Shown: positions 1 to 46,199 of the stretch, piece by piece | How positions within the stretch are numbered: the stretch's first letter is position 1 | How the letters are laid out: each line of letters opens with the position of its first letter | Assembly (NCBI GenBank): GCA_902774035.1 | Contig: CACYHA010000006.1 | Coordinates: 202,779-248,977 of the forward strand | Length of the DNA stretch: 46,199 bases | DNA from: Oscillospiraceae bacterium | GTDB taxonomy: Bacteria; Bacillota; Clostridia; Oscillospirales; Acutalibacteraceae | Direction of reading: 5' to 3' | Notes under the pieces: generated by a model | Seen by the model: only the letters and a program-made list of their open reading frames with translations | Told to the model about the DNA's origin: nothing | The model's database searches: none | Translations under genes and position numbers: made by a program

Positions 1-300
1 GACGGCAGGATCGTTTTCAAATGCCATTCCTGGCTGCTCTATCCGGAACACCGGCTGTTCTTGCCGAAGGGATCGAACATCCTGCGCTTTCTGGATGACT
101 TTGAGATCGTCTCATGGGTGGAAAAGGACAGCTTTGACGACGCGTGGCGCGTTTTCGGAAGATACGCTGCCCTTCCGCCCGAGCAGCTGCCGCGCGACAC
201 ATCGCTGCGCAGAGCCTTCGCCGACCGGCTCGCCTCCGGCGGAAAAACCGGCTGCGGCTGCGGGATAATCGTCTTTGACGGGGAAAAGATCGTCCGCTGA
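1..300 (+). CDS. C-terminal part of acyltransferase-domain protein (GNAT_C-like)
   Basis: The frame is open from the first base of the window and stops at TGA 298-300, so only the last 99 residues are present. It contains CHSWLLYPEHRLFLP followed by SNILRFLDDFEIV and DTSLRRAFADRLASG, the succession I associate with the C-terminal GNAT-like half of the bacterial 'acyltransferase domain-containing' family (NAT_N plus GNAT_C). Members are presumed N-acyltransferases of unknown substrate. The end is natural: a normal stop followed by a 65-bp gap before the convergent next gene. Start, promoter and N-terminal domain lie outside the window. Family assignment is from remembered sequence pattern, not a search. 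Confidence 0.6.
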   Translation, partial: DGRIVFKCHSWLLYPEHRLFLPKGSNILRFLDDFEIVSWVEKDSFDDAWRVFGRYAALPPEQLPRDTSLRRAFADRLASGGKTGCGCGIIVFDGEKIVR

Positions 301-365
301 ACGCACAGCGAACGACCGAAAAAGCCGGGACCGCGCAGTCATAGGCTTCGCCGGCGGCGAACAGG

Positions 366-1104
366 TCATTCTCCGCAAAGAAGATTGCTTGTCACGTAGT
401 CGACCTGTTTTGCGCAAACTACGGCGAGGTCAAACTTTTTATTTACGGTCCAAACGTTCACAGTCAGGCCTTTTCGGTGGAAAGAATCGACGAGGCGGCG
501 TGTCAGGATCGTCTGGCGGACGTCGATGTTGATCTTTTCCTCAAGGCAGCGTTCAAAAACAGGGTCATTTCTTTTTTCCGACAGGTACTGGAGATCTATC
601 GACTCGTCGGCTTCCCTGACGAACAGCAGCGGCTCAAGGTAAAATGAAATGATCGAAATGTTTTTTCTGTCATAGTATTTGTCCACAAGGTCAAGTATAC
701 GGCGGATGTTTTCGCGGCTGAACGTCTCTTTCAGTTCGATGACGGCTGTCTTTCCACCGTTTTTGCATATTTTCAGATAATCCTCAAAAAGGCAGACTCT
801 GACCTCGGAGTCCGTCTTTTTGTTTAAAAGGGGCACGGCCGTCAACTCCTCGAACGTGGCGGAAGAGACGGTTTTTTGCCGTTTCCCTGACGTCCGTTTC
901 AACACCGTAAAAGCTCATTTTAGCCGCAGCCTTGAACGCCTCGGCTGTGTTGTCGACGTAACGGTCGCTGTATCCGCGGTGCGCGACATAGCGTACTTCC
1001 GACTTCGGAACAAGGATGACTGTCGCGCCGACGGCGATCAGCAGAGCTGCAAAGATGCAGATGACGGTAAGGATGATTCTGAAAGCTCTCTTTTTTGTTT
1101 TCAT
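366..1104 (-). pseudogene. Broken glycerophosphodiester phosphodiesterase (internal deletion plus frameshift)
   Basis: Two overlapping minus-strand frames together make one GDPD protein. The first (ATG at 1104) has an N-terminal membrane helix (residues about 8-30) and then YVAHRGYSDRYVDNTAEAF and GVETDVRET, the HRG and ETDV motifs of glycerophosphodiester phosphodiesterases. It then leaves frame. The second frame resumes at about 880 with ATFEELTAVPLLNK and continues through CLFEDYLKICKNGGKTAVIELK to the natural C-terminus (stop 366-368). The segment that normally carries the catalytic HD motif between TADG and the ATFEEL helix is missing, about 15-20 residues. Loss of a core catalytic histidine with a frameshift makes this a pseudogene unless it is an assembly error at the A-rich stretch near 885-890. 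An intact enzyme would release glycerol-3-phosphate from glycerophosphodiesters. Confidence 0.75.
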
Positions 1105-1135
1105 ACTCTATTTCTCCGCTTTCTCTTTATTCTCT

Positions 1136-2479
1136 TTATTCGGTGATCCTGAGGCTGCCCACATTCAGGAAAGCCCCGTCCGACTCTCCTTTTGCCTCCC
1201 AACGGACGAGCAGACCTTCCTCATTCGATATCGACAGACCGACGATATACTCCCCAGGAAGCGCATCTTCCGGCAGTTTTACGCAAAACGTCTCGCTGAC
1301 CGGTCCCGGCAGCCATTTACGCACGTCGACGCCTGTGTCAAAGACGAACTCACGCCCGCCGCTTTTCAGCCGGAGGCGAAGCGGCACGGCGTTGTAAATC
1401 GGCGCCACCCCGACGTTTTCCGCTTCAAGGGAGAACATGAGCGTTTCCCCGGCCCGCGCCCTCGATGGATACTCAAACGCACGCGGCACAAAATGATATC
1501 CCATTTTCCCGACCCAGCGCTCCACCTTGTCCCGCCATTTTTCCGGTATCGGGAAGGACTTGGCGTTGAAGGTGCTCGCGTTCCAGGCCAGAGTTTTTTC
1601 GATCATCTCGTCAATATCCCAGCCCTTGCGTTCCCATTCGCCGAGCCACCAGAAGCTCTCGAACGAGACCGGCGCCTTTTTCCAGAGCTCCCCGAGAGTA
1701 TCAACGGCGTTCGGATATTTGACGGTCATATGATGCGGCTCCCCGACGCCGTCGCCGCGCCAGCCGCACGGCGTGCTGCCGCAGGCATAGGTGATGAGCC
1801 ACGGCGCCGCGACCTGACCGATAAGGCGAGTGTTTTTGAACGAGGAGGTGTAAACGTCCATGAGTTCCTCGAGCGCGGCGCGCGGATAATCCCCGACGCG
1901 GTGTCCCTCGCCCCACGCTCCGGTGATGGAGATGTCCATCACGTCAAGGATCGGGTCGCCGTCGAACCGCCGGGCGAGCTCAGCGACGGCTTCGCCGAAG
2001 AGGCGGAGATAAGCCGGGTCCGCCGGCGAGTCCTTCACCCTCATGCCGTCCGGCCTCTCCGGGCAAGGCATAAGCTTTTTCAGCCACGCCGGCACGTCGT
2101 CCCTCGCCCGCGTGCTGTGCGGCATAAGGCGCAGCATGACCGTCTGTTCCTTTTCTTTCGCCCTCGCAAGGATGTTTTCTATGACTGTGAAGTCGTACTC
2201 CCCGCGCTCCGGTTCAACGTCCTTCCACGGCAGACGGATGTACGCTACAGCAGCGGCAGGGTAAAAGCCTTGGCCGTTCCCGCCCCGGCCGATCTCATCG
2301 CCGACGGGATAGCACTCCGTCGCCTCGGTCTCGATCATTTTTTTTGCCGGGTCGACGATCAGATCGTCAAAGAGCGGGTCGTCCCGGAACATCTGATAAC
2401 TTGTAAAGCCGATAAACGGGTTGTTTACGGGCTTGTCCGAACGTTCAAAAATAGTTTTTTTGTCGGGTATTCTTTCCAT
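1136..2479 (-). CDS. DUF4832-type putative glycoside hydrolase
   Basis: A cytosolic protein of 447 residues (no signal peptide seen). An upstream in-frame start exists at 2545, but the ATG at 2479 has GGAGGA seven bases ahead, so I chose it. The N-terminal half contains YIRLPWKDVEPERGEYDF and ENILARAKEKEQTVMLRLMP, the opening strands of a (beta/alpha)8 barrel as in GH42/GH5-like enzymes. DISITGAWGEGH and VSFESFWWLGEW supply glutamates well placed to be acid/base and nucleophile. The last 120 residues (FSLEAENVGVAPIYN, KLPEDALPGEYIVGL) form an Ig-like beta domain, matching the DUF4832 arrangement. Substrate cannot be told. It is monocistronic, with the broken GDPD gene downstream. Confidence 0.7.
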   Translation of the reverse strand: MERIPDKKTIFERSDKPVNNPFIGFTSYQMFRDDPLFDDLIVDPAKKMIETEATECYPVGDEIGRGGNGQGFYPAAAVAYIRLPWKDVEPERGEYDFTVIENILARAKEKEQTVMLRLMPHSTRARDDVPAWLKKLMPCPERPDGMRVKDSPADPAYLRLFGEAVAELARRFDGDPILDVMDISITGAWGEGHRVGDYPRAALEELMDVYTSSFKNTRLIGQVAAPWLITYACGSTPCGWRGDGVGEPHHMTVKYPNAVDTLGELWKKAPVSFESFWWLGEWERKGWDIDEMIEKTLAWNASTFNAKSFPIPEKWRDKVERWVGKMGYHFVPRAFEYPSRARAGETLMFSLEAENVGVAPIYNAVPLRLRLKSGGREFVFDTGVDVRKWLPGPVSETFCVKLPEDALPGEYIVGLSISNEEGLLVRWEAKGESDGAFLNVGSLRITE

Positions 2480-2633
2480 GATGCTTCCTCCCCCGGCCGG
2501 CTGCCGCGCACAACGCGTCAACCGCTCTTTTAATGATAATAGCACACATTCAACGGTCAGTCAACAATCTTTTTGGGCTAACAAAAAATGATGCGATTTT
2601 AGAAAAACATCGTTCGCTTTTTTAGAAAGCAAA

Positions 2634-2800
2634 AATGCCGAAAACCCGCATAAAATCTGGGGATTTCGGCATTTGACTGGTGGCACCCCCCCTGGGGGAA
2701 TTATCCGGCGCTGCCGCGCCTATCGCCTCGCTGCGCTCGTTGCCGCGTCGGCGAAAACAGTCCGTCGGACTGTTTCCTTCCGCATCCTGCGGATGCTCCC
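2634..2800. repeat. Cluster of palindromes (REP-like)
   Basis: Inverted repeats succeed each other in a stretch without a credible gene: AATGCCGAAA (2634) pairs with TTTCGGCATT (2664); a C-run pairs with a G-run at about 2686-2698; AAACAGTCCG/CGGACTGTTT at about 2755-2776 is a near-perfect palindrome; GCATCC-tgc-GGATGC lies at about 2782-2796. The arrangement resembles repetitive extragenic palindromes. An alternative is a transcription terminator set for the DUF4832 region, but no run of T follows. Confidence 0.55.
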
Positions 2801-2805
2801 TCCTT

Positions 2806-2887
2806 GTTCGATTCCCGGCGGCGCAGCGAATATAAAGCACTGGCCGAACGGAAGGGAAAAACGGTGGTGGAAATATCTGACGGCTAG
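2806..2887 (+). pseudogene. 3' remnant of a SLOG/DUF1273-like gene
   Basis: Bases 2816-2887 encode, across one missing base near 2840, GGAANIK followed by ALAERKGKTVVEIS and a stop. The intact SLOG-like protein at 18770-19207 ends GGAAKFKDLAERKGKTVVGVLK, and the nucleotide match is also clear (CTGGCCGAACGGAA in both). This is therefore the last quarter of a paralogous gene whose 5' part has been replaced by the palindromes to its left. Confidence 0.65.
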
Positions 2888-2978
2888 TCGTTGTCTTAAC
2901 ACATATAAATAGTCAAGTATGATTGACTAAATCGTACTTGACAAAACAACCACAGACTTTTTCGAAATGTGGTTGTAT

Positions 2979-3146
2979 TCATGATTCAGACTTGTCAATT
3001 GCTTTGCTTAGCATGGCGTCAAATGCATTCAGGGTTATACCGGTTTTGCCATCCATCCGATCCTGTTCAACTGTAAGTAGTTTTTCTTGAAGTGCAAGCA
3101 TTCTTTCTCTACAGTCAGAGCTTTCGCAACTGTTTTTTCTTTTCAT
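2979..3146 (-). CDS. Truncated Phd/YefM-like antitoxin fragment, coupled to HIRAN gene
   Basis: A 55-residue frame whose ATG (3144-3146) overlaps the stop of the HIRAN gene by one base (TAATG). From residue 13 it reads REKMLALQ-like sequence (RERMLALQEKLL, EQDRMDGKTGITL, AFDAMLS), closely matching the C-terminal half of the intact antitoxin at 17968-18231 (REKMLALRERLL, EEDRLAGRTGVSL, AFEAMLN). The N-terminal DNA-binding half is absent, as is any toxin downstream. It is either a relic joined by recombination to the HIRAN gene or a short protein still translated by coupling. A hairpin (AACCACA/TGTGGTT, about 2950-2975) follows its stop. Confidence 0.6.
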   Translation of the reverse strand: MKRKNSCESSDCRERMLALQEKLLTVEQDRMDGKTGITLNAFDAMLSKAIDKSES

Positions 3147-3592
3147 TATCCCTCCATATACACCGAAAACGGAACGCGGAAGTTCTCGGTCGGTGTCGGG
3201 TCGTTTCTGGGGTCATCTTCGTCGTCCTCATCGTCATCCGGCAGCTCATCCACATAAGCGTGGAACACCTTGCCGATATCCATCAGGCGTGCAATCGTCT
3301 CATTCTTGTAACGTGTGATATAGCCAAGCTCTTTTCCTTCTGTCGTGCAGACCATGATCGCCCAGCGGTCGTGGTCGTTGTTCGGGTCGCGGAAGAGTTT
3401 GAGTTCTGTGCCGGGAGTCAGCGATTGCAGCAATTCACGGCCTTCGTCGCTGTTGCGGTCCACATGAAACTGCAGACCGGCGATCCCGGTTTGCAGCACG
3501 AGCAGCATCTGCCCCTTCTGGCGGAAGGCGTCGCGGTTGAAATAGCCCGCGCGCAAAAGCGCGGGCTGTTCCTGCTTGAGATACTCAGCCAT
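3146..3592 (-). CDS. HIRAN-domain protein
   Basis: 148 residues. The central part, SLTPGTELKLFRDPNNDHDRW followed by IMVCTTEGKELGYITRYKN and IARLMDIGKVF, has the succession of a HIRAN domain: a strand, DPxNxxDxxAI, then GYIPxxxN and ARLMD. HIRAN domains bind single-stranded or 3'-end DNA in helicase proteins, and solo versions are common in Firmicutes accessory DNA. The C-terminus carries an acidic run (DDDEDDEDD). The start overlaps the stop of the truncated gene upstream (ATGGCTGA), and its own stop overlaps the next ATG, so it sits in the middle of a coupled three-gene unit. A distinct paralogue is at 20706-21104. Function of solo HIRAN proteins is not known. Confidence 0.75.
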   Translation of the reverse strand: MAEYLKQEQPALLRAGYFNRDAFRQKGQMLLVLQTGIAGLQFHVDRNSDEGRELLQSLTPGTELKLFRDPNNDHDRWAIMVCTTEGKELGYITRYKNETIARLMDIGKVFHAYVDELPDDDEDDEDDPRNDPTPTENFRVPFSVYMEG

Positions 3593-3744
3593 GGATCGTC
3601 CCCCTCAGAAGCTCGGTGATGGTGTCTTTGACCTGATTTGTTTCGATCTCGCACTGCTTTGCGCGCAACTTGAGGCTCATCATATATTCCTCCTGCTTTG
3701 CGGGGTCGTTCAGCACTTCCACCGCGTTGAACGGGAACCCGTTA
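3585..3744 (-). pseudogene. 5'-truncated gene upstream of HIRAN
   Basis: The frame FPFNAVEVLNDPAKQEEYMM...ITELLRGTIHG ends at TGA 3585-3587 overlapping the HIRAN start. Its beginning is cut off at about 3745, where a 0.2-kb repeat in the other orientation starts. A possible rescue start is ATG 3683, preceded by GGAGG, which would give a 32-residue helical peptide. The sequence itself is not a family I recognise; the helical C-terminus (LRAKQCEIETNQVKDTITELL) suggests a small coiled coil. Confidence 0.5.
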
Positions 3745-3950
3745 CTGATGACATTGACGAACGAGGATATTTTTATACTTGGTGTCCTAAAACTGGGCGA
3801 GCGGATGGGGATTCGTTGTGCAGATTGACGAAATATCCGAGGCCCACGGTGGGCATTCGGGAAGGCGACCAAGCATTTTTTCAGGCAATACATAAAAAGC
3901 AACCACGTTGTGAACGCGAAATTGAGGTGTTCATAACGTGGTTGCTTCTC
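3739..3950 (+). repeat. 0.2-kb dispersed repeat, copy 1, ending in 43-bp hairpin
   Basis: About 210 bp shared with 9795-10006. On the plus strand its first part encodes PLLMTLTNEDIFILGVLKLG followed by ERMGIRCAD and TGA (3826-3828). Its last part is a 43-bp hairpin (3901-3943) with arms AACCACGTTGTGAAC and GTTCATAACGTGGTT. The two copies differ at synonymous positions (NED/NDE, CAD/CAE), so the peptide was under coding selection: each copy is the 3' end of a gene plus its downstream hairpin. The parent gene is not in the window. Confidence 0.7.
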
Positions 3951-3983
3951 GTTTTTACAAAAAGGAAGTAAAAAACTCAAAAA

Positions 3984-4077
3984 TCGTTTTGAATTTTTTT
4001 AGATTTGTTTTGAACAAGCAAAAATCGTTTTGAAAAACTTGACAAGCGTTTTGAAAAACAGTATGATCTGTTTAGAA
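3984..4077 (+). promoter_or_regulatory. Sigma-A promoter inside five phased direct repeats
   Basis: A 10-bp element of the form TCGTTTTGAA occurs at 3984, 4005, 4025, 4046 and, degenerate, at about 4067, i.e. every 20-21 bp (two helical turns). A near-consensus promoter is embedded: -35 TTGACA 4039-4044, 17-bp spacer, -10 TATGAT 4062-4067. Sites three to five lie over the -35, spacer and -10. Ten-bp direct repeats at 21-bp period are the geometry used by LytTR- and OmpR-type regulators, but no such regulator is encoded here. The gene it now drives is the broken MBL-fold gene. Confidence 0.65.
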
Positions 4078-4115
4078 AAACAAAGGAGTTTGTCAGCAAA
4101 AAAGCGGATAGCTAT

Positions 4116-4487
4116 ATGAAGTTGCTGTTTCTCGGCACCTCGCACGGCGTGCCGGAAAAAGAGCGCCGTTGTTCGTCCTTCCTTTTGGATGTCGGCGGCA
4201 GCTAATACGTCATTAACATGGGCACGCAGACGATCGAAGACCTGTGCCGCCCGGACGTGGATTTTCCGCAGATCGCGTTTGAAAAAGAACTGGATCTGAT
4301 CGTCTGCGAGCTGGCGCATTCTTCGCCGAAGGCGTGCATCGCCGCATTCGACCGTACAAAGGCGAAACGGGTTTTGCACACGCATATCAATGATCGCCGC
4401 TGAGCTGAGGCGCTTTCTGCGCAGTTGAATATACCGTACAAGTACCAATATGGCGCTGCCTATGACGGCATGGAGCTTATGCTGTAA
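4116..4487 (+). pseudogene. Decayed MBL-fold metallohydrolase
   Basis: ATG 4116 opens MKLLFLGTSHGVPEKERRCS, the typical first strand of a small MBL-fold hydrolase. A TAA stop follows at 4203-4205, in frame with the continuing YVINMGTQTIEDLC. The frame then jumps directly from DVDFPQIA to FEKELDLIVCELAHSSP, so the central part carrying the HxHxDH zinc motif is deleted. RAKRVLHTHI-like sequence (KAKRVLHTHIND) follows, then a frameshift, and the C-terminus YGAAYDGMELML with TAA 4485-4487 is in another frame. Three independent lesions make it non-functional, although the promoter is still near consensus. Confidence 0.8.
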
Positions 4488-4578
4488 GAGAAACCCATGG
4501 AAAAGAAGAACCGGCAAAGCTGCACAACAAGTACAGCGGTTAATTACTGCGACTTAAGAACATAAAATCGGAGGTATT

Positions 4579-7185
4579 ATGATGAACCGAACAAAACGAA
4601 TCCTTGCCCTGGTTTTGGCTTTGCTTCTCTGCTTGGGCTGCTGCGTGACTGCTTTTGGCACCGAAAAAAGCGCTGAGCCCACCGAGCCGCTGCAAAACGT
4701 GCCGACACAGAACGTCAAGATTACGTCCGGCTTTTGGCGCGACTACCAGCGCCTGACGATCTGTGAGATCATTCCGGCCGCGATCGCCAATGTGGAAAAG
4801 GGCACGGGCGGCATGCCGAATATCATCAACGCCGCAAAGCTGCACCGCGGCGAAGCGCACGGCGGCTTTTCCGGCGCGCTCTATGTGGATTCCGACGTCC
4901 ACAAGGTACTGGAATCCATGTGCTATGCGCTGACCGTCGATCCGATGGGGGATTCCGTGGTCCTTTCCGCACAGCGGCAGATCCGTGAAAAGTTGGAGGA
5001 ATGGATCCCCTATTACCTTGACGCGCAGGACGAGAACGGCTATTTCGACACCTACTATATTCTGCAGTCGGGACTGACGAAGTATTCCGACGTGAACAAC
5101 CATGAACTGTACTGCATGGGGCACTTCATCGAAGCGGCGCTTGCGCATTACGCCTGCACAGACGGCGCGGATGCCCGACTGCTGGTAGAAGCGATCCGTG
5201 TGGCGGATCACCTTGCGGCGACCTTCGGCACGGGCGCCGGACAGCGCAAACAGATCCCCGGCCATCAGGAGATCGAACTTGCGCTGCTCAAGCTGGCGCT
5301 GCTTTGTCAAACTCTTGGCACAAATTACGCCGAAAAGGCACAGGCCTACAGCAAGCTTGCGGCGTTCTTCCTCGATACGCGCGGCGATTACGCCGGCCGC
5401 GCCGTGGATTGCGGCGCGTGGATCCATTGGCAGGATCATCTGCCGGTCGCCGAACAGACCGAAGCCGTCGGCCATGCGGTGCGCGCGCAGTATATGTATA
5501 CCGCAATGGCGGAGCTTTCGTGCGTGAATCCGACCCGGCGCGCGCTCTATGAAAACGCGCTTGCCGCCCTTTGGAACGATGTGACCCATACCAAGCAGTA
5601 TGTCACCGGCGGCGTCGGTCACTCCGACCACATGGAGGGCTTTTCCGCTTCCTATGACCTGCCGAACGACAAGTCCTACTGCGAAACCTGTGCAGGCATT
5701 GCGAACATGCTTTGGAACCGCGCCATGAGCAAGCTCGACCCCAACAGCGTTTATGCCGGCCAGATCGAGACCGATCTCTATAACGCGGTGCTCGGCTGCG
5801 TGAACTTCGACGGCAACGCGTTCTTTTATCAAAACTATCTTGCCACCGACACAGGACTGACGCGCAGCACATGGTACGGCACAGCCTGCTGCCCGCCGAA
5901 CCTCACGCGCACCCTGCTTTCCCTCGGCAGCTATCTCTACAACATCAGCGACACGGCGCTCTATGTCAATCAGTATATCTCCAACGAAGCGCAGGTCGCT
6001 TTCGGCGGCACGCCGGTCAAGGTGACGATGTACAGCGACTTCCCGAACAAAGGCAGCGGCAGCCTGACGCTTTCCATGGAGGAAGCCGCAGATTTCACGC
6101 TGCATCTTCGCATGCCCTCCTGGGCGGATTCCCATTCGATCAAGGTGAACGGGGAACGGCTGCGGTTGTCTGCGGACGAAAACGGTTGGCTTTCGCTCGC
6201 CGGACCGTGGCAGAACGGCGACACGGTCGAATTCGATTTTTCCACGCCCGTGCAGTTTGTAAAAACGCCGGAACAAGTCACAACGAACATCGGTTATGCC
6301 GCCGTACGGCGCGGCCCGCTGATCTATTGCGCCGAAGCGGCGGACAACAACTTCAAGACCGCATTTTCCGTGATTGACGAAACCGCCGAAGCGACCCTTG
6401 TCTGGACAGATTCTCTGGACGGCAAGGCCGACCCCTACGGCGTGCGCGATCTCTATCAGATCAGGATCCCCGGCAGTCAGCAGAATCAAGCCGGCACGCT
6501 CCCGGTCACCTGGACGCTGGTTCCGTTTTATGCCCGCTGCAACCGCGCAAAGGGCGCAATGAACGTCTTCCTTCCGGTGGCGTTCCGGGCGCACGAACTG
6601 CATCAATATGCAACGCCGTCCGCGTCCTATACCTATCCCGGCGACTCGCCTTTGCATCTCAACGACGGCAGCAACAGCCCCGCCAACCGCTGGACCAGCT
6701 ACAACTACGGCAACATTCTGCAGGACCCCTGGGTGCAATATGACTTTGATGCGCCGGTCGAACTTGGCGGCTGCGAGATCTGGTGGTACGACGATCAGGG
6801 CGGCGTGCAGCTGCCGGACGGCTTTGAGATTTATTACAAAAGCGGCCCGGCCGATTTCTTTGCCCCCGTGCAGCACGACGGCGTTTATACCTGTGACCGC
6901 GCAGACACGTTCCAGACCTATACGTTTGCCCCGGTCAGCGTGACAACGCTGCGTCTGGTCTTCCACGTCAGCAAAGCCTCCGCAGGCATTGTGGAATGGA
7001 AGCTCCTGCGGCCGCGGGAGGTGCCGACCGACGAGCCGACGAATCCAACAGAACCAACGACAAAACCCACGACGCAGCCGGACATACCGCAGCAAAACGG
7101 GTCGAACAGGAACTTCTTTGACCGCCTGCTTGACTGGTGGCACACTGTGATTCAGTGGTTCAAAAACCTGTTTTCGTTCAAATAG
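4579..7185 (+). CDS. Secreted GH127-like beta-L-arabinofuranosidase with discoidin-like domain
   Basis: 868 residues. A signal peptide (residues 1 to about 27) precedes the DUF1680/GH127 (alpha/alpha)6 barrel. YVTGGVG is followed by E353; CETCA gives E369 and C371; ACCPPNLTR gives C437 and C438. These correspond to the catalytic glutamate and the Zn-binding Glu/Cys/Cys-Cys set of HypBA1 (E322, E338, C340, C417, C418), so the enzyme should be active on terminal beta-L-arabinofuranose of plant glycans. A beta-sandwich follows to about 670, then an F5/8-type C domain (about 680-810; WVQYDFDAPVELGG, TLRLVFHVSKAS). After a Thr/Pro linker comes an amphipathic tail (FFDRLLDWWHTVIQWFKNLF) that may associate with the membrane. 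RBS GGAGG lies 5' of the first of two ATGs. A 43-bp hairpin follows the stop. Confidence 0.85.
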   Translation: MMNRTKRILALVLALLLCLGCCVTAFGTEKSAEPTEPLQNVPTQNVKITSGFWRDYQRLTICEIIPAAIANVEKGTGGMPNIINAAKLHRGEAHGGFSGALYVDSDVHKVLESMCYALTVDPMGDSVVLSAQRQIREKLEEWIPYYLDAQDENGYFDTYYILQSGLTKYSDVNNHELYCMGHFIEAALAHYACTDGADARLLVEAIRVADHLAATFGTGAGQRKQIPGHQEIELALLKLALLCQTLGTNYAEKAQAYSKLAAFFLDTRGDYAGRAVDCGAWIHWQDHLPVAEQTEAVGHAVRAQYMYTAMAELSCVNPTRRALYENALAALWNDVTHTKQYVTGGVGHSDHMEGFSASYDLPNDKSYCETCAGIANMLWNRAMSKLDPNSVYAGQIETDLYNAVLGCVNFDGNAFFYQNYLATDTGLTRSTWYGTACCPPNLTRTLLSLGSYLYNISDTALYVNQYISNEAQVAFGGTPVKVTMYSDFPNKGSGSLTLSMEEAADFTLHLRMPSWADSHSIKVNGERLRLSADENGWLSLAGPWQNGDTVEFDFSTPVQFVKTPEQVTTNIGYAAVRRGPLIYCAEAADNNFKTAFSVIDETAEATLVWTDSLDGKADPYGVRDLYQIRIPGSQQNQAGTLPVTWTLVPFYARCNRAKGAMNVFLPVAFRAHELHQYATPSASYTYPGDSPLHLNDGSNSPANRWTSYNYGNILQDPWVQYDFDAPVELGGCEIWWYDDQGGVQLPDGFEIYYKSGPADFFAPVQHDGVYTCDRADTFQTYTFAPVSVTTLRLVFHVSKASAGIVEWKLLRPREVPTDEPTNPTEPTTKPTTQPDIPQQNGSNRNFFDRLLDWWHTVIQWFKNLFSFK

Positions 7186-7198
7186 TGCATAGAGAAGC

Positions 7199-7241
7199 AA
7201 CCACGTTATGAACGCGAAAATGCGGGGTTCATAACGTGGTT
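7199..7241 (+). repeat. 43-bp hairpin, third copy
   Basis: Arms AACCACGTTATGAAC and GTTCATAACGTGGTT flank a 13-base loop. The same hairpin ends the two 0.2-kb repeats (3901-3943 and 9961-10003). Here it stands alone between the convergent GH127 and SWIM genes. It lacks a T-run, so it is better described as a repetitive palindrome that may act as a bidirectional terminator or mRNA 3' stabiliser. Confidence 0.75.
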
Positions 7242-7246
7242 GTTGG

Positions 7247-7705
7247 TTAGTATTCATCCAGATGTTCTCGAATAAAGCGATCGAATTGCCATTCGGGGCC
7301 TTCAAACAACGTTTGCAGCAATGCTTGCCGCAAGTCTTCCTTGGTCATTTTTGAAACATAATCAATCAGCAAGTTTTCTACCCGCTCTTGTTCGCGTTCT
7401 GCCTCTTCTTCTGCTTCGATGACTTCCCGATAGTAGCGATCTGCTTCTTTTGGGAACGCTTGAAAATAAACCGCGACTTTATGCTTGCAAATAATCCGTT
7501 TCCCGTTAGCGTGAGGACAATCGCATTGGGAACTGCGAGGATGCGCCAAGTCTATGATTACAAGATATGGCGTTGATTTTGTGCCGGAAACCAATCCCTC
7601 GAAACGATTGTTGTCGATCTTTTTGCATTCTTTTACTTTTTTCGCTTTGTAGTATTCATAGCCGCGCCAAGCGGAAGCATAACTGGCAAGGTCAAGTAAG
7701 CTCAT
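7247..7705 (-). CDS. SWIM zinc-finger protein
   Basis: 152 residues. SSQCDCPHANGKRIICKHKVA is the CxCxnCxH SWIM zinc finger (residues about 58-78), preceded by the strands that normally lead into it (FEGLVSGTKSTPYLVIID). The C-terminal half is a charged helix (EAEEEAEREQERVENLL) and a conserved-looking tail. SWIM domains bind DNA or protein; solo SWIM proteins are often found beside SNF2 helicases or mobile DNA, but no partner is adjacent here. An RBS (AAGGAA) precedes the ATG. Role unknown. Confidence 0.8.
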   Translation of the reverse strand: MSLLDLASYASAWRGYEYYKAKKVKECKKIDNNRFEGLVSGTKSTPYLVIIDLAHPRSSQCDCPHANGKRIICKHKVAVYFQAFPKEADRYYREVIEAEEEAEREQERVENLLIDYVSKMTKEDLRQALLQTLFEGPEWQFDRFIREHLDEY

Positions 7706-7740
7706 ATGTTCCTTTCCTTATTTAACAAAATAATGGGCTA

Positions 7741-9606
7741 TTATGATTGTGTGCAGATTTCAACATGCTTTCCGCTGAACGCAACCCCGAATTTGAATAC
7801 TGGCAGCACACCTCTTGTTATCATTTCAGTATCATAGGATTTTTCATTGATCTGAGATAAAGCTGACTGTGCAAGTTTTTCTAATTGCTCGTCTGTTAAA
7901 CTCTTCTGCGCTTTCAATTCAAACAGAACACCCGGTCGGTTGCTTGCTTTCGGCATTAACTGAATATCGAATCTTCCTTCGCCGGATTCTCTGTTGGATG
8001 TCACATAGTATTGATCGTCAAACATTGCGCAGATTCCGAGGAAGAGACCGTGGAAAAACAGCTCGCCAACTGTATCAAAACTGCTCGCAGAACGGATCAA
8101 CAGATTTCGGAGATGAACTTGCAGTTTTTCCGGATTGTTGGTATAAATTGCCTCTTGAATCGCGACCGCTGAGGATGGCGAAACGATACTGTCAAGCTTT
8201 TGCAGTACCTCTTTGTTATAAACCGATTTGATCTCCTTATTTGGTATGGATACCTCGCACATAAAATCACCGTTGGGGGAGATGGCGGCATTTTCTGCTT
8301 TCAAGTATCCTGCAACCAGCAAAAAGCTGTAGATTGTCGATGGGTTTTTTTGAATTTGCGGATAAATGACACCGGTATCAATTAAAGTCAAAAACTTATC
8401 GCCCTGCAGCAGCTTCTCCAAACGTTCATATATTTCTTCATTCGCATTAGAAATGACTTCTGATATAATATCGTTACTGCCGGTGGATTGCCAAAAAGCG
8501 CGTGGCTTGCATCCGATATTAAAATAGTTAATGACTGACCAGGGATTAAAGATTTCCGTATTACCAAAGCGATAACCGTCATACCATTCACACAACTCCT
8601 TCAGCTGATCTTCTGCATGATAGTATAAAGCAAGCTGCTCAACCTCTGCGCGTGTAAATCCAAAATACGTGCTGTATTTTTCATCCAGAATCGAATAAAT
8701 CACAAGATTATTGAGACCGCTGAAAATACTTTCCTTTGCAACACGAAGGATCCCTGTTAAAAAACCATAAGCCAAACAGGGATTGTCTTTCAATCCACCC
8801 GAGAATAAGTTTCGCATGAAGTCAACAACTTCGTCGTAAAAGCCTTTCGAGTGCCCCTGTTGGATCGGAACATCATACTCGTCTATGATGATAATTGCTT
8901 TTTCTCCGTGGTGCTGATACAGCAGTTTAGACAAAAGGGCAAGTGCTCCGGACAGAGACACAAGATCTGCTTTTCGTTCTGCTATCTCGAGAAAACACTT
9001 TTTTTCGAAATCGCTGCACCGACTTGAATTCAACAATTCGCTGTGCCGCGAAAACTCATTTCCTATAGTTGATTTCAACATTTCAAAGGTTTTATCCCAA
9101 GTGTCGAATTTTATATCTTTGAAAGTTATAAAAATGACGGGAAACCTTCCCTGATAGGAACGGTATTTTTCACCGCACTTCCAAATAGCTCTGTTTTGAA
9201 AAAAGATCGAGGTATCTTCATCGGCTTTTTCAAAAAATGTTTTCAGCATATCCATGTTCAGCGTTTTACCAAAGCGGCGAGGACGCGTATACAGAGAGAC
9301 CATTGGACGCTCATCGAGGAAATCCTTAATCATCATTGTCTTATCAACATAATAGTATTGTGTTGATGCAATTTGATATTTTGTAATGCCAATAGGCAGG
9401 GGCAGAATTTGATCTTCGCCTGTTTCTGAGTGTGGCTGATTCTTATACCTTTTATCGGTAGGACGAGGAGTATTTTTAGGAATCAGCCATGCTTTCCCGT
9501 GTTTTTGTGCCCCGGGGATTTTTCCCTCACGGCACAGCTTGGTAATTCTTGTATCAAAAATGCCCCATTTCTCTGATGCTTCTTTTACTGACATCATATC
9601 TGTCAT
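7741..9606 (-). CDS. HTH + AAA-ATPase-like + PD-(D/E)XK protein (DUF1703 family)
   Basis: 621 residues in three parts. Residues 1-50 are an excisionase-type winged helix (MSVKEASEKWGIFDTRITKLCREGKI, AWLIPKN). Residues about 70-440 are the AAA-ATPase-like domain of the DUF1703/AAA_9820 family: LPIGITKYQIA, degenerate Walker A TRPRRFGKTLN (108-117), Walker B AIIIIDEYDVP. The C-terminus has a PD-(D/E)XK nuclease core: GEGRFDIQLMP and VLFELKAQKS. These proteins are abundant in gut Bacteroidetes and Clostridia, often in many copies; their role is unproven and mobile or defence functions are suspected. The N-terminal DNA-binding domain is an addition to the common form. Its promoter carries three phased repeats (see 9637-9708), suggesting self-control. 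Confidence 0.8.
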   Translation of the reverse strand: MTDMMSVKEASEKWGIFDTRITKLCREGKIPGAQKHGKAWLIPKNTPRPTDKRYKNQPHSETGEDQILPLPIGITKYQIASTQYYYVDKTMMIKDFLDERPMVSLYTRPRRFGKTLNMDMLKTFFEKADEDTSIFFQNRAIWKCGEKYRSYQGRFPVIFITFKDIKFDTWDKTFEMLKSTIGNEFSRHSELLNSSRCSDFEKKCFLEIAERKADLVSLSGALALLSKLLYQHHGEKAIIIIDEYDVPIQQGHSKGFYDEVVDFMRNLFSGGLKDNPCLAYGFLTGILRVAKESIFSGLNNLVIYSILDEKYSTYFGFTRAEVEQLALYYHAEDQLKELCEWYDGYRFGNTEIFNPWSVINYFNIGCKPRAFWQSTGSNDIISEVISNANEEIYERLEKLLQGDKFLTLIDTGVIYPQIQKNPSTIYSFLLVAGYLKAENAAISPNGDFMCEVSIPNKEIKSVYNKEVLQKLDSIVSPSSAVAIQEAIYTNNPEKLQVHLRNLLIRSASSFDTVGELFFHGLFLGICAMFDDQYYVTSNRESGEGRFDIQLMPKASNRPGVLFELKAQKSLTDEQLEKLAQSALSQINEKSYDTEMITRGVLPVFKFGVAFSGKHVEICTQS

Positions 9607-9636
9607 ACAAAACCCTCCCTATTCAGGCTCAAGAAT

Positions 9637-9708
9637 AGTATAACTCATTTTTCAGAATAATGCAAGAAAAATTCGGAATAATGCAAGCAATATTCAGAAT
9701 AATATTGC
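9637..9708 (-). promoter_or_regulatory. Promoter with three 21-bp-phased repeats upstream of HTH-AAA gene
   Basis: On the minus strand, -35 TTGCAT (9660-9665), a 17-bp spacer and -10 TATACT (9637-9642). The plus strand reads TTCAGAATAATGCAAG at 9651, TTCGGAATAATGCAAG at 9672 and a partial TTCAGAATAAT at 9693: three units exactly 21 bp apart. The proximal unit covers the -35 box, so binding there should repress. The encoded protein begins with a helix-turn-helix, making autoregulation the simplest reading. Confidence 0.65.
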
Positions 9709-9794
9709 GCATCTTCGAACGCTATTATTATTTTAAGCGGTTATTATAAATGGAATCTATTGTTTTTAGAAGATCCAGATATATCCAAAAAATC

Positions 9795-10006
9795 GACCCG
9801 CTACTGATGACATTGACGAACGACGAAATTTTTATACTCGGTGTCCTAAAACTTGGTGAGCGAATGGGGATTCGTTGTGCAGAATGACGAATCCTTTGAG
9901 GCTTACGGTGGGCATTTGGGAAGGCATTTAACAAAGTTTCAAGACTTAACATAAAAAAGGAACCACGTTGTGAACGCAAAATCGCGGTGTTCATAACGTG
10001 GTTGTT
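9795..10006 (+). repeat. 0.2-kb dispersed repeat, copy 2
   Basis: Second copy of the repeat at 3739-3950, with the same C-terminal peptide frame (LTNDEIFILGVLKLG, ERMGIRCAE, TGA 9885-9887) and the same 43-bp hairpin at 9961-10003. Here the frame extends upstream to an ATG at 9750, giving a possible 45-residue peptide (MESIVFRRSRYIQKID...), but there is no convincing ribosome binding site, so I treat it as a gene 3' end fused to unrelated sequence. Confidence 0.65.
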
Positions 10007-10008
10007 TG

Positions 10009-10182
10009 TTATTCGAAATCAAACAAAGGAAACGGTTTTTGTAGATTTATCGCGTGATCTGCCTTGCCTTCGTAAATGTGCTGTTGAAATACTTGCCGTT
10101 TGTTTATATAGAACTGCGGAGATACAGAGTGATGTGTGTTCCCGTGAGTAATGGCACAATGAGTTAGAAAATATAAAAATGT
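10009..10182 (-). pseudogene. C-terminal gene fragment of unknown family
   Basis: An open minus-strand frame of about 57 codons ends at TAA 10009-10011, just before the hairpin of repeat copy 2. It includes HGNTHHSVSPQFYINKRQVF and ends INLQKPFPLFDFE. The frame is closed upstream by TAA at 10183-10185 with no ATG or RBS. The composition looks like real protein rather than noise, so it is probably the tail of a lost gene. I do not recognise the family. Confidence 0.3.
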
Positions 10183-10254
10183 TTACTTTTTTACACATAA
10201 ATACCTATATAATGACTAATTCAAATAATTAACCACAATATTCTGAAAAAATAC

Positions 10255-10282
10255 TTGACAAAATTATAATTTTCGATATACT
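10255..10282 (+). promoter_or_regulatory. Promoter of Cro/CI-type regulator
   Basis: TTGACA (10255-10260), 16-bp spacer, TATACT (10277-10282), 28 bp before the ATG with GGAGG in between. Confidence 0.6.
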
Positions 10283-10309
10283 ATACATAGGAAGAAAGGA
10301 GGAATTACC

Positions 10310-10645
10310 ATGTCTGTGTTCAGCGATCGCTTGATTGCGTTGATGAATCGTCGTGGTCTTTCACAAAAAGAACTCTCGATAAGAGTTGGAGTAACAGAGG
10401 CGGCCATGTCCTATTATGTTAAAGGTTCCAGAACTCCACGCGGTGAGATCCTTGCTCGAATAGCGAAGGAACTAGGCTCGAGTGCAGATTATTTGCTTGG
10501 GACATCGGATGCTGACGATTGTGATAACAACAAAGAGCTTCTGTATCTGCAACGAAACCTTGGAAAGCTGGATTCTGAAAAACTGAAAAAAGCTGAACGA
10601 ATACTCAAGGCAGCATTTGATGATATTTTCGATGATGAGGAGTGA
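10310..10645 (+). CDS. XRE/Cro-CI family transcriptional regulator
   Basis: 111 residues. The N-terminal HTH is complete: FSDRLIALMNRRGLSQKELSIRV (helices 1-2), TEAAMSYYVKGSRTPRGEILARIAKELG (recognition helix to helix 5), ADYLLG. A short helical tail (LDSEKLKKAERILKAAFDDIF) probably dimerises. It is preceded by a strong RBS (AAGGAGGAATTACC) and its own promoter. Targets cannot be told; no obvious operator pair is seen in its promoter. It stands alone between the 0.2-kb repeat and the secreted glycosidase. Confidence 0.85.
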   Translation: MSVFSDRLIALMNRRGLSQKELSIRVGVTEAAMSYYVKGSRTPRGEILARIAKELGSSADYLLGTSDADDCDNNKELLYLQRNLGKLDSEKLKKAERILKAAFDDIFDDEE

Positions 10646-10721
10646 AACAACTACGGATACGAAAGTGTGTTTTAACTGATATAAAAAGGAGGAATGTCCT
10701 TTGATTGTCTTAAACAAAATA

Positions 10722-10820
10722 AAAGCACTGCATTGATTGTTGGCACAATCGTTGCAATGCTTTGCCTTCGAGTATCTCTACCCGTAATCTGGTATTCTTA
10801 TTATATGAGATTCGAAGGCA
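10722..10820. repeat. Two long inverted repeats after the regulator gene
   Basis: An imperfect stem at 10722-10763 (AAAGCA...TGATTGT / ACAATC...TGCTTT) is followed directly by TGCCTTCGA (10763) paired with TTCGAAGGCA (10811). They may terminate the regulator transcript. The region 10646-10844 has no credible gene. Confidence 0.45.
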
Positions 10821-10844
10821 AAAGTCAATGGGCAGGTTTCAGTC

Positions 10845-10873
10845 TTGCAATTATTTTGGTTTTAGGTTACAAT
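10845..10873 (+). promoter_or_regulatory. Promoter of the six-hairpin glycosidase gene
   Basis: TTGCAA (10845-10850), 17-bp spacer, TACAAT (10868-10873). The leader to ATG 11049 is about 170 nt and also contains an in-frame upstream start (10956). Confidence 0.55.
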
Positions 10874-11048
10874 AAAACGGAAGAAAGCAAAAGATTCATC
10901 CGGTTTCGATTCGGCGCACACCCCGACCATCCGCAAACAATACGCCGTCGAAGCTTTGAAATGCTTTTCAAGAAGGCAACGCATGGACGAGAAGAAAAAA
11001 GAGAGCCGCGATGTGGGCTTCCAAATGAATGAGAGAAGGCGTATAATC

Positions 11049-13625
11049 ATGAAAATGAAACAGCTGCTGTCGATCCTTATGGCGTTTGTTCTTTTCTGTT
11101 CAGACATCTTACCGGCGCTTGCGGTGAACGCGCCGAGAACAGAGGCCGCCGCAGTGCAGAAGATCGAAGAAGCAGAAAGTGATTTGTACTCTTTTTTCAG
11201 CCGCCTTGTCAATCGGATCCTTGCTTTTTTCAAAAAGCTTTCATCGCTGTTTCAGCGCAGCAGCAACAGCGGCGTAACGCTCGAGCTGCCGAAAGAAGGC
11301 GCCGTCACAGGCGCGCGGGTCAGCGCGAAGGTCCGCGTGAACGACGATATGACGGACTATGAATATTACATCGTCGATTGGGGCGACGGCGCATGGAGCT
11401 ATAACGGCCCTTATGTGTATATCGACTCTGCCCGTATCACCGGCGAAGTGTATCATACCTATCGCCAGCCCGGCGCTTACACGGTCAAAGCCTGCGGCGT
11501 CAATCTGGCGGCAGGTACGTTTTACGGCTGGACTGAACCGCAGACGCTGGATGTGGGCGGCGATGTGCAGCCGTCGCACCCGATCGCCGACGGATCACCG
11601 ATCTGTTCGTCAAGCGGCGGCCGGCTGTTTGCAGCCGGGAACATTGCCGACGGCAAAGCGTGTACCCGCTGGCAGAGCGCGGCGGCAAAATCGGCAGATA
11701 CGTCCGACTATATCGGCTATTTGTTTGACGATGTTTACACGCTGGAATTGCTGGAAATCGACTTTCCGAAGGATCTGACGACGTTCCCCTCAAATGTTAC
11801 GATAGAATACACCACCGACGGCGGCAAGACCTGGTATATGCTGCCGCATTACTACTATGTTTTGCCGAATTCCGAAGGGCTGTATGCCTGCGTGATGAAC
11901 TTTCCCAATCCCAAAGGCAAAACGCTGTCACTGCCGCTGGACGGAATTGCGGCAAACGGGGTTCGCTTCCGCGGTATCGACTATCTTGCGTCCGATTATG
12001 TCGGGTACAGCTTCGGCGTCAGCGAGATGCGCGTCTACGGCAAAAAAGGCACGCTGCTCTACACGTCCAACGACGGCTGTTACAACGCCGATCTGAGCAA
12101 TATGTGGGCGATCTTCGGCACGGCAAAGACGGAACCTCGCATGTACAATTCTCTGCGCGGCGCACGGTCGAACGTGGAGCCCTTCCGTTCCGGGATGACG
12201 ATGATCGCTTCCATCGAATGGCTGGCATGGAACGGGATGAAACTCAACTGGTCTGGCTTCGACGAAGCGAAAGATATCCATCTGCAGTCGCTCAATTGGG
12301 CGGTGTACGGCGGCGACGGCTGGTATTACGACGAAGAAACGGGGCAATATCTCGTGGATGAATCGGAGTATGAGACCAATGCGCGCGACGACGGTTTTAT
12401 CTGGGCGACGGAAGCCGCGCCAAAGCATCTGGACGCGCAGACGCATTATACCAACAATTCTTCGCTGATCATTGCCGCGCGCGACTATCTTCTTTCTACG
12501 GATGACCCGGAGGGCTTCCTTTCCATGGTCAACCGGCGCGGTCAGGTCATGCGCGACAAGCTGCGCAAAGCGATGGACTATATGCTCGTCAACTTAAACG
12601 GCGCATCCGGGCTGATGACGATTTATGACCCGCGCAACGACGGCACGGTGCACGGCGTTTCCTCCAACTACTGGGACAGCCTGAACTTTTTCGGTTATCA
12701 GTCCGCCTATGAAAACGTGTTTTTCTATCAGGCGGTGCTGGCGATGGCGGATATCGAAAGCTTTCTCGGCAACACGGCCGAAGCCGAACGGTACACGCTT
12801 CTTGGATCCAAAATCAAACAAGTCTTCAACGAGACCTTCTGGGACGCCGAAAAGGGGCGCTATATCACCTCGATCAACATCAAAGGCGAGCGGCTGGACT
12901 TTGGAATCACTTTCGTCAATTTCATGGCGGCGTCTGCCGGCCTCGCCTCGAAGGAACAGTCGAAAAGCATATACGATTGGATCGACGGAACACGCATCAT
13001 CGAAGGCGACACCTCCACCGGCGAAGACATCTACGCGTTCAAGGTTGCGGCACGGTCAAATACCGTTGCCGTTGAAACGATCGAAGAAGACGGGCTGCAC
13101 TATTGGTGGTATAACGGGCATGATTTCAACGACGTATTGCCGGGGCATTGGGGCTTATACGGTCAGCAGATGCAAAACGGCGGCACGATCTTTTACATCT
13201 CCTATTACGATATTGCCGGACGGACGAGTCTCTCCAGCGACAACGCGATCGAACGCTTCAACATCATCATGGACGAATTCCACAAGGATGCTCTGCGCCG
13301 CGACCCCCGCACAAAATGGGGCACCTACCTTGTAAGTATCAACGGCGAGTTTCCGGAATCTGGTCTTGTACCGTATTCGTTCGTTTCAGAAATCGTTGGA
13401 ATCACACCGCAAGTGAAAGGACTTGAAATCAAAGCGAACCTGCCCTCCGATATGACATATGCGGGGGTCAGGGAATACGAATACCGCGGAAAGACCTACA
13501 GCATTGAAGTGAACAAAACAGTGACCGCGCCGGAAATGACGTTGAACGGCGGAACTTATACGGTCAAGGTGCCTGCCGACGGCGCATATTATATCACAAT
13601 GCAAAACACCGTTGTAAAAGGTTGA
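11049..13625 (+). CDS. Secreted six-hairpin glycosidase with PKD-like and discoidin-like domains
   Basis: 858 residues from the ATG at 11049; the longer in-frame start at 10956 is rejected because a clean signal peptide (MKMKQLLSILMAFVLFCSDILPALA) begins at 11049, preceded by AGAAGG. After an amphipathic segment (FFSRLVNRILAFFKKLSSLF) comes a PKD-like domain (YIVDWGDGAW, VYHTYRQPGAYTVKACG). Next is an F5/8-type C-like domain (IADGKACTRWQSAA, TIEYTTDGGKTWYMLP), then a catalytic (alpha/alpha)6 barrel (SSNYWDSLNFFGYQSAYENV, NETFWDAEKGRY, HYWWYNGHDFNDVLPGHWG, PESGLVPYSFVSEIVG) and a C-terminal beta domain. The barrel resembles GH78/GH65-like six-hairpin enzymes, so a plant or host glycan glycosidase is likely; I cannot name the family. 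Its amphipathic segment resembles the GH127 tail. Confidence 0.65.
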   Translation: MKMKQLLSILMAFVLFCSDILPALAVNAPRTEAAAVQKIEEAESDLYSFFSRLVNRILAFFKKLSSLFQRSSNSGVTLELPKEGAVTGARVSAKVRVNDDMTDYEYYIVDWGDGAWSYNGPYVYIDSARITGEVYHTYRQPGAYTVKACGVNLAAGTFYGWTEPQTLDVGGDVQPSHPIADGSPICSSSGGRLFAAGNIADGKACTRWQSAAAKSADTSDYIGYLFDDVYTLELLEIDFPKDLTTFPSNVTIEYTTDGGKTWYMLPHYYYVLPNSEGLYACVMNFPNPKGKTLSLPLDGIAANGVRFRGIDYLASDYVGYSFGVSEMRVYGKKGTLLYTSNDGCYNADLSNMWAIFGTAKTEPRMYNSLRGARSNVEPFRSGMTMIASIEWLAWNGMKLNWSGFDEAKDIHLQSLNWAVYGGDGWYYDEETGQYLVDESEYETNARDDGFIWATEAAPKHLDAQTHYTNNSSLIIAARDYLLSTDDPEGFLSMVNRRGQVMRDKLRKAMDYMLVNLNGASGLMTIYDPRNDGTVHGVSSNYWDSLNFFGYQSAYENVFFYQAVLAMADIESFLGNTAEAERYTLLGSKIKQVFNETFWDAEKGRYITSINIKGERLDFGITFVNFMAASAGLASKEQSKSIYDWIDGTRIIEGDTSTGEDIYAFKVAARSNTVAVETIEEDGLHYWWYNGHDFNDVLPGHWGLYGQQMQNGGTIFYISYYDIAGRTSLSSDNAIERFNIIMDEFHKDALRRDPRTKWGTYLVSINGEFPESGLVPYSFVSEIVGITPQVKGLEIKANLPSDMTYAGVREYEYRGKTYSIEVNKTVTAPEMTLNGGTYTVKVPADGAYYITMQNTVVKG

Positions 13626-13714
13626 TGAGAATAGAAAGCTCTGAGGATCACGCGACCGCGTTGGTTTCAGTATATAAACAAGGGCGCGTTGCAAAAAAAC
13701 AATCCGAAAACAAA

Positions 13715-13748
13715 GGCACCAGTTCACCCGAAAGGGTTGGCTGGTGCC
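13715..13748. terminator. Hairpin with GAAA loop
   Basis: GGCACCAG and CTGGTGCC flank CCC-GAAA-GGG. It lies 90 bp after the glycosidase stop. No T-run follows, so termination strength is uncertain. Confidence 0.45.
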
Positions 13749-13883
13749 AAAGTTTGTGGTAAAATTATGGTGTGAACTACAACTTTACCACAACAGAGTA
13801 TACTGTTACTGTTGAACACAACGATTAGGGATCTTAAAACTTAAGGAGAAAGCTGAAAGGGTGCAGTAATCCTATTCGCACAT

Positions 13884-13912
13884 TTGCCTCCTTTGCGGTT
13901 TCATGCTACACT
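13884..13912 (+). promoter_or_regulatory. Promoter of TnpV fragment (leader shared with 15515)
   Basis: TTGCCT (13884-13889), 17-bp spacer, TACACT (13907-13912). The sequence from GCACATTTGCCTCC to the RBS is nearly identical to the leader at 15510-15574. Confidence 0.6.
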
Positions 13913-13944
13913 TTGCGTGAAATCAAAACAAGGAGGCATTCTTT

Positions 13945-14156
13945 ATGAAAAAACACATCTATAATGAACAAAACGGACTGCACTACACCCTGCATGGCGA
14001 CGACTGAGGGACAACGCGTTAGGCGACACCCGACAATATGTCCGTTTTGCCGGATTTACCCTCACAAAATCGGACGCGGAAACGTATTTTCGCGCCCGCG
14101 ACCCGAGGCGAAGGGTGAATCAGTGGAAGGACATCACCATCAATTTGTTCATCTAA
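13945..14156 (+). pseudogene. TnpV N-terminus fused to a foreign C-terminal fragment
   Basis: ATG 13945 (RBS AAGGAGG) starts MKKHIYNEQNGLHYTLHGDD and stops at TGA 14005-14007. The peptide is the N-terminus of TnpV-type transposon-encoded proteins (HIxxxxxGLxYTLxGD). In another frame from about 14001 the reading continues LRDNALGDTRQYVRFAGF and ends VNQWKDITINLFI with TAA 14154-14156, a tail I do not recognise. The two halves are out of frame, so this is a recombination product. The intact TnpV body is at 15575-15877. Confidence 0.6.
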
Positions 14157-14157
14157 A

Positions 14158-14190
14158 AAGACTCCGTCGGAGAAATCCGGCGGAGTTTTT
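14158..14190 (+). terminator. Rho-independent terminator
   Basis: ACTCCG-t-CGGA, loop GAAA, TCCG-g-CGGAGT followed by TTTTT, directly after the TnpV/foreign fragment stop. Confidence 0.75.
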
Positions 14191-14244
14191 GCGCGTGAGG
14201 ATAATTCACTTGTTTTTGCTATCCATCAATTCATAGGATCACCA

Positions 14245-15378
14245 TCAGAAAACTGCTTCGTTCTTCAAGATTGAAAGACGCTGAAAGAACATTCCTTTCA
14301 TTTTCTCATCTTCAAACCAGGCTTCGTCGATGGGTTTTCTTTGGTTTAAGCCGACTTCACGAACAGCGTTGATTGCAGCCTGTTTTTGGGAGAAATTACC
14401 ATCCGCTGTCTGACATACAGAACCTTCCACTGTATCATAGGATAGGAAAGCTTTGTTAAAGTCCATCAGAGGATGGAGAGAAACAGGGCGATTTGTTTTG
14501 TTGTCTATCAATAAGCCCCAGTTGCCCCAATGACGATCTGTATTACCGATCAGGTAGTCGATCACGTTCATCATGCTATAACCGTAGGCATCCAATTTGT
14601 GAACAGCCGCTTTGGAATCCTTTCCGTGATTGACACACCAAAGCTCATAATGATCGAACGGAACGATGCTGTGTGTTTCGTCCGTTATGATTTTGCAGCA
14701 CGACACCGGAGTTCCGTCAAATGCTTCCGAATGATAGGAAACATGTTTGATATCAAAACAATCTACAATTTTAGAAGCTAACAGTTCGGCTTTCACATCG
14801 CGAACATCTCCGTCTTTGAGCAAGTAGAAGCTGTCGCCTCTGCGCACCCATGCTTTCGGGGCAACACCGGATGTTCCAACATCTCCCGCAGCGTCTTTGG
14901 GCTTCAAAAGCTCTGCATTCTGTGCCGTTAATTGCTTCCCTCGCAAACTCACGGCTGAAAAAGTATCTGAAAGAGAATGCCGATATAAGCTGATATCTGC
15001 GAACCGGATGCGCTCTCCTTTTGCACGAATCCAATAAACATCAGTCAGACTCAGGCCGTGATAGGAAAGCGCAATCTTTGCGCGATCCTTATCGGTTGCC
15101 GCTTGCGCAGCACCAATACTGTTCATGATTTCTTTTGCATACTTACGATCAAGGGTTAGAACCCGAGAAGCACACCAATAGTAGAAATTGTTCAGATTAT
15201 TGACTCGCTCGTCAATGTCGTCGCTTTTTTTCAGATAAAGGTTGTAAGGAAGAAAAGAAGAAAACTTGATACTGCAGCGACCGTCTTCATATACAGATGC
15301 AACATGACGATCCAAGTGCATAATATCAAAATGATCCCATCCTTTTTGCAGGATATCTCTGTTGATTTGCACGCTCAT
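14245..15378 (-). CDS. HipA-like kinase-fold protein
   Basis: 377 residues from ATG 15378; a GTG at 15387 is too close to AGAAAGG to be the start. The C-terminal half shows the HipA/PI3K-like catalytic core: MNVIDYLIGNTDRHWGNWG (catalytic loop, NTDRHxGN) and HPLMDFNKAF (metal-binding DFN), about residues 280-325. Upstream, GVAPKAWVRRGDSFYLLKDG is the nucleotide-binding strand-loop (normally PK...W with a lysine on the following strand). HipA proteins phosphorylate GltX and cause persistence, normally with a HipB-type antitoxin. No HipB partner lies next to this gene, so it may be a solo regulator of the kind common in Clostridia. It has its own promoter (15414-15442). Confidence 0.8.
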   Translation of the reverse strand: MSVQINRDILQKGWDHFDIMHLDRHVASVYEDGRCSIKFSSFLPYNLYLKKSDDIDERVNNLNNFYYWCASRVLTLDRKYAKEIMNSIGAAQAATDKDRAKIALSYHGLSLTDVYWIRAKGERIRFADISLYRHSLSDTFSAVSLRGKQLTAQNAELLKPKDAAGDVGTSGVAPKAWVRRGDSFYLLKDGDVRDVKAELLASKIVDCFDIKHVSYHSEAFDGTPVSCCKIITDETHSIVPFDHYELWCVNHGKDSKAAVHKLDAYGYSMMNVIDYLIGNTDRHWGNWGLLIDNKTNRPVSLHPLMDFNKAFLSYDTVEGSVCQTADGNFSQKQAAINAVREVGLNQRKPIDEAWFEDEKMKGMFFQRLSILKNEAVF

Positions 15379-15413
15379 GATCTTCACAACCTTTCTGTTC
15401 TTTATTAAAATTT

Positions 15414-15442
15414 AGTATAGCATGTTCGGCGTACAAATGCAA
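15414..15442 (-). promoter_or_regulatory. Promoter of HipA-like gene
   Basis: Minus strand: TTGCAT (15437-15442), 17-bp spacer, TATACT (15414-15419); about 35 bp from the ATG. Confidence 0.65.
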
Positions 15443-15514
15443 GCAAAGATTATTTGAAAGGTACGGATTAAAAATCTGATTACAATAAAAAAAGCAAAAA
15501 AGCATTTCGCACAT

Positions 15515-15543
15515 TTGCCTCCTTTTTGATTCTATGCTACACT
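15515..15543 (+). promoter_or_regulatory. Promoter of TnpV-like gene
   Basis: TTGCCT (15515-15520), 17-bp spacer, TACACT (15538-15543), same arrangement and flanks as 13884-13912. Confidence 0.65.
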
Positions 15544-15574
15544 TTGCATGAACTCAAATAAAGGAGGTATTCTT

Positions 15575-15877
15575 ATGGCAATCACAAACGAAAGCAAACC
15601 CCTCGGCAAGTACGGCAGGATGCGCAGGACGTATCTGAAAGAGCACCAAAAGGCATTCTACATTCAACTCCAAGCGCGCGGAGAGCTTTGGCAGCATCTG
15701 CGTGAGGTGGATGAACAGGCACAGTCCATGGTGGACACGATCGTTGCGCGAATGGCAGAAATCGACGGCGTGACGGAAGAGCTCAAGGCGACCGATCAGA
15801 TGAAGTGGGTCGGGTTGATGAACAACTACAGGCACTGCGCGGAAGAGTTTGTGCTGCGGGATGTGGTGTACATGTAA
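15575..15877 (+). CDS. TnpV-family transposon-encoded protein (short form)
   Basis: 100 residues from ATG 15575, which has AAGGAGGT at optimal spacing; an upstream in-frame start (15548) has none. KPLGKYGRMRRTYLKEHQKAF, LREVDEQAQSMVDTIVARMAEIDGV and TDQMKWVGLMNNYRHCAEEFV are the helical body of TnpV proteins, which accompany Clostridial transposons and conjugative elements. The usual N-terminal GLxYTLxGDYYLPDL strand region is missing; a detached copy of just that part is at 13945. This suggests a segmental deletion or recombination between two copies with the same leader. Function of TnpV is unknown. Confidence 0.75.
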   Translation: MAITNESKPLGKYGRMRRTYLKEHQKAFYIQLQARGELWQHLREVDEQAQSMVDTIVARMAEIDGVTEELKATDQMKWVGLMNNYRHCAEEFVLRDVVYM

Positions 15878-15964
15878 CCAGCTGGCGAAGGAGGCAAGAG
15901 AAAACCTGGAATATGTGTATACACGGAACTGCTGAATCACTTCTCCGGCGTGTAATATAGTTGT

Positions 15965-16030
15965 TGGCACATCCGACGGGAATCGAACTGCAAACACACA
16001 CTTAGGAGAGACATGTTCTATCCGTTATCC
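15965..16030 (-). pseudogene. Degenerate tRNA-Arg(CCU)-like relic
   Basis: Read on the minus strand the sequence has GGATAACGGATAGAAC (D arm-like), an anticodon loop CTCCTAA, then TTCGATTCCCGTCGGATG and TGCCA: T loop, acceptor 3' strand and CCA of a tRNA-Arg with anticodon CCT. The anticodon stem and the 5' T-stem strand no longer pair, and the 5' acceptor strand is missing. It is therefore a relic, and probably marks an old attachment site, since tRNA-Arg(CCU) 3' ends are frequent integrase targets. It is followed directly by the promoter at 16039. Confidence 0.5.
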
Positions 16031-16038
16031 TATGAAGA

Positions 16039-16067
16039 TTGACAGGCTGCCCGGGCGATGATATAAT
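16039..16067 (+). promoter_or_regulatory. Perfect consensus sigma-A promoter
   Basis: TTGACA (16039-16044), 17-bp spacer, TATAAT (16062-16067). All twelve hexamer positions match consensus. Confidence 0.85.
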
Positions 16068-16099
16068 CATCACAGAAGTATGAAAGAGGTGATTGCATC

Positions 16100-16252
16100 A
16101 TGGCATCTGTTGTCGCTTTTTTGAAATCGTTGTTCCAAAAGCTAATTACGTTGTTTTCCAAAAAGAAGGGTGAAGAAGTGGTAGACTATTACGGCTGCCC
16201 GAACAGCAAAAAAGCCCAAAAGCTTCAGTTGAAAAAGAATAAGATCAAATAA
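16100..16252 (+). CDS. 50-residue amphipathic cationic peptide, unknown
   Basis: ATG 16100 has AGAGGTGA at good spacing and a perfect promoter 33 bp upstream. The peptide starts with a hydrophobic amphipathic helix (ASVVAFLKSLFQKLITLFSKKK), continues GEEVVDYYGCPNSKKAQKL and ends very basic (QLKKNKIK). A hairpin follows the stop. Candidates are a small membrane-associated protein or a type I toxin; an AgrD-like precursor is less likely because residues after the single cysteine are not hydrophobic. The N-terminal helix resembles the amphipathic segments in the two secreted glycosidases. No family recognised. Confidence 0.65.
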   Translation: MASVVAFLKSLFQKLITLFSKKKGEEVVDYYGCPNSKKAQKLQLKKNKIK

Positions 16253-16257
16253 GCAAA

Positions 16258-16287
16258 ACAGCCGCGATCATTGAACGTCGCGGCTGT
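16258..16287 (+). terminator. Hairpin terminator
   Basis: ACAGCCGCGA and TCGCGGCTGT form a 10-bp stem right after the peptide stop; only ATTATA follows, so the T-tract is weak. Confidence 0.6.
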
Positions 16288-16338
16288 ATTATACATAGTT
16301 GCCAAAAATCGTGATAACATATCAACGTGACGATTGCT

Positions 16339-17499
16339 TTAGATGGGTTCATTATTTAGGCCGTTTCTAAAGGTGAGGCAATCTTCGCAAAGAGTTTTAC
16401 AGTCGCACATTTCAAACATGTTAGGATTTCGTGTGACTCCAACATAGGGTATATTTCTTTGTTTGCATATGTCAATTATTTCTTTACGATTCTTTGCGGG
16501 CATTCTGTTCCCGAGAAATACTTTTGTAACGGGGAAAAATTTGACATTGTATTGGGCGGAGTCTTTTTGTTTTCCCATATACAGAAGCAGTCTCCATTCG
16601 TTTTGATAAGCCCAGTCAATGCTTTTTCTCAATGCGCCATGAAAGTATATGTCCCACAGCTTTTCTTCCGTTGGAGGCTGATCTTCTAATCCACTAAGTT
16701 TTGCAGTCATGTTGGGGCGGCTTTTGCAGTATACCATAGGGAACAGACTGTAAAGAATTTCTTTGTATTGTTCATCATCAGGCAAAACAGTGTATTCAAG
16801 GCAAAATCCCTTATGGAAGTCCGCGTATGCACCACCCCACATAAGCTGAGAATAAGGCGATGTAGCAAAGCAAGAAACCCGGAATGTTTGTCTAAGATCT
16901 GAAACAAGTGAATCGTAATCGGAATTGATAATCATTTCAATTGATTTGTTCAAATCATTTCCTTTTGTATGTTCTAATTGCAATCTTAAACAGAAAACTT
17001 GGTTTGATAGTTTTTCAAGCTCAGACGTTGGGTTTCGCTTAAAGACACTATCAAAAGACCCTGTCTCAGAATAAACTATATAACAGTGTTGTGCCAGACT
17101 GCTTCCAAGTTCTTCAGCGGATGCAGCCTCGTTGATTTCGATTTTGCAACGGTTACAGTATTCCCTCAAACGCAACATAACATATTCTGAATAGTTGATA
17201 TTAATATCCGAATCATATACATCGTCAAACTCGGTTGGCGATTGCAAGAAGACCGTGTTATTTTTCAAGGCCAACTGTGAGAAGTTGACAAACTCCCCGC
17301 TTTTATCCTTTTTTGTTGTGTTTGGAAAAAACTTATATAGTTTTAACGGCAAATTTTTAATAGATCTCTGACTGAATTCTACATATCCCATTTTTTCAAT
17401 TTCAGCCAACGGAAATATTTCACCGTTTACTATGCAACATGAAGACAATAGCACAGGTAAAGCCGATCTCATGTTAAACAGCATCTCATTGATATTCAT
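16339..17499 (-). CDS. DUF2971 domain protein
   Basis: 386 residues from ATG 17499, which has AGGAAGG nine bases ahead; a longer start at 17577 has no RBS. LYKFFPNTTKK, NNTVFLQSPTEFDDVYD, RVSCFATSPYSQLMWGGAYADFHKGFCLEY, and WAYQNEWRLLLYM are the ordered motifs of DUF2971. The family is widespread in accessory regions and often accompanies restriction or other defence genes; no activity is established. The C-terminus adds a short Cys-rich motif (CDCKTLCEDC). It is separated from the toxin-antitoxin pair by a terminator and seems monocistronic. Confidence 0.75.
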   Translation of the reverse strand: MNINEMLFNMRSALPVLLSSCCIVNGEIFPLAEIEKMGYVEFSQRSIKNLPLKLYKFFPNTTKKDKSGEFVNFSQLALKNNTVFLQSPTEFDDVYDSDININYSEYVMLRLREYCNRCKIEINEAASAEELGSSLAQHCYIVYSETGSFDSVFKRNPTSELEKLSNQVFCLRLQLEHTKGNDLNKSIEMIINSDYDSLVSDLRQTFRVSCFATSPYSQLMWGGAYADFHKGFCLEYTVLPDDEQYKEILYSLFPMVYCKSRPNMTAKLSGLEDQPPTEEKLWDIYFHGALRKSIDWAYQNEWRLLLYMGKQKDSAQYNVKFFPVTKVFLGNRMPAKNRKEIIDICKQRNIPYVGVTRNPNMFEMCDCKTLCEDCLTFRNGLNNEPI

Positions 17500-17618
17500 T
17501 GTAAAGTACCTTCCTAAATTCTGTTCATTTTTATTGCACTGCCAGCAGGTTCCAAATGCCACATATACAGCAATCAAGATTCATTCAAATAATAAGAAGA
17601 TTTTGAATGTTAAAACAT

Positions 17619-17644
17619 AGCCGCAATCCCAATGGGTTGCGGCT
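17619..17644. terminator. Terminator hairpin after the toxin-antitoxin operon
   Basis: AGCCGCAATCCC / GGGTTGCGGCT; on the minus strand ATGTTTTA follows, so it can end the toxin-antitoxin transcript. Confidence 0.55.
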
Positions 17645-17662
17645 GCCGTGTTGTATGGATGG

Positions 17663-17971
17663 TTATTTTATCAGCCATGTGTAATCTTGTCTGCAATCAA
17701 GAATGTAATCTACATAAACGCGTTCATCCCGTACTTGATATAAAACGAGATACCAGTTTTGCACATACATTTTATGATACTTGTTATTCGGGACATACGG
17801 CTCTTGAAAAAAGGGAAAGCGGTTTGGCATGGTTTCCAGTTTGCGGAGTGCTTCCACCATCCGCTTTTTCAAATCAACAGCCGCGGGTTTGCTGACATTA
17901 GCCAGAAATGCCAAATGATTTGAAAACTCTTTTGCCGCAAGATCGGAAACAATTACAGTATACTTTATCAT
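17663..17971 (-). CDS. RelE/ParE-family toxin
   Basis: 102 residues. The N-terminus YTVIVSDLAAKEFSNHLAFLANVS, then LEALRKLETMPNRFPFF-like sequence (EALRKLETMPNRFPFF), MYVQNWYLVLYQV and YVDYILDCRQDY follow the RelE/ParE fold order (helix hairpin then three strands). Such toxins cleave ribosome-bound mRNA or inhibit gyrase; the sequence does not decide which. The start overlaps the antitoxin stop by four bases (ATGA), giving translational coupling. Confidence 0.85.
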   Translation of the reverse strand: MIKYTVIVSDLAAKEFSNHLAFLANVSKPAAVDLKKRMVEALRKLETMPNRFPFFQEPYVPNNKYHKMYVQNWYLVLYQVRDERVYVDYILDCRQDYTWLIK

Positions 17972-18231
17972 TCGCCTACGACCTCATTCAGCATCGCTTC
18001 AAAAGCATCCAAAGATACACCGGTTCTGCCTGCCAGTCGATCTTCTTCTACTGCAAGCAACCTTTCACGCAGTGCGAGCATTTTCTCTCTGCGTTCAAAG
18101 CTCTCGATGTCCATAACCACAAGATCGCCCTCACCGTTTTTTGTCAGATAAACGGGTTCGGCAGTATCTCTGCACAGTTTAGCGATATCGTTGTATCCCT
18201 GTCTGATTGCAGCAGACGGTCGAATTGTCAT
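17968..18231 (-). CDS. Phd/YefM-family antitoxin
   Basis: 87 residues. IRPSAAIRQGYNDIAKLCRDTAEPVYLTKNGEGDLVVMD is the Phd/YefM DNA-binding and dimerisation domain. The C-terminal toxin-neutralising part is REKMLALRERLLAVEEDRLAGRTGVSLDAF. It is the first gene of the operon and should bind the palindrome in its own promoter (18255-18284). A truncated relative of its C-terminal half occurs at 2979-3146. Confidence 0.9.
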   Translation of the reverse strand: MTIRPSAAIRQGYNDIAKLCRDTAEPVYLTKNGEGDLVVMDIESFERREKMLALRERLLAVEEDRLAGRTGVSLDAFEAMLNEVVGE

Positions 18232-18254
18232 TTATTTTTCCCCCCTTGCATAGT

Positions 18255-18297
18255 CATATTCCATTTATATTATATCCGAATATGCCTATTTTGTCAA
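18255..18297 (-). promoter_or_regulatory. Consensus promoter and palindromic operator of the toxin-antitoxin operon
   Basis: Minus strand TTGACA (18292-18297), 17-bp spacer, TATAAT (18269-18274), a perfect consensus. CATATTC (18255) and GAATATG (18278-18284) form a 30-bp inverted repeat centred on the -10 box, as expected for autorepression by a Phd-type antitoxin. Confidence 0.75.
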
Positions 18298-18319
18298 TGG
18301 GAGTTTTGAGCAAAAAAAT

Positions 18320-18349
18320 ATAGCCGCAATCTGAAAAAGTCGCGGCTAT
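18320..18349 (-). terminator. Terminator of XRE gene
   Basis: TAGCCGC / GCGGCTA stem; on the minus strand it is followed by ATATTTTTTTG. Confidence 0.75.
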
Positions 18350-18356
18350 TGGCTTG

Positions 18357-18611
18357 TTATTCACTTGTTTCAGCTTCATCAAACGAAAAGGCGTTCAGCT
18401 CTTCAAAATCCAAAAACTCTGCCAAGGTCATTCCAAAGGTGTTGGCAACCTTGTGAAGCGTCATTACGCGCGGATTCTTCGTAATCCCGCGAACGATATT
18501 GTCAAGCGTTGACTGGTTGATGTTGCTCATGGTAGCCAGTCTGTTGATGCTGATACCGCGCTCGTTACAAAGCGAACGAATTCTGGCAACAAAAAGCTCC
18601 GAATAATCCAC
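18357..18611 (-). CDS. XRE-family regulator of the adjacent SLOG gene
   Basis: 84 residues. RIRSLCNERGISINRLATMSNINQSTLDNIVRGITKNPRVMTLHKVANTFGMTLAEFLDF is a complete XRE HTH with little else, so it probably acts as a dimer. It is divergent from the SLOG gene at 18770, and the 158 bp between them contain three copies of one palindrome (18635-18746), two of them at the SLOG promoter. This makes it the likely repressor of both genes. Confidence 0.85.
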   Translation of the reverse strand: MDYSELFVARIRSLCNERGISINRLATMSNINQSTLDNIVRGITKNPRVMTLHKVANTFGMTLAEFLDFEELNAFSFDEAETSE

Positions 18612-18634
18612 ATGAATCCCTCACTATGAGTATT

Positions 18635-18746
18635 ACCCGTTTATGGGTTGATATAATCATAGTATGGTTTTCTATACGGATTACCCGAATACGGGTTGAC
18701 AAATGAAATAAACTTCCTTTAAAATAAGCATTACCCGAATATGGGT
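18635..18746. promoter_or_regulatory. Three operators ACCCG-n4-CGGGT between XRE and SLOG genes
   Basis: ACCCGTTTATGGGT at 18635, ACCCGAATACGGGT at 18683 and ACCCGAATATGGGT at 18733, starts 48 and 50 bp apart. The middle site abuts the -35 of a plus-strand promoter (TTGACA 18696-18701, 18-bp spacer, TAAAAT 18720-18725) and the third lies just past its start point. The first lies in the XRE leader. Spacing close to 50 bp would allow looping or cooperative repression. Confidence 0.75.
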
Positions 18747-18769
18747 ATATCTTAAAGGGAGTTGTCCGT

Positions 18770-19207
18770 ATGACCTGTACCTTTTTTGGACACAGAAATA
18801 CGCCTGCAACCGTCAGGCCCATCCTCCGGCAAGTGATTATTGACTTGATCGAACAGCGCGGCGTTACGCATTTTTATGTCGGCAATCAGGGCAACTTCGA
18901 TGCCATGGCGCGCAGTCTGCTCGCCGAGCTGGCACAGATTTATCCGATCCGCTATGATGCGGTACTCGCCTACCTGCCGAAAGAAAACGACCCGTCGCTT
19001 GACGAGTCGCATACGCTTTTGCCGGATGGTTTTGAATCGGTGCCGCCGCGCTTCGCCATCGATCACCGCAACCGCTGGATGATTGACCACAGCGATATCG
19101 TCGTGACCTATGTGCGTTTCCCCGGCGGCGCGGCGAAATTCAAAGACCTGGCCGAACGGAAAGGGAAGACCGTGGTAGGTGTGCTAAAACCTTCGGCAGA
19201 TTTTTAA
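18770..19207 (+). CDS. SLOG/DUF1273-like (YspA-like) nucleotide-binding protein
   Basis: 145 residues. MTCTFFGHRNTP opens the Rossmann-like fold, followed by FYVGNQGNFDAMARSLLAELA (the GxxGxD-type loop) and DIVVTYVRFPGGAAKFKDLAERKGKTVVGV (final strand-loop-helix). This is the pattern of small SLOG proteins, which are thought to bind nucleotides or nucleotide-derived signals and often occur in conflict systems. It is tightly controlled by three operators and a neighbouring XRE protein. A 3' remnant of a relative is at 2806-2887. The ligand and output are unknown. Confidence 0.75.
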   Translation: MTCTFFGHRNTPATVRPILRQVIIDLIEQRGVTHFYVGNQGNFDAMARSLLAELAQIYPIRYDAVLAYLPKENDPSLDESHTLLPDGFESVPPRFAIDHRNRWMIDHSDIVVTYVRFPGGAAKFKDLAERKGKTVVGVLKPSADF

Positions 19208-19270
19208 AGTCATCATAAATCTGCCGAAAAACAGTTTGAACAGATTACCTGTCGGCCAATCAGACGCATT

Positions 19271-19540
19271 TTATGTCTGGCTCTGATACCGTATACAAAT
19301 TCTTCCATCATCGTTACAGCCGAACGCCATCGTTCCGTAAGCGCCGGCGTAGCAGATCGTGCGGTCGTTTTTCAAAACCATAATGCGGGCACATGCACGT
19401 TCGGTCGGTTTCACGCCGTCTTCAAAGCGGAATCCGGCGTTTTCCGCGTCCGCCAGGAACTGCTTTCCGGTCGCTTCGTCTGTCAGTTCAACATAAATGG
19501 GTTTGTTCGTGCTTTCCAGTTGTTTCAGGATGTTCTTCAT
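19271..19540 (-). CDS. 89-residue protein under riboswitch control, unknown
   Basis: ATG 19540 (RBS AGAGGT) gives MKNILKQLESTNKPIYVELT...; an upstream in-frame start at 19594 would overlap the terminator hairpin and is rejected. It has a mixed alpha/beta composition with FLADAENAGFRFEDGVKPTER, ICYAGAYGTMAFG and no membrane segment. I do not recognise the family, and nothing in it suggests sulfur or methyl metabolism. Its leader carries an apparent SAM-clan riboswitch with terminator, which makes its role worth finding. Confidence 0.7.
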   Translation of the reverse strand: MKNILKQLESTNKPIYVELTDEATGKQFLADAENAGFRFEDGVKPTERACARIMVLKNDRTICYAGAYGTMAFGCNDDGRICIRYQSQT

Positions 19541-19584
19541 GAGTAATACCTCTCTTGATGATAGATTCCCCAAAAGAGCGGCAC

Positions 19585-19719
19585 GAAAAAACACCCCATC
19601 GTCCCGATGCGGTGTCTGCTGCAGTCAGTCACCCATCGGTCAAGCTTTAGCACCTTGCCCTGCGGCAGGTTGCTGTGCGGTCAACGGGCTTGTCCCTCGC
19701 GCACTCTTTATAGGTTGAC
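19585..19719 (-). promoter_or_regulatory. SAM-clan riboswitch (SAM-I/IV-like) with transcription terminator
   Basis: The leader RNA reads, from 19719 downward: GUCAA (P1 5'); GUGCG...CGCAC enclosing GAGGGACAAGCCCGUUGAC (P2 with kink-turn-like GA pairs); CAGCAACC; helix ACCUGCC/GGCAAGGU (P3); GUGCUAA; then UUGAC (P1 3', 19639-19643). These are the conserved core elements of the SAM-I clan; no P4 lies inside P1, which fits the SAM-I/IV variant form. Downstream, CCGAUGGGUG can pair with CACCGCAUCGG (antiterminator), while CACCGCAUCG/CGAUGGGGUG followed by UUUUUU (19585-19615) is an intrinsic terminator. The two pairings exclude each other. Confidence 0.75.
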
Positions 19720-19722
19720 TCT

Positions 19723-19751
19723 ATCATATCAGTCTGCGCCGGGTTTGTCAA
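19723..19751 (-). promoter_or_regulatory. Promoter of the riboswitch transcript
   Basis: Minus strand TTGACA (19746-19751), 17-bp spacer, TATGAT (19723-19728). Transcription would start close to the P1 5' strand. Confidence 0.75.
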
Positions 19752-19840
19752 GTGGAAGAAGCTTTTTTCACGAAAAAGAACAAATGTTCAGCGCAAACTC
19801 CCGTTTCACGGACTTTGAGAAAGCCCGGTTACGATAATTG

Positions 19841-19869
19841 TTGCAAATGTTTTCAAGCAGTGGTATGAT
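19841..19869 (+). promoter_or_regulatory. Promoter of the J-like/HIRAN/ARH operon
   Basis: TTGCAA (19841-19846), 17-bp spacer, TATGAT (19864-19869), 34 bp before ATG 19904. A GAAC-AAAT-GTTC LexA-like half-match lies upstream at 19778-19789. Confidence 0.65.
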
Positions 19870-19903
19870 AATCCTTGGAAACGATTCGACGGGAGGTGCT
19901 TTA

Positions 19904-20701
19904 ATGGGTGACATCATTTTATTCCCTGAAATTGAGGAACTGGAAAAGGAAATCGAGCGGCTGCGCACCGAGATTTCCATGCTGATGGCGCAGCGCGACG
20001 AGCTGCAATTTGTCGTTTGTAAAAACATCGAAATGGAATACATGCTTCGCCTCGGCGGGTTGGAACATCAGGCGTTTTCGCTGCAATGCAAATATCTGCG
20101 GCTGAAGCGGAAGGCGGAGATGATCCGTGCCCGTCTGAATCGCCGGGAGCAGGTGGATCTGGAACTCATCGACGCAATGCTCGACGAGGAGTTCGCAACC
20201 TATCAGGCTAAGCTGGACGAACAGATTCGGAAAATGCGGGATGCGGCAAATTGGAAAAACGCCAGGGAATTGACGGATGAAGAGACGAAGGAAGTCAAAA
20301 GACGCTACCGCCGCATTGTGAAAGCGCTGCATCCGGATTTGAATCCCGACGTGACACCGGCGCAGATCGATCTGTTCCATCAGGCAGTGAGCGCCTATGA
20401 AAACGGCGACCTGATGACACTTCGTATGATCGACGATATGGTTTGTCAGGAGGACCTTCCCGCCGAAAAGCAGAACGCCGTGCAGGAACTGCAAAACCGC
20501 CGGGAACAGCTGCGGAAACTGGCCGAGACCGTCCGCACAGAGATCGACACGATCAAGACCTCGTTCCCATACACGGAGCGGGAACTGCTGCGAAATGAGG
20601 CAATGATCGCAGAGCGCCGCGAGGATCTGCAGACACTGATCGACGAATATACAAAAGCAATCACGGACATGCAGAAACAAATCAACCAGATGATGAGGTG
20701 A
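19904..20701 (+). CDS. Coiled-coil protein with internal J-domain-like HPD motif
   Basis: 265 residues from ATG 19904 (RBS GGGAGGTG); a longer start at 19838 lies inside the promoter. Residues 9-40 and 190-260 are strongly coiled-coil (EELEKEIERLRTEISML, LQNRREQLRKLAETVRTEID). Between them, KRRYRRIVKALHPDLNPD (HPD at 143-145) followed by LFHQAVSAYENGDLMTLRMI is the helix II-HPD-helix III of a DnaJ domain. This suggests it recruits an Hsp70 (DnaK) to a target, perhaps assembled through the coils. The order coiled coil-J-coiled coil is unlike ordinary DnaJ. Its stop is five bases from the HIRAN start; RBS and spacing indicate one operon with HIRAN and ARH. Confidence 0.7.
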   Translation: MGDIILFPEIEELEKEIERLRTEISMLMAQRDELQFVVCKNIEMEYMLRLGGLEHQAFSLQCKYLRLKRKAEMIRARLNRREQVDLELIDAMLDEEFATYQAKLDEQIRKMRDAANWKNARELTDEETKEVKRRYRRIVKALHPDLNPDVTPAQIDLFHQAVSAYENGDLMTLRMIDDMVCQEDLPAEKQNAVQELQNRREQLRKLAETVRTEIDTIKTSFPYTERELLRNEAMIAERREDLQTLIDEYTKAITDMQKQINQMMR

Positions 20702-20705
20702 GAAC

Positions 20706-21104
20706 ATGGGCGACTTAACAACAACGGGCGGCGGCAGCGGACTAGTCGGTTTGCTGCACAGCACCGGCGGGCTGGCGATTCCGAAGCCCTTTGAGCGTGA
20801 GATCCATTTGTTTGATTCCCATGTTGCCGGCACAACGCACATTGAAGGCATCGATGAACTGGAACCGCACCTGGAGGTCGGTGAAAAGCTCCTGTTCTTC
20901 CGCGAGCCGGAGAATCCATACGATCCGAAAGCGATCATGATTCAGACGGAGACCGGCACCAAAATCGGTTATGTGCCGGAAAAGGACAATCTGGTCTTCG
21001 CCCGATTGATGGACGCCGGCAAGCAGCTGTTCGGGCGCATCAAGGAAAAAGAAAAGCGCGGCAACTGGCTGCGCATTCAGATCGGGATTTATTTGCAGGA
21101 TTGA
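20706..21104 (+). CDS. HIRAN-domain protein
   Basis: 132 residues. HVAGTTHIEGIDELEPHLEVG, LLFFREPENPYDPKAIMIQ, KIGYVPEKDNLVFARLMDAGK match the HIRAN order strongly (DPxNPYDPxAI, GYVPxxxN, ARLMDAGK). RBS GAGGTGAG precedes the ATG. Solo HIRAN proteins are presumed to recognise damaged or single-stranded DNA ends. It lies between a J-like protein and an ADP-ribosylglycohydrolase, 20 bases before the latter. Confidence 0.85.
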   Translation: MGDLTTTGGGSGLVGLLHSTGGLAIPKPFEREIHLFDSHVAGTTHIEGIDELEPHLEVGEKLLFFREPENPYDPKAIMIQTETGTKIGYVPEKDNLVFARLMDAGKQLFGRIKEKEKRGNWLRIQIGIYLQD

Positions 21105-21124
21105 ACTTGCGGGAGACATATACT

Positions 21125-22297
21125 ATGAAAGAACAGCAAAACAAACAACACCTCGATAAGATCCGCGGCTGTCTGATCGGCGGCGCTGCCGGTGATGCAC
21201 TTGGCTATGCCGTTGAATTTGACAGCGAAGGCAGTATCTTTGCAAAGTACGGTTCCGGCGGCATCCGTGCCTACGCGCTTGACCCTAGCTCCGGCAAAGC
21301 GCTCATTTCCGACGATACGCAAATGACGCTTTTCACAGCGAACGGTCTGCTGTTTGCGGAAACGCGCGTTGCTATGCGCGGGATCGGCGGTCAGCCCAGC
21401 ATGTACATGCTCCACGCGTACAAGGACTGGCTGCGCACGCAGGACATGACTTTTGCCCAGGCGCAAAAGGATAAAAAACAGAACCGTGGCATCTCCTGGC
21501 TTTCCGATGTGCTGGAGCTCTATCACCGTCGTGCGCCCGGCAACACCTGTTTATCCGCACTTTCCGGACGGCGGGATGAAAACGGCTGCGATTTCATTGA
21601 TTATCCGCCGAATCACAGTAAAGGCTGCGGCGGCGTGATGCGTGTTGCGCCGATGGGGCTTAAAAGGTATCTGTATGCCGATATAAAAACAATCGACCGC
21701 GAAGGCGCGGAGCTCGCAGCGATCACGCACGGGCACTCCCTCGGCTATATGCCGGCGGCGGTGCTGACGCACATCGTCCATCAAATTGTCTATTCCAATC
21801 GTGGGATGACACTCAAAGAGATCGTGGAGGAAGCGCGCGATACAGTCGCGGAGATTTTTGTGGGCGACCGACACTTGAATGAACTGACATCTTTGATCGA
21901 TACAGCGATCGCGCTCTCCGAAAACGACAAAATCGACCTTGACAATATCCACACCCTCGGCGAAGGCTGGGTCGGCGAAGAAGCGCTCGTGATCGCCATT
22001 TACTGCGCCCTGCGTTATCAAAATGATTTCTCGGCAGGCATTATCGCAGCAGTCAACCACAACGGCGACAGCGATTCCACCGGTGCGATTACAGGCAACA
22101 TCCTCGGCGCGTGGCTCGGCTTTGACGCGATCGACGATCAATGGAAAAGGGATCTGGAACTGTATGACGTGATACTTGAAATGGCGAACGATCTCTGCAG
22201 CGGTTGCCAAATGAGCGAATACAGTTCCTATAGAGATCCCGATTGGGTGCGGAAGTATTGCAGGGCGCAGTGGAAGGTGCAAAATTCCAAGGAGTAA
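21125..22297 (+). CDS. ADP-ribosylglycohydrolase (DraG/ARH family)
   Basis: 390 residues from ATG 21125 (GGGAG ahead); a start at 21101 overlaps the HIRAN stop. DKIRGCLIGGAAGDALGYAVEF, LISDDTQMTLFTANGL and AAVNHNGDSDSTGAITGNILGAWLG are the defining metal-binding motifs of ADP-ribosylglycohydrolases (SDDT and DSDSTG), so it should remove ADP-ribose from protein or nucleic acid in a Mg/Mn-dependent reaction. A 40-residue C-terminal extension ends DPDWVRKYCRAQWKV; that extension also occurs as a detached remnant at 23465-23516. The combination with HIRAN suggests reversal of ADP-ribosylation linked to DNA, but this is inference. Confidence 0.9.
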   Translation: MKEQQNKQHLDKIRGCLIGGAAGDALGYAVEFDSEGSIFAKYGSGGIRAYALDPSSGKALISDDTQMTLFTANGLLFAETRVAMRGIGGQPSMYMLHAYKDWLRTQDMTFAQAQKDKKQNRGISWLSDVLELYHRRAPGNTCLSALSGRRDENGCDFIDYPPNHSKGCGGVMRVAPMGLKRYLYADIKTIDREGAELAAITHGHSLGYMPAAVLTHIVHQIVYSNRGMTLKEIVEEARDTVAEIFVGDRHLNELTSLIDTAIALSENDKIDLDNIHTLGEGWVGEEALVIAIYCALRYQNDFSAGIIAAVNHNGDSDSTGAITGNILGAWLGFDAIDDQWKRDLELYDVILEMANDLCSGCQMSEYSSYRDPDWVRKYCRAQWKVQNSKE

Positions 22298-22412
22298 AAA
22301 ATGAGAGCATTTATGGGTTGGAAGCTACACTATATGTGAGATTGCTGACAGCTCGATGGGCAGAGTTGAATGGTACAGAGGATATATTCAAGTCATTTAA
22401 GGAGTGAATCTT

Positions 22413-22484
22413 ATGGCTAACAAAGGACACACCGAGCCGGATCTGTTCGGTGACGGCAAAACTCATTACAGCAGCATTGGATAG
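22413..22484 (+). pseudogene. N-terminal remnant of the 22-residue-repeat protein
   Basis: ATG 22413 (RBS AAGGAG) encodes MANKGHTEPDLFGDGKTHY and stops at TAG 22482-22484. It is the start of the protein at 24203, where the corresponding start codon is TTG. It supports that start choice and shows a former second copy here. Confidence 0.7.
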
Positions 22485-22573
22485 TCGACAAGAGAGTGCT
22501 GGCCTAGTGCAAAAAGTTGGTCGTGGAGAAGAGTCTGACATATAATAGGAATCAGTGAAAGGAATTGAAACTC

Positions 22574-23353
22574 ATGAAGAATGATAGCTGGTTTTTTCCG
22601 GAAAATCTGCCCTTTGACAGTCTGTTCGATCTCGATGGAGACGGAGAACTTTCAGGACTTGAAACCATGATTCGTGATGACGAATGGTTAAATGAGTTTG
22701 AGGATGAGGCGAAACCGAAAATTCCTGATTCTCTGGTTGAAGAGGGTGAACAGTATTGCATTTATCCGGAGAACTATGATTCTGTGGAGGCGTTCGAAGC
22801 TGATTTGGAGGAAGCAAAGTACATCTGGCACGACTCAGACGAAGATGACGCCGGAGTGGCTGCTCCGAAGGACAATAAGGCTGTGAACGAGTATAAAAGA
22901 CCGGCGACTGCTGCTTCTTTAGAAGAGATCAATCGTCAGATCCGGGAGAGTCAGGAAAAGCTGGAGTCCCTTCAGAAACAGTTTAAAATGATTCAAGAAG
23001 AAAATGAACAGGCTAATAAAAAGATAACGACCAGATTAAAAGCCTGGTTTGGCGCGGCAATTGGAATTAGTTTTCTTTTAGCTGTTGTTTATTCGCTGAC
23101 TACATGGGGAGAACTTGACTTTTCAGAAATAACAACGGTTGGCTTTTGGCTTTCCTTGTCCGCTTGCTGTTTCGTTGGTTTAGGATATGGCGTGAAACAA
23201 AATATGGAAAAAGAAAACAGATCTGAGCGTCTTTTGAAAGTATTTCGTAACGCAGAGGATGTTAAAAAAGAAGAACAAAAGCTATCTAATCTTATTTCGA
23301 AGAGAGAACAAATAAAGCATCGGCTGGCGAACAGACGGAACAACAGAGAATAA
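22574..23353 (+). CDS. Membrane protein with EF-hand-like loop and coiled coils
   Basis: 259 residues from ATG 22574. Near the N-terminus DLDGDGELSGLE fits the 12-residue EF-hand/dockerin calcium loop (D-x-D-x-D-G-x-L-x-x-x-E) and is followed by an acidic region. A coiled coil (INRQIRESQEKLESLQKQFKMIQEENEQ) precedes two membrane helices (FGAAIGISFLLAVVYSLT and VGFWLSLSACCFVGLGYGV); a second coiled coil and a basic tail end the protein. No family recognised. A possible promoter, TTGGTC-18-TATAAT, ends at about 22543. Confidence 0.65.
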   Translation: MKNDSWFFPENLPFDSLFDLDGDGELSGLETMIRDDEWLNEFEDEAKPKIPDSLVEEGEQYCIYPENYDSVEAFEADLEEAKYIWHDSDEDDAGVAAPKDNKAVNEYKRPATAASLEEINRQIRESQEKLESLQKQFKMIQEENEQANKKITTRLKAWFGAAIGISFLLAVVYSLTTWGELDFSEITTVGFWLSLSACCFVGLGYGVKQNMEKENRSERLLKVFRNAEDVKKEEQKLSNLISKREQIKHRLANRRNNRE

Positions 23354-23409
23354 CTGAATGGAGCCAAGGCGGCCCGGCCATTTCAAAGAAAGGCTGCAGC
23401 CTGCCACAT

Positions 23410-23516
23410 TTTGGGCGGCAACACACACTGCGACGAAAAAGGGAACAAGATGGGTCGCAGTGAATGATAATCCGGACTGGGTGCGAAAATACTGCAAAGC
23501 ACAATGGAAGGGGTAA
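23410..23516 (+). pseudogene. Fused remnants of repeat protein and ARH C-terminus
   Basis: Bases 23410-23462 match one 66-bp unit of the 24203 gene (THCDEKGNKMGRSE). Directly after, 23465-23516 encode NPDWVRKYCKAQWKG and a stop, matching the ARH C-terminus (DPDWVRKYCRAQWKV). The junction shows repeated duplication and deletion among these neighbouring genes. Confidence 0.7.
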
Positions 23517-23522
23517 GAGATT

Positions 23523-24197
23523 ATGATGATCAGCCCTGAGGGCTACTATGAAATGGAACTGAAAGGCAAATCTGCAGAAGAAATCGCCAAGAAGATCCGT
23601 GGCCTGAAAAATGAAATCGGCCATCTGAAAAAAGCAATTGAAGTCCAGCACTATGGCAGCAAAACGGGTTTTTATCCAGATATGCGCACTCAGTTGTGGT
23701 CTGCACGCCTGTATCTTGAACGTGCTGTCGCCGCCTATGAGGAAACCGGTGAAACCTACCAACCTAGCAAGGCCGAACAGCGTGCAGCCACATTCGACGA
23801 AGCCATTCCGACGATCACAAGAATTACAGTTACGCTCGGCGGACATTTCGACGGGTTCGAAACGCACACCATAACATTGACAGATGATCACCTGCGACTG
23901 GATGTTGAGCACTCAATGTATCCCAAACCGTCGAATTTCTATATCGAGCCCGATTACCTGTTGACGAAGGAAGAGTTCCTCGACGGGCTCCGAGATCTCC
24001 ACATAGGCGAATGGCGGAGACACTACAATTCAGTCGACTATGGCTGGTACATTTTGGACGGAACATCGTGGACGCTCACCATTGAATATGCTGATGGTCG
24101 GAAGATCGAACGCGAAGGAAGCAACGCATTTCCATATAACTTTGATCGGCTTTGTGAGTTGGTTGGTTACGAAGAGAAACCTGAAGATAAGGAGTGA
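23523..24197 (+). CDS. Hypothetical protein
   Basis: 224 residues. A helical N-terminal third (SAEEIAKKIRGLKNEIGHLKKAIE, ARLYLERAVAAYEETG) is followed by a beta-rich part (ITRITVTLGGHFDGFETHTITL, WYILDGTSWTLTIEYADGRKIEREG, FPYNFDRLCELVGY). The second part looks like a domain that recurs in Clostridial hypothetical proteins, but I cannot name it. The stop is five bases before the TTG start of the next gene, so the two are probably cotranslated. Confidence 0.6.
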   Translation: MMISPEGYYEMELKGKSAEEIAKKIRGLKNEIGHLKKAIEVQHYGSKTGFYPDMRTQLWSARLYLERAVAAYEETGETYQPSKAEQRAATFDEAIPTITRITVTLGGHFDGFETHTITLTDDHLRLDVEHSMYPKPSNFYIEPDYLLTKEEFLDGLRDLHIGEWRRHYNSVDYGWYILDGTSWTLTIEYADGRKIEREGSNAFPYNFDRLCELVGYEEKPEDKE

Positions 24198-24202
24198 TTT
24201 TT

Positions 24203-24796
24203 TTGGCCAACAAGGGACATACCGAGCCGGATCTGTTCGGCGGCGGCTACACACACTACGACGAAAAAGGGAACAAGATCGGCCGCAGTGAACCGAACTT
24301 CTTCGGCGGCGGATATACGACCTACGATTCCAAGGGCAACAAAATCGGCACCAGCGAGCCGAATTTTTTCGGCACCGGGTACACGAATTATGACACGAAA
24401 CACAACAAGGTCGGCCGCTCCGATGAAAACCTGTTCGGCGGCGGTTACACCCACTATGACAGCAACGGCAACAAAACCGGGTCGAGCGATCCGAATCTTT
24501 TCGGCGGCGGCTACACCAATTCCGACAATTCCGGCGGCTGCTATATCGCCACCTGCGTCTACGGTTCCTACGACTGCCCGCAGGTCTGGACGCTGCGCCG
24601 CTTTCGTGACGATACCCTGAAACGGTCCGCGCCGGGGCGTGCGTTCGTGCGCATCTATTACGCCCTCAGTCCGACGCTTGTCCGCCGCTTCGGCGGCACG
24701 AAGCTGTTCCGGCACTTCTGGCGCAGGAGGCTGGACCGGATGGTGAAGCGGCTGAACGAGAAAGGCGTGGCCAATACGAAGTATGAGGATCGGTGA
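24203..24796 (+). CDS. 22-residue-repeat protein with CFI-box C-terminal domain
   Basis: 197 residues starting at TTG 24203, eight bases after AGGAG; the relic at 22413 has ATG at this exact place, which supports the start. Residues 8-110 are four and a half 22-residue repeats of the form EPNFFGGGYTTYDSKGNKIG, each 66 bp. Residues about 113-190 are a CFI-box-like domain: GGCYIATCVYGSYDCPQVWTL followed by RRFRDDTLKRSAPGRAFVRI and YYALSPTLVRRF. In other bacteria this domain ends many unrelated proteins; it is thought to be a sorting or anchoring module. The repeats look like a surface or binding array. Role unknown. Confidence 0.7.
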   Translation: MANKGHTEPDLFGGGYTHYDEKGNKIGRSEPNFFGGGYTTYDSKGNKIGTSEPNFFGTGYTNYDTKHNKVGRSDENLFGGGYTHYDSNGNKTGSSDPNLFGGGYTNSDNSGGCYIATCVYGSYDCPQVWTLRRFRDDTLKRSAPGRAFVRIYYALSPTLVRRFGGTKLFRHFWRRRLDRMVKRLNEKGVANTKYEDR

Positions 24797-24835
24797 ACCC
24801 AAAACGACGTTCCGTTATGAGAAAGGAGCTTCAAC

Positions 24836-25321
24836 ATGAACACGACAAAAAAAGTCCTCGCATTGCTGATCGTGATTATCATCTTCGCCGTTGCTGTGGC
24901 TTTCATACATTCGTCGAAGGAACCGGCCGACGAAACCACCGCGGCGGCCGTTTCGACGACTGCGAAATCGACCACCAAAAGCGCCACAACCACGACGAAA
25001 TCCACAACGAGCAAGCCGACCACGACAAAACCGACCACAACCAAGCCGACTACGACGAAGCCGGCCACAACCAAACCGGCGACCACCAAGGGCAGTCAGG
25101 GCTTTCGGATCACAGGAAGCATCTACGGTACAACCACTGAAAAAGCAATAACCAAAGCACCAACGGCCGCAAAGACGACAACTACGAAACCAACAACGAC
25201 ACATCCTGACGATCCCTACGATGTCTATGATTATTGGAATCCCGAGGATTTCTATTATGACCACTACGATGATTTCTTTGACTACTATGACGCTGAGGAT
25301 TATTTTTATGATCATCAGTAA
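24836..25321 (+). CDS. Membrane-anchored Thr/Lys/Pro-rich protein with Tyr/Asp-rich tail
   Basis: 161 residues. A single N-terminal membrane helix (VLALLIVIIIFAVAVAFI) is followed by about 100 residues of low-complexity KPTTT repeats, a short ordered-looking island (GSQGFRITGSIYG), more Thr/Lys, and a tail of about 45 residues rich in Tyr and Asp (DFYYDHYDDFFDYYDAEDYFY). The Thr-rich part is a typical cell-wall-spanning, possibly glycosylated stalk; the acidic aromatic tail would be exposed. It is the last gene of the co-directional set beginning at 22574. Confidence 0.65.
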   Translation: MNTTKKVLALLIVIIIFAVAVAFIHSSKEPADETTAAAVSTTAKSTTKSATTTTKSTTSKPTTTKPTTTKPTTTKPATTKPATTKGSQGFRITGSIYGTTTEKAITKAPTAAKTTTTKPTTTHPDDPYDVYDYWNPEDFYYDHYDDFFDYYDAEDYFYDHQ

Positions 25322-25345
25322 TGCAGAGCATATTAGTTAATAACG

Positions 25346-25709
25346 AAGCATTTTGCGGCCGAGTATCTTCTGAAAGACAAGGATGTTCTGGAAATACTGA
25401 GCGCCGACTGCACGTTTTTCTCCGCCGCGTCGGTGCTCTGTGTTATGACAATTTTTGAGATGATCAAATACCACGCGCGGACATATCCTTCCAAGTATAC
25501 CGCTGCGAATAGAAAAATATGCGGCTCATTTTGATACAACCGCCGTTCATTCGAATTTGGAGTATTCACTGCATACCGAATACAGCTATGGGAGGCGCAG
25601 CTTTGATTCGGACTTTGTTCAGCGGTTTCCTTCAATTATTGCGGCGCAAAAAGACGGCATCCCGCAGTTATGGAACAAGGAGGATGCCCATGTTGTAGAA
25701 TCCGGGTAA
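25346..25709 (+). pseudogene. Frameshifted fragment of an unknown helical protein
   Basis: Frame one reads KHFAAEYLLKDKDVLEILSA, then FFSAASVLCVMTIFEMIKYHARTYPSKY. After a shift near 25510 a second frame reads EKYAAHFDTTAVHSNLEYS, YGRRSFDSDFVQRFPSIIAAQK, and stops at 25707-25709. The parts join into one plausible protein lacking its N-terminus and probably its C-terminus. It lies at the left edge of the DISARM island, suggesting an insertion damaged it. Family unknown. Confidence 0.55.
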
Positions 25710-25773
25710 GATTCTTGTTACACGAATCCACATTATTTGTTGCAGGTATTTGTCAAAAAATCCTGTAGACAAG

Positions 25774-25802
25774 TAGAAAAATGTATTATATTGTGCTATA
25801 AT
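25774..25802 (+). promoter_or_regulatory. Candidate promoter of the DISARM operon
   Basis: TATAAT (25797-25802) with a weak -35 TAGAAA 17 bp upstream; about 95 bp before the vsr ATG. No better candidate is seen in 25710-25898. Confidence 0.4.
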
Positions 25803-25898
25803 TATAGCCATCAAAAAGGATTTGCAAATTATCTGATGATAAAAGTGTGAAATGCAGAACATCGTTACATGCAATTGAGTTCGGACGGAAGTGGAATA

Positions 25899-26324
25899 AT
25901 GGATAGATTAACCCTGGAGCAGCGCAAAAAAAATATGCAAGCCGTAAAAAACAAAGATTCACAAATTGAGATCTTGTTACGGCGCGCGCTTTGGAGTAGG
26001 GGTGTCAGGTATAGGAAAAATGTGAAAAGCGTCTTCGGACATCCCGATATCGCTTTTATTGGTAAAAAAGTCGCTGTCTTTTGTGATAGCGAATTTTGGC
26101 ATGGTTATGACTGGGAAAACAAGAATGCGGAAATCAAATCCAACAGAGACTTTTGGATTCCAAAAATAGAAAGAAATATCGAAAGAGATAAAGAAGTCAA
26201 CAAACACTTAGAAGAACAAGGATGGACCGTAATACGGTTTTGGGGCAAGGAGATAAAAAAAGATACAGAAGCTTGCGCAAATCTGATTGTTCGGATATTG
26301 GAGGAAAAGAATAATGCCGTATAG
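25899..26324 (+). CDS. vsr: Very short patch repair endonuclease
   Basis: 141 residues from ATG 25899. DRLTLEQRKKNMQAVKNKDSQIE, LLRRALWSRGVRYRKNV, GHPDIAFIGKKVAVFCDSEFWHG, WIPKIERNIERDKEVNKHLEEQGWTVIRFWGKEI is the full Vsr order, with the catalytic Asp in HPDIAF and the His of FWHG. Vsr nicks at T:G mismatches left by deamination of 5-methylcytosine, and it is normally paired with a 5mC methylase, as here: the methylase start overlaps its stop by 11 bases. In the family the motif is usually DGCFWHG; here it is DSEFWHG. Confidence 0.9.
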   Translation: MDRLTLEQRKKNMQAVKNKDSQIEILLRRALWSRGVRYRKNVKSVFGHPDIAFIGKKVAVFCDSEFWHGYDWENKNAEIKSNRDFWIPKIERNIERDKEVNKHLEEQGWTVIRFWGKEIKKDTEACANLIVRILEEKNNAV

Positions 26325-27714
26325 GACAATCGATTTGTGTGCGGGAATAGGAGGAATTCGCCGAGGATTTGAACTTGCCAGTGGATTTGAGAATGTAATA
26401 GCTGCCGAAATTGATGAATTTGCCTGTAGGACATATGAGCACTTATTCCATGATGATCCTCGTAATGATATTGCAACTGATGAGTTTAAGAAAAAAGTAT
26501 CAGAACTGCATTACGATGTGCTGCTTGCAGGGTTTCCTTGTCAGGCATTCAGTAGCGTTGGAAGAAAACAAGGCTTTGAAGATACAACGAGAGGAACTAT
26601 CTTCTTTGAAATAGCCAAAATTATCAGAGAAACTACACCGAAGGTGGTTTTCCTTGAAAACGTCGAGAATCTTACTATCCATGATAAAGGCAACACTTTT
26701 AAGACAATCATCAGGACGTTGGATGAGGAATTGGATTATGAGATTATCGGATTTCCGCATGGCGAGAGCGAGAACTTGAAGCGTTATGCTCGTTCATTTA
26801 TAAGAAACAGTCGTTATTTCGGCGTTCCGCAAAACCGTCCTCGCGTGTATATTGTTGCTTTCAGCAGAGCTTATTTTGGCCAGCATATTTCTGCATTACC
26901 CGACTCGTTGCCTGATAAGCGAGACCGACAAGCCATTTATGAAGATATCAATGACGTGCTTGAGGAGGATGTGTCTGCAAGGTTTTTCTTATCCTCAGGA
27001 TACTTGAAAACATTGGAGAATCATCGAATTCGTCAAAAAGAAAACGGCTATGGGTTCGGTTACAGGATAATCAACGAAAAAGGTGTTGAACACCCGGTTG
27101 CAAACACCTTGCTTGCCACGGGTGGTTCCGGTAGGGAGAGAAACCTGATATATGATCCCGTTAACGGTGAAAAATATGCAGGAACGGAAGTTACGGGAAA
27201 ATATTCACCTATTAATTCAAAATACATCCGAACAATGACGCCGACGGAATGGGGGCGGCTGCAAGGATTTGTTGGGTACGGATTTGTAGATGATAAGGGA
27301 GTAGATGAGTTTTCTTTTCCTGATTCCATACCTATGACCCAACAATATAAGCAACTGGGGAATTCCGTTACTATTCCAGTGATTGAAGAAATGGCTTTAT
27401 TCATTAAACGATGCATGGATGATATGACAAATTCATTTACAGAGATTGAGCGGCGTTTGTATTCCATGTATTGCAGTGAATTCAAAGTGTGTAAAAAGAT
27501 ATGGGACGAACTCGGAAGCTCCTTAAGAAATGATACGATTAATAGATATTTCGATGTTGTATTTCATTTTAAATACAATACACCGTTCAGGAACAGAGAT
27601 TTGACCGCTTATCTTAACTGTACGTCTGCGCGATCTTCTCAGATAATAACTCAATTATCTGATGCAGGATGCCTTAAGAAAATGACCGGAAGAGAATACG
27701 TCTTTATAATTTGA
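26314..27714 (+). CDS. drmMII: DNA (cytosine-5) methyltransferase of DISARM
   Basis: 466 residues from ATG 26314 (RBS GGAGG). All major motifs are present: I DLCAGIGGIRRGFE, IV LLAGFPCQAFSSVGRKQGF (catalytic Cys), VI ENVENL, VIII QNRPRVYIVAF, IX-X TEWGRLQGFVGYGF and LGNSVTIPVIEEM. A 95-residue C-terminal extension (EFKVCKKIWDELGSSL..., SSQIITQLSDAGCLKKMTGREYVF) looks like a winged helix. Next to drmE, drmA and drmB it should be the host-protecting methylase of a class 2 DISARM system. The target site cannot be read from sequence. Confidence 0.9.
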   Translation: MPYRTIDLCAGIGGIRRGFELASGFENVIAAEIDEFACRTYEHLFHDDPRNDIATDEFKKKVSELHYDVLLAGFPCQAFSSVGRKQGFEDTTRGTIFFEIAKIIRETTPKVVFLENVENLTIHDKGNTFKTIIRTLDEELDYEIIGFPHGESENLKRYARSFIRNSRYFGVPQNRPRVYIVAFSRAYFGQHISALPDSLPDKRDRQAIYEDINDVLEEDVSARFFLSSGYLKTLENHRIRQKENGYGFGYRIINEKGVEHPVANTLLATGGSGRERNLIYDPVNGEKYAGTEVTGKYSPINSKYIRTMTPTEWGRLQGFVGYGFVDDKGVDEFSFPDSIPMTQQYKQLGNSVTIPVIEEMALFIKRCMDDMTNSFTEIERRLYSMYCSEFKVCKKIWDELGSSLRNDTINRYFDVVFHFKYNTPFRNRDLTAYLNCTSARSSQIITQLSDAGCLKKMTGREYVFII

Positions 27715-27743
27715 TTTATGCAGAGCTGGGAGGAAGTAAAAGC

Positions 27744-30362
27744 ATGAATGCGATTGAAGCAATCACAAAGATAATCGAAAAATGCGATTTGCTTTTGGAC
27801 GACGAAGTCTTTTCAAAAGAGCTCCTTATGCGTACTTTTGCCGAATTCCTTTCTGCAACAACGGAACGCGAAACGCATAATGTGGGTTTTGTGATGCATA
27901 CGGGATCAATTTGCTTTGACGCACTTGCTCTCATGTATTCTGCCGCAACTTGCCTTGTATATAATGACGCTCATGTTGATGATGTTATCTATTCACTGAA
28001 CACTGGAGATGTAGTGTTATACGGAGACAAGAAAAAAGCAAGATATATTTTTAAAGGCTTTACTACTGTAAGTGAAAGCCCGGGAGTTGAATATATCCAG
28101 TTATGGAAGAGTGACACTGAATCAACCTGTGTTCCTAAACCGCTTTGGGGAAATGTTGTTCCGTATTATGGCAATTCAAAAGCGATGGACGGTCGCGGAA
28201 TCCGGACTAAAAGTAATGCTCGCAGCATACTGTATTCGGAGATTTTGGGATACGGTCCCGGAGAGATTCCGTCTGTATTGAATGTATCCGTAGCTATCGT
28301 GATGTCTCGGGAGAGAATCAATGATCTTGTGGAGAAACTGACTATCCGTTTCGGCAAAAGCACGGTCAAGTTGACTGATTTAGTTACTGTTTCGTTTTTT
28401 ACTGAAAACGATGAGTACCCCTTGGGTGGGAATGTGGCAAAGACCGAACCGATAATTAAAGTTACAAGCAAAATTTCCATTGCAAGACGTCTGATATTGT
28501 CCCGCAACGGCAATAAGCATATCGGGTTGATCGTTTTCGGAAATGAGATTATTTCCAGAAATATTTCAGAACTACCAGAGCTTATAAACCGAAAATCGCT
28601 TCAGTATGTATATCTGCTGATGAATATGGATTATGAGAACGCTTTGTCGCTTATCCGGAATACCGAAGAACCGAATGTGTTTCTTTGTTCAAAAGATTTC
28701 TTGCTTTCTAATTCACTGCCAACTGTGAATAGCAATGTTTATACGGATGAGCTGTCTCTGCAGGTGGATGCAATTATTAACAGAGATATTGAGCCGCATA
28801 TTCTGGACGGATACTTTACTTGGCCTGAATATAAGGTTTTTAAGAAAGCGATATTCTTTATTAAAAACTCTGATTTCGTTTCAGATGAAAAGGAAGATTT
28901 TATCGTAACGGCATGCTCGTTGATGAACATCTTTTTGACGGCGGTTTTCAGAATTAGCGAACTTGAAAAATGCATTGCCGATAGTATCCTGGATATTCTT
29001 CCCGTCGAAGAACGCTTCAAAAGGCTACGGAACGCCTCATCGGGAATGCCTGGGGCACTGAAAGAAAAGACGGAAAGTATTATCTCCGCTTTAGAAACAG
29101 CCTATTTATGTTTAACCGAAACTTCGGAAAAAGAAGATTATCTCAGAACGATTCTGATTGAAAACAGCGACAAGAAGATTGCAGTGGTCGTGCCGAAGTC
29201 ATATTATGCGACAGTAATGAGGGAATGTGGCTTTTTCGATCTAATGGATACGGAGCAACTTTTGACCGTTACTACGGCCAACCGCTTCGATAACTCTGTT
29301 GTCTATGATCGAATAGTCATAGTCGGAAATTTCAGCGGGAAACGATTTGATGTCTTCAGATGTATGGCATCACAAAGAATCGAAACGCTGCTTTATGAAT
29401 TTGAGTCAAATATCTACAAATACCGGATGCGGGGTGCAAAAAAGACAGAATCCGAGCTTAATGCCCTGAACACAGCAGCTTTCGTAGTGGATGATGACGA
29501 TTCGGAAGACTTGTATTATTCCGACGGCGCCAATGAAGATGATGTGGCCGAAATTGCCGAGATAGATAGTGAAGTTGATGATTATCTTATTCACCTCAAT
29601 GAGATTGCAACATTCAGAGGGTTAGAATCATACGGAGCTTCCCAAGGTGCAAGTCAAAGCGCCGAAGTAATTGCTTTCGGAACTTTTGACAGCGGCGAAA
29701 AGATATTTTTCACCAAACTGTACAAGGCCTATGTTTTTGACGATGGAGACGGAACAGTTAAGGAAGTCAGCGTAAGAGATCTGAACGAAGGAGACTCTCT
29801 TGTTTTTACCAGAAACAATGATGAGACTCGAGACATAGTTGATACAATGCTCAGCAAACTGGTCGATGAGCATAAAGTCGGTGACGACATAATTGAATGC
29901 TATCGAAAATCAAAACGCTGGAAGCAAGCCCTGCGAGAATACATGCTGGATAATAATATTCCCGAAAAAGAAATTGCTTCAACCATGATTGCTAATGGCG
30001 TAAATGTTCAGGAGATTACCATTCGCGGATGGCTTGATGAGGATTCCCATACGGTCGGCCCTCGACACGAAGATTCGATTCGGCAGATTGCATTGCTGGT
30101 TGAAGATACTGATATGTTTGAGAATGCAAACATTTATCATGAAGCGTGTGCCACCATTCGAAGAATAAGACGAGATATCTTGTCGCAAATCGGCAGAGCC
30201 ATAATCGACAAGCTTAGCGGGCGAGAACCGGCGGCAGGTACTATTATGGCAGATATTTACGAACGAACCGGATCAATCGCTCAAATCTTGCGTCTGGAAA
30301 GCATAATGAGTATTGAGCGCAATGTCCCAATGAATCTGACAAATCGTCCGATCAACATGTAG
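27744..30362 (+). CDS. drmE: DISARM protein DrmE
   Basis: 872 residues from ATG 27744 (RBS GGGAGGAAG); an in-frame start at 27711 overlaps the methylase stop. I see no nuclease or helicase motif by eye. The protein is a long alpha/beta chain with KKIAVVVPKSYYATVM and YDRIVIVGNFSGKRFDVFRCM in the middle, an acidic segment (DDDDSEDLYYSDGANEDD) at about 590-620, and a C-terminal region with YRKSKRWKQALREYMLDNNIPEKEIA. The call rests on place and size: class 2 DISARM has drmE between methylase and drmA. DrmE's biochemical role is not established. Confidence 0.75.
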   Translation: MNAIEAITKIIEKCDLLLDDEVFSKELLMRTFAEFLSATTERETHNVGFVMHTGSICFDALALMYSAATCLVYNDAHVDDVIYSLNTGDVVLYGDKKKARYIFKGFTTVSESPGVEYIQLWKSDTESTCVPKPLWGNVVPYYGNSKAMDGRGIRTKSNARSILYSEILGYGPGEIPSVLNVSVAIVMSRERINDLVEKLTIRFGKSTVKLTDLVTVSFFTENDEYPLGGNVAKTEPIIKVTSKISIARRLILSRNGNKHIGLIVFGNEIISRNISELPELINRKSLQYVYLLMNMDYENALSLIRNTEEPNVFLCSKDFLLSNSLPTVNSNVYTDELSLQVDAIINRDIEPHILDGYFTWPEYKVFKKAIFFIKNSDFVSDEKEDFIVTACSLMNIFLTAVFRISELEKCIADSILDILPVEERFKRLRNASSGMPGALKEKTESIISALETAYLCLTETSEKEDYLRTILIENSDKKIAVVVPKSYYATVMRECGFFDLMDTEQLLTVTTANRFDNSVVYDRIVIVGNFSGKRFDVFRCMASQRIETLLYEFESNIYKYRMRGAKKTESELNALNTAAFVVDDDDSEDLYYSDGANEDDVAEIAEIDSEVDDYLIHLNEIATFRGLESYGASQGASQSAEVIAFGTFDSGEKIFFTKLYKAYVFDDGDGTVKEVSVRDLNEGDSLVFTRNNDETRDIVDTMLSKLVDEHKVGDDIIECYRKSKRWKQALREYMLDNNIPEKEIASTMIANGVNVQEITIRGWLDEDSHTVGPRHEDSIRQIALLVEDTDMFENANIYHEACATIRRIRRDILSQIGRAIIDKLSGREPAAGTIMADIYERTGSIAQILRLESIMSIERNVPMNLTNRPINM

Positions 30363-30371
30363 GAGGATAGA

Positions 30372-33300
30372 ATGGCTGATATCGAGAAAACAAAGGAGTA
30401 TATTGAAACGCGGCGTCAGTATATTGCGCTGATAAAGGATGAACTGCTCGGTCCGGGGTCTGAAATATCCATCCCGGATGAGCAGCATGAGCTTATTACG
30501 AATTCTCCTGATGTGCGTTACTCTATAGGCATACTGTTTCCTAGAAACAATAAAATCAACGCGGATAACGATGATAGTGCAAGGGTCGAAGAATCCGCGG
30601 CAGAAGACGAAGACAATGATGCCCTTGAAGAACAAGTAACCGAAACCGATAGCGGGAACGAGAGACCTGAAGCCGTAAATCTGGGAGATGAGGATAATCT
30701 CGATGAAGAAATCGGCTTAGCTGCCCAAAACATGCCCTCCTCAATGGGTATTACTTTCTTCTCCAAAGGCGATTCATCGGTCATAAAATGTCATGTGAGC
30801 TTTGCAACGTACAGACATGCGAAAGCTCCGGATTGCCGGATTCCGTTTTGTCCACGTGACCCTGAAGTATACGAGGTTCCCGAACAGCTGGCTTCATTTA
30901 TCAAATTTGATAAAGAAGAAGGCTGTCTGAAGTTTGCAAACGGCGGCGTAAGCAAAAAGGCGGTCCGAGATTTGGAAGAACGAGATGTTCTCGATTTTGA
31001 TGAATATGGCATCTTCAATTCCATGTATAAGCTCAGCGATCAGCTGCGAGGCGGTTTTGTACGCATCCCCCATGCCGTTGATGTTGTGATTGAGTTCGGC
31101 GACGCAGATTATATCGATAAGAATAAAGAACTGGATGAAACATCGGCAAAAGTTACGGCTCTGCGTAGAAGAATCAAAGAAGATCTTTATTCGATAACCA
31201 TAATGCTGGTTAATGACAGGGAGGATAAATCTAATGGTACCCGATGCTTATTCCAGCCGGAAATCCGGGTATTGACCGAGGATAATCAGTTCACTTTTTC
31301 CGAGTATTCCGGGATGTCGGATTTTTCTCTGCTTGACGACGAGGAAAAATCTCTTGAATTGCAATATCGCAATAAAAAGGTTTACGGTACAGGACTCGGT
31401 ACATCACTCGGATGGAATATTGACAGTAACGGCAACGGTGAATTGTATAATGATTTCTTTCCTCAGGTTGAAGTGCCGCAAATGGACTTCGAACTCCCTC
31501 CGGAATATAACGTTGATCCGAAGAGCCTTTCGATGAAGTATTTATCTGATCTTTCGGCCGCCGTGAAAGGAGAGAAAATTTCGTTGCTCCGTGCTTTTGT
31601 CCACGCATATAAGGCGTGGATCGACAAATTGGTACAAAAGCTGAGAGATATAGATGAAAAGTATGATCGGCGGTATCACGAAATCGGACAAAGCAATATT
31701 GAAGGGTGCCTGAGATCCTATCTACGCATGGAGAAAGGTATTGAATCGCTTGTCAATGATCAGAATAAATGGTCTTCTTTTGAACTGGCAAATCGTGCAA
31801 TGTTTATGCAGCGGGTTCATTTGACGCTTCAGAGCCAAACCTCGAGCAAAGACCGCTATCCTTATGATGAGGAGCTTACAGGAATACTTGATTCGATAGA
31901 CTATACCGCTGATTCCGGCTTGACTGGAGATAAATACGGTTGGCGTCCGTTCCAGCTTGCATTCTTGCTGATGAGTGTAGATTCCGTAAGCGATGATACC
32001 AGTGAGGATCGTGATATCGTGGATCTGATTTGGTTCCCGACAGGTGGCGGCAAAACGGAAGCATATCTCGGACTGAGCGCGTTCACGATCTTTTACAGGA
32101 GATTGGCTCACAATAATACATCTGCAGGGACAACCGTAATAATGCGTTATACGCTCAGACTGCTGGCCGCACAGCAGTTTACTCGTGCTTCAACACTTAT
32201 ATGTGCATGTGAATACATTCGCAGGGATTCATCAGAGCGCAGACCGAAGTATAAGGCCTATCCGCTTGGTACAGAGGAGATATCTATTGGGTTGTGGATC
32301 GGCGGAGATCACACGCCTAATAAGAACGATAAAGCAAAAGAGCACTTGCAGATACTTGCTAATTCTACAGCGGATAATCTTCGAGACAATAAAGATAAGC
32401 ACAACAAGTTTCAGGTTTTAAAATGCCCGTGGTGCGGGACAAAGTTGGTTAAGGATAAAGTTGACGGAAGGCTTGTCGGAGCATTCGGATACCGTATGAA
32501 GAACAATCGACATTTTGAGTTGTTCTGCCCGCAGGAAAGCTGTTTCTATAACCAAGTGGGTAAGCTGCCGATTCAGATCGTAGATGATGAACTGTATCAA
32601 GCGCCGCCGACATTGCTGTTCGGAACCGTTGATAAATTTGCAATGCTGCCTTGGAAGAAAGAAATCGGCTCATTCTTCGGTTTGAATTCTGCAAACCGTG
32701 CACCGGAGCTGATTATTCAAGACGAGTTGCATTTAATATCCGGTCCGCTCGGTACAATGGTAGGATTGTATGAGACCGCTATAGACGCACTTTGTGCATC
32801 GAAAGGCTCAAAGGCTAAAATCGTGGCGTCAACGGCCACTATTCGAAGAGCTGCCGAGCAATGCTCCGCCTTATATGATCGTGAAGTCGCACAATTCCCG
32901 CATCCCGGATTGGATTCTGAGGATTCATTTTTTGCCAGAGAGTCGGCAATAAACCATGATACGGGGAAATACGGAAGACTTTATGTCGGATTAATGCCCT
33001 CAGGCAAGACCAAGGCAATGATGGAGGTGCGTTCCATTGCCGCTTTGCTCCAAAAGATTAATTCCATGAACCTTCCGGATGAGATCAAGGATAAGTATTG
33101 GACTCTGACTGCATATTTCAATAGCTTAAAAGATCTCGGAAAGTGCTCGACTTTAGTTGATGATGACGTTAAAGACTTTATCAAGCGTACTGCATATCGC
33201 TTGGGTACAGCCAAGGATGCTCGTATGATCGGAAGTGCGGACGAACTAACCAGCCGTGTATCAACAACGGAATTGAATGAAACACTGGATAAACTTGAAA

Positions 33301-34046
33301 AGTTGGCATACTCAAAAGAAAACATTGAAAACAAAAGATATGCTTCCAATGTTTTGCTTGCAACCAATATGATTTCAGTCGGAATTGACGTTGCAAGACT
33401 AAATGCGATGCTTCTTGTCGGACAACCAAAACTAACGAGTGAATATATCCAGGCATCAAGCCGTATCGGGCGGTCTTTCCCCGGAGTAGCTTTTGCAATG
33501 TATGACGGGTCGAAGAGCCGAGACCGTTCGCATTACGAACAATTCAAGTCATATCATGAGTCTTTTTATAAATACGTTGAACCGACCGGCGCAACTCCGT
33601 TCTCGAAACCCGCACGAGACAGAGCTCTGCATGCAATTGTAATTTCTCTGCTTAGACACTTAAACCCGCAGTTGTCTGCAGAGGCTGGAGCGGCGGAGTT
33701 TACGCGAGAAAAGTACGCTGACGAGATAGAAAGAATCAAAAAATACATAACGGAGCGAGACGCATCGGTTGTCAGACGTATACACTCGGGAATGCTTGAT
33801 GACGGTGAAGCAATATCTGCCGAAATAGATAAAACCACGGAGGAGTGGGAGCGCATCGCCGAGAACTTCGATGAGGATCATTTCATTTACGGTGAAAAAT
33901 ACATGGTGAAACGACCGGATGAGGGAGACGGGCGGTTATTGAAAGTGTTTAATACGGATCGCAGTGATACTGCGTTTGACACGATGACGTCGATGCGTAA
34001 TGTTGATGCTTCGGTTGCGGGCAATGTTCTGATCTGGGAGGAATAA
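30372..34046 (+). CDS. drmA: DISARM helicase DrmA
   Basis: 1224 residues, RBS AGGAGG. The N-terminus (REYIALIKDELLGPG-like YIALIKDELLGPG, YSIGILFPRNN) is typical of DrmA. SF2 helicase motifs follow: Walker A WFPTGGGKTEAYLG (about 555-568), motif II IIQDELHLISGPLG (about 780), motif III VASTATIRRA, motifs V-VI TNMISVGIDVARLNAML and YIQASSRIGRS. A Cys pair set (CPWCGTKL ... CPQESC) near 680 may bind zinc. DrmA with DrmB forms the DNA-loading complex that senses phage DNA in DISARM. Next gene starts two bases after the stop. Confidence 0.9.
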   Translation: MADIEKTKEYIETRRQYIALIKDELLGPGSEISIPDEQHELITNSPDVRYSIGILFPRNNKINADNDDSARVEESAAEDEDNDALEEQVTETDSGNERPEAVNLGDEDNLDEEIGLAAQNMPSSMGITFFSKGDSSVIKCHVSFATYRHAKAPDCRIPFCPRDPEVYEVPEQLASFIKFDKEEGCLKFANGGVSKKAVRDLEERDVLDFDEYGIFNSMYKLSDQLRGGFVRIPHAVDVVIEFGDADYIDKNKELDETSAKVTALRRRIKEDLYSITIMLVNDREDKSNGTRCLFQPEIRVLTEDNQFTFSEYSGMSDFSLLDDEEKSLELQYRNKKVYGTGLGTSLGWNIDSNGNGELYNDFFPQVEVPQMDFELPPEYNVDPKSLSMKYLSDLSAAVKGEKISLLRAFVHAYKAWIDKLVQKLRDIDEKYDRRYHEIGQSNIEGCLRSYLRMEKGIESLVNDQNKWSSFELANRAMFMQRVHLTLQSQTSSKDRYPYDEELTGILDSIDYTADSGLTGDKYGWRPFQLAFLLMSVDSVSDDTSEDRDIVDLIWFPTGGGKTEAYLGLSAFTIFYRRLAHNNTSAGTTVIMRYTLRLLAAQQFTRASTLICACEYIRRDSSERRPKYKAYPLGTEEISIGLWIGGDHTPNKNDKAKEHLQILANSTADNLRDNKDKHNKFQVLKCPWCGTKLVKDKVDGRLVGAFGYRMKNNRHFELFCPQESCFYNQVGKLPIQIVDDELYQAPPTLLFGTVDKFAMLPWKKEIGSFFGLNSANRAPELIIQDELHLISGPLGTMVGLYETAIDALCASKGSKAKIVASTATIRRAAEQCSALYDREVAQFPHPGLDSEDSFFARESAINHDTGKYGRLYVGLMPSGKTKAMMEVRSIAALLQKINSMNLPDEIKDKYWTLTAYFNSLKDLGKCSTLVDDDVKDFIKRTAYRLGTAKDARMIGSADELTSRVSTTELNETLDKLEKLAYSKENIENKRYASNVLLATNMISVGIDVARLNAMLLVGQPKLTSEYIQASSRIGRSFPGVAFAMYDGSKSRDRSHYEQFKSYHESFYKYVEPTGATPFSKPARDRALHAIVISLLRHLNPQLSAEAGAAEFTREKYADEIERIKKYITERDASVVRRIHSGMLDDGEAISAEIDKTTEEWERIAENFDEDHFIYGEKYMVKRPDEGDGRLLKVFNTDRSDTAFDTMTSMRNVDASVAGNVLIWEE

Positions 34047-34048
34047 AG

Positions 34049-36403
34049 ATGGAATTGGATTCGGCTCAAAAGATACAACTTAATAGTATTACTCATTCCG
34101 TAAGAGCATCGCAAGCGGTGTTGCAATACGGAGTCGGAGCCATGGTGGATTTTCCGGATCAGACATTAATGACAGCGGCTCCGGAGTATTGGCAGGAGCG
34201 AGTCGTGAAGATCCATGATGAACGTCTCGAAAAAGCGCTTCATGTGGATTATTTCGGCATGCCCGGTGGAAAAGACGACCCTCATTGCAAAGAGGGAATC
34301 TCCTATGCGCGTTTTCCGGAGTGGTATTTCTGCCCGAAATGCAGAAGATTTCAACCGATAAAGGCTTGGGTGGCGGATTATCAAAGAAGAGCGCGTCAAC
34401 GCACTAAAGAAATTGATCCTTACATGATCAAGCATATGAGATGCCCTTCGTGTAATCAGGATTTGGTCGTTGCCCGTATTGTTACCGTCTGTGAACATGG
34501 TCACATTGATGATTTCCCTTGGGTCAAGTGGGTTCATTGCCAAAGTTTCGGCGGAGCAAAAAAAGTTTGCGAACACCCGTCATTGACATTCAAAACCGGA
34601 GCATCTTCCACAGAAGGATTGGAAGGTCTTGTCGTGACCTGTGAATCTTGCCACGCTAAGGCCACTCTTAAGGGAGCCTTCGATGCAGGTAAGCTTGAAG
34701 AACTGGATAAGAAACACGGATATGAGTACGATTTCACTTGCACCGGCAGACATCCGTGGAAGAACAAAAAAGAAGCTTGTGCGCTGTATCCGAAGGTGTT
34801 ACAGCGTGGTAGTTCGTCCGTGTACTTCCCTGTTACTGCAAATTCTCTGGTGATACCGCCGTATTCCAGTATCCTTACAACGAAGATTGAGAACAGCGAT
34901 GCCTTTGCTGAATGCAGGAATACTATTTCCGCATTTATGCGCACTCCGGGAATGACACAGGAAATAAAGGATGCATTTATTGTTGCTCAGATCGAAGCCT
35001 ATTCCGAGCGAATCGGGTTAGAAATCGGGATATCTAAAGATCAGGTAAAATCTGTGCTGGTTCGCAAGTGGAGACAGCCGTCGGATGAAGAATACAGCAC
35101 ATTAAGCGTAAAATACAAAGCGGAAGAATACGATGCTTTAAGCGGCGAAATATCCTTCGGAAATGATGACTATGGGGATTTTCTGCGTGAGCAGACAGAT
35201 ATCCGAGAGTATGGACTTCCGTATGTCAAAAGGATATCCCTGATACATAAAGTCCGAGAGGTTCAGGCATTAACCGGGTTTTCAAGAATAAAACCGGCAG
35301 ATAAGTCCGAGCCGATCGGAAAGCAGGGCGATGTGGTTTCAGTAAAAGATCCCGAAACAAACTGGTATCCTGCTTATGAAGTGCGAGGCGAAGGTATTTT
35401 CATTGAATTTGACTCTGACGAGATTGACAAATGGAGAAACGAGAATGCGGAGCTTCAGCGGAGAGTAAGCATACTGAATGACAATTACGCCAAGTCGTTT
35501 ATAGGGTCAAGCAATCCGAGGATGGTATCAGGGAAATTTGTTTTGCTCCACACATTGTCTCACCTTCTGATTAAGCAGTTAAGCTTCGAGTGCGGATACA
35601 GTATTGCATCATTGAGAGAAAGGATTTACTGTAGCGAGGCATCCGAAGGAAAAGACATGGCCGGAATTTTGATTTATACTGCCAGCGGTGACTCGGAGGG
35701 TACAATGGGTGGCTTGGTACGACAGGGTCGCTCTGACACATTCCCGAGTATTTTCAAAAAGGCAATTGAATCGGGAATGACATGCTCCAATGATCCAGTA
35801 TGCAGTCTCAGCTTGGGCCAAGGCAGAGATTCTCTGAATCTTGCAGCGTGCTATTCGTGTGCCTTGATACCCGAGACAAGCTGTGAGGAGTTTAATATCT
35901 TTCTTGATAGAGGAACCGTGGTGGGCACATTCAATAATCCGACTCTCGGTTTTTACTATAACCAGATTTACGGAGATGAACGTTGGGAGATACAGTCCAG
36001 ACCAATTCAGCCCGATAATCCGGAAAACCCGAAAGATCGTATTCGAATGTTGATTCCGACTGTAGGAACGGATATGCGAGATGTTGATTATGTTGAAATA
36101 TGGAAGTCAGTTCGTCAGTGGAGTAGTAGCCCTATCGAGAAAACCTTGCTCGACAGTTTATTATCTTCCGTAGGTTTGTTTACTACAAAAGAGAAACCGA
36201 TTTACGATTGTAAATATATGCTGTCCGACGATGCTGAAGAATACGTTGGCACCTTGATTTGGAAATGTTCCGAGGTGATTTACTTCTCTGCGGAAGATCA
36301 CGATTTATATGAAGCTGCATTACATTCCGATTGGAAATGTTTCTGTGGTGATGACGACTCTTTGACACCGGATATTATAGCAAGAGCACTGAAGGAGAAA
36401 TAA
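34049..36403 (+). CDS. drmB: DISARM DUF1998 protein DrmB
   Basis: 784 residues. VLQYGVGAMVDFPDQTLM and WYFCPKCRRFQPI with CPSCNQDLVV (zinc ribbon, about 95-145) and CEHGHIDDFPWVKW at the N-terminus; the DUF1998 domain at about 490-600: LLHTLSHLLIKQLSFECGY, ILIYTASGDSEGTMGGLVRQG, SCALIPETSCEEFN. DUF1998 proteins pair with the DrmA-type helicase, and DrmA-DrmB is the core of every DISARM type. The stop is one base before the next start. Confidence 0.9.
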   Translation: MELDSAQKIQLNSITHSVRASQAVLQYGVGAMVDFPDQTLMTAAPEYWQERVVKIHDERLEKALHVDYFGMPGGKDDPHCKEGISYARFPEWYFCPKCRRFQPIKAWVADYQRRARQRTKEIDPYMIKHMRCPSCNQDLVVARIVTVCEHGHIDDFPWVKWVHCQSFGGAKKVCEHPSLTFKTGASSTEGLEGLVVTCESCHAKATLKGAFDAGKLEELDKKHGYEYDFTCTGRHPWKNKKEACALYPKVLQRGSSSVYFPVTANSLVIPPYSSILTTKIENSDAFAECRNTISAFMRTPGMTQEIKDAFIVAQIEAYSERIGLEIGISKDQVKSVLVRKWRQPSDEEYSTLSVKYKAEEYDALSGEISFGNDDYGDFLREQTDIREYGLPYVKRISLIHKVREVQALTGFSRIKPADKSEPIGKQGDVVSVKDPETNWYPAYEVRGEGIFIEFDSDEIDKWRNENAELQRRVSILNDNYAKSFIGSSNPRMVSGKFVLLHTLSHLLIKQLSFECGYSIASLRERIYCSEASEGKDMAGILIYTASGDSEGTMGGLVRQGRSDTFPSIFKKAIESGMTCSNDPVCSLSLGQGRDSLNLAACYSCALIPETSCEEFNIFLDRGTVVGTFNNPTLGFYYNQIYGDERWEIQSRPIQPDNPENPKDRIRMLIPTVGTDMRDVDYVEIWKSVRQWSSSPIEKTLLDSLLSSVGLFTTKEKPIYDCKYMLSDDAEEYVGTLIWKCSEVIYFSAEDHDLYEAALHSDWKCFCGDDDSLTPDIIARALKEK

Positions 36404-36404
36404 A

Positions 36405-38120
36405 ATGGCAATAATGATTCCGAACACTCCTCATGAGTTCGATCCCGCCAGCCAAGAAGGGCTGATGTTTGATGCGTTGACTAAGCTTCCGGACGAGTAC
36501 TATGTTTTCCATTCGTTCCGAATTACCTCGGTGACGGACAATACGTTTTATGAGAGTGAAACTGATTTTGTTGTCTTCAACAGGAAATACGGCATACTTT
36601 GCCTGGAAGCCAAATCAGGGTTGGTCAAATACGAGGCAGGATATTGGTACTATGCAAGCGGAAGGCCTATGCATAATGGCGGGCCATTTACTCAGGCTTC
36701 ATCTAACAAGTATAAATTAAAAAAACTTATCGAGCAGAGCGTCTTGGCGAATATTATACCACGCTGTAAAATGCTTCATGCTGTGTGGTTTCCTTCAGTA
36801 TCTGATGCCGTTCTGAAGACAATGAAACTACCCTCCGAAGCAGATAAAAAAATAGTATTGACAAAGGATGCTTTAGAGAATCCCGAAGAGTATTTGGAAC
36901 GTATCTTTTCTATTGAGCTTCCCAATCGTATCTGCACAGATTTAAGCGAATACGAGGTTAAAAAACTAATCGGAGAGATTTTTTGTCCGCAGTTTAATAT
37001 ATTCCCGACATCTTCATTTGACAATGATTTAAAGAAAATCGTATTTCACAGACTTTTGAAAGAGCAATCTGCAATTCTGGATTATCTTACAGAACAGAGA
37101 ACAGCGGTTATAAATGGCGCAGCCGGAACCGGTAAAACGATGATCGCTGTTGAAAAGGCTCAACGTCATGCTCGGAACGGAGAAAAAGTCCTGTTTCTTT
37201 GCTTTAATGTAAAGCTAAAAAGCTACTTAGAGGAAAACTATTCTCACGACAACATTTCGTATTTTACTATTTCAGGACTTGCATGCAAAATGTGTTTAAC
37301 CACTTCACCGGATTATTCAAGATTCAAAAGTGTTCTTGAGGATATGTATCTTTCTGAATCATTCCCTTATCAGCATATTATCATCGATGAAGGGCAAGAT
37401 TTCGGTCTTGATGCAATAGACGAGTCGGATTTGCTTCAACAAATGAAAGAAATAATCATTGACAACGAGTCTTTAAACGGATCGTTTTATGTTTTTTATG
37501 ATAAGCTTCAATTAATTCAAGCCAAACACATGCCGAAGTTTATCGAAGACGCTGATTGCAAGTTAACTCTATATAGAAATTGCAGAAATACCGAGAATAT
37601 TGCAATGACATCGCTTCGACCGGTTTCAGAGAGAAGACCAAAGCTTTTTGAAGGATGTGTAAAAGGTACTCCTGCTAAAATTCACTTTTGTTCAACATCT
37701 GAAGTGACTGTTTCTTGCATAAATGCGACAATAGATGCTTTGAAAGCAGAAGGCTACAGAGACATTGTATTACTGACTTGTAAAACGGAATCCACTAGTG
37801 TCCTTGCTGATAGGGTTAGAAATGGTGTTTATAGAAATAAGTTCAGGTTTACTTCTTGTCGCAAGTTTAAAGGCCTGGAGGCGGATGCGGTTATTCTTAT
37901 TGATGTCGATAGTGAAACCTTTAATTCTGAAAATGTTTTGATCTATTATGTAGGTACATCACGTGCGCGGCTTAGACTGGATATAGTAACGGAATTGTCG
38001 GATGATAACTGTGTAGATATTCTTAAAAACGCACTAAACTTTACAAACAAAATACGCAATCCTAAGCGGACACTTGCGAGTGCTTTAAATGCAACTGGTA
38101 GCATAGTTGAGCAATTATAA
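36405..38120 (+). CDS. NERD nuclease-SF1 helicase fusion in the drmC position
   Basis: 571 residues. The N-terminal NERD domain has ESETDFVVFNRKYGILCLEAKSG with D54 and E68-x-K70, the PD-(D/E)XK-like catalytic set. The second half is a UvrD-like SF1 helicase: NGAAGTGKTMIAVEKA (about 240-255), HIIIDEGQDFG (motif II), YRNCRNTENIA, SCRKFKGLEADAVILID, YVGTSRARLRLDIV (motif VI). It starts one base after drmB (ATAAAATGG context), so it belongs to the operon. In described DISARM loci the gene after drmB is drmC, a PLD nuclease; I see no HKD motif here. It probably supplies the nuclease, though it could be an added module. Confidence 0.85.
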   Translation: MAIMIPNTPHEFDPASQEGLMFDALTKLPDEYYVFHSFRITSVTDNTFYESETDFVVFNRKYGILCLEAKSGLVKYEAGYWYYASGRPMHNGGPFTQASSNKYKLKKLIEQSVLANIIPRCKMLHAVWFPSVSDAVLKTMKLPSEADKKIVLTKDALENPEEYLERIFSIELPNRICTDLSEYEVKKLIGEIFCPQFNIFPTSSFDNDLKKIVFHRLLKEQSAILDYLTEQRTAVINGAAGTGKTMIAVEKAQRHARNGEKVLFLCFNVKLKSYLEENYSHDNISYFTISGLACKMCLTTSPDYSRFKSVLEDMYLSESFPYQHIIIDEGQDFGLDAIDESDLLQQMKEIIIDNESLNGSFYVFYDKLQLIQAKHMPKFIEDADCKLTLYRNCRNTENIAMTSLRPVSERRPKLFEGCVKGTPAKIHFCSTSEVTVSCINATIDALKAEGYRDIVLLTCKTESTSVLADRVRNGVYRNKFRFTSCRKFKGLEADAVILIDVDSETFNSENVLIYYVGTSRARLRLDIVTELSDDNCVDILKNALNFTNKIRNPKRTLASALNATGSIVEQL

Positions 38121-38176
38121 CTGCATTCTTTTTTGAGAGAACTGACAATTTATATAATTGACCGGAGGTTTACCTT

Positions 38177-38395
38177 ATGACATTTCGACCTTGGATGCTC
38201 GGCGCGATTGACGAAACCGGATACAACGGAATTCGTGACGAGCACATTGAGAAGGTAGCGGATTGTTTACTTGCCACAGGACAGACCGAAATCAGCCGCT
38301 CGGATTTTGACGACGCTTGCCGCTGCTGCGGGATTCGGTCAGATTTGTTTACACAGGACGATTTGGATCGGCTGCAGCAGAGATTAAACAAATGA
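38177..38395 (+). CDS. Small hypothetical protein
   Basis: 72 residues, RBS GGAGG. GAIDETGYNGIRDEHIEKVADCLLATGQTEISRSDFDDACRCCGI reads as a compact helical protein with two pairs of helices. No family recognised. It begins 56 bp after the DISARM operon, so it may be read through from it or start a new unit. Confidence 0.6.
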   Translation: MTFRPWMLGAIDETGYNGIRDEHIEKVADCLLATGQTEISRSDFDDACRCCGIRSDLFTQDDLDRLQQRLNK

Positions 38396-38418
38396 CACAA
38401 TAAGGAGGGTAAATCATC

Positions 38419-38697
38419 ATGACGTTTCAGGAATTGAGAAAACTACTGGCTTTTTCCGGCGAAAGCCAAGAAAACATCGAACAGGCAGATACTGCACAGC
38501 TGTTGGCAATGGCCAAAGCAGCGAACATCGACCCGGAAGATTTGATTCCGCTTGAGGATATGATGGATGAACTGGAGCAGTATGGTGAGGCGGCCGGGTT
38601 TGCTGACTACCGGAACAAAGTGCTGAACGGCATGAGCGAGGATGAAATCGTTCAATCGTATCATGCAATTTTTGACCGGTTTGAAGGTGAAAAGTGA
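38419..38697 (+). CDS. Small helical hypothetical protein
   Basis: 92 residues, RBS AAGGAGGG. Entirely helical and acidic (FQELRKLLAFSGESQENIEQA, LEDMMDELEQYGEAAGFADY, MSEDEIVQSYHAIFDRFEG). The stop is one base before the next ATG. No family recognised. Confidence 0.6.
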   Translation: MTFQELRKLLAFSGESQENIEQADTAQLLAMAKAANIDPEDLIPLEDMMDELEQYGEAAGFADYRNKVLNGMSEDEIVQSYHAIFDRFEGEK

Positions 38698-38698
38698 G

Positions 38699-39745
38699 AT
38701 GTCTCTGTTAGAGGAAGCTGATTGGGATGATTACTGCTTTTCCTGCTACAAAGGACCGCTGACAAAAGATCAGGTGCATCAATACGCAGGATATTACGGA
38801 ATATGCTTTTGCTCAGAAAACTGCCGTGATGAGTACTATAAAAGAAACGGCAGAAAAGAGTTTGGCGATTTATTCAAGCGTATGTATAATGATGGATATA
38901 CACCAGAAAGGATTGCGAAAGTAACAGGCGCACCGCTAGAAGCAGTAAAGGATATACTTGGTGTTGGCGACTATTTGTTCTACAGCAAGGACGAATGCGA
39001 AATGAAAGACTTCTTTCATGCGGTGAAGGGGGCAACGGTGAAACCGCCTGACGCTATTGCTTGGGCGATTCATTATTCGCTACACGGTTATTTTAATTGT
39101 TCCTATCTTCAGTTTTACTGCGAGGAGATGCAGCGAGAAGAAGCAAGCAAGTGTTTTCAGAAAGCATTCGATGCTGTTCGCAAAGAGACGCTGCGTTCTT
39201 GTGGGAGAGATGAAGAATGCGATAGGAGCGCGACAACTCGGACCGGTTGGTGTTTAACCACACTGACCGAAGACGGTTTTATAGCGACTTTCGGAATGCT
39301 TCAAAATCTTGATGATGTTCAATGGGTACATATGAGTTTGAATTCGGGCGGGCAAGATCCTGTTGAAGAGGCTGCATCTGCTGTTTTGTATAGCTTTCCA
39401 TCAATCTGTTATCAAGGTGTAGAAAACTATATCTATCAAAACACGAGAGGCGGAGAGATGTGGTACAAGGAATATAGTTCAGGAGCGGAGGTGCCTCCAG
39501 TTAATGAGATTTTGGGAAAAGAGCTGTCTTCTGCGTTGAAGACGGAAGAATTCTGGCAAACGATGAAGGAAAATATGCAATGGAGCCCCGAGAAAGACTT
39601 TGCTGAGGTGCTGGATTTCTTCAGAGTGTACGTCCCATATATTCAGGACGATACCTTGGAAAGACTGCTGAACTTAGCGGAAGATATTGATCCTGCTATT
39701 CGGACGACTCTGGAACAAGAATTGCAGGAGAGTCCTATTGCCTGA
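38699..39745 (+). CDS. Treble-clef (TRASH/FCS-like) zinc-binding protein, unknown
   Basis: 348 residues from ATG 38699 (GAAGGTG ahead); an in-frame ATG at 38642 lies inside the previous gene. The N-terminus has CFSCYKGPLTKDQ ... YYGICFCSENCRDEYY: CxxC and CxxxC arranged as a treble-clef/FCS finger around residues 14-50. Then comes an HTH-like stretch (DGYTPERIAKVTGAPLEAVKDIL). The remainder is mixed alpha/beta without known motifs. A similar finger occurs in the 41651 gene, hinting at a shared partner. Confidence 0.6.
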   Translation: MSLLEEADWDDYCFSCYKGPLTKDQVHQYAGYYGICFCSENCRDEYYKRNGRKEFGDLFKRMYNDGYTPERIAKVTGAPLEAVKDILGVGDYLFYSKDECEMKDFFHAVKGATVKPPDAIAWAIHYSLHGYFNCSYLQFYCEEMQREEASKCFQKAFDAVRKETLRSCGRDEECDRSATTRTGWCLTTLTEDGFIATFGMLQNLDDVQWVHMSLNSGGQDPVEEAASAVLYSFPSICYQGVENYIYQNTRGGEMWYKEYSSGAEVPPVNEILGKELSSALKTEEFWQTMKENMQWSPEKDFAEVLDFFRVYVPYIQDDTLERLLNLAEDIDPAIRTTLEQELQESPIA

Positions 39746-39822
39746 AAGGTAAATAGATCCTTCGGAGTTGTTGCTGAGAGAAGAAGCACCAATCACAATA
39801 AATTAAAAAAGGAGTCTTCATT

Positions 39823-40527
39823 ATGGGAATTGGAGTTACTTTTTCGATTAAAGCACCAAAGCTTGTGGTGTTTTTTAAAGGAATCGGTATTGACATCGAT
39901 TCTGAAAATGGAGTTTTCACGGAACGGTCATATATTACGCTGCCGTCTGGGGACAAAGCATTTTTCTATGATGATGATAGTATTGCCAAGCACATAGGAA
40001 AACAAGCCTTGTATGACGATGAGGAAGGTGGTATGCCAAGATGGTTGCATGGGATGGAGGAAGGCGATTCATTGGTTGAATGGTTCATAAACCATCTTGT
40101 TGATGTGGGCGAAGAATATATGATTGAAAGGTTTAATGATAAGCAGCATTTATGTTTAGACTTTTGCCAGGAGGCAAAGGAAATCATCGACCGATCTTTT
40201 CCAGAAGAAGAACGAGAAAGAATCAAAGAATTGGACGAGTTGATTGAAGAAGCGTCTTTCCTGTATCTCAGTAGTTGGGGCGGAGATGACTTTGATTATG
40301 CTTACGTTGAGGTTAAAGACGGCAAAGCGTCGTACAGAGTAGGAAGCGGCTTGGATGATGATTCCTATGAAGACTTAGATGATGATTCATATGAAGACTT
40401 GGATGATGATTCCTATGAAGAATGGTATTGGGATAGTTATAGTGAGTTTGTTGAATTGGTGAAGGAACACTTCCCCGCCGTAATATATAAAAGACAAAAT
40501 GGCATGTGGGTTAAGGACAAGGGCTAA
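39823..40527 (+). CDS. Acidic hypothetical protein with tandem DDDSYEDL repeats
   Basis: 234 residues, RBS AAGGAG. Three tandem 24-bp units encode DDDSYEDL (about 40354-40425), near-identical in DNA, so the array is recent or unstable in copy number. The rest is acidic (ERERIKELDELIEEASFLYL, SEFVELVKEHFPAVIYK). No family recognised. Confidence 0.6.
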   Translation: MGIGVTFSIKAPKLVVFFKGIGIDIDSENGVFTERSYITLPSGDKAFFYDDDSIAKHIGKQALYDDEEGGMPRWLHGMEEGDSLVEWFINHLVDVGEEYMIERFNDKQHLCLDFCQEAKEIIDRSFPEEERERIKELDELIEEASFLYLSSWGGDDFDYAYVEVKDGKASYRVGSGLDDDSYEDLDDDSYEDLDDDSYEEWYWDSYSEFVELVKEHFPAVIYKRQNGMWVKDKG

Positions 40528-40555
40528 ACACTACTGAAGTGCTTGAGGAATCATA

Positions 40556-41635
40556 ATGAGATACATCATCAGCGACGAAAAATTCCATTTCAAATCCGCT
40601 TTTGATACAGAGACCGGGGCCTATGTGCGTACCGGAATTCTGGATGAAAACGGCAAGGATACCGGGGTGGATCCGTTCATGGCATCTTTTCCGCATCTGA
40701 TTGATGTGGGCGTAATGGGGCATTGTATCCACGGAAAGACCGGTTTGTGTGCAAAGGCGGGCATCGGCTGTTATCAGAGCGGGCTCCTAGTTGAACAGCC
40801 GAATATGACAGTGGAGCACTTCCGCTGGATTGCGGAACAGTGCAGAGGCAGATGCAATCAGTTGGCACTGGGCGGTCGGGGTGATCCCGACCAGCATGAG
40901 CATTTTGAAGAGCTGCTGCAGATCAGCCGGGAAAATAACCTGGTGCCGAACTTCACGACTTCCGGTTACGGTATGACGCCGGAGATTGCCGCACTGTGCA
41001 AACAGTACTGCGGCGCTGTGGCAGTGAGCTGGTATCGAAGCACTTATACGCTGAATGCAATCCGGATGCTGCTGGATGCAGGGGTAAAAACCAATATCCA
41101 CTATGTGCTCGGAAAAAACAGCATCGATGAGGCGATCGACCGGCTGGAACGCAATGACTTCCCCGCCGGAATCAACGCGGTCATCTTCCTGCTGCACAAG
41201 CCGGCGGGTCAGGGCTCGCAGGCGAATGTGCTGGACTTCACCGACCCGCGTGCGGCACGGTTCTTTGATCAGGTGGACAAGCGTCATCCGTTCAAAGTTG
41301 GTATGGACTCCTGCAACGTACCCGGCGCAATCCACTACTGCAAGCATATCCTGCCGGAGTCGCTGGATACCTGCGAGGGCGCACGGTTCAGCTGCTATAT
41401 CGGCGCCGATATGATCATGGTGCCATGTTCATTTGATCAGCACAAGCTTTATCAAGTGCAATTGAATGAAAGCACGTGCATAGAGGATGCGTGGAACAGC
41501 GAACCATTTGAACGCTTCCGCAGCAAACTGCGCGGTGCCTGCCCGGAATGTGAAAAGAAAGCACTCTGTCTGGGCGGCTGTCCGCTGATGCCGGAGATTG
41601 TATTTTGCAACAGTGAAAAAAGAAAGACAATATAA
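40556..41635 (+). CDS. Radical SAM/SPASM-type protein with non-canonical cluster motif
   Basis: 359 residues. LIDVGVMGHCIHGKTGLCAK and GIGCYQSGL place cysteines at 57, 65 and 72 (C-x7-C-x6-C) instead of CxxxCxxC. Downstream the radical SAM barrel continues with QLALGGRGDPDQHEHFEELLQISREN (GGxGDP glycine motif), VPNFTTSGYGMT, and AVAVSWY. The C-terminus carries a SPASM/twitch-like Cys set: FSCYIGADMIMVPC, then CPECEKKALCLGGCP. SPASM enzymes typically modify peptides or proteins, and auxiliary clusters fit that. Neighbouring genes could include the substrate, the 42331 protein being the best candidate. Confidence 0.75.
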   Translation: MRYIISDEKFHFKSAFDTETGAYVRTGILDENGKDTGVDPFMASFPHLIDVGVMGHCIHGKTGLCAKAGIGCYQSGLLVEQPNMTVEHFRWIAEQCRGRCNQLALGGRGDPDQHEHFEELLQISRENNLVPNFTTSGYGMTPEIAALCKQYCGAVAVSWYRSTYTLNAIRMLLDAGVKTNIHYVLGKNSIDEAIDRLERNDFPAGINAVIFLLHKPAGQGSQANVLDFTDPRAARFFDQVDKRHPFKVGMDSCNVPGAIHYCKHILPESLDTCEGARFSCYIGADMIMVPCSFDQHKLYQVQLNESTCIEDAWNSEPFERFRSKLRGACPECEKKALCLGGCPLMPEIVFCNSEKRKTI

Positions 41636-41650
41636 AGGAAGAAACTTGTT

Positions 41651-42274
41651 ATGTCAGCAACAATTAAATGCCCTGATGAACTGAAACAAAGCATTATCAA
41701 TGATCTTTCCGGAGTACCATCAAACACCAATTTGTCTTTGATAGAATTATTGAAGTTAATAAATGCCGATGAAACCGATGTTTCAATCGAGGAAACACCA
41801 GAAGGCCTGTACATTGATTTCCCCGGGGGAGAGATATATGGCTTCACATTGAATTATGTATTTGCAGTAACAAATGTTTTTTCAAAATTAAAACGCAAGT
41901 ATCCGAATATTGGGATTTTCGGCATATGTTGTTGTTATGAAACCGTCAGTGGTACTACAATCGGTCCGCTTTTCCACTGCGAACCTTCCGATAAAGCCCT
42001 CAGAGTTGTTGAAAAATGGCAGCAGTGTGCTGTTTGTGGAGAGGTTCTTGAAACTGATACGTTTTACAATAGCAGCCGATGGGATTTTGGAGAAGGGGAA
42101 GAATTCTGCTTGTGCAGTCCAGAATGTATGCGGGCATACCTTGAAAACGGCTATACATTTATACTTAACACGAATCATTTGTGGACTGAAGAACAAGAAG
42201 AAGCCTATTATGACGACAAACTCACCATAGAAGAATTCTTGAAGCAAATGCTTGAAAGTTCAGAACTTCATTGA
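41651..42274 (+). CDS. Hypothetical protein with treble-clef zinc finger
   Basis: 207 residues. After a mixed alpha/beta first part (LSLIELLKLINADETDVSIEE) it has CAVCGEVLETDTFY ... FCLCSPECMRAYLENG near residues 122-165: CxxC plus CxxxC, as in treble-clef fingers. It is 15 bp after the radical SAM gene, RBS AAGGAAG. No family recognised. Confidence 0.55.
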   Translation: MSATIKCPDELKQSIINDLSGVPSNTNLSLIELLKLINADETDVSIEETPEGLYIDFPGGEIYGFTLNYVFAVTNVFSKLKRKYPNIGIFGICCCYETVSGTTIGPLFHCEPSDKALRVVEKWQQCAVCGEVLETDTFYNSSRWDFGEGEEFCLCSPECMRAYLENGYTFILNTNHLWTEEQEEAYYDDKLTIEEFLKQMLESSELH

Positions 42275-42330
42275 GTTTTTTACCATGTCATGAAAAAAGA
42301 AAAACAGTATAGAATTACGGAGGATAAACT

Positions 42331-42987
42331 ATGAAAATCAGAACTGACTTTGTGACCAATTCAAGCAGCAGCTGTTTTGTTGCGATAAATGTCAAAGGCA
42401 ACACATTAAATGAGTATTTGAAGCAGCATAATTTGATGAATATCTTTAATCACGTTAAGTGGAGATATGAGGATGGGCTGCTTTTGGAAACAGAATTGAA
42501 TCGGAGCTTTTCGATGAGTTTGTGCGGCATTCTTGAAGATTACCTTGAAAATTACCGTGACTATGGAGAAGAATTTGAAATAGAATATAACGAGAGCGAA
42601 AGAAACGATCCGGAAGCAGTGGAAGATTTGATTTGCTTTTTGAAAGAGAACAAATCTGTCATTGATGCCGAATCAGAGGGAAGCATTGAAATACTTGCTT
42701 CTCTTAACGAAGACGGCTTCGCATATGCTCAGGAACTAATCTATAAGAATCAGCACGGCACATTGAAAAAGTGGCCGTTTGCAGATGGTTGGAATGAAGG
42801 CTATAAAAAAATCCAAGAGTTCAACCTGAAATGGTGGAACGGAGAAATAGAGGGATTGTATGGCTTTGGTCCGATTTTTGAATTGATTTGGACCTCAAAA
42901 GGGTTAGAAGAAGCATTTGAGAAAACCGGTCAAATTGAAGAATTTGATGTATCTAAGCTCGTAGAAGATACAACAGCAAACGTATAA
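42331..42987 (+). CDS. Hypothetical protein with MKIRTDFVTNSSSSCF N-terminus
   Basis: 218 residues, RBS GGAGG. It begins MKIRTDFVTNSSSSCFVAI. I recall the start RTDFVTNSSSSSF from many otherwise unrelated Clostridial proteins, so it looks like a recognition or leader motif; that recollection is not checked. The rest is acidic alpha/beta (LEDYLENYRDYGEEFEIEYN, WWNGEIEGLYGFGPIFELIW). It is the last gene of the cluster that includes the radical SAM enzyme. Confidence 0.6.
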   Translation: MKIRTDFVTNSSSSCFVAINVKGNTLNEYLKQHNLMNIFNHVKWRYEDGLLLETELNRSFSMSLCGILEDYLENYRDYGEEFEIEYNESERNDPEAVEDLICFLKENKSVIDAESEGSIEILASLNEDGFAYAQELIYKNQHGTLKKWPFADGWNEGYKKIQEFNLKWWNGEIEGLYGFGPIFELIWTSKGLEEAFEKTGQIEEFDVSKLVEDTTANV

Positions 42988-43019
42988 ACAAACTAAACAT
43001 TCTGTATGGGTGCATTTCC

Positions 43020-43076
43020 CTGCCACAACTGCCACAAACCGGGTTTCCGTGGCACCTGTGGCACTTGTGGCACCTT
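43020..43076. repeat. Short GTGGCA direct and inverted repeats
   Basis: TGCCACAACTGCCACAAACC is followed by GTGGCACC, TGTGGCAC, TTGTGGCACC: two units inverted against three. The halves can form a long stem. It lies between the convergent 42987 stop and the sigma-factor stop. It may mark the end of the integrated element. Confidence 0.5.
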
Positions 43077-43121
43077 TTCCCAACATACCTTCGTTTGTTT
43101 TACCCGCCGAAAAAGAACATT

Positions 43122-43160
43122 GCCGCCGATTGGCCTTTATGGTCTGTCGGCGGCTTTTTT
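43122..43160. terminator. Terminator between convergent genes
   Basis: GCCGCCGAT-TGG.../...GTCGGCGGC followed by TTTTTTGTTTTT on the plus strand. Confidence 0.7.
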
Positions 43161-43172
43161 GTTTTTGCACAT

Positions 43173-44066
43173 TCATTCCGGCGTGAACCAGCCGGAGGCA
43201 ATCAACTGTTTCCGCATCTTCTCCAGGGCTTTGTTGATCGTCCGACGAACGGTGGCTTCGCTGGCAATCTGATGGTAGGCAGCGATCTCATACAGCGCAA
43301 GCGGCCGGCGGCGCTGTACGGTTCCGCCTTCCAGCTCGTGCAGGCCTTGACATGCCGGGCAAAAACCGAACGCTTCTCCAAGGATTTCCTGCTCCTTCCA
43401 TGTGAGAGAGCGGTAGGCATCCCAGAGCGCTTTGGAGCGGTTGGACGAGAAGAACACCTTCTCCGGCCGGTAAGTCAGATCGCGCGTCAGGTCAATTTCC
43501 TTTTTGTTGCCATCGTTGTCCTTGACCGTTTGATGGATGTCGTCGATCTTCGTGTTGCGCAAACCGGCAGCAAGAATCTCGCGCGTGGTTTTGACGCTGC
43601 GGCCGATCGCGCCGGCAATTTTCTCTATCGTTGCAGCGTCGTTCTTGCAGTCCTCCTGATTGTAAATCGCCATGGCCTTGCGCAGGATGTAATCCCGGCC
43701 CTCGCTCGGCACGGTGAATCCCCGCCGCATGGTGCGGACATAGGCAAGGATCTCTTTTTTCATATAGGGACGCATGAACGCCTCAAACGGAACGCCCCGC
43801 GTCGGGTCATACTGCTCCAATGCATGAAGCATGCCGGTCACGGCTGTCATCTTGAAGTCGATGAAGTGGCCGAACATCGAATAGTTTTGCACAGCACCCA
43901 TCGCGATGTCGTTCAGCTTTTTCTCCCAGGCTGCCAGCATCCAGCGAAAATATTTTTCATCGCCTGTGTTCAGATACAGCATGACAAGCGACTGAAACTT
44001 CGGCTCATCCTCATGCGGATAGTCACGGGCCTGCAGAATATACAGTTCCTTTTCCCATTCCTTCAC
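43173..44066 (-). CDS. Sigma-70-family sigma factor
   Basis: 297 residues from GTG 44066 with GGAGG eight bases ahead. Region 2: AMGAVQNYSMFGHFIDFKMTA, LHALEQYDPTRGVPFEAFMRPYMKKEILAYVR. Region 3: ATIEKIAGAIGRSVKTTREIL. Region 4: LTWKEQEILGEAFGFCP ... YEIAAYHQIASEATVRRTINKALEKMRKQL. The insert between 3 and 4 and the CPAC in region 4 are unusual. It is likely an element-encoded sigma factor of the type in Clostridial integrative elements, downstream of and four bases from the DUF6076-like gene. Its target promoters are unknown. Confidence 0.75.
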   Translation of the reverse strand: MKEWEKELYILQARDYPHEDEPKFQSLVMLYLNTGDEKYFRWMLAAWEKKLNDIAMGAVQNYSMFGHFIDFKMTAVTGMLHALEQYDPTRGVPFEAFMRPYMKKEILAYVRTMRRGFTVPSEGRDYILRKAMAIYNQEDCKNDAATIEKIAGAIGRSVKTTREILAAGLRNTKIDDIHQTVKDNDGNKKEIDLTRDLTYRPEKVFFSSNRSKALWDAYRSLTWKEQEILGEAFGFCPACQGLHELEGGTVQRRRPLALYEIAAYHQIASEATVRRTINKALEKMRKQLIASGWFTPE

Positions 44067-44069
44067 TTG

Positions 44070-45197
44070 TCACCCCTCCCGTTGTGCTTGCATGTGCCGC
44101 TCGACCTCCGCATAAAACGGACGCTTGCGCATTTCCTTTTCGTATTGATGATTCGCATATTCCGGGTCTCTGCGCGCCCGGTCGCGTTTTTCTTCGGCCA
44201 GCAGCTTTGCCCGTTCTGCAAACTCTTCCGTGATATTGCCGCGGTTCACATCCTGCCGGATGCCGCCCCGGCGGGTCGTATAGATCTTCGTCACCGGGCT
44301 GTCTTTTTCGGCGCGTGTTTTGTATTTCAGCGCGGCATATTGCTTGCAGCTGTACATTCTGCCGCCGTTCTTCGGACGAAAGCCGGAATAGCCGTTGCAG
44401 ATCTTCTGCTCGTGTCCGGAGGTGACAAGAAAGTACTTGCCGCAGACGATACATTTGCGCGGATAATGGCCGCAGCGCAGGCCTTCATAGTAATCCGTGA
44501 AAACCAGATCCAGATAGGTCTCAAAGCAGATACGTCTGCCGATTTCGGTTTTGCCTTTGCTTGTCTGAATCTCCGTATAGGAAAGCAGGCTGCTGGCAGC
44601 GTTTGCTTTCAAATCGTTGAATACCGGCCGGAGAAGCATCTCGGTGGTATGCTTTTCGTCGCAAGAATATGCGTCGGCAATCGGATGAATGTGGTTGAAG
44701 AGAAAGCGAAAGTCCATCGGCAGACCGAGCAGCATCCGTGAAATGTGGATCAGCGCACGCACCGTGTTTTCATAACAGGTCTGATACGCCGGGTACTTGA
44801 CGAACGGGAACTTGCGCTCCCATGCTTCTTCGCTCTCCATAAATGGCTTTTCTTCCACAGACTGAAGGACAGTGCGGATATCTTCGTTGAAGAGCGCATT
44901 CAAATTCCCGATCTGTTCCGGCGTCTGAAACATCTGCAGCGGCTTCAGTTCCCGATAAGTTTTCAGAATGTCGAAAATATATGTGCGGATGGCGTCAAGG
45001 TCGTTGGAAGTGAACGCACCTCGGCGCACCTCAAATTCCAGCGCCCGCCCCTCTGGTAGAAACGCTTCTCCTTTTTCAACCAGTTCACTGTGGCGCAGCA
45101 TTTCCACACACAGAGCGCCGAGGGGATACTTTTTGCCGCGAAGATACAGATGGCGATCGGTAAACTCCGCCGTGAAGTTTTGAAACAGGGCTTCCAA
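44070..45197 (-). CDS. DUF6076-like protein with Cys-rich zinc motif
   Basis: The stop overlaps the sigma-factor RBS region. I place the start at TTG 45197, because a full GGAGGTGA lies eight bases before it; ATG 45254 is a longer alternative with no RBS. 375 residues. CHYPRKCIVCGKYFLVTSGHEQKIC ... CKQYAALKY in the C-terminal half (GHYPRKCIVCGKYFLV) is a recombinase-like zinc finger. The N-terminal part is helical (LRHSELVEKGEAFLP, YIFDILKTYRELKPLQM). Family name is from memory (DUF6076) and moderately sure. The operon is under the promoter with LexA-like box. Confidence 0.6.
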   Translation of the reverse strand: MEALFQNFTAEFTDRHLYLRGKKYPLGALCVEMLRHSELVEKGEAFLPEGRALEFEVRRGAFTSNDLDAIRTYIFDILKTYRELKPLQMFQTPEQIGNLNALFNEDIRTVLQSVEEKPFMESEEAWERKFPFVKYPAYQTCYENTVRALIHISRMLLGLPMDFRFLFNHIHPIADAYSCDEKHTTEMLLRPVFNDLKANAASSLLSYTEIQTSKGKTEIGRRICFETYLDLVFTDYYEGLRCGHYPRKCIVCGKYFLVTSGHEQKICNGYSGFRPKNGGRMYSCKQYAALKYKTRAEKDSPVTKIYTTRRGGIRQDVNRGNITEEFAERAKLLAEEKRDRARRDPEYANHQYEKEMRKRPFYAEVERHMQAQREG

Positions 45198-45254
45198 GGC
45201 TGTCACCTCCCATGGATTTGTAACGGATGTGTTTTTTTGCCTGTAACGGCTCAT

Positions 45255-45276
45255 GTACGATTTTTTGAAAAAGTAC
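45255..45276. promoter_or_regulatory. GTAC-flanked imperfect palindrome
   Basis: GTACGATTTTTTGAAAAAGTAC; a related site GTACGAAAAAGCGTAC lies at 45395-45410. The pair flanks the divergent control region and may bind the element's regulator. Confidence 0.4.
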
Positions 45277-45318
45277 GTATTAAATTGCCGGGAGGGTTGA
45301 AACCGAATTGGCGAACGA

Positions 45319-45365
45319 GAACATCTGTTCGATACAATCATATACCATTCCAAAAAGAATTGCAA
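45319..45365 (-). promoter_or_regulatory. Promoter of DUF6076/sigma operon with LexA-like box
   Basis: Minus strand TTGCAA (45360-45365), 17-bp spacer, TATGAT (45337-45342). GAACATCTGTTC (45319-45330, GAAC-n4-GTTC) lies where transcription starts. It fits the Gram-positive LexA core, so SOS induction is possible. Confidence 0.6.
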
Positions 45366-45444
45366 GCAAAACCCTTTTCGAACGGTGTTTTGCTGTACGA
45401 AAAAGCGTACTTTACAAAAATTCGTGTCTTCCGACCCTCATCTG

Positions 45445-45478
45445 GCGTCTTTTCCAAACGAAAAGGCGCTATTTTTAT
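45445..45478 (+). terminator. Terminator-like hairpin in the leader of the DUF927 gene
   Basis: GCGTCTTTT / AAAAGGCGC followed by TATTTTTATT, 70 bp before the DUF927 frame. It might attenuate it. Confidence 0.5.
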
Positions 45479-45548
45479 TGCCCGAAGGAGGTGTGAGAAC
45501 ACGCAGGGACAGCGTTACCATCCATAATATTTCAATGTCAGAAGGGAG

Positions 45549-46199
45549 GTGAATTTTACGGAAAACCTTGAATCATTGCTGCCCGAAGGCTACAGGATCA
45601 AAGACAACGCTTTGTATTTTTTGAAGCCAGGCAAGGGCGAACCGACGGAAGTGCTGCTGTGCAATTTCATTCCTTATGTTGTGTCGGAGATCATTCTGGA
45701 CAGCGGCGGCAAAACCGACCGCGCCTATGAGATCGAGGGCATCGACAAAAACGGCTGTCTGCTGCCGCGAATCACGATTGCTGAAAAGGACTTCGACCGC
45801 ATGGAGTGGGTGCGCCAGAACTGGGGCATGATCTGCAACATCGCGCCCGATTTTAACGCTGCGCGCCGGCTGCGTTATGTGCTGCAGGAGACCGCCGACC
45901 GGGCCGAGCGCAAACGCCACTACGTCACGACAGGTTGGCGGGAACTAAGCGGAAAGTGGGTCTATCTCTCGCCCGGCGACCCGGAACATACCGTGGAACT
46001 GGAAAACCGTCTGCAGGGCTACGGCCTCTGCCGGAAGGACGACAAGTCCTTCCTCCGGCTGGTACCGAAACTGCTGGATACCGTTGCCCCATCGAATGTG
46101 ATGTATCCGCTGGTTGCCTATGCGTTCTCGTCGGTGCTGAACCGGTTTTTGAAACAGGCCGGAAGCGAACCGAAAACGATTCTGATGCTGCTCGGCAAG
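45549..46199 (+). CDS. DUF927-domain protein, N-terminal part
   Basis: Open to the window end; 217 residues visible. ITIAEKDFDRMEWVRQNWGMICNI and AERKRHYVTTGWRELSGKWVYLSPG are the DUF927 signature; such proteins are primase/helicase-like ATPases of integrative elements, and LMLLGK at the very end would be the strand before Walker A. The start is unclear: GTG 45549 lies within the Shine-Dalgarno GGAGGTGA; the in-frame codon at ideal spacing is ACG 45558; next is TTG 45576. I give the GTG. Confidence 0.6.
   Translation, partial: MNFTENLESLLPEGYRIKDNALYFLKPGKGEPTEVLLCNFIPYVVSEIILDSGGKTDRAYEIEGIDKNGCLLPRITIAEKDFDRMEWVRQNWGMICNIAPDFNAARRLRYVLQETADRAERKRHYVTTGWRELSGKWVYLSPGDPEHTVELENRLQGYGLCRKDDKSFLRLVPKLLDTVAPSNVMYPLVAYAFSSVLNRFLKQAGSEPKTILMLLGK

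Follow-up and report, generated by a model that had tools for sequence, protein, structure and literature searches.

The window analyzed here, a 46,199-nucleotide stretch of DNA from an Oscillospiraceae bacterium, carries an operon that we regard, as a somewhat probable reading of its sequence, as a variant of the DISARM defense system. In this variant, the degrading enzyme would be a fusion of a NERD nuclease domain to a UvrD-type SF1 helicase (hereafter, NERD-helicase), acting instead of or without DrmC, and DrmA-DrmB would load onto foreign DNA ends. The available text of PMC9142583 terms the destruction of phage DNA by DISARM a mystery, since the system can do without DrmC and frequently lacks it. 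A NERD-helicase that is recurrent, coupled to its neighbors, and conserved in its residues offers a concrete, testable candidate for this step; the arrangement is seen repeatedly, in many bacterial phyla, and may explain how phage DNA is destroyed.

Organization of the operon

Six intact genes lie on the + strand in the order vsr, drmMII, drmE, drmA, drmB, NERD-helicase. Successive gaps are -38, -4, +9, +2, and +1 bases, and there are no internal stops; a co-directional, coupled run headed by vsr is what the first-pass annotation had described. Profile searches matched each protein to the family expected from that annotation, and none to DrmC. The first gene, vsr (25899-26324), encodes a T:G mismatch endonuclease (TIGR00632, E = 2.1e-43, 147.4 bits vs. 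a cut-off of 97.85; PF03852, 5.7e-27) with a PD...FWH stretch, whose residues we take to be catalytic. Its frame is open from 25869, and 25899 is an inner ATG. The product of drmMII (26287-27714; the longest reading, with a TTG start) is a C5-cytosine DNA methyltransferase (TIGR00675, 1.5e-71, over the cut-off) that matched the PADLOC DrmMII profile (1.4e-52) and, better, the generic MTase_II profile (2.5e-82). Next comes drmE (27711-30362; TTG start; NF038316, 1.7e-208, over the cut-off), the protein of which is predicted to adopt a two-RecA helicase-like fold lacking Walker motifs. DrmE had no match among the PADLOC profiles at 0.01, and a profile search of PDB sequences yielded no credible one.

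The YprA-family SF2 helicase DrmA is encoded at 30372-34046 (PADLOC DrmA, 5.6e-215; NF038325, 2.3e-282, with 939.9 bits, slightly below the cut-off of 950). Its partner DrmB, an OB/DUF1998 (MZB) protein, follows at 34049-36403 (NF038324, 9.9e-140, 467 bits vs. a cut-off of 240; PF09369, 3.3e-10). The last gene (36405-38120) begins one base after drmB, as annotated, and specifies 571 amino acids comprising a NERD domain (PF08378, 3.6e-9, 37.5 bits vs. a gathering cut-off of 22.1) and SF1 helicase domains. Scans for promoters and terminators gave signals near the shuffle level. The complete six-gene order was repeated in four database loci, and a fifth (L065) differed by one additional gene ahead of drmE; thus, the order is not due to chance.

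The NERD-helicase

The residues that the first-pass annotation had assigned to this protein were located as claimed: D54, E68, and K70 of a PD-(D/E)xK site, Walker A at 238-245, and Walker B at 326-332. The three nuclease residues were invariant across 44 aligned proteins and present in 66 of 69 labeled ORFs; the misses were two longer helicase ORFs (L026 and L027) and a partial one (L034). The ATPase residues are conserved as well. Labels given to three other loci (L138, L139, and L141) were rejected as helicase-only or partial matches in which the NERD part was missing. The Walker motifs, a UvrD_C match, and the fold, as judged by structure comparison, identify the motor as SF1 (UvrD-like). 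By its residues and fold, then, we infer that the protein is a nuclease; its activity and processivity are predictions, as is the way in which it attacks DNA.

Members of this family also occur outside of DISARM, in six of nine class-sample genomes (two of them on contigs of ~6 kb). Fetched stretches of five loci (L033, L042, L049, L130, and L137) held a NERD-helicase and no DISARM genes, and in L132 and L133 such proteins were placed after Druantia-type helicases.

Absence of drmC and PLD enzymes

The claim that drmC is absent was borne out: the profile search of the six operon proteins did not find it, and neither NF038319 nor PF13091 matched anything in the window's genome (85% complete) in a search whose controls did match. 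As also claimed, none of the six proteins contains an HKD motif. The single HKD-like string in open frames of more than 100 codons, at 24401, was considered as a hidden drmC and dismissed as a coincidence, as it belongs to a protein made of GGYTxYD repeats, for which PLD profiles gave no match.

The missing drmC is not peculiar to the window locus. No DrmC match occurred in the fetched stretches of the best 80 loci described below, and adjacent drmC was found in none of 53 DrmE-positive sample loci, a count that includes a few near-copies; an adjacent NERD-helicase was also missing from 21 of the 53. Two more DrmE-positive loci, from genomes of the same taxonomic order as that of L071, had neither gene adjacent. 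Other PLD-family proteins were matched at E ≤ 0.001 in 36 of 50 records (47 of the 80 loci, the window's genome, and two controls), and matches over the cut-off were found in only 3. A PLD enzyme acting in trans is therefore possible in most of these related genomes.

Recurrence of the NERD-helicase beside DrmAB

We surveyed the 80 loci nearest to the window's DrmB among listed stretches matching one peptide pattern; these loci, from a listing with at least 594 confirmed DrmB loci, are not a random sample of DISARM. A NERD-helicase adjoined drmA-drmB in 47 of these best 80. The core of the first-pass annotation thus stands, as no drmC came to light and the NERD-helicase is present in other drmB neighborhoods. 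It follows drmB in the branch to which the window belongs and in certain others; among the 47 loci, 34 have the gene 5′ of drmA. It is tightly coupled to drmAB in both positions, and the short gaps suggest that its expression would be matched to that of the neighboring drmB or drmA. DISARM operons with a NERD-helicase and without drmC were found in 12 named phyla. Among 60 plasmid records with DrmB, 21 had DrmC, 10 had a NERD-helicase, and none had both. Moreover, NERD-helicase divergence tracks that of DrmB (r = 0.94, a value that partly reflects common host descent).

These patterns bear on whether the NERD-helicase is a stand-alone defense gene that travels in DISARM operons and attacks phage DNA independently, in the manner of Nhi. 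The family members lacking DISARM neighbors would fit such a role, as would the protein's absence from sister DISARM loci, its best PADLOC profile (the RT-associated RTasNERD-Hel, PDLC03813; 1.3e-55, residues 1-527), and its weak similarity to Nhi (2.1e-7). We nevertheless deem it unlikely, given the coupled reading frames in two operon positions, the divergence pattern shared with DrmB, the presence of the gene in 47 of the best 80 loci, and the lack of overlap with DrmC among the plasmid records.

The remaining 33 loci had no adjacent NERD-helicase, which is therefore not indispensable to every DrmAB; in 7 of them (L059, L061, L068, L077, L093, L110, and L125), less than 5.5 kb was available upstream of drmB. 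Within the window's own DrmB clade, 7 of the 15 nearest relatives lacked it. Labeling the DrmB tree as NERD, DrmC, or none required 17 changes, implying that the gene was gained or lost often. An AU test rejected a single clade of DISARM NERD-helicases (62 rows vs. 9, p = 0.0003), with the caveats that the group was picked after inspection of the tree and that the tree has long branches. Because these proteins do not form one clade, drmC was not replaced in one event. Accordingly, the claim that the NERD-helicase stands in place of drmC survives with respect to occurrence, as the two were not found together in the material examined, and fails with respect to strict position and a single history.

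Several labels affect these counts. Three loci (L026, L037, and L113) were reassigned by hand from gene order, and L070 is broken. The tree treats L045 as lacking the gene, even though a NERD-helicase spans the record start of this circular plasmid. Near-copies were counted (DrmB is identical in L120 and L121, and likewise in L031 and L119). No relative was found in viral contigs scanned with single proteins, and the phages searched gave no match. A tblastn search of plasmids with DrmE also found nothing; that search was insensitive, as plasmid locus L041 carries a DrmE detected by profile.

DrmE was present in 19 of the 33 NERD-negative loci; one of these (L062), scored as NERD-less, has a 467-amino-acid NERD protein 5′ of drmE. 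Loci of the DrmE-DrmA-DrmB type that lack both DrmC and an adjacent NERD-helicase, such as L143 and L144, are common. Together with the dispensability of DrmC reported in the available text of PMC9142583, from which it follows that DISARM may need no nuclease, they are what one would expect if, in this branch, DrmAB mainly blocked phage DNA and the NERD-helicase were an accessory that, for example, clears DrmAB roadblocks or trims host ends. The invariance of the nuclease residues in 44 proteins argues against this rather improbable account, as does the occurrence of other effector-type genes after drmB in some NERD-less loci (AIPR in L124, GmrSD in L056).

Vsr across loci

Vsr is an optional component. 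Its gene was found in the fetched stretches of 22 of the 47 NERD-positive loci and 7 of the 33 others. These numbers come from single-sequence phmmer searches restricted to proteins under 220 amino acids; counts from an iterated HMM were set aside because it had drifted to methylases. That Vsr shares a gene run with the NERD-helicase here and in five close relatives, and that the NERD-helicase has a UvrD-type fold, might indicate a DNA-repair helper that, with Vsr, shields the host from damage by DrmMII or DrmAB. We consider this very unlikely: Vsr was lacking from the fetched stretches of 25 of the 47 NERD-positive loci, and the proteins in L132 and L133 follow Druantia-type helicases.

Proposed mechanism

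For the DISARM variant favored above, the following scheme may be envisaged. DrmMII, to judge from its family, would mark host DNA with 5-methylcytosine. The DrmA-DrmB of another system is reported to prefer unmethylated 5′-overhang DNA (PMC9142583, available text); by homology, the pair encoded in the window would load onto incoming phage ends and unwind them. The fold and residues of the NERD-helicase suggest that it would track one strand, with its PD-(D/E)xK domain degrading the DNA thus opened, an action that might be likened to those of the motor-nuclease subunits of AddAB and AdnAB or of Dna2. DrmE probably serves as a scaffold, helicase-like in form and without ATPase activity. Vsr, again by family, would repair T:G mismatches arising from deamination of the 5-methylcytosine made by DrmMII, and the earlier suggestion that it controls this mutation load is plausible.

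More tentatively, NERD-SF1 could be an exchangeable effector cassette of the YprA-family defense helicases (DrmAB and Druantia-type DruE) that was recruited several times and that, with DrmAB and an ATPase-dead DrmE, forms a methylation-gated, end-loading, two-motor degrader comparable to AddAB/AdnAB; we hold this to be possible rather than probable. If true, DISARM would be a DNA-end sensor with interchangeable nucleases and not a PLD-based restriction system.

Comparison with known systems

The main texts searched on DISARM (PMC12458937, PMC9142583, PMC10952713, PMC9252829, and PMC11090510) yielded no description of a NERD-helicase in this system, and the variant may thus be undescribed in that literature. 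A figure legend of PMC12458937 refers to many uncharacterized DISARM-like classes, so that such loci may be in its tables.

With class 2 (type II) DISARM, the window shares a single run of genes for DrmMII, DrmE, DrmA, and DrmB; it differs in lacking DrmC and in having the NERD-helicase and Vsr. The PADLOC definition, as given in the available text of PMC9252829, requires DrmA, DrmB, DrmC, DrmE, and DrmMII. The operon is therefore a variant and not class 2 as so defined, which qualifies the first-pass assignment, and NERD-helicase loci without DrmC would not be counted as class 2. Which nuclease partners DrmAB when DrmC is missing is also the subject of a proposal, in the available text of PMC9142583, that another PLD nuclease of the host serves DISARM; the window's genome, at 85% completeness, has no PLD match but does have the NERD-helicase in the operon.

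TALON, which the available text of PMC12458937 describes as ARMADA-like YprA, TPR-CSD, and TBP genes, extremely rare and largely from Chloroflexota, likewise has, within a single operon, a helicase of the YprA family and a NERD nuclease. By that description, the window is set apart in that its helicase is divided between DrmA and DrmB, which match DISARM families, and its NERD domain is fused to an SF1 helicase. The DRT-associated RTasNERD-Hel (PDLC03813) has the same architecture as the window's NERD-helicase. Its partner is a reverse transcriptase, a domain found in none of the six operon proteins or the scanned window neighbors; here, the predicted partner is DrmAB. Structure comparison revealed an SF1 motor fold in common with AddA/AdnA, Dna2, and UvrD. 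AddA, AdnA, and Dna2 carry a nuclease on the same chain as the helicase motor. We do not claim membership in these families for the window's enzyme, in which the NERD domain is N-terminal.

Operon organization and gene content

The six genes of the operon are all encoded on the plus strand within 25899–38120, with intact reading frames and gaps of −38, −4, +9, +2 and +1 bases in the order vsr, drmMII, drmE, drmA, drmB and the NERD-helicase gene. Profile searches identified their products, in that order, as Vsr, a C5 methyltransferase, DrmE, DrmA, DrmB and a protein in which a NERD domain precedes an SF1 helicase. The genes, residues, close coupling, recurrence and, in the samples, non-overlap with DrmC are observed directly. 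The first-pass annotation had described a co-directional operon of this order and position, coupled by short gaps or overlaps, with the NERD-helicase starting one base past drmB, and all of this was confirmed. Its claim that drmC is absent also held: searches for PLD and DrmC gave no match in either the operon or the window's own genome (85% complete). The NERD-helicase gene is the sole NERD match in that genome (85% complete), and the top PADLOC match of its product is RTasNERD-Hel (1.3e-55), a model entered under reverse-transcriptase defence (DRT).

Among 48 whole genomes (the window's own plus 47), the DrmC profile NF038319 exceeded its cut-off in one. That lone hit lies at base 71,567 of a contig, past the 41,580 bases that the contig of L108, a fetched locus, spans. 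A weaker PLD-type match of some kind occurred in 36 of the 50 records searched.

Upstream of the operon, a repeat protein (24194–24796) comprises some five GGYTxYD-type units together with a CYIATCVYGSYDC segment; its HKD-like string is a coincidence, not a PLD nuclease. The window also carries a SAM riboswitch (19593–19716, minus strand), a weak DnaJ-like match (19838–20701), a HIRAN protein (20706–21104) and an ADP-ribosylglycohydrolase (21101–22297). A SPASM-domain protein (40556–41635) lies downstream, among genes otherwise without a match.

Recurrence of the NERD-helicase

A genome collection was scanned with a 23-sequence DrmB alignment via a single peptide pattern. In the best 80 of at least 594 confirmed DrmB relatives, ORFs were called and scored with purpose-built profiles. 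The NERD-helicase adjoins drmA-drmB in 47 of these best 80 loci, and the DrmC profile matched nothing in the stretches of the 80. This profile is able to detect DrmC: it picked out L020–L022 beyond its two seeds, and also L138–L141. The NERD-positive loci span 12 phyla (from the 45 of 47 with a named phylum). Does the NERD-helicase occupy drmC's place, as had been proposed? It follows drmB in the window and in 12 of the 47 loci, but it precedes drmA in 34 (33 plus L113, labeled by hand) and lies on the opposite strand in one. The window's complete gene order recurs in four loci (L051–L054), and in L065 with one additional gene before drmE.

The surroundings of related loci vary. In L037 and L040, DISARM with the NERD-helicase adjoins DUF2357 and vsr (very-short-patch-repair) genes. 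Downstream of drmB, NERD-less loci encode a reverse transcriptase (L076), an AIPR protein (L124), a 702-aa UvrD-type helicase (L084), a 455–458-aa UvrD-like helicase accompanied by another protein (L047, L127) or a GmrSD-type protein (L056). On a Burkholderia aenigmatica plasmid (L048), a broken DISARM (fragmented drmA, IS3 element) is convergent to a NERD-helicase.

Samples chosen independently of likeness to the locus

In the order sample, DrmB exceeded its cut-off in 7 of 394 genomes: DrmC followed drmB in three, two had the NERD-helicase (the window, L023) and two had neither (L024, L025). Two loci with sub-threshold DrmB, L026 and L027, each carry a NERD-helicase after drmB. In the phylum sample, DrmE exceeded its cut-off in 6 of 398 genomes; five, the window among them, had the NERD-helicase and one (L028) neither nuclease. 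The contig of L032 stops after the NERD-helicase, so that drmA-drmB fall outside view. DrmC matched at 1e-20 or better in 4 of the 398 genomes, none a DrmE genome, and no ORF at these four loci matched the NERD part of the profile; the Pfam-scanned ORFs of L138 and L139 are SF1 helicases without NERD. In L138 (6984–9869), drmC is followed by a UvrD helicase fused to a ParE-toxin domain. Two further DrmE loci, taken from the order to which the L071 genome belongs, had neither DrmC nor the NERD-helicase. Among 60 plasmid DrmB records (tblastn), 21 had DrmC, 10 the NERD-helicase, none both and 29 neither; this non-overlap has a hypergeometric probability of 0.008, uncorrected for kinship.

The class sample yielded NERD-helicases at 1e-30 or better in 9 of 391 genomes. 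Three belong to DISARM loci, two sit immediately behind a DruE-like helicase and four lie elsewhere, two of the latter on contigs of ~6 kb. At L132 (9156–15644) and L133 (3550–10508), the NERD-helicase begins a few bases past a DruE-like YprA helicase (1586 and 1727 aa; 8e-163 and 5e-179).

Evolutionary history

The DrmB and NERD trees were quick searches with SH-aLRT support only. A branch with support 88 separates the five DrmC rows from all others in the DrmB tree (103 rows). The window belongs to a starred set comprising 16 rows, nine with the NERD-helicase after drmB and seven without. Because gene order among NERD-bearing rows requires just 2 changes, versus 17 for the labels NERD, DrmC and none, order tracks descent, whereas presence shifts often.

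In the NERD tree, the window's branch clusters with the proteins of L132 and L133 and with that of L033, a locus without DISARM, separate from 40 proteins preceding drmA and from alphaproteobacterial proteins; L023, L079, L092 and L112 cluster with those 40. The L132 protein nests inside the window's NERD clade, which suggests that NERD-helicases have been exchanged between DISARM and Druantia-type systems. A single DISARM clade of NERD-helicases was rejected (p 0.0003), and where the gene precedes drmA, NERD and DrmB distances correlate (r 0.94; 0 of 2000 shuffles as high). On these two results, the NERD cassette was acquired more than once, or passed to other systems, and then retained with DrmAB.

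Proposed mechanism and comparison with known systems

In the simplest reading, DrmAB would load onto phage DNA and open it, and the NERD-helicase would degrade the opened DNA. Here we infer the activity and direction of the NERD-helicase, complex formation, and the roles of DrmE and Vsr. Our confidence fell slightly because most of the related genomes contain PLD-type matches, and we favor this reading modestly. Protection without degradation is conceivable, because loci with neither nuclease are common. DrmE (27711–30362) has a predicted two-RecA SF2 helicase-like fold lacking Walker motifs, and may be a pseudo-helicase scaffold.

Across the open-access article text searched, DISARM combined with a NERD-helicase is not described. 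In the accessible text of a YprA-family preprint, the nuclease typical of DISARM is DrmC, NERD occurs twice, in connection with TALON, and a figure legend mentions many uncharacterized DISARM-like classes (PMC12458937). The accessible text of the CoCoNuT paper notes a DISARM-like system beside McrBC and does not mention NERD (PMC11090510); another source assigns NERD to Mokosh type I and to Nhi-like systems (PMC10952713).

According to the accessible text of one study, DrmAB of another DISARM prefers unmethylated 5′-overhang DNA, and DrmC is dispensable and frequently missing; the nuclease step is called a mystery, for which a host PLD enzyme is proposed (PMC9142583). In the window's genome (85% complete) no PLD match turned up, while the gene immediately following drmB codes for a conserved nuclease-helicase. 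PADLOC's type II DISARM, as defined in the accessible text, requires DrmC (PMC9252829). The window locus, lacking DrmC, falls outside this definition, and we therefore class it as a variant.
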